Positions 1 through 24,055 of a stretch of 24,055 nucleotides of DNA are shown here, piece by piece. Where the stretch lies: the IMG/VR virus record IMGVR_UViG_3300027730_000147, positions 1-24,055 of that record. One strand, given 5' to 3'. The stretch is from a virus. Every line of letters begins with the position of its first letter. Within the stretch, counting starts at the first letter, position 1. The translations under genes and the position numbers were made by a program. The notes under the pieces were generated by a model. It was not told the origin of the DNA and did not search any database. It saw nothing but the letters and a program-made list of their open reading frames with translations.

Positions 1-1
1 G

Positions 2-622
2 GCACAATTGAAAAGCATGGAGGAAACTATAGGTGTAGTATTACAGGATTATAATTTTCCATTTCCTTCTGATTTACAAAGATTAGTTGATTTATTTTCT
101 TGTAAAGAATCTGTTTTAAGAGGTCAGGCAAATGAATTTTCTTCTAATTATGACAAAAGACAAACATTAAACAATCCAAACTATGGAAGAAATTTAGGTG
201 ATCTTCTTCCAATTGAAACAACCATATTACCAACATCAGGTCAGGTTGTTTTATTTGAAAAGTTTGGACAAGTATATTCAGAAGGAAAATTAACAAATTT
301 CGGAGTTGTAAAAAATAGTTTTTTATCTGGAGGAACCCAAGTGGTTCGATTGAGCGATATTAATACTGATTGGGGTTGGACATTGGTTCTTGGTGATGGA
401 ATAAGCGGAACTGAAGTATCCAGATATTATGAAATTTACAGCTACAAACCTGGCTCAGATGAAATTTTTTATGATAATGTAATAGACTGGGATAGAAAAT
501 TTACAACAATAACAAAAAACCAAAGCTCATATTATTCATGGTTCGGTGATGATCAACTGACCGATAATATGATAAATTATCAACTCTCTGTAGGGTTGGG
601 GATATTAAGTTCAGGTAATTAA
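2..622 (+). CDS. Virion structural protein of unknown role, C-terminal part (5' end outside window)
   Basis: The frame is open from the first complete codon at position 2, and there is no stop between the window edge and the first possible starts (TTG at 8, ATG at 17), so this is most likely the C-terminal end of a longer protein. About 205 residues are visible. The segment is rich in Tyr, Ser, Asn and aromatic residues and looks beta-rich; a WGWTLVLGDG stretch lies near residue 125. It has no signal peptide or membrane segment. I do not recognise a family. It ends 4 bases before the next large structural gene, has the same composition, and is probably co-transcribed with it as part of the tail/adhesin cluster. 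If the ATG at 17 is the true start it would be a complete protein of about 201 aa; nothing resembling a promoter or SD can be seen in the few bases available. Confidence 0.6.
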   Translation, partial: AQLKSMEETIGVVLQDYNFPFPSDLQRLVDLFSCKESVLRGQANEFSSNYDKRQTLNNPNYGRNLGDLLPIETTILPTSGQVVLFEKFGQVYSEGKLTNFGVVKNSFLSGGTQVVRLSDINTDWGWTLVLGDGISGTEVSRYYEIYSYKPGSDEIFYDNVIDWDRKFTTITKNQSSYYSWFGDDQLTDNMINYQLSVGLGILSSGN

Positions 623-626
623 TCTT

Positions 627-3398
627 ATGTCACATTTAGATCAAACATATGTACCAAAAAATTCAGTATTAAATGCTGAAAATACACTGGTTCCTGGTGA
701 TTTTGAAGCGCCATATACACTAATTTCATGGTTAGAAAACATGAATATATTAAGCACAGATTCTTCTGCGTATTTTTTTACATATACACGCTATTTGAAT
801 GCCTGGTTTGACTACAATAAATTTTCAAAAAATAGCACAACTGAATATACACGTATAATTTATATAAATTTATTAAAAGAAATTGCTTTAAAATATTCAA
901 CTTTTGATGAAAAAAGATTTTTAAGTAATCTAAATTTTAACGATAATCAATCATTAGATGTGGCAATACCTTTCTTTTCTAAAAAAATAAAAAGAATATG
1001 TCAATATTATGCTCAAAACAGAGATAAAGTACAAACTGGAGTAATACGTGCTAATTTAAAAGGAAGTAATTTTGGAATTGAAACTCTAATTAAAAAATCA
1101 ATTATCGAAATACTTGAAAATAATGAATTTGAACCTACTGGCATAAATTTACCACCTCTTTCATCAGTTATAAATGATCTGCATGTTCAAATAGAAGAAA
1201 AATTTGACACACAACAATATTATTTTGATATTGTTCCAGATTCTTCATATGCAAAATACGGAATAACAGACCCAGAAAGACAAAAATTTTTTTATTTGGA
1301 TTCTGTAAATGTTAATGATAAAGGATTGTATGATTTAAATGCAGCAATTCAAGATGCAATCCGAGCTTATCCATTATTTCTTAATGAATTGGGAACAACA
1401 AATTTTTCAATAAATTATTTTCTTTCTGGAGTTAATTATGGCTTTTTAGGTTCGAGAGATTTTCAATTATACACGAATGATTCGATTGCAGAACATACAA
1501 ACGTTTACAAATACGGAAAATATTATGAAAAAAATATGGGGTCTGATCTTTATCTATTGTCAGGCACGTCTGATTTTAACACAGTAAGTTCAAAAATATT
1601 AGAATCTGCAACTCCTTATCAAAATTTATTAAACCGTAGATATCCGACAGTTTCTCATATTTCCGAAGAAACATCTGCAAAACGTGAAAAATATCTGGGT
1701 AGGTTTTTCACAAATAATAATCTAGGAATTTCGTATTGGAATACTTTTAAAAAAGAGTTTACAATTTCAAATTCACTTTATTCAAATCAAACAATTGTAA
1801 TACCAGATCCTGAAGTCGGATTTGATGCAATAGGATTATCATTACAGGAACAATCTCTGAGTGGTATTGGATATTTACGTGATGTACAATGGAATCGTTA
1901 CGATTGGTCAAATGATTATGCATTTGGTAGTATATATTCTGATCCAAAAAAACAAAAATTTTATTCCTATACTAACAAAAGCGAATTAGATTATAATACT
2001 GATGAAGGTGTTTCTAGAATAAGCGATTATCAGGATTTTTGGAATGAGCAACTGATATGGAGAAATAAGGATATTTTTGATTTTAAAAATGATGATTTTT
2101 ACCCTGTAATTGATAGATCTGATTATCTTTTATACAATCAAGGATTATTGATAAAACACAAAACAGATATTTTCGGAAACCATTTTGGTTTCTTTAAGAA
2201 TTCTTCAAAAAGGACATATGAACAAACATCACTATCAGCATATCCATCAGAAACTATTATCAATAATTCTTCCATAGAACCTTTATCTTCATTTTATGAT
2301 ACAGAAAACTATCAAAAAGGAACTGTGTTTATACGTTATTATGATGATTCAAATATAGTTTCTTTAAGTGCAGCCCTAAGTGCGGTGTTTATAAAGTACC
2401 CAGAAAATGTTAGAAATGAAATGCAAAATTCAATTATTAATTTTGATTTAATTTTCAACACAATAATAATAGAAACTCCAAAATATATAATTTTTGATAA
2501 ATTAAATTTTGATTTTCAAACTAAAATTTTCGATTCAAACTATGTTAAAACCACATATTTTACAAAATATACATCTTCATCTGCTTTGGAAAACAGTTCT
2601 AATTTTTGGTATGATGAAGAATATAAAAACATTATCGTTTCATTTTTAACACTTTTCAACGAGAATTCATCTTCAAATAATAAGATTTTATATCCTAGAA
2701 TATATGCAGCAAATATTCATGATTTGGATTTTGATTTGCTTTTCCCAACAGTTGCTGATTACAATACTTTAAGCTCATTTGCATTTGATTTGGGTTCTGA
2801 ATCATTTAATGCCATCACTTGTGATAAAAGTATTTTAAATTATAATCATGAATCACAAGTTTTGGGTCAAATTATAAAATGTTATGACAAAACAGGTGTT
2901 TCGTTACTTTTAAATTATAGATTAATAAGATCTTTTAATGATCTTAAATTGGATAATGTAATAGCTTTTAAGCCGTGCGGATTCATTTATGACAAAAATT
3001 ATTCTGATATAACAAACGATCAAACTGTTCGTCATACTGGATTAGAAACAGGAATTGCTGGTTCCCAGCCATATTTTTCAAGTTTTATTGCATCAAATAT
3101 TTCATATGCCGGTTATAATTATTATTATGTTTCAACTGGTTCATTGAGTATAGCTCCTAATGTTTCTGCATTTGTTTTTTGTGATAATACGGTATCCAAT
3201 ACATTTGATGTAAGCATTGATGTGTATAATTTAAATCTAAGAGATGTTTATGGTACTTTGGTTTATGATTTTTCCGGACCAAATGAACATTATTTCACAA
3301 CTATTAACGAATCAATAACTGCACAATTTGGTTCTTCAATTTATTCATTCACATATGTTGCCAGTGGACAACATGTATTAAAAACCGAACTCACATGA
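627..3398 (+). CDS. Large virion structural protein (923 aa), unknown family
   Basis: A 923-residue protein without signal peptide or membrane helix. The N-terminal ~200 residues look helical and include the stretch SLDVAIPFFSKKIKRIC near residue 109, followed by YYAQNRDK. This kind of segment reads as an assembly or attachment region rather than a receptor domain. From about residue 250 on, the protein is beta-rich and full of Tyr, Asn, Ser and Asp. The last ~60 residues (YDFSGPNEHYF, then alternating strands ending SGQHVLKTEL) have the look of a small Ig/PKD-like beta domain, which is inference only. The start is 4 bases after the preceding stop, without a strong SD, so translation is probably coupled. 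It is the first complete gene of a run of similar large structural proteins ending at 12069 and is likely a tail or baseplate-associated component. No enzyme motif is visible. Confidence 0.65.
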   Translation: MSHLDQTYVPKNSVLNAENTLVPGDFEAPYTLISWLENMNILSTDSSAYFFTYTRYLNAWFDYNKFSKNSTTEYTRIIYINLLKEIALKYSTFDEKRFLSNLNFNDNQSLDVAIPFFSKKIKRICQYYAQNRDKVQTGVIRANLKGSNFGIETLIKKSIIEILENNEFEPTGINLPPLSSVINDLHVQIEEKFDTQQYYFDIVPDSSYAKYGITDPERQKFFYLDSVNVNDKGLYDLNAAIQDAIRAYPLFLNELGTTNFSINYFLSGVNYGFLGSRDFQLYTNDSIAEHTNVYKYGKYYEKNMGSDLYLLSGTSDFNTVSSKILESATPYQNLLNRRYPTVSHISEETSAKREKYLGRFFTNNNLGISYWNTFKKEFTISNSLYSNQTIVIPDPEVGFDAIGLSLQEQSLSGIGYLRDVQWNRYDWSNDYAFGSIYSDPKKQKFYSYTNKSELDYNTDEGVSRISDYQDFWNEQLIWRNKDIFDFKNDDFYPVIDRSDYLLYNQGLLIKHKTDIFGNHFGFFKNSSKRTYEQTSLSAYPSETIINNSSIEPLSSFYDTENYQKGTVFIRYYDDSNIVSLSAALSAVFIKYPENVRNEMQNSIINFDLIFNTIIIETPKYIIFDKLNFDFQTKIFDSNYVKTTYFTKYTSSSALENSSNFWYDEEYKNIIVSFLTLFNENSSSNNKILYPRIYAANIHDLDFDLLFPTVADYNTLSSFAFDLGSESFNAITCDKSILNYNHESQVLGQIIKCYDKTGVSLLLNYRLIRSFNDLKLDNVIAFKPCGFIYDKNYSDITNDQTVRHTGLETGIAGSQPYFSSFIASNISYAGYNYYYVSTGSLSIAPNVSAFVFCDNTVSNTFDVSIDVYNLNLRDVYGTLVYDFSGPNEHYFTTINESITAQFGSSIYSFTYVASGQHVLKTELT

Positions 3399-3413
3399 CA
3401 AATAAATTTTTAA

Positions 3414-3421
3414 AATAAATA
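3414..3421 (+). promoter_or_regulatory. Putative late promoter element (AATAAATA)
   Basis: AATAAATA lies in the 28-base gap before the ATG at 3427 and matches the TATAAATA late-promoter consensus of T4 at all but one position. No SD is present in the gap. With T4-like spacing the transcript would begin at or next to the start codon. Confidence 0.45.
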
Positions 3422-3426
3422 CAAAT

Positions 3427-5391
3427 ATGCAATTCTCAAGAATATACAACGAAAAACCTTTTGATAGTCGGCATGATATTGCCGTATCTATGGTTTTTTC
3501 AATGTTTAATCCGTCCGGTGCATGTTCAGGAGGATTGACGGTTGCATTTTACGAGGATTCTTTAATTTCACCTTTTGGAGGAGGAATTGCTGGATCATTG
3601 GGATATGCTCCTTATACAAATCCTTCTTTGGGTTTGTCATATGAAGGTCTTGGAGGTGCACATGTTGGAGTTGGTTTGGATATTACTGGTGAGTTCTCTA
3701 AAAGAGGAAATGGAAGAACTACCGGTGATTTTAAAATTAATCCTAATACAATTGTATTTCGTGATTCACAATCAAATAATTATAATTTTTTAAGCTATTC
3801 TGAAAATTTAACAAATTTTGATATTAATTTAGGACAGAATTCAACATCAGAATCAAATGCAAAAGATATATCAATACGAATAATTTTAAGTGAACAGGGA
3901 CGAAAAATTAAAGTTCAAAAAATTATTAATCAAGATGAATATGTTACTATAGCTGAACAATCGTTTTTAGAACAAAAAGAAACTGCTTATCGAGTTGTTT
4001 GTACTTTTGTTTCTCCGGATAATACAACAAAATGTAAAATTAAACAATTTAATGTTTATGGTTTTTCAAATGATTTTGCTTTGAATAGAGACGCTGAAAT
4101 AGATTCAAGTCTTCCAATTTGTTATCAAGATATTAAAAAGGTCCCTTTTAATACAGGTCAAAGCAGAAAAATATTTTTAGGATCAAATAATTTATTTGTT
4201 GAAGAAACAAATAATCTTAATTTTTCAAATTATATTCTAACAAGATCAGAAACAGTTCCATACGATTATCGTCAAACAATCAATTACGAACCAGTCACAT
4301 CACCACTTACAACTTCTGAAATTTTTCAGAATACTGATAATAACAATATTTTAATCACAAAAAATACAAATAATAGCAATCTTAGCATTTATAGAAATTT
4401 AGGACGAAGAATTGTTAAAGAATATTCAATAACAAATGATAGTTCTCCTGGTTTTGGAAATAGTTCTAGTATAGATGGAAATCTTTTGTTTGTTTCAACT
4501 GTTTCTGCAGTAAAAATGTATAAAAGAAGTGGATACGATTGGAATTACACATCTACAGTTCAAAATTTAAGTTCACAACAACCATATAACATAAGTTTCA
4601 AAAATAATAACGGCATTGTATCTTATTATGATGGTTCAGTTCAAATATTCGAAAATGATGGATATGACAATTATTCAAGCGTGTATTTCTTGTCTGCTAT
4701 CGGTTCCACATCTGAAGGATTTGGAAATTGCATAGATATTTCTGAAAATTTTGCTGTTGTTGGTGCACCTTATAAGGATTCATATTATACTGACGAAGGT
4801 GCTGTATACGTTTTTTCTAAAACTGCATCTTGGAATTTTACTGAAATTCTTTCGGGTGGTGAAATACCTGAAGCATATTTTGGAAATAGTGTATCACTAT
4901 TTGGTGGTGTTTTGGCAGTTGGAGTTCCCAGAAAATCAGTAGCATTAAATGCCAGAGCAGGTGTTGTTAACATTTATGATTTGGGTACAACCGGATCTTC
5001 AATTCTTAGAAGCACATATACTCCGATTAAGTTGGCTCCAAATGTATATATGGGAACAGAAGTTCATTTAAAAAATTCAATTTTAGCTGCCCGTACATAT
5101 GATAGTGTTGCAGTTTTCAGTTTAAGTTGCTCTCCAATTTTTATTCCTCCAAGCATAGTACCTCCTTGTGCCATTCAATTGATTTCCAATATAACATTTG
5201 GTTTTATAAAGAAAATAGACCAGACCGGATATGTTTTAACAATACAATGTCCTAAACCACCTCTTACACCTTTAAGTTCACTTTGTGCATTGGTAACTAT
5301 TCTAACAGGTTATCCAATTTATTCCGTAAATGGCTTCGATGTATTGAGCCCAATTTTCTGTCCTATTACGGGAATTAACATAGGATTTTAA
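3427..5391 (+). CDS. Lectin-like plus FG-GAP beta-propeller virion adhesin (654 aa)
   Basis: The protein has two recognisable parts. Residues ~15-215 resemble an L-type (legume-like) lectin/concanavalin-A sandwich: GGLTVAFYED (35-44), a glycine-rich GGGIAGSLGYA loop (51-61) and HVGVGLDITGEF (79-90), the usual order of core strands in bacterial lectin domains. From ~335 to ~570 there are FG-GAP repeats as in integrin alpha chains and related propellers: PGFGNSSSIDGNLLFVS (~339), EGFGNCIDISENFAVVGAP (~430) followed by GAVYVFSK, and YFGNSVSLFGGVLAVGVP (~484) followed by GVVNIYDLG, plus a weaker unit near 542. The last ~80 residues are Pro/Cys-rich (PPC, CPKPP, FCP). Both folds commonly bind carbohydrate or protein ligands, so a role in host attachment or virion decoration is inferred. 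It has no signal peptide. It is followed after 2 bases by the next gene, so the two are probably translated from one mRNA. Confidence 0.7.
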   Translation: MQFSRIYNEKPFDSRHDIAVSMVFSMFNPSGACSGGLTVAFYEDSLISPFGGGIAGSLGYAPYTNPSLGLSYEGLGGAHVGVGLDITGEFSKRGNGRTTGDFKINPNTIVFRDSQSNNYNFLSYSENLTNFDINLGQNSTSESNAKDISIRIILSEQGRKIKVQKIINQDEYVTIAEQSFLEQKETAYRVVCTFVSPDNTTKCKIKQFNVYGFSNDFALNRDAEIDSSLPICYQDIKKVPFNTGQSRKIFLGSNNLFVEETNNLNFSNYILTRSETVPYDYRQTINYEPVTSPLTTSEIFQNTDNNNILITKNTNNSNLSIYRNLGRRIVKEYSITNDSSPGFGNSSSIDGNLLFVSTVSAVKMYKRSGYDWNYTSTVQNLSSQQPYNISFKNNNGIVSYYDGSVQIFENDGYDNYSSVYFLSAIGSTSEGFGNCIDISENFAVVGAPYKDSYYTDEGAVYVFSKTASWNFTEILSGGEIPEAYFGNSVSLFGGVLAVGVPRKSVALNARAGVVNIYDLGTTGSSILRSTYTPIKLAPNVYMGTEVHLKNSILAARTYDSVAVFSLSCSPIFIPPSIVPPCAIQLISNITFGFIKKIDQTGYVLTIQCPKPPLTPLSSLCALVTILTGYPIYSVNGFDVLSPIFCPITGINIGF

Positions 5392-5393
5392 TT

Positions 5394-6116
5394 ATGAATT
5401 ATAATACGGCAATCATATATCTAACAGCGAATGAAAACTTCATATCATTTTCAACAATTGATGGGTATGTTTATAATGATCCTTTATTAGGTTATTCATT
5501 TACATATAATAATATATTAAGTTCTGCAACATTTTTAGGTCTCAGTGGTTCTCCTGCTTTGTCTGCATTACCATTATCTGCCTATACCAACACCTCCACA
5601 TTTTTATCATCAAACAATATTGTTGTTCGAAGACATGAGTTTAATGAGTTTATATTCACAGGACCAGTTATTATAAATTATTCTTTAAAAAATGTACAAC
5701 AAAGTTTATATAAAATAGAAAAAATAATAGGATACTTAAATGGTAATATTATTGAAAATAATATTGATCTTTTAAATTCGTCGTCTTTTTTAAACGGCAT
5801 AACCGCCACTTATGAAACACCTCCTGAATTTTCAAAAACCTATAATGAATCAATAAGCTGTTACCGAGAAAATTTTTATGTGGATGTTTTTGATATAACA
5901 TTCAGAATCAACCAACCCAGTCTTTTTGATATAACTGCAAAATATAAAATAATAAATTATCAAATATTGGATGATAACCATTCATATCTTTTAACTCTTC
6001 AGGGTTATGAGGATAGAAACATTCATTATGCCGTTTTAGGTACAGATTCAACAATTTTTGTATCACCATCTTCAATTGCCCGAACTTACCCCAACCTTAA
6101 TTTTTTAATATCATAA
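5394..6116 (+). CDS. Virion-associated protein of unknown function (240 aa)
   Basis: A 240-residue protein beginning 2 bases after the preceding stop. An AGGA about nine bases upstream of the ATG may act as a weak SD. The first 80 residues are rich in Ser, Thr, Leu and Tyr. The middle (NYSLKNVQQSLYKIEKIIGYLNG, here split as NYSLKNVQQS and LYKIEKIIGYLNG) could form a short helix, and the C-terminal half is predicted by eye to be beta strands. It has no membrane segment, cysteine cluster or enzyme motif. Its position between the FG-GAP adhesin and the LamG-domain protein, in the same tight transcription unit, makes a structural, chaperone or connector role in the adhesion apparatus plausible. 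I do not recognise the family. Confidence 0.55.
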   Translation: MNYNTAIIYLTANENFISFSTIDGYVYNDPLLGYSFTYNNILSSATFLGLSGSPALSALPLSAYTNTSTFLSSNNIVVRRHEFNEFIFTGPVIINYSLKNVQQSLYKIEKIIGYLNGNIIENNIDLLNSSSFLNGITATYETPPEFSKTYNESISCYRENFYVDVFDITFRINQPSLFDITAKYKIINYQILDDNHSYLLTLQGYEDRNIHYAVLGTDSTIFVSPSSIARTYPNLNFLIS

Positions 6117-6150
6117 AGCATGTAACCCCAACACTTTAATAAGTATTTTT

Positions 6151-9100
6151 ATGATTGTAAAAGAATTTAACACAAATAACTGGTCTGAATTGGATCCTCA
6201 ATATCAACCAGATATGGATTTTGTTACAAAAAAACAAAAAGTTTATTCTGATTCTTGCTTGGTTTTTTCGTTTCCACAGTTTTTAAAAAGCAATTATGAT
6301 CAAAAAACAAATAATTTTTCAACTTTAGCACTTACATCTTCACTTCAAATAAGCGATGCTTTTCAGATTGATACACCGGAATCGATTGGAAATGGATTTG
6401 TAACTGTAATAAGTAACGGAATAGACTCAATAACTAACACAGCCCAAAGATACTGGTTGGCAATTCCTTCTTCTTCAAAAAAATATCTTGAAATAGATAC
6501 AAATAATTCGTTTGGAGAAAAAAATCCCGATTTTTATTTTGAAATAGATTTTTTAAACGACAACACATGTAGGGTATCGCATAATTATTATAATATAAAA
6601 TATTATTTAAATTTTAATCTGCTTTCTAATCAAGTTGTTTTTCTTTCAGCCGACAATGACATATTTTCTCCAAATACTTTGGAAAAGCAAAAATTTGAAT
6701 ATATTTTTGATCAAGCCAATAAACTTATTGCATTCTTTTATAGAAAAAATAATAACGTTTATACTTTAACAAAAATTGCATCTTCCCTTTCTTTTAGTCC
6801 GCTCACTGGTTCAAATATACAATTCACAGAGAATAATGTTTTTAATTTACATCCCATAAAATTTACCTTGCTAGATTCAGTTTCTTCATTTTGGTTTGAA
6901 TATACTAAACAATATGATACAAACAATTTAAATGTTAATTGCTCTGTGACTGAAAAAGATTCCAACCAGTTGGTTTTTCATACTGAATATAACAACATAA
7001 ACTCGGTCGAAATGCCTTTTAATATTATCAATCAAAAAACTTCTTTAACACCATCTTCAAATAATATATCTTCTGCCGATAATAAGAAACAAAGAAATTA
7101 TGTTTCTTTGAATACAGGTTCAAATCAACAAACAGGAAATATTAAATTTTCAACAAATTATCAAAGTAGTATAAATGAATATTCATTCTTACCTGGAAAA
7201 ATAACATATTTTCATACACCCGTGCAAATGGGTCCTCATCAAATGATCAATATCAATGATACAAATCTTGTTGAATCTGGTTCTATTTTTTCAAATACTC
7301 CTGAATTTTCCGACAAAGTTTGGAAAAAAATGTCCAATTACAGTTTAACATCCAAGTTCGGAGATCCTTTAGGTGAAGTAAACGGAACATGGCTATGTTC
7401 CTGGTTGAGCGGTTCGTCTGATCCGAATATTTTGCCAGTATGGTATGATCGGTATTTTATTCCTAACAAAACAACACGTGAATCGGCATTTTCTGCTTCA
7501 AACGTTTATACATATACTAGTCATTATGATTGTGTTACCAATCAATCTAATTCAAATAATGAAATTTTCGATGTTTTTAGTAATTTGACATTCGATCCAT
7601 ATGCATTGTATGCATATTACAGAACTGGAAAAAATGATATTTTAAATCTTAAAAAGCAAAATGCTAATAATCTTCTTTTTGAACAAATTAATCAATATTT
7701 TGATGTAAAAGGAACAATATTAACAACTGAAAATGGAAATTATTCATTTTTTGGAAATCAATATGGATTATGTGAAACTATAAATAGCAAATCTTTCAAC
7801 AATCAATTCACCATCTTATTTTCTCTGTTTTCAAGAGATTTTTCTGAACCGTTTGGACATCAATTAATAGGAAATTATATAAATAGGGGATTGGGAATTT
7901 ATTCCGACCGATCAGTTACTCCATTTTTAAGAATAATAAAAGATAAAAGTATACTCATTTATGACACAAAAATGAACCAAATTGATCAGGTGGATTTTCA
8001 AAACCAGATCATACAAATTGTTCAATTGGAAAGTTTAGATGATTATTTTGTTTTGGATAATCAAGGTGAATTATTTCAATTAGATTCAAAAAATACAATT
8101 TTTGACAGCACATTTTTTGGACCTCTTTCCACTACCATATCACATGTTTCTGATGATTTTTATACTCACTTTTTAGTTTCATCCGCAGGTGATGTTGTTT
8201 CTTACAATAAAAACACAGAAGATATAACCTACAACACATTCTCCCGAGTATTTTCAGTTTCTCCAATGACAAACGCCGGTGATTTAAAAAAGATAGGAAA
8301 TAATTTATATGTGATAGATGGAAAAAATGCTCAAAAATATGATGAGTACAGAATTTTTTATATTAAAAATGGTGAGATTGTAGAATGGAATATTTCTTCA
8401 AACAACATTGAGACTCGAATGTTTAACAGCAGTGGAACCATTTTAACATATAAATTAGATGAAAATAACAATTTCTATATTTTTGATAACAATTCCACTT
8501 GTTATGTTCACAATTCTGCAGGATTTATTGTAACCACACTTCAAATGCCAATTTCTTCTAGCACGGTTATTGCAAGTGATTATTCAAAAATATATTCGAA
8601 TGGTCAAAAAATTGAAACCGTTTATGCTGTGTGTTCTTCAGCCAATTCAAATTTAGTTGTAGGTATAAATCCTGAAAAAATATCAGTCTTCGATTCCACA
8701 ATTTATTCTTTTGATTATAATTTGTCGGGTGTGAGATATTCCGGCTTTTCTAATTCCAATTACAATAAAGAATTTTTGGATCTGAATTATCCTTCTCATA
8801 CCATTTCTGTTAGATTAGGACTTCCTAATTTATATGCATATAATAGTTTTGATGAAATTAATTTAAAATTTAACGCTACTCAATTGAATTATGGATATCA
8901 TGAATTTGCTTTAAGTGTGGATTCAATCGAAGGTATAGCCAAACTTATAGTAAATGGAAACATCGTCGACACAAAAAACATAAATCCAGGAAAATATACA
9001 TTTAGTAATATTATAACCGAACCTTTGTCATTTGGTTCCACGCAATATTTTGCAGGTACAGAATTGTTTCAAACATTAAATAAAGTACAAAATGCATTTT

Positions 9101-9435
9101 TAGTAGGCAACGTCATGATGCGAGATGTGTTTTTCTTTACAAAATCTTTAAATTATTATGAAATTCGTCTATTACAGAAGCTTTCTAAAGATATAAAACC
9201 TATCAATTTTATTCTTCCTTCAGAAACCAGAAATTATACAGAGACTGTACAACAATTTTTCCGCCAAAGAGTGCCTTATCACAAGTCGCCTTTTGTGGAC
9301 ATATCCATAAATAATTCCAAAATTTTAAATGAACAGGCAAGAAATTATATTCAGGAAAATTTAAATCTAATTCTTATGAATAACCTTCCATATTATACCA
9401 AAATCAGCAATCTTATTTGGAGGGAAAATTTATGA
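6151..9435 (+). CDS. Very large virion protein with propeller-like region and C-terminal LamG-like domain (1094 aa)
   Basis: This is the largest complete protein in the window. Residues ~1-590 are beta-rich without a recognised fold. Residues ~600-860 contain repeated short strands of the type DYFVLDNQGELFQLDS, HFLVSSAGDVVSYNKN and NLYVIDGKNAQKYD, which read like blades of a degenerate beta-propeller. Residues ~860-1025 match a LamG/concanavalin-type module: YHEFALSVDSIEGIAKLIVNG (start ~917) is the standard core of LamG_3-type domains, followed by VGNVMMRDVFFFTKSLNYYEI, equivalent to the usual 'I-D-D-V-x-I-Y-N-R-x-L' end. The last ~70 residues are more charged and may be an attachment tail. 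LamG modules often bind glycans, so a receptor-binding or decoration role is inferred. The stop overlaps the next ATG as ATGA, indicating translational coupling. Upstream is only a weak TTAATAAG element. Confidence 0.65.
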   Translation: MIVKEFNTNNWSELDPQYQPDMDFVTKKQKVYSDSCLVFSFPQFLKSNYDQKTNNFSTLALTSSLQISDAFQIDTPESIGNGFVTVISNGIDSITNTAQRYWLAIPSSSKKYLEIDTNNSFGEKNPDFYFEIDFLNDNTCRVSHNYYNIKYYLNFNLLSNQVVFLSADNDIFSPNTLEKQKFEYIFDQANKLIAFFYRKNNNVYTLTKIASSLSFSPLTGSNIQFTENNVFNLHPIKFTLLDSVSSFWFEYTKQYDTNNLNVNCSVTEKDSNQLVFHTEYNNINSVEMPFNIINQKTSLTPSSNNISSADNKKQRNYVSLNTGSNQQTGNIKFSTNYQSSINEYSFLPGKITYFHTPVQMGPHQMININDTNLVESGSIFSNTPEFSDKVWKKMSNYSLTSKFGDPLGEVNGTWLCSWLSGSSDPNILPVWYDRYFIPNKTTRESAFSASNVYTYTSHYDCVTNQSNSNNEIFDVFSNLTFDPYALYAYYRTGKNDILNLKKQNANNLLFEQINQYFDVKGTILTTENGNYSFFGNQYGLCETINSKSFNNQFTILFSLFSRDFSEPFGHQLIGNYINRGLGIYSDRSVTPFLRIIKDKSILIYDTKMNQIDQVDFQNQIIQIVQLESLDDYFVLDNQGELFQLDSKNTIFDSTFFGPLSTTISHVSDDFYTHFLVSSAGDVVSYNKNTEDITYNTFSRVFSVSPMTNAGDLKKIGNNLYVIDGKNAQKYDEYRIFYIKNGEIVEWNISSNNIETRMFNSSGTILTYKLDENNNFYIFDNNSTCYVHNSAGFIVTTLQMPISSSTVIASDYSKIYSNGQKIETVYAVCSSANSNLVVGINPEKISVFDSTIYSFDYNLSGVRYSGFSNSNYNKEFLDLNYPSHTISVRLGLPNLYAYNSFDEINLKFNATQLNYGYHEFALSVDSIEGIAKLIVNGNIVDTKNINPGKYTFSNIITEPLSFGSTQYFAGTELFQTLNKVQNAFLVGNVMMRDVFFFTKSLNYYEIRLLQKLSKDIKPINFILPSETRNYTETVQQFFRQRVPYHKSPFVDISINNSKILNEQARNYIQENLNLILMNNLPYYTKISNLIWRENL
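9419..9424 (+). promoter_or_regulatory. Strong Shine-Dalgarno that fixes the start at 9432
   Basis: GGAGGG lies 7 bases before the ATG at 9432, inside the end of the preceding gene. It supports ATG 9432 over the in-frame TTG at 9417, and the resulting ATGA stop/start overlap is typical of coupled genes. Confidence 0.75.
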
Positions 9436-11186
9436 TTTCCATATCCAAATCATTTGATGAAAGTCCTTTTTTGTTTGATCGTGTCACAGGCGATTTCATA
9501 AAATTACCTTATGATTTTTCCAAAATACAAATCCCTGTAAACGAATTAGCAGTATCTGGTGCCATTAATTTAAAACTAGATTATTTCTTTGAAAATTTGA
9601 TTTACCTATATTCTCAAAGCAAACTTTTAACAAATCAAATTCCTTATCAATTTTCAAGCTGGCTAGGTGTTGTTTCCGGTAAAAATAATGTGTCATGGAA
9701 CCAAAATACAATTCCGAATACAAGTGCCGCACCATTTGCCAACGCAGGTCTTTCTGCTTTGGATTTTCTTCAAGATTTAGTTACAATAAAAACTGAAAAT
9801 GATGAAATTTTGTTCATAGGAACTCAAGGTCAACAAATCGTTTATGCAGTTACAGATCAAAATTATTCATCATTCACAGTAATTTTATCATCTCCATACA
9901 TTGATGAATTTACCCAACTTAGAAACGGTAATGTAACAGATTTAATAGTGGATGGATACAATCTATATTCAATCGATTATACCAATAACAATGTTATTCT
10001 TTACGATATTGAAGGATTTATTGGTGGTGAAAATATAAAAAAGAATAAACGTTACATCAGAAAAATTATTGGTGGTCAAGGAGGAAGATACGATAACGGT
10101 GCGTTTAGAAATCCATTTGCTGCAGATTTTTATAATTCAACTCTTGTTGTTATGGACAGTGGAAATGCATGTTTGAAATTTTATGATTCAGATTTGAATT
10201 GGCGTTATTCCCTGGTCGTGAATCGAATTTTTAGAAATTATGAAATTGTAGATATAAAACTTCATAAAAATAAACTAACAGGAAATACGGATATTTTCAT
10301 GTTGTCCAAGAATAATAAAATAATAATTTTAAAAATTATGGATTCATCATTTGATGTTATAGATTTTTCACAAGAAACAACAACAGGAGAAATTGGTGTT
10401 AAATTTGTTTTTAGTAAAAACAACACAAACATTTTTTATATTCTCACAAACAAATCAATTTATAAAAAATTCTTTACACGTCCTGAAACAAGAATTGGAA
10501 AATTTGATTTGCAAAGAGATGGTGTTAAAAATTATGATTTAAAAGCTCTTGATATTATTCTAGAAAATGAAAATGATACGTTATTTTCATTTTCAAGAAC
10601 GTCATTATCTCCCATACTGTCCTGTGGACAATTTTTAAAGTTTATCGAACCTAATTTTACAAATAATATGTTATATTCATATGATTTTGACATTTATAAA
10701 AAAGATCAAATTCATATTAAAGATGAAGAATACTCACAGGCTCTTACGTTTAACAAATCAATTATTAAATTGATAAACAATAATTACATTCTTTTAAATG
10801 AAGCTAGAGAAAGATTTAAGTTTGATTTGGATCCTTATCTTCCATTATCGGCAGTTGATATTCAAATGACAAACAACGACATTTATCAAAGTTATAAATT
10901 TGTAAGAAATATCTATATAGATGATTCGGTTTTGAATGATCAGAATTTAGCAATAAATTGTAATAATTTTATTGGAAATAATGAGAATTTCCAAAGTGAC
11001 GTTATAAATCGCTGCCTGTATAGGATATATTTGCAACAATTAGCTCTTTTAAACATATTCCAGGGGGATACACCATTACCGTTACCTTTGTTCCTTTTGA
11101 ATTGTAATATTATTACAATAGCAAATGCCGACCTTATGCAAGGAGTTGGGGATGGTGCATTTTTAATCAGCATATTGTGCAATTGA
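9432..11186 (+). CDS. Virion protein with NHL-type beta-propeller (584 aa)
   Basis: I place the start at ATG 9432 because of the GGAGGG SD and the ATGA overlap with the preceding stop. Residues ~110-310 read as a beta-propeller: the segment at 214-252 has the NHL signature order (GGQGGRYDNGAFRNPFA, then ADFYNSTLVVMDSGN, then ACLKFYD), and neighbouring units TDLIVDGYNLYSIDYTNNNV and DIFMLSKNNKIIILKI look like further blades. Residues ~310-480 are mixed. The C-terminal ~100 residues (SIIKLINNNYILLNEARERF onward) are more helical and may be a multimerisation or attachment region. NHL propellers usually bind proteins, nucleic acids or glycans. Here, next to lectin, FG-GAP and LamG proteins, a tail-associated adhesion or structural function is inferred. 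No catalytic residues can be assigned. Confidence 0.65.
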   Translation: MISISKSFDESPFLFDRVTGDFIKLPYDFSKIQIPVNELAVSGAINLKLDYFFENLIYLYSQSKLLTNQIPYQFSSWLGVVSGKNNVSWNQNTIPNTSAAPFANAGLSALDFLQDLVTIKTENDEILFIGTQGQQIVYAVTDQNYSSFTVILSSPYIDEFTQLRNGNVTDLIVDGYNLYSIDYTNNNVILYDIEGFIGGENIKKNKRYIRKIIGGQGGRYDNGAFRNPFAADFYNSTLVVMDSGNACLKFYDSDLNWRYSLVVNRIFRNYEIVDIKLHKNKLTGNTDIFMLSKNNKIIILKIMDSSFDVIDFSQETTTGEIGVKFVFSKNNTNIFYILTNKSIYKKFFTRPETRIGKFDLQRDGVKNYDLKALDIILENENDTLFSFSRTSLSPILSCGQFLKFIEPNFTNNMLYSYDFDIYKKDQIHIKDEEYSQALTFNKSIIKLINNNYILLNEARERFKFDLDPYLPLSAVDIQMTNNDIYQSYKFVRNIYIDDSVLNDQNLAINCNNFIGNNENFQSDVINRCLYRIYLQQLALLNIFQGDTPLPLPLFLLNCNIITIANADLMQGVGDGAFLISILCN

Positions 11187-11190
11187 TTTA

Positions 11191-11198
11191 TTAAATAA
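11191..11198 (+). promoter_or_regulatory. Putative late promoter element (TTAAATAA)
   Basis: The 16-base gap between 11186 and 11203 is almost entirely this element. No SD is present. With T4-like geometry transcription would begin at about the A of the ATG, giving a leaderless message. Confidence 0.45.
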
Positions 11199-11202
11199 TT
11201 AT

Positions 11203-12069
11203 ATGGCCGGAAATTACCCTTTTCATGGAAAACTGCACAGATCAACACACCATACTGATCCCACAGCTGGCGTATTAGAAAGTGGCACAGATCCTGTTGC
11301 TGCACCATCAGCACCGTTTAAAGGAATTTTCCATACGGTTTTAGAAGGTAATAGTTATCAATGGTATAATGCTTATACATATCTTAAAACAAATAGTGCC
11401 AATTTTGCTCGTTTAGATACAGACAACATTTTTCAGAAAAATATAACAATTTTAGGAAGTTTAACTGCACTTGGCAATTCCGTATTTAGGAATACTATAT
11501 TCACAACCACAAGTGCTCTTAGTGTAATCAATAATGGAATAGGACCTGCACTTTATGTTGCACAAGCTCCAGGAATTTATGATATTGCCAGTTTCTATGA
11601 TTTGGATGGAATCGAAGTTCTTCACGTGGGAAATGGTCTTACAACAGCATCTCTTGGAAAAGTAGGCATAAACACAAGTTTTCCCACAGTTGAATTTACA
11701 GTAAACGGAGCAATCAGTTCCAACGATACAATAACTGTTCAGGGCGGAAACAGCAATCAATGGAACAGTGTTTACAATACAACAAAATCAACTAGTGGTA
11801 ATTGGAATCTTGGATATGATGCATATACAAATTTAATAAACAATAGTTCAGCTTATCTTTCAGGGGGTGTCGCATCAGCAATTGCATTTACTCCGATTAC
11901 AAACACAGATTATTTTTCAGCAAGAATAGAACCATTACAGCTTCTTGCAACAACAGTACAAAGTGCAATTTCTGCTTTGAATGAACGTATCAATACAATT
12001 TATGCATTATTGGAAGGTCTAACCGCAAACAAAGGAACCGTTTTTGTTTCCATAAGCAGCACACTATGA
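11203..12069 (+). CDS. Tail-fibre-like virion protein (288 aa)
   Basis: The N-terminus has a His/Thr-rich segment (HRSTHHTDPTAG near residue 12), an attachment-type start. A fibre-like body follows with low-complexity beta repeats, including ITILGSLTALGNSVFRN and NNGIGPALYVAQAPGIYDIA, then LHVGNG and GKVGINTSFPTVEFTVNGAIS. The series 'shared allele/GPALYV/GxVGI.T..P...F.VNG' is what phage fibres and trimeric shaft proteins commonly look like. A QWNSVYNTTKSTSGNWN stretch follows at about residue 187, and the C-terminus (ARIEPLQLLATTVQSAISAL onward) looks like a coiled coil suited to trimerisation. The assignment is by pattern, not by a specific family. The stop overlaps the neck-protein ATG as ATGA. 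It may be a whisker/fibritin-like or short fibre component near the neck, given the neighbour. Confidence 0.6.
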   Translation: MAGNYPFHGKLHRSTHHTDPTAGVLESGTDPVAAPSAPFKGIFHTVLEGNSYQWYNAYTYLKTNSANFARLDTDNIFQKNITILGSLTALGNSVFRNTIFTTTSALSVINNGIGPALYVAQAPGIYDIASFYDLDGIEVLHVGNGLTTASLGKVGINTSFPTVEFTVNGAISSNDTITVQGGNSNQWNSVYNTTKSTSGNWNLGYDAYTNLINNSSAYLSGGVASAIAFTPITNTDYFSARIEPLQLLATTVQSAISALNERINTIYALLEGLTANKGTVFVSISSTL

Positions 12070-13082
12070 GCCTGAGTTGCACAGTCACAGAAAGCGTGAG
12101 TACTTTTTACAGTACCAATTTGAATAGTCGTATCAAAGCTTTCAATGATCTGGGTATTCGTATCAGCCGTCAATTGGGCGCTCCTCTTGTTAATGTTGAA
12201 ATTCATCAGGATCAATTGTATGAGAATATTAGCATTGCTTTAGAAATGTTTAGCAAATTTGCAGGTTATACAGAAGAATATCTTGTGTTTGACAGTAATC
12301 TTTATGAAGATGGAAAAGGTGTTAGATTAGACACTCTTTTTAGTCTTACTCGGGATTTTAATTTTCGAGTTGATGTTCGCAATACTGAAATCAATAGCAT
12401 GTATAATATTGGAAATATGGTCATTGGCGATCCAACAAATCCCATGGCATTTCAAGTTTCAGAAGATGATCCCAAAGGAAATCTTCCGGATCAACTTTCT
12501 ATTTTAAACAGCTATGATTATCTTATTGGTGATTATAGAAAAGTTATTGATATTCGTGAATTTGAGGAAGGTAGCAATAACGGAGTAAACACATTGTTCA
12601 CCATTGAACAAACTCTTGCTCAACAAACTTATTTTAGTTATGCCATGGGAAATTATGGATTTGATTTAATCAGCTGGTATATTCTTAAAGATTGGTTAGA
12701 AATGCGAGAAAAACTTTTGGCCATTCGTCGTTCAGTTAAATTCGATGAACGTACACAGTACCTGCAAATGTATCCACCACCCCGTACTCCAGGATCTGGT
12801 TCCAGATTTTATGGTATAATTTCATGTTTTGTTGAACGTCCAGTTTATCAATTGATACAAGAACAGTGGATTCAACAATATGCATTGGCTTTAACAAAAA
12901 TTGCCGTGGGTCATGTTCGTGGAAAATACACTTCCGTCAATCTTTTCGGGGGTGGACAGATCAATTATAACGATATGTTGTCTCAAGGATTGCGTGAAAA
13001 AGAAGAACTAGAAAAGAGATTGTACGAAGGATCAGCTCCAGGACTAGGGGATGCCAGTCCGGTAACTTTCATGGTTGGGTAA
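12066..13082 (+). CDS. 13: Neck protein, T4 gp13-like
   Basis: This 338-aa protein matches the T4 gp13 neck family by its N-terminal core: IRISRQLGAPLVNVEIHQDQ (31-50), then LYENISIALEMFSKF. In gp13 proteins the pattern 'R.LGAP..(N/E)V...D.Q..D.I..A...F' is characteristic. The C-terminal half has QLIQEQWIQQYALALTKIAV followed by GHVRGKYTSVNLFGGG, also a family pattern. T4 gp13 is about 309 aa, so the length fits. In T4, gp13 and gp14 form the collar that closes the filled head and joins the tail. The ATG overlaps the previous stop (ATGA), and there is no SD, so initiation is probably coupled. It is followed 5 bases later by the gp4-like nuclease, so head-completion functions are grouped here. 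No gp14-like gene is recognised in this window. Confidence 0.8.
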   Translation: MSLSCTVTESVSTFYSTNLNSRIKAFNDLGIRISRQLGAPLVNVEIHQDQLYENISIALEMFSKFAGYTEEYLVFDSNLYEDGKGVRLDTLFSLTRDFNFRVDVRNTEINSMYNIGNMVIGDPTNPMAFQVSEDDPKGNLPDQLSILNSYDYLIGDYRKVIDIREFEEGSNNGVNTLFTIEQTLAQQTYFSYAMGNYGFDLISWYILKDWLEMREKLLAIRRSVKFDERTQYLQMYPPPRTPGSGSRFYGIISCFVERPVYQLIQEQWIQQYALALTKIAVGHVRGKYTSVNLFGGGQINYNDMLSQGLREKEELEKRLYEGSAPGLGDASPVTFMVG

Positions 13083-13087
13083 TTTTA

Positions 13088-13561
13088 ATGATACCTCTTC
13101 AAAAAAATTCCCGGTTCATACAGGGAGTTTTCAGTCCTAAAAATGAAAAAAAATATGTTGGAAAAAAACCTATCATTTACAGATCATCCTATGAATTGAA
13201 ATTTTTTCGTTTTTGTGATGATAATCCAAATGTTTCACGCTGGGCAAGTGAAAGCATAAAGATTCCTTATTTTCATCCATTCTCAAAAACAACCAGGTTA
13301 TATCATGTGGATCTTAACATGGTAATAAAAGAAGGAGATGTTTACAAAAAATATCTTGTAGAAATAAAACCAGAAAAACAAACACAAAAACCATATTTTA
13401 CAAACAGCAAGTGTAGAAAATCCACAATCCTCTATGAACAAATGACTTATGTAACAAATTGTGCAAAATGGGAAGCAGCCAAATTTTTTGCAAAAACCCA
13501 TGATATGCAGTTTATTATCCTTACTGAAAAAGATTTAAAAATAAATAACTCGAAAAAATAG
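13088..13561 (+). CDS. 4: Head completion protein, T4 gp4-like (TnsA-type nuclease fold)
   Basis: This 157-aa protein closely follows the T4 gp4 (gp50/65) head-completion pattern: IYRSSYELKFFRFCDDNPNV, then WASESIKIPYFHP, then YHVDLNMVI and LVEIKPEKQTQKP. The conserved residues form a TnsA/PD-(D/E)xK-like nuclease site: Glu36 (SYELK), Asp75 (HVDL) and Glu92-x-Lys94 (VEIK). In T4 this protein acts late in head maturation, after DNA packaging, and is needed for stable filled heads to join tails. Whether it cuts DNA is less certain. It sits 5 bases after gp13 and just before the promoter element of the prohead protease, consistent with a neck/head-completion unit. The length is like T4 gp4 (150 aa). 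Confidence 0.85.
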   Translation: MIPLQKNSRFIQGVFSPKNEKKYVGKKPIIYRSSYELKFFRFCDDNPNVSRWASESIKIPYFHPFSKTTRLYHVDLNMVIKEGDVYKKYLVEIKPEKQTQKPYFTNSKCRKSTILYEQMTYVTNCAKWEAAKFFAKTHDMQFIILTEKDLKINNSKK

Positions 13562-13569
13562 ATAAAATA

Positions 13570-13577
13570 TATAAATA
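13570..13577 (+). promoter_or_regulatory. Putative late promoter, exact TATAAATA
   Basis: An exact match to the T4 late promoter consensus lies in the 23-base gap before the protease ATG at 13585. No SD is visible between it and the ATG. It is the best single example of the motif repeated through the window. Confidence 0.65.
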
Positions 13578-13584
13578 ATTAAAC

Positions 13585-14265
13585 ATGAACGATGGATTAA
13601 AACTTATTGTAGAAAAGCCTGCTTCTAATGAAGATTTCGAATATGTGTTAGAAGAAAAAAATCCCAATCAACCTGCCACTCTTTTCATCAAAGGTCCTTA
13701 CATGATGGCAGAACAAGCCAATCGTAATCGTAGAATTTATAATCTGGAAGAAATGGCAAAAGAAGTTAATCGCTATACTGGAGAAATGATCAAGAATCAT
13801 CGTAGCATGGGTGAATTGAATCATCCTCAAACTCCTGAAGTTAATTTGGAACGGGTTTGTCACATGGTCACTGAACTTCGTCAGGACGGAAATGTGTTTT
13901 TTGGTAAAAGTAAAGTTCTTAGCACTCCTATGGGAATGATTGTTAAGAGTTTAATTCAAGATGGTGTTAAGGTAGGAATGAGTAGCCGTGCCTTGGGTAA
14001 ACTTTCAGAAAGTTCAAATGGAGTTAACAAAGTTTCAGATTTTCGTTTGGTTGCTATTGATTGTGTTGCTGATCCGTCGTTCCCCAAAGCTTTTGTTGAC
14101 GGAATTTTGGAAAGTAAACAATTCGTTCTTAAAGAAAGTGGACATTATGAGGAGATTTATGACAGTTTTTCTGATGCTCTTCGCAATCTTCCCCGGCATG
14201 ATGTTGAATCATTTTTGAAAGAACAGGTGGTTCTTTTCTTTAGAAAACTAAGCTCAAAAAGCTAA
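13585..14265 (+). CDS. 21: Prohead core protease, T4 gp21-like (peptidase family S80)
   Basis: A 226-aa serine protease of the T4 gp21 type. The diagnostic segments are NRRIYNLEEM (49-58), MGELNHPQTPEVNLERV with His80, GKSKVLSTPMGMIVKSLIQD, GVKVGMSSRALG with Ser133/Ser134, and VAIDCVADPSFPKAFV. The His in GELNHP and the Ser in GMSSR are the expected catalytic residues of this herpes-protease-like fold. In T4, gp21 is assembled inside the prohead, cleaves the scaffold and the N-terminus of the capsid protein at (I/L)xE sites, and then destroys itself. The length is close to T4 gp21 (212 aa). It is the first gene of the protease/small protein/scaffold/capsid series and has its own TATAAATA element 7 bases upstream. 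Confidence 0.9.
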   Translation: MNDGLKLIVEKPASNEDFEYVLEEKNPNQPATLFIKGPYMMAEQANRNRRIYNLEEMAKEVNRYTGEMIKNHRSMGELNHPQTPEVNLERVCHMVTELRQDGNVFFGKSKVLSTPMGMIVKSLIQDGVKVGMSSRALGKLSESSNGVNKVSDFRLVAIDCVADPSFPKAFVDGILESKQFVLKESGHYEEIYDSFSDALRNLPRHDVESFLKEQVVLFFRKLSSKS

Positions 14266-14270
14266 ATATA
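14263..14270 (+). promoter_or_regulatory. Possible late promoter element (TAAATATA) before the 49-aa gene
   Basis: TAAATATA begins at the protease stop codon and lies 6 bases before the ATG at 14277. It is one of the weaker members of the motif series and overlaps coding sequence, so it may be chance. Confidence 0.3.
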
Positions 14271-14276
14271 AAGACA

Positions 14277-14426
14277 ATGTACAATATTCAAAAGTCACTT
14301 ATCAACAATTTTCTTAAATGTCTTACTGAAAAAGATTATAATAATGCTAAAAAAGCTCTTAATTCTGTGATGGACATTAAATTACAAAATCGTATACAAA
14401 ACGCAGTTAAGCACTTAAAAAAATAA
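14277..14426 (+). CDS. Small prohead-core-like protein (49 aa)
   Basis: This short frame begins with ATG at 14277 and stops with TAA at 14424-14426, filling the space between protease and scaffold. The product is basic and helical by eye: MYNIQKSLINNFLKCLTEKD, then YNNAKKALNSVMDIKLQNRI, ending VKHLKK. The pattern of a short helix, 'EKDYNNAKKAL', and a second amphipathic helix resembles the small prohead-core/scaffold-accessory proteins that T4-like phages encode around genes 67, 68, 21 and 22. The position exactly between the gp21-like and scaffold genes supports that reading, but the sequence is too short for a firm family assignment. It has no SD. A TAAATATA element lies 6 bases upstream. 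Confidence 0.65.
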   Translation: MYNIQKSLINNFLKCLTEKDYNNAKKALNSVMDIKLQNRIQNAVKHLKK

Positions 14427-14442
14427 AAAAATTAGGACAAAA

Positions 14443-14456
14443 TAAATAAATAAATA
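14443..14456 (+). promoter_or_regulatory. Putative late promoter element, overlapping TAAATA copies, before the scaffold gene
   Basis: Overlapping TAAATAAATAAATA copies occupy the end of the 31-base gap before ATG 14458. The last copy ends 1 base before the ATG, so only the upstream copies could serve as a -10 element for this start. An AGGA is present further upstream at 14434-14437. Confidence 0.4.
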
Positions 14457-14457
14457 T

Positions 14458-15336
14458 ATGAGCAAAAACGTTGTTGATGTACTTAAAGAAGCCACAAAGG
14501 ATATTCTTAGCGAACAAACTTTGAATGAAATACAACAATCATTCGAAGCTTCTGTTAACGAAAAAGTTAAAATACACGTTGAAAAAGCTCTTGCTGAACA
14601 AGACGAAGATCACAGCAAAAAGCTAGAATCTCTTGTTGAAGCAATCGATAAAGATCATGTTGCCAAGCTGAATAAAGTTGTTGCTGCTATCGATGAAAAT
14701 CATAGCGGAAAGCTGAAATCTATTGTTGAAAAATATACAAAAGCTCTTAACAGCGAAGCCAAGAATTTCAAAAATGAAACCGTCAATGATATCAGCACCT
14801 ATTTGGAAGCTTATCTTGATGAAGTTGTTCCTACCGAAGACATCAAAAAAGCAGTGGCTAATCGCCGTGCTGTTGATATTCTCGGAAAGGTTCGCAATCT
14901 TCTCGCCATTGATGCCGCGACTGCCCAAGAAAGCATTCGTGAAGCCGTAATGGACGGAAAGAAACAATTAGATGAAGCTCGTAAAGAGCTTGAAAGCGCA
15001 AAAGAGCGCGGAGTAGTTCTTGAAAAAGAACTCAACAAATCACAAGCATCATTTCTTCTTGAACAGAAGACACGTGAGCTTCCTGAAAACAAGAAGAAGT
15101 ATATCCAAAAGCTTCTTGGCAATAAGGACGTTGAGTTCATCAAGGAAAACTTCGACTATACTCTTAAACTCTTTAATAAAACTGAAGAGGAGCGTCTTTC
15201 AACAATTCGCGACGAAGCTATAGAGCAAACTGAAACAGTTGATCGTGTCGTTGTAGAGGAAGCAGCTTCTGAAAAGCCTGCTTCTGAAGCCGACTCATCC
15301 ACTTCAAGTTATCTCAACGAGCTTGGTCGTTGGTAA
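14458..15336 (+). CDS. 22: Prohead scaffold (core) protein, gp22-like
   Basis: A 292-aa highly charged, mostly alpha-helical and coiled-coil protein, lying between the prohead protease genes and the capsid gene exactly where T4 carries the major scaffold gp22. It contains three imperfect 15-aa tandem repeats (residues 51-95: DHSKKLESLVEAIDK, DHVAKLNKVVAAIDE, NHSGKLKSIVEKYTK). The middle part has long Lys/Glu/Ala helices (ARKELESAKERGVVLEKELN). The end, ASEADSSTSSYLNELGRW, is a flexible tail like those seen in T4-like scaffolds. Several (I/L)xE tripeptides are available for protease cleavage. The scaffold is expected to template capsid assembly and to be degraded by gp21 inside the prohead. 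Base composition is intermediate between the AT-rich upstream genes and the GC-richer capsid gene. Confidence 0.8.
   Translation: MSKNVVDVLKEATKDILSEQTLNEIQQSFEASVNEKVKIHVEKALAEQDEDHSKKLESLVEAIDKDHVAKLNKVVAAIDENHSGKLKSIVEKYTKALNSEAKNFKNETVNDISTYLEAYLDEVVPTEDIKKAVANRRAVDILGKVRNLLAIDAATAQESIREAVMDGKKQLDEARKELESAKERGVVLEKELNKSQASFLLEQKTRELPENKKKYIQKLLGNKDVEFIKENFDYTLKLFNKTEEERLSTIRDEAIEQTETVDRVVVEEAASEKPASEADSSTSSYLNELGRW
14608..14742 (+). repeat. Three in-frame 45-bp tandem repeats in the scaffold gene
   Basis: Units at 14608-14652, 14653-14697 and 14698-14742 encode the pattern (D/N)H-x-x-KL-x-x-(L/V)V-x-A-I-D. The copies are diverged at DNA level, so this is an old internal duplication that lengthens a helix. 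Confidence 0.8.
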
Positions 15337-15338
15337 TT

Positions 15339-15358
15339 TCTGAGGTTTAAACCTGAGA
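15339..15358. promoter_or_regulatory. Near-perfect 20-bp palindrome between scaffold and capsid genes
   Basis: The centre AGGTTTAAACCT is a perfect 12-bp palindrome, and the flanking bases extend the dyad to 20 bp with one G/G mismatch each side of the centre. It begins 3 bases after the scaffold stop. As RNA it would fold only with a small AT loop and is not followed by a T-run, so it is a weak terminator candidate. A protein-binding dyad or RNA-processing hairpin is possible. The function is unknown. Confidence 0.4.
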
Positions 15359-15397
15359 TTATATGGTGGCATTCTTGTCACTGGTCGATTTTTTATA

Positions 15398-15403
15398 AAG
15401 GAG
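15398..15403 (+). promoter_or_regulatory. Shine-Dalgarno AAGGAG of the capsid gene, with TATAAAG just upstream
   Basis: AAGGAG lies 10 bases before ATG 15414. It is one of only two strong SD sequences I see in the window, fitting a gene that needs very high translation. The bases TTATAAAG immediately before and overlapping it could be a degenerate late promoter element. Confidence 0.7.
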
Positions 15404-15413
15404 AATGTAATAA

Positions 15414-16910
15414 ATGAGTAAGCGTATCGCTCCTCCCACGAGTTACATCAATCAGAGTCGTGCTAAGACTCTTCTAGAAAAATGGGCACCCGTTCTCGAT
15501 TATACCTCGGATTCTGTCCGGGCAATCGAAGACGATCATACCCGTCTTAACACCGCCATGCTTTTGGAAAACCAAGAGCAATGGTGCCAAGTTAACGAAG
15601 ACAATTCCGCCGGTAACGGTGGTGTTTTCGGTTCTGGAGCTAGCATTGGTGCAGCGTTCAATCCCCCTGGTCAGATCACCTCGCGTGATTCTTATGCCAC
15701 CGGTGATGCTCGTCTGCCCAAGATTCTGATCCCGATGATTCGTCGTACATTCCCCGAACTAATCACCAACGAGATCGTAGGCGTACAACCTATGAGTGGT
15801 CCAGTTGGTCTTGCTTTTGCTCTGCGCTACAAGTACCTTGCTAAACAGCTTGGTAACGATGGCGTGGACGGTAGCGGAACCAATGCTAATGGCGCTCTTG
15901 CCCAGCCTCAATCCCTTGCTAACGGTGCTGAACTTGGTTATCAGCTCCTTGACACAAGGTATACAGGCACTTCGTCTTCTCAGTTGTCTGGTGCTGCACC
16001 AACTCAACCCTATTCCAATGTGTTCAACATGTTGGGAACGGATCAGGGTGTTGCCCAGATTCTGAGCCAATTCGAACTTACCGGTAAGATTCCCCAGATT
16101 GAAGTTTCTTTCGAGAAAACTGCAGTCGAAGCAGGAACACGTAGGCTCGCCGCTCGCTGGTCCGTAGAGCTTGAACAAGACTTGAAGAATATGAATGGTA
16201 TCGACATCGACACAGAGTTGACCAATGCTATGAGCTATGAGCTACAGGCAGAAATCGACCGTGAGATGATCATTCGTATGGTTCAGGTTGCACTCAATGC
16301 TGGATACGGCTCCGGATATTCCGTATGGTCCCCTGCTTCTGCAGATGGTCGCTGGCTGGTCGAGAGAAATCGCGACTTCTACCAGAGACTCATCATTGAA
16401 GCAAACCGTATTGCGGTTCGTAATCGTCGTGGTGCTGCCAACTTTATTGTTGCCACACCTCGCATTTGCGCAATCTTGGAAATGCTTCCTGAGTTCCAGT
16501 GGGTTCCCGTCCAAGGTAATGTCAACACTCAACCTGTTGGCGTTGCTAAGGTTGGTAATCTCGGTGGTCGGTTCAACGTGTATCGTGATACCCGCACAGA
16601 CGCGCAGGCTGAGAACCTCGGAGCATATCCAGGTTCTTACACAAACCCGCAGCGTTCTAAACGTGTCGAGTATGCACTACTCGGCTACAAAGGGCCGGAG
16701 TATTATGATACCGGAATTATCTACTGCCCATACATCCCAGTTCTCGTTCAACGCACGATTGGTCCTAACGACTTCTCGCCTCGCGTTGGATTGATGACTC
16801 GGTATGGTGTTGTTGATAATATATTCGGGGCAAACCTGTACTACCACGTAATTCTTTGCGTTGGTCTAGGCGAAGCCTTCACACCTGCCACACAGAGCGT
16901 CTACTTCTAA
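15414..16910 (+). CDS. 23: Major capsid protein, T4 gp23-like
   Basis: A 498-aa protein that follows T4 gp23 (521 aa) along its length: the N-terminal AKTLLEKWAPVLDY and NTAMLLENQEQ correspond to gp23 LLNKWKPLLE and IFENQE, and LPKILIPMIRRTFPELITNE (101-120) plus IVGVQPMSGPVGLAFALR correspond to the highly conserved gp23 'MVRR..PNLIAFDICGVQPM..PTG..FALR' core. The C-terminal half includes TRYGVVDNIF. It forms the HK97-fold hexamers of the head. Cleavage of an N-terminal propeptide by the gp21-like protease is expected. The T4-type (I/L)xE site is not seen where predicted, but Val60-Asn-Glu62 is close. The gene is far more GC-rich than its neighbours. It has a strong SD and is followed by a strong terminator. 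No gp24-like vertex protein gene follows in this window. Confidence 0.95.
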   Translation: MSKRIAPPTSYINQSRAKTLLEKWAPVLDYTSDSVRAIEDDHTRLNTAMLLENQEQWCQVNEDNSAGNGGVFGSGASIGAAFNPPGQITSRDSYATGDARLPKILIPMIRRTFPELITNEIVGVQPMSGPVGLAFALRYKYLAKQLGNDGVDGSGTNANGALAQPQSLANGAELGYQLLDTRYTGTSSSQLSGAAPTQPYSNVFNMLGTDQGVAQILSQFELTGKIPQIEVSFEKTAVEAGTRRLAARWSVELEQDLKNMNGIDIDTELTNAMSYELQAEIDREMIIRMVQVALNAGYGSGYSVWSPASADGRWLVERNRDFYQRLIIEANRIAVRNRRGAANFIVATPRICAILEMLPEFQWVPVQGNVNTQPVGVAKVGNLGGRFNVYRDTRTDAQAENLGAYPGSYTNPQRSKRVEYALLGYKGPEYYDTGIIYCPYIPVLVQRTIGPNDFSPRVGLMTRYGVVDNIFGANLYYHVILCVGLGEAFTPATQSVYF

Positions 16911-16931
16911 AAAAAGTAGATTCTGGCAAAT

Positions 16932-16976
16932 AAAAGAAAACTTTTCACACGGTATGTCCCGTGAACTTTTAAAAGA
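16932..16976 (+). other. Stem-loop downstream of the capsid gene
   Basis: TTCAC-ACGG and CCGTGAA arms around a TATGTC loop, extended by AAAACTTTT/AACTTTTAAAAG flanks, form an imperfect hairpin just ahead of the terminator. It may protect the 3' end of the capsid mRNA. It is not followed by its own T-run. Confidence 0.4.
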
Positions 16977-17005
16977 GGGGGGGATCGAAAGATCCCCCTC
17001 TTTTT
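16971..17005 (+). terminator. Strong rho-independent terminator after the major capsid gene
   Basis: The stem AAAAGA-GGGG...GATC pairs with GATC-CCCC-TCTTTTT around a GAAA tetraloop, with two extra G bulged on the 5' arm, and ends in a T5 run followed by more AT. It lies 60 bases after the capsid stop and would close the capsid transcript. Confidence 0.9.
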
Positions 17006-17038
17006 GATTATTTTGATTGAGTTAGTATGTCGTTTATG

Positions 17039-17046
17039 CTAAATAA
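17039..17046 (+). promoter_or_regulatory. Putative late promoter element (CTAAATAA) before the homing-endonuclease-like gene
   Basis: CTAAATAA followed by CATTAT then ATG at 17053. The geometry is nearly the same as at 11191-11203, although this is a presumed selfish gene, which suggests that the element travelled with it or that it landed behind an existing promoter. Confidence 0.4.
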
Positions 17047-17052
17047 CATTAT

Positions 17053-18999
17053 ATGAAAAATTTAAATGAAATTCTTAATACTAAAAGCTATACAAGCATT
17101 AGACGTTATCAACATATATGTAATATGATAGATGAAAGAATTGAAAATTTAGGAAAAGATAAAAACAAAACATTAAAAGAAAAGATTTATATATTAAAAA
17201 ACAATATAACCAAAGATCCTGTTTGTAAAATTTGCAATAAAACGGTAAAATATAGTGTAACAAAAGATAGATATTTGAAATATTGTTCAGCAATATGCAG
17301 TAATGCTTGTCCAGAGGTTAGAAATAAAAAAATACAAACAAATATTGAAAAATATGGTGTGGATAATCCTCAAAAGAACAAAGAAATAAAAGAAAAGAGT
17401 AAAAAAACATGCTTAAAAAAATATGGAGTCGAAAATCCTCTTTTGCTTTTAAAAAATAATTTGACTAAAACTTATGAAGAAAAATTTGGGAAAGAAAGAA
17501 AAAAACAAATCATAGAAAAAAGAAAAAAAACCTGTTTACAAAAATACGGAGTTGAATATGGAACACAATCACAACAAGCCATAGATAAAAGAAAAAAAAC
17601 CAATTTAGAAAAATACGGAACAATTGCACCTGCGGGAAATACAGAAATAAAAAAGAAAATTCAAAAAACTAATTTAAAAAAATATGGTTTTATAACCCCT
17701 TTGCTTGGAAAAGAAATAAGAGAAAAAAATAGTTTACCGTATGAACAAAGATATCTTGAAAGAAGCGAACAAATCAAACAAAACAGAAAAAATTCATTTT
17801 TGAAAAAATTTGGAGTAGAAAATCCTTTTGCAAATGATTCTATAAAAGAAAAAATAAAACAAACTCTTTTAGAAAAATATGGTGTTGAAAATATTTCCAA
17901 AACAGAATATGTAAAACAAATTCATAAAAAACGGTACTATGATAAATTATTTTTATTAAATCAAATAAAACCAAATTTTTCTATGCAAGAGTATGGTGGA
18001 GAAAAATATAAAATATATTCGTGGCAATGCACAAAAACAGAAAAAACATTTGAAGCATATTATGCGAACGGTTTGGTTCCTGTTTGTCCATGTTGTCATA
18101 CTAATGAAGGAACAAACATAGAAAATTTTGTAATTTCATTTCTAAAGAAGAATAATATCGAATATCAATTTAGGAATAGATTAATTCTTGAAAATAGATC
18201 AGAATTAGATTTTTATATTCCTTCCCATCATCTTGCAATAGAAGTACATGGCTTATACTGGCACACAGAAAGAAAAATAATAAATCGTGGAAAAAATCCT
18301 CGTCTTTATCATTTAGAAAAATTGGAAAATAGTCAGAAAAAAAATATTCGTTTGATTCAAATATTTTCAGATGAAATATTAAATCATCCAAGAATAGTAG
18401 AAAGCCGATTAAAAACAATTCTAGGTATTAAAAAAAGAACAATAGGTGCCCGTGAGTGTGAAATTCAAATAGTTGATTATAAAATGAAACAAAAATTTCT
18501 TGAAAAATATCATTTACAAGGAAATGATAGAAGTTCCATTTGTTTGGGTCTTTTTTATAAAAAACATTTGGTAAGTATGATGACTTTTGCCAAACCAAGA
18601 TTAGTAATGGGTCATAAAAATGTGCCTGAAGGTAGTTATGAGTTACTTCGTTTTTGCAGTAATTTTCATTTTTCGATTGCTGGAGGTGCTGGAAAACTTT
18701 TGAATTACTTTAAACAAAATTATTCATGGAACAAAATTATAACCTATGCCGACAGAAGATGGTCTATTGGAAATCTCTATAAAAAATTAGGATTTGAATT
18801 TAGTCATAATAGTAATCCTAACTATTTTTATACAAAAAATTACATGATTAGAGAATATAGGTACAAATATAACAAAAGTTTTTTAGTTAAAAAATATCCT
18901 GAATTGTGTGAATATAGTGAAAGAATAATTATGGATAGCTTGGGTTATGAAAGAATATATGATTGTGGTCATTCCAGTTTTATTTGTATTAAAAACTAA
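17053..18999 (+). CDS. Homing-endonuclease-like protein with tandem KYGVENP repeats and Vsr-like nuclease domain (648 aa)
   Basis: The protein is modular. N-terminal Cys58-x2-Cys61-x16-Cys78-x3-Cys82 forms a zinc finger. Residues ~96-300 hold about eight copies of a (K/T)NLEKYGVENP-type repeat followed by charged helices, a DNA-binding repeat seen in phage and giant-virus homing-type nucleases (DUF7487/NUMOD-like). A second zinc ribbon includes Cys326 and CPCCH at 345-349. Residues ~355-455 are a Vsr/EDxHD-like nuclease: Asp386 (ELDFYIP), Glu397 (IEVHGLYWHTE), His404, His420 and Asp440-Glu441 (IFSDE). Residues ~470-610 (LVSMMTFAKPR, YELLRFCSN, GGAGKLLNYF, TYADRRWSIGNLYKKLGFEF) look like the GNAT-related C-terminal module of these proteins. 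It probably spreads by cutting related genomes near the capsid gene. The Lys-rich, very AT-rich composition contrasts with the capsid gene. No frameshift is seen. Confidence 0.8.
   Translation: MKNLNEILNTKSYTSIRRYQHICNMIDERIENLGKDKNKTLKEKIYILKNNITKDPVCKICNKTVKYSVTKDRYLKYCSAICSNACPEVRNKKIQTNIEKYGVDNPQKNKEIKEKSKKTCLKKYGVENPLLLLKNNLTKTYEEKFGKERKKQIIEKRKKTCLQKYGVEYGTQSQQAIDKRKKTNLEKYGTIAPAGNTEIKKKIQKTNLKKYGFITPLLGKEIREKNSLPYEQRYLERSEQIKQNRKNSFLKKFGVENPFANDSIKEKIKQTLLEKYGVENISKTEYVKQIHKKRYYDKLFLLNQIKPNFSMQEYGGEKYKIYSWQCTKTEKTFEAYYANGLVPVCPCCHTNEGTNIENFVISFLKKNNIEYQFRNRLILENRSELDFYIPSHHLAIEVHGLYWHTERKIINRGKNPRLYHLEKLENSQKKNIRLIQIFSDEILNHPRIVESRLKTILGIKKRTIGARECEIQIVDYKMKQKFLEKYHLQGNDRSSICLGLFYKKHLVSMMTFAKPRLVMGHKNVPEGSYELLRFCSNFHFSIAGGAGKLLNYFKQNYSWNKIITYADRRWSIGNLYKKLGFEFSHNSNPNYFYTKNYMIREYRYKYNKSFLVKKYPELCEYSERIIMDSLGYERIYDCGHSSFICIKN
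17338..17940 (+). repeat. About eight degenerate in-frame repeats encoding K-x-x-L-x-K-Y-G-V-E-N-P
   Basis: Units begin around TNIEKYGVDNP, TCLKKYGVENP, TYEEKFGKER (degenerate), TCLQKYGVEYG, TNLEKYGTIAP, TNLKKYGFITP, SFLKKFGVENP and TLLEKYGVEN. Spacing varies from roughly 20 to 40 residues. They are protein-level repeats, not a nucleotide satellite. Confidence 0.8.
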
Positions 19000-19040
19000 C
19001 AAAAAATTGCAAATTATGTCTAAATTATAACATTATAAAC

Positions 19041-19048
19041 AATAAATA
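19041..19048 (+). promoter_or_regulatory. Putative late promoter element (AATAAATA)
   Basis: It lies in the 62-base gap before ATG 19062, with 13 bases between motif and ATG, a longer spacing than most. No SD. The gap (19000-19061) has only AT-rich sequence and a short weak TTATA/TATAA dyad otherwise. Confidence 0.4.
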
Positions 19049-19061
19049 TTTAAAACTCATT

Positions 19062-19274
19062 ATGCCTTACCAAGACGATATAGTAGATGTGCGGGAACGT
19101 GTTGTTCGCATGGAAACTAAAATTGATCATATTATCAATAAAATTGATGATCATCATGATCGTTTAACAAATATTGAAAAATTTAAAACAAAAATTGTTG
19201 GAGGTGCCATAACTATTTCTGCAGTAGCAACTTTGCTTTGGGATATTGTGAAAACAAAAATTGGATTATATTAA
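19062..19274 (+). CDS. Small coiled-coil protein with C-terminal membrane segment (possible XhlA-like holin)
   Basis: A 70-aa protein with an amphipathic N-terminal helix of heptad-like pattern (VRERVVRMETKIDHIINKID, followed by DHHDRLTNIEKFK) and one C-terminal hydrophobic segment at about residues 45-63 (IVGGAITISAVATLLWDIV), ending with a short basic tail. This arrangement, coiled coil then single C-terminal transmembrane segment, is that of XhlA/hemolysin-type small phage proteins, some of which act with holins in lysis. No endolysin gene sits beside it. The neighbouring wall-active gene at 20356 is more likely a tail enzyme. A spanin-like or membrane-anchoring role is an alternative. The function is inferred from layout only. 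Confidence 0.55.
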   Translation: MPYQDDIVDVRERVVRMETKIDHIINKIDDHHDRLTNIEKFKTKIVGGAITISAVATLLWDIVKTKIGLY

Positions 19275-19291
19275 AAAAATATTAAAAAAAG

Positions 19292-19299
19292 AATAAATA
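19292..19299 (+). promoter_or_regulatory. Putative late promoter element (AATAAATA)
   Basis: It lies in the 32-base gap before ATG 19307, with TACTAT-like sequence after it, close to the geometry at 11191 and 17039. No SD is visible. Confidence 0.45.
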
Positions 19300-19306
19300 A
19301 TACTAT

Positions 19307-19726
19307 ATGGCAATACTAAGTTTCCCTAATCAAGTTTTGGACCCTGCAAGCGTAAATCCTCCTTATATTCCAACGATCAATTATAGCTTATCTGCAAGCG
19401 GAAAAAAAGTAGATCTTATCAGTGCAGGTTCAAATATTGAACTGATTGCTTTTAATGATACAACAACAGCACTCACAAATGCTTATGTTACTCTTTCAGC
19501 AAATCTAACTCCCAATTCTCAAACTCTTTCTGCAGCAAATGCAGTAACATTGCGAGTGGATCGTGCATATAATAACGTGCAATTTGCTGTAATTTACAAA
19601 AATCGTAGCAGCAGCTTGTTTACTGCAGCCACTGCCACGCAATCACCCAATGGTCAAACATTGACAGATAATGGTTTCGAATCAGTATCACCTAATCTTC
19701 GTCGTTTGGTCCATCTAGGTTATTAA
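19307..19726 (+). CDS. Hypothetical probable virion protein (139 aa)
   Basis: A 139-residue protein rich in Ser, Thr, Asn and Ala, with alternating hydrophobic strands (YSLSASGKKVDLISAG, NIELIAFNDTT, YVTLSANLTPNSQTLSA, VQFAVIYKNRSSSLF). It looks like a small beta-sandwich, which would suit a head-decoration, fibre or tail-tip component. No signal peptide, membrane segment or cysteine. It is basic near the C-terminus (NLRRLVHLGY). The last 35 bases overlap the end of the minus-strand kinase gene, so the two transcripts converge inside coding sequence. I do not recognise a family. Confidence 0.6.
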   Translation: MAILSFPNQVLDPASVNPPYIPTINYSLSASGKKVDLISAGSNIELIAFNDTTTALTNAYVTLSANLTPNSQTLSAANAVTLRVDRAYNNVQFAVIYKNRSSSLFTAATATQSPNGQTLTDNGFESVSPNLRRLVHLGY

Positions 19727-20279
19727 TTTCTTTTAATACTTTTGCAGTTCTATCCTGCAAAGAACCGGTTAAACGAACCAATTTTTTAAAAGGAGCGACA
19801 TGCTCTTTCATATAATTCTCAAAAATTGAAGTTATTATATTCCGATATTCCAAGTCTACGTTTCTATAATTGTCATTTTCCACAGGTATTCCATTTGGGT
19901 CACAATAAAAAACAATATCAATTTCTGTGCATAACATTCTTAACATGAGCAAACCATAATCAAAAACCCAAGGTTTATTTTTTCCTATGCTTGTGCTCCA
20001 TTCACTGTAAACCACACCATCCATTAACCATCGATCATAAATGAAATTGTTTGTATTATATTGTTTTGGTTTGATAACCAAATCATCAATGTAATTGTTG
20101 AAAAGAAGAACCTGAGAAAGATCATCTCCTTTTTCATTTATTTCAAAACCAAGATCTTTTAATTTACGAGCACCTCCTTTTATAAAAGTATAATCCTTTT
20201 TGTTTAAATGATTATCAAGAAGATTCTTTATAATAGTACTTTTACCTGAAGCTTGAGGACCAGAAAATGCAATTTTCAA
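19692..20279 (-). CDS. P-loop nucleotide kinase/ATPase, NadR/AAA_28-like (195 aa)
   Basis: The only minus-strand gene. The N-terminal Walker A is GPQASGKST (residues 7-15), followed by a helix (IIKNLLDNHL). A DRW motif (YDRWLMDGVVYSEW) resembles the D-R element of nucleoside/nucleotide kinases, and the end (FYCDPNGIPVENDNYRNVD, then EYRNIITSIFENY and KLVRLTGSLQDRTAKVL) has the order seen in the AAA_28/NadR-like P-loop family, with charged lid residues and a terminal 'L.GS...R...+' strand-helix. It probably phosphorylates or binds a nucleotide, with substrate unknown. TTG at 20279 is the only start before the upstream in-frame stop. There is a sigma70-like promoter just ahead. Overlap of 35 bases with the convergent gene suggests antisense interference. 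It is likely an early or middle gene in a late region. Confidence 0.75.
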   Translation of the reverse strand: MKIAFSGPQASGKSTIIKNLLDNHLNKKDYTFIKGGARKLKDLGFEINEKGDDLSQVLLFNNYIDDLVIKPKQYNTNNFIYDRWLMDGVVYSEWSTSIGKNKPWVFDYGLLMLRMLCTEIDIVFYCDPNGIPVENDNYRNVDLEYRNIITSIFENYMKEHVAPFKKLVRLTGSLQDRTAKVLKEINNLDGPNDED

Positions 20280-20284
20280 GATAT

Positions 20285-20314
20285 TTTATATAACATAAAT
20301 AATCAATTTTTCAA
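20285..20314 (-). promoter_or_regulatory. Sigma70-like promoter for the minus-strand kinase
   Basis: On the minus strand TTGAAA (20314-20309) is followed after 18 bases by TATAAA (20290-20285); TATATA with 16-base spacing is an alternative. The likely transcription start is at or just before the TTG at 20279, so the transcript would have almost no leader. Confidence 0.5.
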
Positions 20315-20338
20315 CTAATTGCAAAAAAGGTTCTTTTT

Positions 20339-20346
20339 CTAAATAA
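20339..20346 (+). promoter_or_regulatory. Putative late promoter element (CTAAATAA) in the divergent gap
   Basis: It ends 9 bases before ATG 20356, with AGG between (weak SD). A second ATAAATAA copy is at 20295-20302, inside the minus-strand promoter region, so the divergent gap 20280-20355 carries late-type and host-type signals. Confidence 0.45.
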
Positions 20347-20355
20347 TTCTAGGTT

Positions 20356-22065
20356 ATGGCAAATGAAATATCTTCAGCATTATTGTCAAAATTGGCACCA
20401 GAAATGAATTTGCAATTATTGCAAAAAGTAACTTCCACTCCCAATTTTGATCAAACATCCCAACAAATAAGCCAATTAAATCCTGAAAATTTAACAGCTT
20501 TGGTTCAACAAGTTCCGGCTGCTTTTGGTTTTACAAGTATTTTGGATAGTATTCCAACGCTTCCTTCAAGCAAAATATTAAACGGCCAAGTAAATCAAAT
20601 AACCCAAGGTATTGATATTGTTAATCAATTTTTAGGTGCTGTAAATTCAATTCAGGGCAACATACAAATTCCGGATTTTGCCGGAGGTGGTGTAAACATT
20701 GATTCTATTTTCGAAAATACTTTCAATCAATTAGCACAAAGATCTTCTTCCGTGTTTTCATCATCTCAATCGCAAGTTGGTTCAATATTTCAAACTTCTC
20801 AAAATGTTTCAAACATAAGTTCTGTTTTAAATTCCATTCAAACTTCGCTTCCTTCTAATATATCTCCAAAACAAATTAGGGATTTAAATGCTTCTCCACA
20901 AAATATTAATAATTTTATTAATACAACTACACAAAAAGCCAATTCGAACGTTCAAACTCAGGCAATAAATAATGCTCAAACTTACACAAACAATGCTGCT
21001 GGAGCAAATACTACTCAGGCACAATCATCCCCAATTGTTCCAAATGCATCCTCTGGTGAAGATTTTAAAATAAAAGCTGTTGTTACCACATATGGCAAAG
21101 GAGAAAAGGTAGGAAGTGGAGGAGACAAATGGACAGCTCGAGGTGATAGCTCAACAGGACAAGGAAACCTTGTGGAAGGAATTAGTTGTGCAGTGGATCC
21201 TTCAATCATTCCTTATGGATCAAAAATAGTTTTTGAGGATCCTCGACTGGGAACACGTGTTGCCATGGATACAGGTTCAGCTGTGGTTTCTCAACAAGCA
21301 GCCCGATCCAGGGGAATATCATTGGGTAATGAAAATAATACTCCATTACCTTATGAAGCAGGCAGCGGGGCAGCATCAACCGATCAAACTGTAAGAACAG
21401 GTGGCAGAGGTTCAAAATTATCAGGAAATCTGCTTCTTAAAGATACTGATGGTACACTTTTAGGAAAATATAAATTTGTGAATGGCGGTGCCGGAAGAGG
21501 GAATATTCCTTTTGGCACATATACAGTGTCTAATTATATGACTGCGCAACAACGTCAGCAAGCAGGCAGAAGTCAAAGAGGTTCTTTAAGAGGTCAGGAT
21601 ACATTTGATCTTAATGATGTGTACGATCCTGTTTATAGTGATACACGTTCTGGTTTATTGATTCATCCTGCAGCAAATGCAACAGAAGGATGCATAGGAA
21701 TTCAAGAAAATTGGTCAGATTTTCGTGAAAAAATGAAATATCTCATGTCTAAAAATGGAGGAAAATATAAAATTGAATTTGGTCCAGATACAGAAACAGT
21801 AAATAATCGCAATCCTGAAAGGGTAGTTACAATTGATGTTTATTTCGAAACAGAAAAGTCCCGTCAAGCTTTTGAAAAAGTGATACAACAGATAAGTGGA
21901 GGAGGAACTGTTGCAGCCACAGTTCAACCTCCAAGAAACGGTGTAATTGGAAGAAATGTTCGTTCTCCTTCTGGAAGAACAACAGTAGCATATTATCCAA
22001 AAGGATATGAACGTTTTAAAAACCCTAGCAGCGAACAACTGCTTAAAGCTGCAGGATTAATATAA
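20356..22065 (+). CDS. Tail-associated cell-wall enzyme with 3D (RlpA-like) and L,D-transpeptidase-like domains (569 aa)
   Basis: Residues 1-235 are Gln/Asn/Ser-rich and contain repeated coil-like helices, suggesting an elongated attachment region. Residues ~236-320 match the 3D/RlpA double-psi barrel of lytic transglycosylase-like proteins: FKIKAVVTTYGKG, ISCAVDPSIIPYGSKIVFED (Asp281) and VAMDTGSAV (Asp305). Residues ~345-475 carry an L,D-transpeptidase-like active-site motif, IHPAANATEGCIGI, with His437 and Cys446. The preceding GGAGRGNIPFGTYTVSNY is the expected N-terminal part of such a fold. The C-terminal ~80 residues hold FETEKSRQAFEKVIQQI. The gene ends in a one-base TAATG overlap with the baseplate hub, which points to a tail-tip wall-cutting partner of the hub. 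The third Asp of 3D domains and full catalytic capacity cannot be confirmed. Confidence 0.7.
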   Translation: MANEISSALLSKLAPEMNLQLLQKVTSTPNFDQTSQQISQLNPENLTALVQQVPAAFGFTSILDSIPTLPSSKILNGQVNQITQGIDIVNQFLGAVNSIQGNIQIPDFAGGGVNIDSIFENTFNQLAQRSSSVFSSSQSQVGSIFQTSQNVSNISSVLNSIQTSLPSNISPKQIRDLNASPQNINNFINTTTQKANSNVQTQAINNAQTYTNNAAGANTTQAQSSPIVPNASSGEDFKIKAVVTTYGKGEKVGSGGDKWTARGDSSTGQGNLVEGISCAVDPSIIPYGSKIVFEDPRLGTRVAMDTGSAVVSQQAARSRGISLGNENNTPLPYEAGSGAASTDQTVRTGGRGSKLSGNLLLKDTDGTLLGKYKFVNGGAGRGNIPFGTYTVSNYMTAQQRQQAGRSQRGSLRGQDTFDLNDVYDPVYSDTRSGLLIHPAANATEGCIGIQENWSDFREKMKYLMSKNGGKYKIEFGPDTETVNNRNPERVVTIDVYFETEKSRQAFEKVIQQISGGGTVAATVQPPRNGVIGRNVRSPSGRTTVAYYPKGYERFKNPSSEQLLKAAGLI

Positions 22066-24055
22066 TGAAAAAACGATTTGATGGTCAATATTTGGGAATT
22101 GTTGTACAAAACAACGATCCAGAAAAGCGTGGACGGTTAAAGATATTTGTTCCGCATGTGACACCAACCGTTTATAACAAATGGAATGAAGTAAAAATAG
22201 ACAAACAATTTAATTTTGTAGGAGAAAATCTTACAAGCAGCATTAATAGCATTATTGATGATTTGAAAAAAATACTTCCTTGGGCTGATTGTGCCATGCC
22301 TCTTTTTGGAGGATCCAGTGGAGGAAGATATAATATCACAGAAAAAACAGGTAGCATAAGTGACAGCAGCTTGTTGGAAACAACCAAACCAATCAATGAT
22401 TTTTCCACTACAGATTCCAGTCAAAATATTGATGGAATAGGAGAAAAACCCGGTAATTTGATAGAAAAGACAGGAGTTAGAGTTTCTGATGCTTTTTATT
22501 CCAGTCCTAAAAACAATACAAACAGGGTCAATCCAAATTCATATGCATATGTTCCCAGCAGTTATAGTAATCGGGCAAAAGGATTGTTTTGCATACCAAA
22601 CGTGGGCGCACATCTATGGGTTTTCTTTTTAGACGGAAACCCTCTCCGACCTGTTTATTGGGCGGCAAGCTATGGACAATCAGATTGGCAAGGAATATAC
22701 GATGATGATTATGGTGTGGCTGAAGATTATCCAGGAACTTATGAAAATATTGATGAGAAAAACAAAGCTTTAAAGGGTCAAAGAAGCGATGTAGAAACAT
22801 ATCGAAACAAGATGGTCATGAGTCAAAAGGGTGGTGCTTTGGAGATTGTGAATACAGACATGAAGGAAACAATCAAACTTACACATTATTCTGGTTCTTT
22901 CCTTGAATTTAATAATGCAACAATAACAAAATTGGCCACAAAGAACGACCAATCTTTGATCATGGCCGATCAATTTTTAACAGTTAAAGGTTATCAAAAC
23001 CTTTTTGTTGGAAGAGATATGGACAATGTTATTTCCGGAGATGTTTACTGGAAGATTGGTAATTTAAACACAAATGCCCAACAACAATGGAAAAGTTTGG
23101 TAGATCCTATAGCAGATATCAAACAGCTTTTTGAAATTAATCGCACAAAGAAAAAAGAAGGAGATCCTAATCGAACCAGTTCTTTGAATCAAAAACAAAG
23201 TGGAAGTTTCGGTTCCTGTCCTGTTTGTTCCAAAGGAAGAAAATATTCTGCACTGAACAATCAATTTAAAACTGTGGTCATTCCTGTTGTCACAATCAGT
23301 AGCAATGGTGTAGACAAATACGAAACTGTAGATCCCAAAGGAAAGTCTTCTCCTGCACAATCTATTACATTTCCTCCCACATCCAGATGTCCAGTATGTG
23401 GAAAGAGTGGAAAAAACCCAAGCAGCATGGATGGTAATTGGGAAAAAAATCCTGAAAAGAAAAAATTAGAACAATTATATCAAAGCAAAATTGTGGATTT
23501 GGCAAAAATAGAAGAAAATATAGGATTGGGTGGTTGTCTTATCACTGAAGTTGCCAAACACAAAATTGATACGGTGGGCATGGTCATGAATGATTTTGGA
23601 TCTATAAGGATAGATCCTGCTGGAAAAATATATAATTATAAAGTTCAAATTGACGAACAAGGGGTATATGAAAATCAAAAAAGCAGTCCTTTGATTGAAC
23701 CTGTTCATGTGGATGATCTGCCTGGGGGCAATTATACAATCAATGCGTGTAATCGTTACACACTGCAAGTAGGTGCCGGAGGAATCAGTATAAAAACCCT
23801 TGGACCTATTGAAATGAGCGGAACTATTACAAGCTTTGCCGGTCAACAAGTGAATATAGGTGCCCAATATGAATTGAATATTGATGGCGGTCAAAGAACA
23901 GTCATTACCAGCGATATTTTGGTATTACGTCAAAGAAATTATGATCAAGTCATGGTAGATTCCAGCCTGGGAGTGAGCCGAAATCTTGTGGTTGCAGGAG
24001 GTGCTCATATTGAAGGAGAACTTACCGTTCATCACATTACAGCCCCAGTGGAAAT
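22065..24055 (+). CDS. 5: Baseplate hub / central spike protein, VgrG/gp5-like, 3' end outside window
   Basis: The frame is open from ATG 22065 to the window end (663 codons visible, no stop); the many minus-strand frames here are its shadows. The N-terminus FDGQYLGIVVQNNDPEKRGR leading into LKIFVPHVT is the classic gp5/VgrG OB-fold start. ALPWADCAMPLFGG-like and GLFCIPNVGAHLWVFFLDGN, with PLRPVYWAA, are the matching later strands. The C-terminal visible part is repeated beta strands (YTLQVGAGGISIKTLGPIEM, SLGVSRNLVVAGGAHIEGEL), typical of a beta-helical spike shaft. An insertion carries Cys385-x2-Cys388 and Cys442-x2-Cys445 (two CPVC knuckles), likely a zinc ribbon. No lysozyme domain is seen, which fits the neighbouring wall enzyme supplying that function. 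An AGGA lies seven bases before the ATG, and the gene overlaps the previous stop by one base. Confidence 0.8.
   Translation, partial: MKKRFDGQYLGIVVQNNDPEKRGRLKIFVPHVTPTVYNKWNEVKIDKQFNFVGENLTSSINSIIDDLKKILPWADCAMPLFGGSSGGRYNITEKTGSISDSSLLETTKPINDFSTTDSSQNIDGIGEKPGNLIEKTGVRVSDAFYSSPKNNTNRVNPNSYAYVPSSYSNRAKGLFCIPNVGAHLWVFFLDGNPLRPVYWAASYGQSDWQGIYDDDYGVAEDYPGTYENIDEKNKALKGQRSDVETYRNKMVMSQKGGALEIVNTDMKETIKLTHYSGSFLEFNNATITKLATKNDQSLIMADQFLTVKGYQNLFVGRDMDNVISGDVYWKIGNLNTNAQQQWKSLVDPIADIKQLFEINRTKKKEGDPNRTSSLNQKQSGSFGSCPVCSKGRKYSALNNQFKTVVIPVVTISSNGVDKYETVDPKGKSSPAQSITFPPTSRCPVCGKSGKNPSSMDGNWEKNPEKKKLEQLYQSKIVDLAKIEENIGLGGCLITEVAKHKIDTVGMVMNDFGSIRIDPAGKIYNYKVQIDEQGVYENQKSSPLIEPVHVDDLPGGNYTINACNRYTLQVGAGGISIKTLGPIEMSGTITSFAGQQVNIGAQYELNIDGGQRTVITSDILVLRQRNYDQVMVDSSLGVSRNLVVAGGAHIEGELTVHHITAPVE

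What the first reader, a model, noticed from the sequence alone, without database searches (positions are those of the whole stretch)
3427..11186. Adhesin cassette with lectin, FG-GAP, LamG and NHL folds in neighbouring virion genes
Within 8 kb there are a legume-lectin-like plus FG-GAP protein, a propeller-like/LamG protein and an NHL-propeller protein. These are folds more familiar from cell-surface and eukaryotic-style adhesion proteins. They are adjacent, partly coupled (ATGA at 9432-9435) and share composition. Together with the two unknown proteins upstream they could form a multi-part glycan or surface recognition apparatus larger than a simple fibre set. This is the strongest candidate here for an undescribed system.
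Basis: partly seen in the sequence, partly recalled or inferred. Interest (0 to 1): 0.75.

Follow-up and report, generated by a model that had tools for sequence, protein, structure and literature searches.

The report
Propeller-rich baseplate genes of uncultured phages
Part of the landing gear (baseplate) of an uncultured T4-like virus of bacteria is encoded by large sugar-binding-type and propeller-shaped proteins that occupy the place where phage T4 keeps a different, apparently unrelated set, and two of them form a fixed pair that recurs in scores of uncultured phages but was found in none of 50,697 deposited phage records.

Summary
The folds are mostly real. FG-GAP (g2, Pfam 1e-11), LamG and a beta-propeller (g4; Laminin_G_3 in 20 of 48 family members, AlphaFold pLDDT 81) and NHL (g5; NHL in 26 of 53 members, TRIM3-NHL profile hit 5e-17) are confirmed at family level. 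The legume-lectin call for g2 is only suggestive (E 0.04). The genes are not a loose adhesin set. They sit inside the T4-type baseplate operon, in the order gp25-gp6-g0-g1-g2-g3-g4-g5-g6-gp13, where T4 has gp7-gp12 and wac. By profile comparison g0-g6 match none of those proteins, while the gp6 and gp13 anchors do match. g4 is followed directly by g5 in 77 of 77 testable distinct cases. Eleven longer contigs keep gp6, g1 and g4 in order on one strand. What varies is the slot between g1 and g4: lectin/FG-GAP genes here, glycosyltransferase and methyltransferase genes in sister lineages. The predicted hypervariable lectin tip is not seen within the window's clade. Best reading: a lineage-specific baseplate periphery with a fixed g0-g1 / g4-g5 chassis plus an exchangeable recognition insert. 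Virion presence and binding are inferred, not shown.

The parts
2..622 (+). g0, last 206 aa only (window truncates it); full-length relatives are about 1147 aa with N-terminal PKD and a central NHL/Vgb-lyase-like propeller
627..3398 (+). g1, 923 aa, no known family; follows gp6 and g0 in relatives and stays in order with gp6 in larger contigs
3427..5391 (+). g2, 654 aa: lectin-like domain + FG-GAP propeller + Cys-containing C-terminal module; lies in the variable slot between g1 and g4
3442..4065 (+). lectin-like domain of g2 (mobile module, 20-64% identical in 33 other sampled sequences; L-type lectin fold suggested, not proven)
4702..4815 (+). best FG-GAP_2 repeat stretch of g2
   Evidence: E 1.2e-11
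5394..6116 (+). g3, 240 aa, unknown; the ORF just upstream of g4 in most lineages, part of longer proteins in some relatives
6151..9435 (+). g4, 1094 aa, family found in 266 IMG/VR stretches
7861..8637 (+). beta-propeller of g4 (residues about 571-829)
8752..9186 (+). LamG (Laminin_G_3, concanavalin A-like) domain of g4, residues 868-1012
9432..9435 (+). ATGA: start of g5 overlaps stop of g4
9432..11186 (+). g5, 584 aa from the ATG (589 from TTG 9417): NHL propeller protein, always directly downstream of g4
9924..10736 (+). NHL-type propeller region of g5 (approximate borders)
11203..12069 (+). g6, 288 aa, fibre-like protein just upstream of the gp13-like gene (position of T4 wac); relatives range from 199 to about 1400 aa
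12066..13082 (+). g7, gp13-like head-tail adaptor (Ad2), right-hand anchor of the synteny

Best explanation
The region is the periphery of a T4-type baseplate, built from proteins with no detectable relation to those of T4. SHOWN: g0-g6 lie between gp25-gp6 on one side and gp13 on the other, where T4 has gp7-gp12 and wac. g4 (unknown N-terminal part, propeller, LamG, conserved C-terminus) and g5 (NHL propeller) are a fixed, start/stop-coupled gene pair in many uncultured T4-like phages. g1 also keeps its order with gp6 and g4. The g1-g4 interval is an exchangeable slot that holds the lectin-like+FG-GAP protein (g2) and g3 here and glycosyltransferase/methyltransferase genes in sister lineages. 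INFERRED: the g0/g1 and g4/g5 products form the outer wedge, doing the job of T4 gp7-gp12 (holding fibres, sensing attachment, passing on the contraction signal). The lectin-like, LamG and PKD domains and the propellers touch glycans on the host surface, with g2 as the lineage-specific recognition part and g6 as a short fibre or whisker.
For: Gene order gp25-gp6-g0-g1-g2-g3-g4-g5-g6-g7 in L091 with PHROG baseplate-wedge hits for gp25 (2e-16) and gp6 (1e-41). T4 order gp6-gp7-gp8-gp9-gp10-gp11-gp12-wac-gp13. Profile comparison: gp6 matches T4 gp6 (98%, 7e-14) and g7 matches T4 gp13 (97.5%), but g0, g1, g3, g4, g5, g6 and the lectin domain have no match above 3% to T4 gp6-gp13 or to the tested P-SSM2 and S-PM2 proteins of the same interval. 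The g1 profile finds nothing in the whole T4 and P-SSM2 genomes, where the gp6 profile does match. g4 is followed by g5 in 77 of 77 distinct cases, mostly overlapping or abutting. In 11 larger contigs gp6, g1 and g4 run in that order on one strand, with about 0.6-15 kb between g1 and g4. A T4-type MCP is in 13 of the 20 g4-bearing records tested. Fold evidence. Slot content by clade on a g4 tree and glycosyltransferase/methyltransferase families in it. g0-g5 diverge faster than head genes: 51-77% against 78-93% identity between the window and relatives.
Against: No proteomics or structure shows these proteins in particles. The T4 and cyanophage targets were single sequences, so remote homology of g0, g1 or g4 to gp7, gp8 or gp10 is not excluded. 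The lectin fold is not significant. No binding residue or ligand was tested. The contigs are metagenomic and many are fragments.
Confidence: 0.62

Rival explanations
1. Pure architecture: g4-g5 (and g0-g1) are structural wedge parts only. Propellers and LamG serve as protein-protein docking folds, and host recognition is done elsewhere by tail fibres.
For: The g4-g5 pair is universal, nearly always single copy and of similar size at 22-29% identity. The most conserved part of g4 is residues 361-420, not the propeller or LamG. Tail-fibre-like genes follow g5 in sister lineages.
Against: Four different families typical of binding proteins (FG-GAP, LamG, NHL, PKD) in one operon, plus a mobile lectin-like module and, in relatives, a P-domain.
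Confidence: 0.2
2. One reading: g0-g5 as a whole are one multi-part glycan-recognition apparatus, an undescribed adhesion system added to a normal baseplate.
For: Several lectin/propeller-type proteins in one operon.
Against: They occupy the gp7-wac interval, with no gp7-gp12 homologue seen between gp6 and gp13, so they appear to replace baseplate parts and not to be added to them. No tip hypervariability within the clade.
Confidence: 0.1
3. An ordinary, merely diverged T4 baseplate: g1, g4 and others are gp7, gp8, gp10 homologues beyond sequence detection, with extra domains, as cyanophage gp7 has grown.
For: Identical position and gene order; gp7 of P-SSM2 is annotated as one CDS of about 15.6 kb (75005-90592), so expansion of wedge proteins is known.
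Against: Profiles of 15-55 sequences find nothing while gp6 and gp13 controls do; the best PDB hits of the g4 model are propeller proteins, with no T4 baseplate chain among the 50 listed.
Confidence: 0.08

Closest known systems
T4 baseplate wedge/periphery genes gp7-gp12 and wac (Straboviridae)
   Same: Same place between gp6 and gp13, same strand, similar number and size of genes; in T4 the pins and fibres at this place mediate attachment and trigger contraction (PMC3004832)
   Different: No detectable sequence relation of g0-g6 to any of them; propeller, LamG, PKD and FG-GAP domains instead of the gp10/gp11/gp12 fold
Cyanophage (P-SSM2, S-PM2) gp6-gp13 interval
   Same: T4-like order with very large, lineage-specific virion proteins in this interval
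   Different: No profile match to g0-g6 among the proteins tested
phi11 Gp45 receptor-binding protein
   Same: A propeller in a phage baseplate protein with a proposed sugar pocket (PMC4901313)
   Different: Five-bladed, trimeric, siphophage, different gene context; no homology tested beyond fold class
NHL-repeat (TRIM2/TRIM3), Laminin_G_3, FG-GAP_2, PKD families
   Same: g5, g4, g2 and g0 carry these domains
   Different: The rest of each protein has no known relative; the BFVD structure library holds one full-length g4 relative, an unnamed protein of an uncultured phage
Moraphages (aquatic jumbo phages, PMC12619734) and Lak phages
   Same: Large uncultured T4-related phages, Bacteroidota hosts predicted, several core glycosyltransferases; a TAG-recoded g4-g5 copy lies in a contig of a Bacteroidota MAG
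   Different: Membership not tested; lectin and propeller do not occur in the text of that paper; Lak-A1 gives no g4 or g5 match by profile

Membership tests
T4-type baseplate periphery (gp7-gp12, wac) | genes between gp6 and gp13 in the late tail operon | tested here: met
T4-type baseplate periphery (gp7-gp12, wac) | homology to gp7, gp8, gp9, gp10, gp11, gp12 or wac | tested here: not met
   with gp6 and gp13 as positive controls; targets were single sequences
T4-type baseplate periphery (gp7-gp12, wac) | present in the virion at the baseplate rim | not testable with these tools
   no proteomics or cryo-EM
FG-GAP_2 (PF14312), g2 | score over Pfam cut-off | tested here: met
   45 bits, cut-off 23
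NHL repeat proteins, g5 | NHL repeats by Pfam and by profile against solved NHL domains | tested here: met
   (family level; the window copy alone does not match Pfam NHL)
Laminin_G_3, g4 | LamG domain | tested here: met
   20 of 48 relatives, best 7.7e-8 (family level; window copy alone not)
L-type (legume) lectin, g2 N-terminus | significant match to lectin family or fold | tested here: inconclusive
Moraphages | place in their MCP/terminase phylogeny and shared core groups | not tested
   their sequences were not at hand; paper read

The most novel reading that the evidence does not exclude
A distinct class of contractile-tail baseplate, spread through uncultured T4-like phages, in which the whole gp7-gp12 layer is replaced by extracellular-matrix-like propeller/LamG/lectin proteins. 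The g1-g4 slot switches between self-encoded adhesins and a sugar-building gene set that glycosylates those baseplate proteins, so that a phage either reads host glycans with a lectin or dresses its own landing gear in glycans.
Probability: 0.15. Interest if true: 0.85.

Novelty: new variant of a known kind. Interest (0 to 1): 0.58.

Why it matters
T4 is the reference for how a contractile tail senses its host. If a large uncultured group keeps gp25, gp6 and gp13 but uses a different, propeller-rich periphery, the parts list of the sensing layer is not fixed and can be compared across lineages. The fixed g4-g5 pair is a simple marker for these phages in metagenomes. Glycan-building genes in the same slot make virion glycosylation at the baseplate a testable idea.

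Tried and rejected
Hypervariable adhesin tips: rejected within the clade. Recently acquired foreign island: rejected; GC3 of g0-g5 is like that of gp6 in the same genome, and the block is syntenic in relatives at about 50-97% identity. A relation of g0-g6 to T4 or cyanophage proteins: none found. g4 in deposited phages: none with four diverse queries plus a TAG-recoded one; g5 none; lectin module none; g2 only one weak hit. Lak-A1 as carrier: no match, though without a positive control in that record. The first g4 model with 13 sequences was poor (pLDDT 39) and was replaced by one with 55. A PDB profile search with the full g4 alignment gave only chance hits. Pfam scan of lectin and g1 consensus sequences: nothing. 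A wider lectin scan failed because the alignment is too diverse. g4 in 393 genomes of the MAG's order: only the MAG itself clearly. No RNA family in the window. Promoter-like sites were near the number expected by chance; terminator-like sites exceeded shuffles (15 against 7.7), the strongest being on the - strand after the MCP gene.
Full report
WHAT THE WINDOW IS. The window is a 24,055-base virus record. It holds T4-type head genes: gp13-like adaptor (g7), gp4-like head completion (g8), protease (g9), a weak scaffold match (g10) and a gp23 major capsid protein (g11), plus a baseplate hub gene at the right end. Among 50,697 deposited phage records the top-ranked capsid match is about 34% identical and no record reaches 60%, so this phage is far from isolates.

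CHECKING THE FOLDS. g2 (3427-5391) has FG-GAP_2 repeats (E 1.2e-11). Its first 210 residues form a separate module that occurs in many protein contexts in relatives: alone, within proteins of 1343-1607 aa, or in front of FG-GAP or P-domain parts. A 34-member profile of this module has a legume lectin as its best PDB hit, but only at E 0.04, and Pfam finds nothing consistent. I therefore call it lectin-like, not a lectin. g4 (6151-9435) gave an AlphaFold model of mean pLDDT 81 from 55 homologues. Residues about 570-830 are a propeller; the PDB list is filled with WD40 and other propellers. Residues 868-1012 are LamG: 20 of 48 relatives match Laminin_G_3, best 7.7e-8. g5 is an NHL protein: 26 of 53 relatives match Pfam NHL, and the profile hits TRIM3 and TRIM2 NHL domains at 5e-17 to 7e-16. 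g0, of which the window holds only the last 206 residues, is about 1147 aa in relatives, with PKD (2e-7) and a Vgb-lyase-like stretch. Its propeller region aligns with that of g5 (67%, E 5e-5). g1 and g3 have no known family.

WHERE THE GENES SIT. Relatives from IMG/VR extend the view. In L091 the order is gp25 (baseplate wedge, 2e-16), gp6 (baseplate wedge, 1e-41), g0, g1, g2, g3, g4, g5, g6, g7 (gp13-like) and so on. T4 has gp6, gp7, gp8, gp9, gp10, gp11, gp12, wac, gp13. The anchors match T4 by profile comparison (gp6 98%, E 7e-14; g7 to gp13 97.5%). g0, g1, g3, g4, g5, g6 and the lectin domain match nothing in T4 or in the tested proteins of cyanophages P-SSM2 and S-PM2 above 3% probability. 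The g1 profile also finds nothing in the whole T4 and P-SSM2 genomes, where the gp6 profile does. So the set takes the place of the T4 baseplate periphery and does not look like an extra cassette. The T4 review states that beyond gp25 and gp6 the ancestry of T4 baseplate proteins cannot be seen in sequence (PMC3004832), so a non-homologous periphery is not contrary to expectation; what is new is which proteins fill it.

A FIXED CHASSIS AND A VARIABLE SLOT. The g4 family was found in 266 IMG/VR stretches, of which 80 loci were kept. Of 78 distinct copies examined, 77 are followed directly by g5 and one runs off its contig. Among 27 larger records, 20 carry g4, nearly always once, and 13 of those 20 also carry a gp23 gene. 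Comparing, eleven records keep gp6, g1 and g4 in that order on one strand. The distance from g1 to g4 varies from about 0.6 kb to about 15 kb. This interval holds g2 and g3 in the window. In sister lineages it holds glycosyltransferases (PF11397 at 9e-72, GT10 fucosyltransferase, a weak GT1 match), FkbM and TylF methyltransferases and HtrL/YibB proteins, and the same families recur upstream of g4 in many loci. On a quick tree of g4 (SH-aLRT supports only), the glycosyltransferase label needs 3-4 changes among the 48 scorable rows and the adjacent lectin+FG-GAP gene needs 2. The content of the slot is thus inherited by clade and replaced now and then. Because clades share ancestry, these numbers do not measure independent events precisely.

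VARIATION. Between the window and relatives, head genes are 78-93% identical and g0-g5 51-77%; gp6, compared between relatives L088 and L091/L094, is 73-74%. Low GC of the block is shared with gp6 in a relative and is no sign of recent import.

DISTRIBUTION AND HOST. No g4 relative appears in the deposited phages with five queries and none of g5 with two. In GTDB genomes one contig of 375,692 bases in a Paludibacteraceae MAG from yak caecum carries g4 and g5 with about ten in-frame TAG codons each and a gp23 gene on the same contig. This looks like a TAG-recoded phage binned with a Bacteroidota genome. It hints at Bacteroidota hosts, as does the published moraphage lineage (PMC12619734), but neither shows the host of the window's phage.

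MECHANISM. Most likely the g0-g1 and g4-g5 products form the outer wedge and g2 is the lineage-specific surface-recognition part, with g6 a short fibre or whisker. The order of genes, the coupling and the conserved pair are shown. Virion presence, geometry, ligand binding and the trigger function are inferred from position and from the domains. The literature searches found no report of NHL repeats in a phage baseplate, within the open-access library only.

VERDICT. Folds mostly confirmed; interpretation corrected from adhesin cassette to a different baseplate periphery with an exchangeable recognition slot. I rate it a new variant of a known kind, with interest 0.58.

Noticed in passing
L112:2371-9267, L115:167-8056, L036:3-2597 and similar loci: Glycosyltransferase, FkbM/TylF methyltransferase and HtrL/YibB genes inside the baseplate operon just upstream of g4 in sister lineages.
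   Followed up: partly
17053-18999: Homing-endonuclease gene directly after the major capsid gene; absent at that place from the close relative L009 (97% MCP identity), so probably a recent insertion.
   Followed up: no
22065-24053: The baseplate hub protein contains two CPxC pairs (CPVC...CPVC), perhaps a metal-binding insert in the hub.
   Followed up: no
20356-22065: A 569-aa protein next to the hub with matches to phage L-alanyl-D-glutamate peptidase and unknown PHROGs; may be a separate tail lysin.
   Followed up: no
L017:7336-7588: A 15-base tandem repeat (15.7 copies) adds a long Gly-Ser tail to g4 right at the g4/g5 junction in one relative.
   Followed up: partly
L173:10001-15833: TAG-recoded g4-g5 pair in a 375-kb contig of a Paludibacteraceae MAG; probably an unrecognised huge phage binned with a bacterium.
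   Followed up: partly
5134-5376 and C-terminus of 294-aa g3 relatives (e.g. L012:4167-4304): The last 80 residues of g2 share a module with the C-terminus of the longer g3 form in sister phages; the window's g3 lacks it.
   Followed up: no
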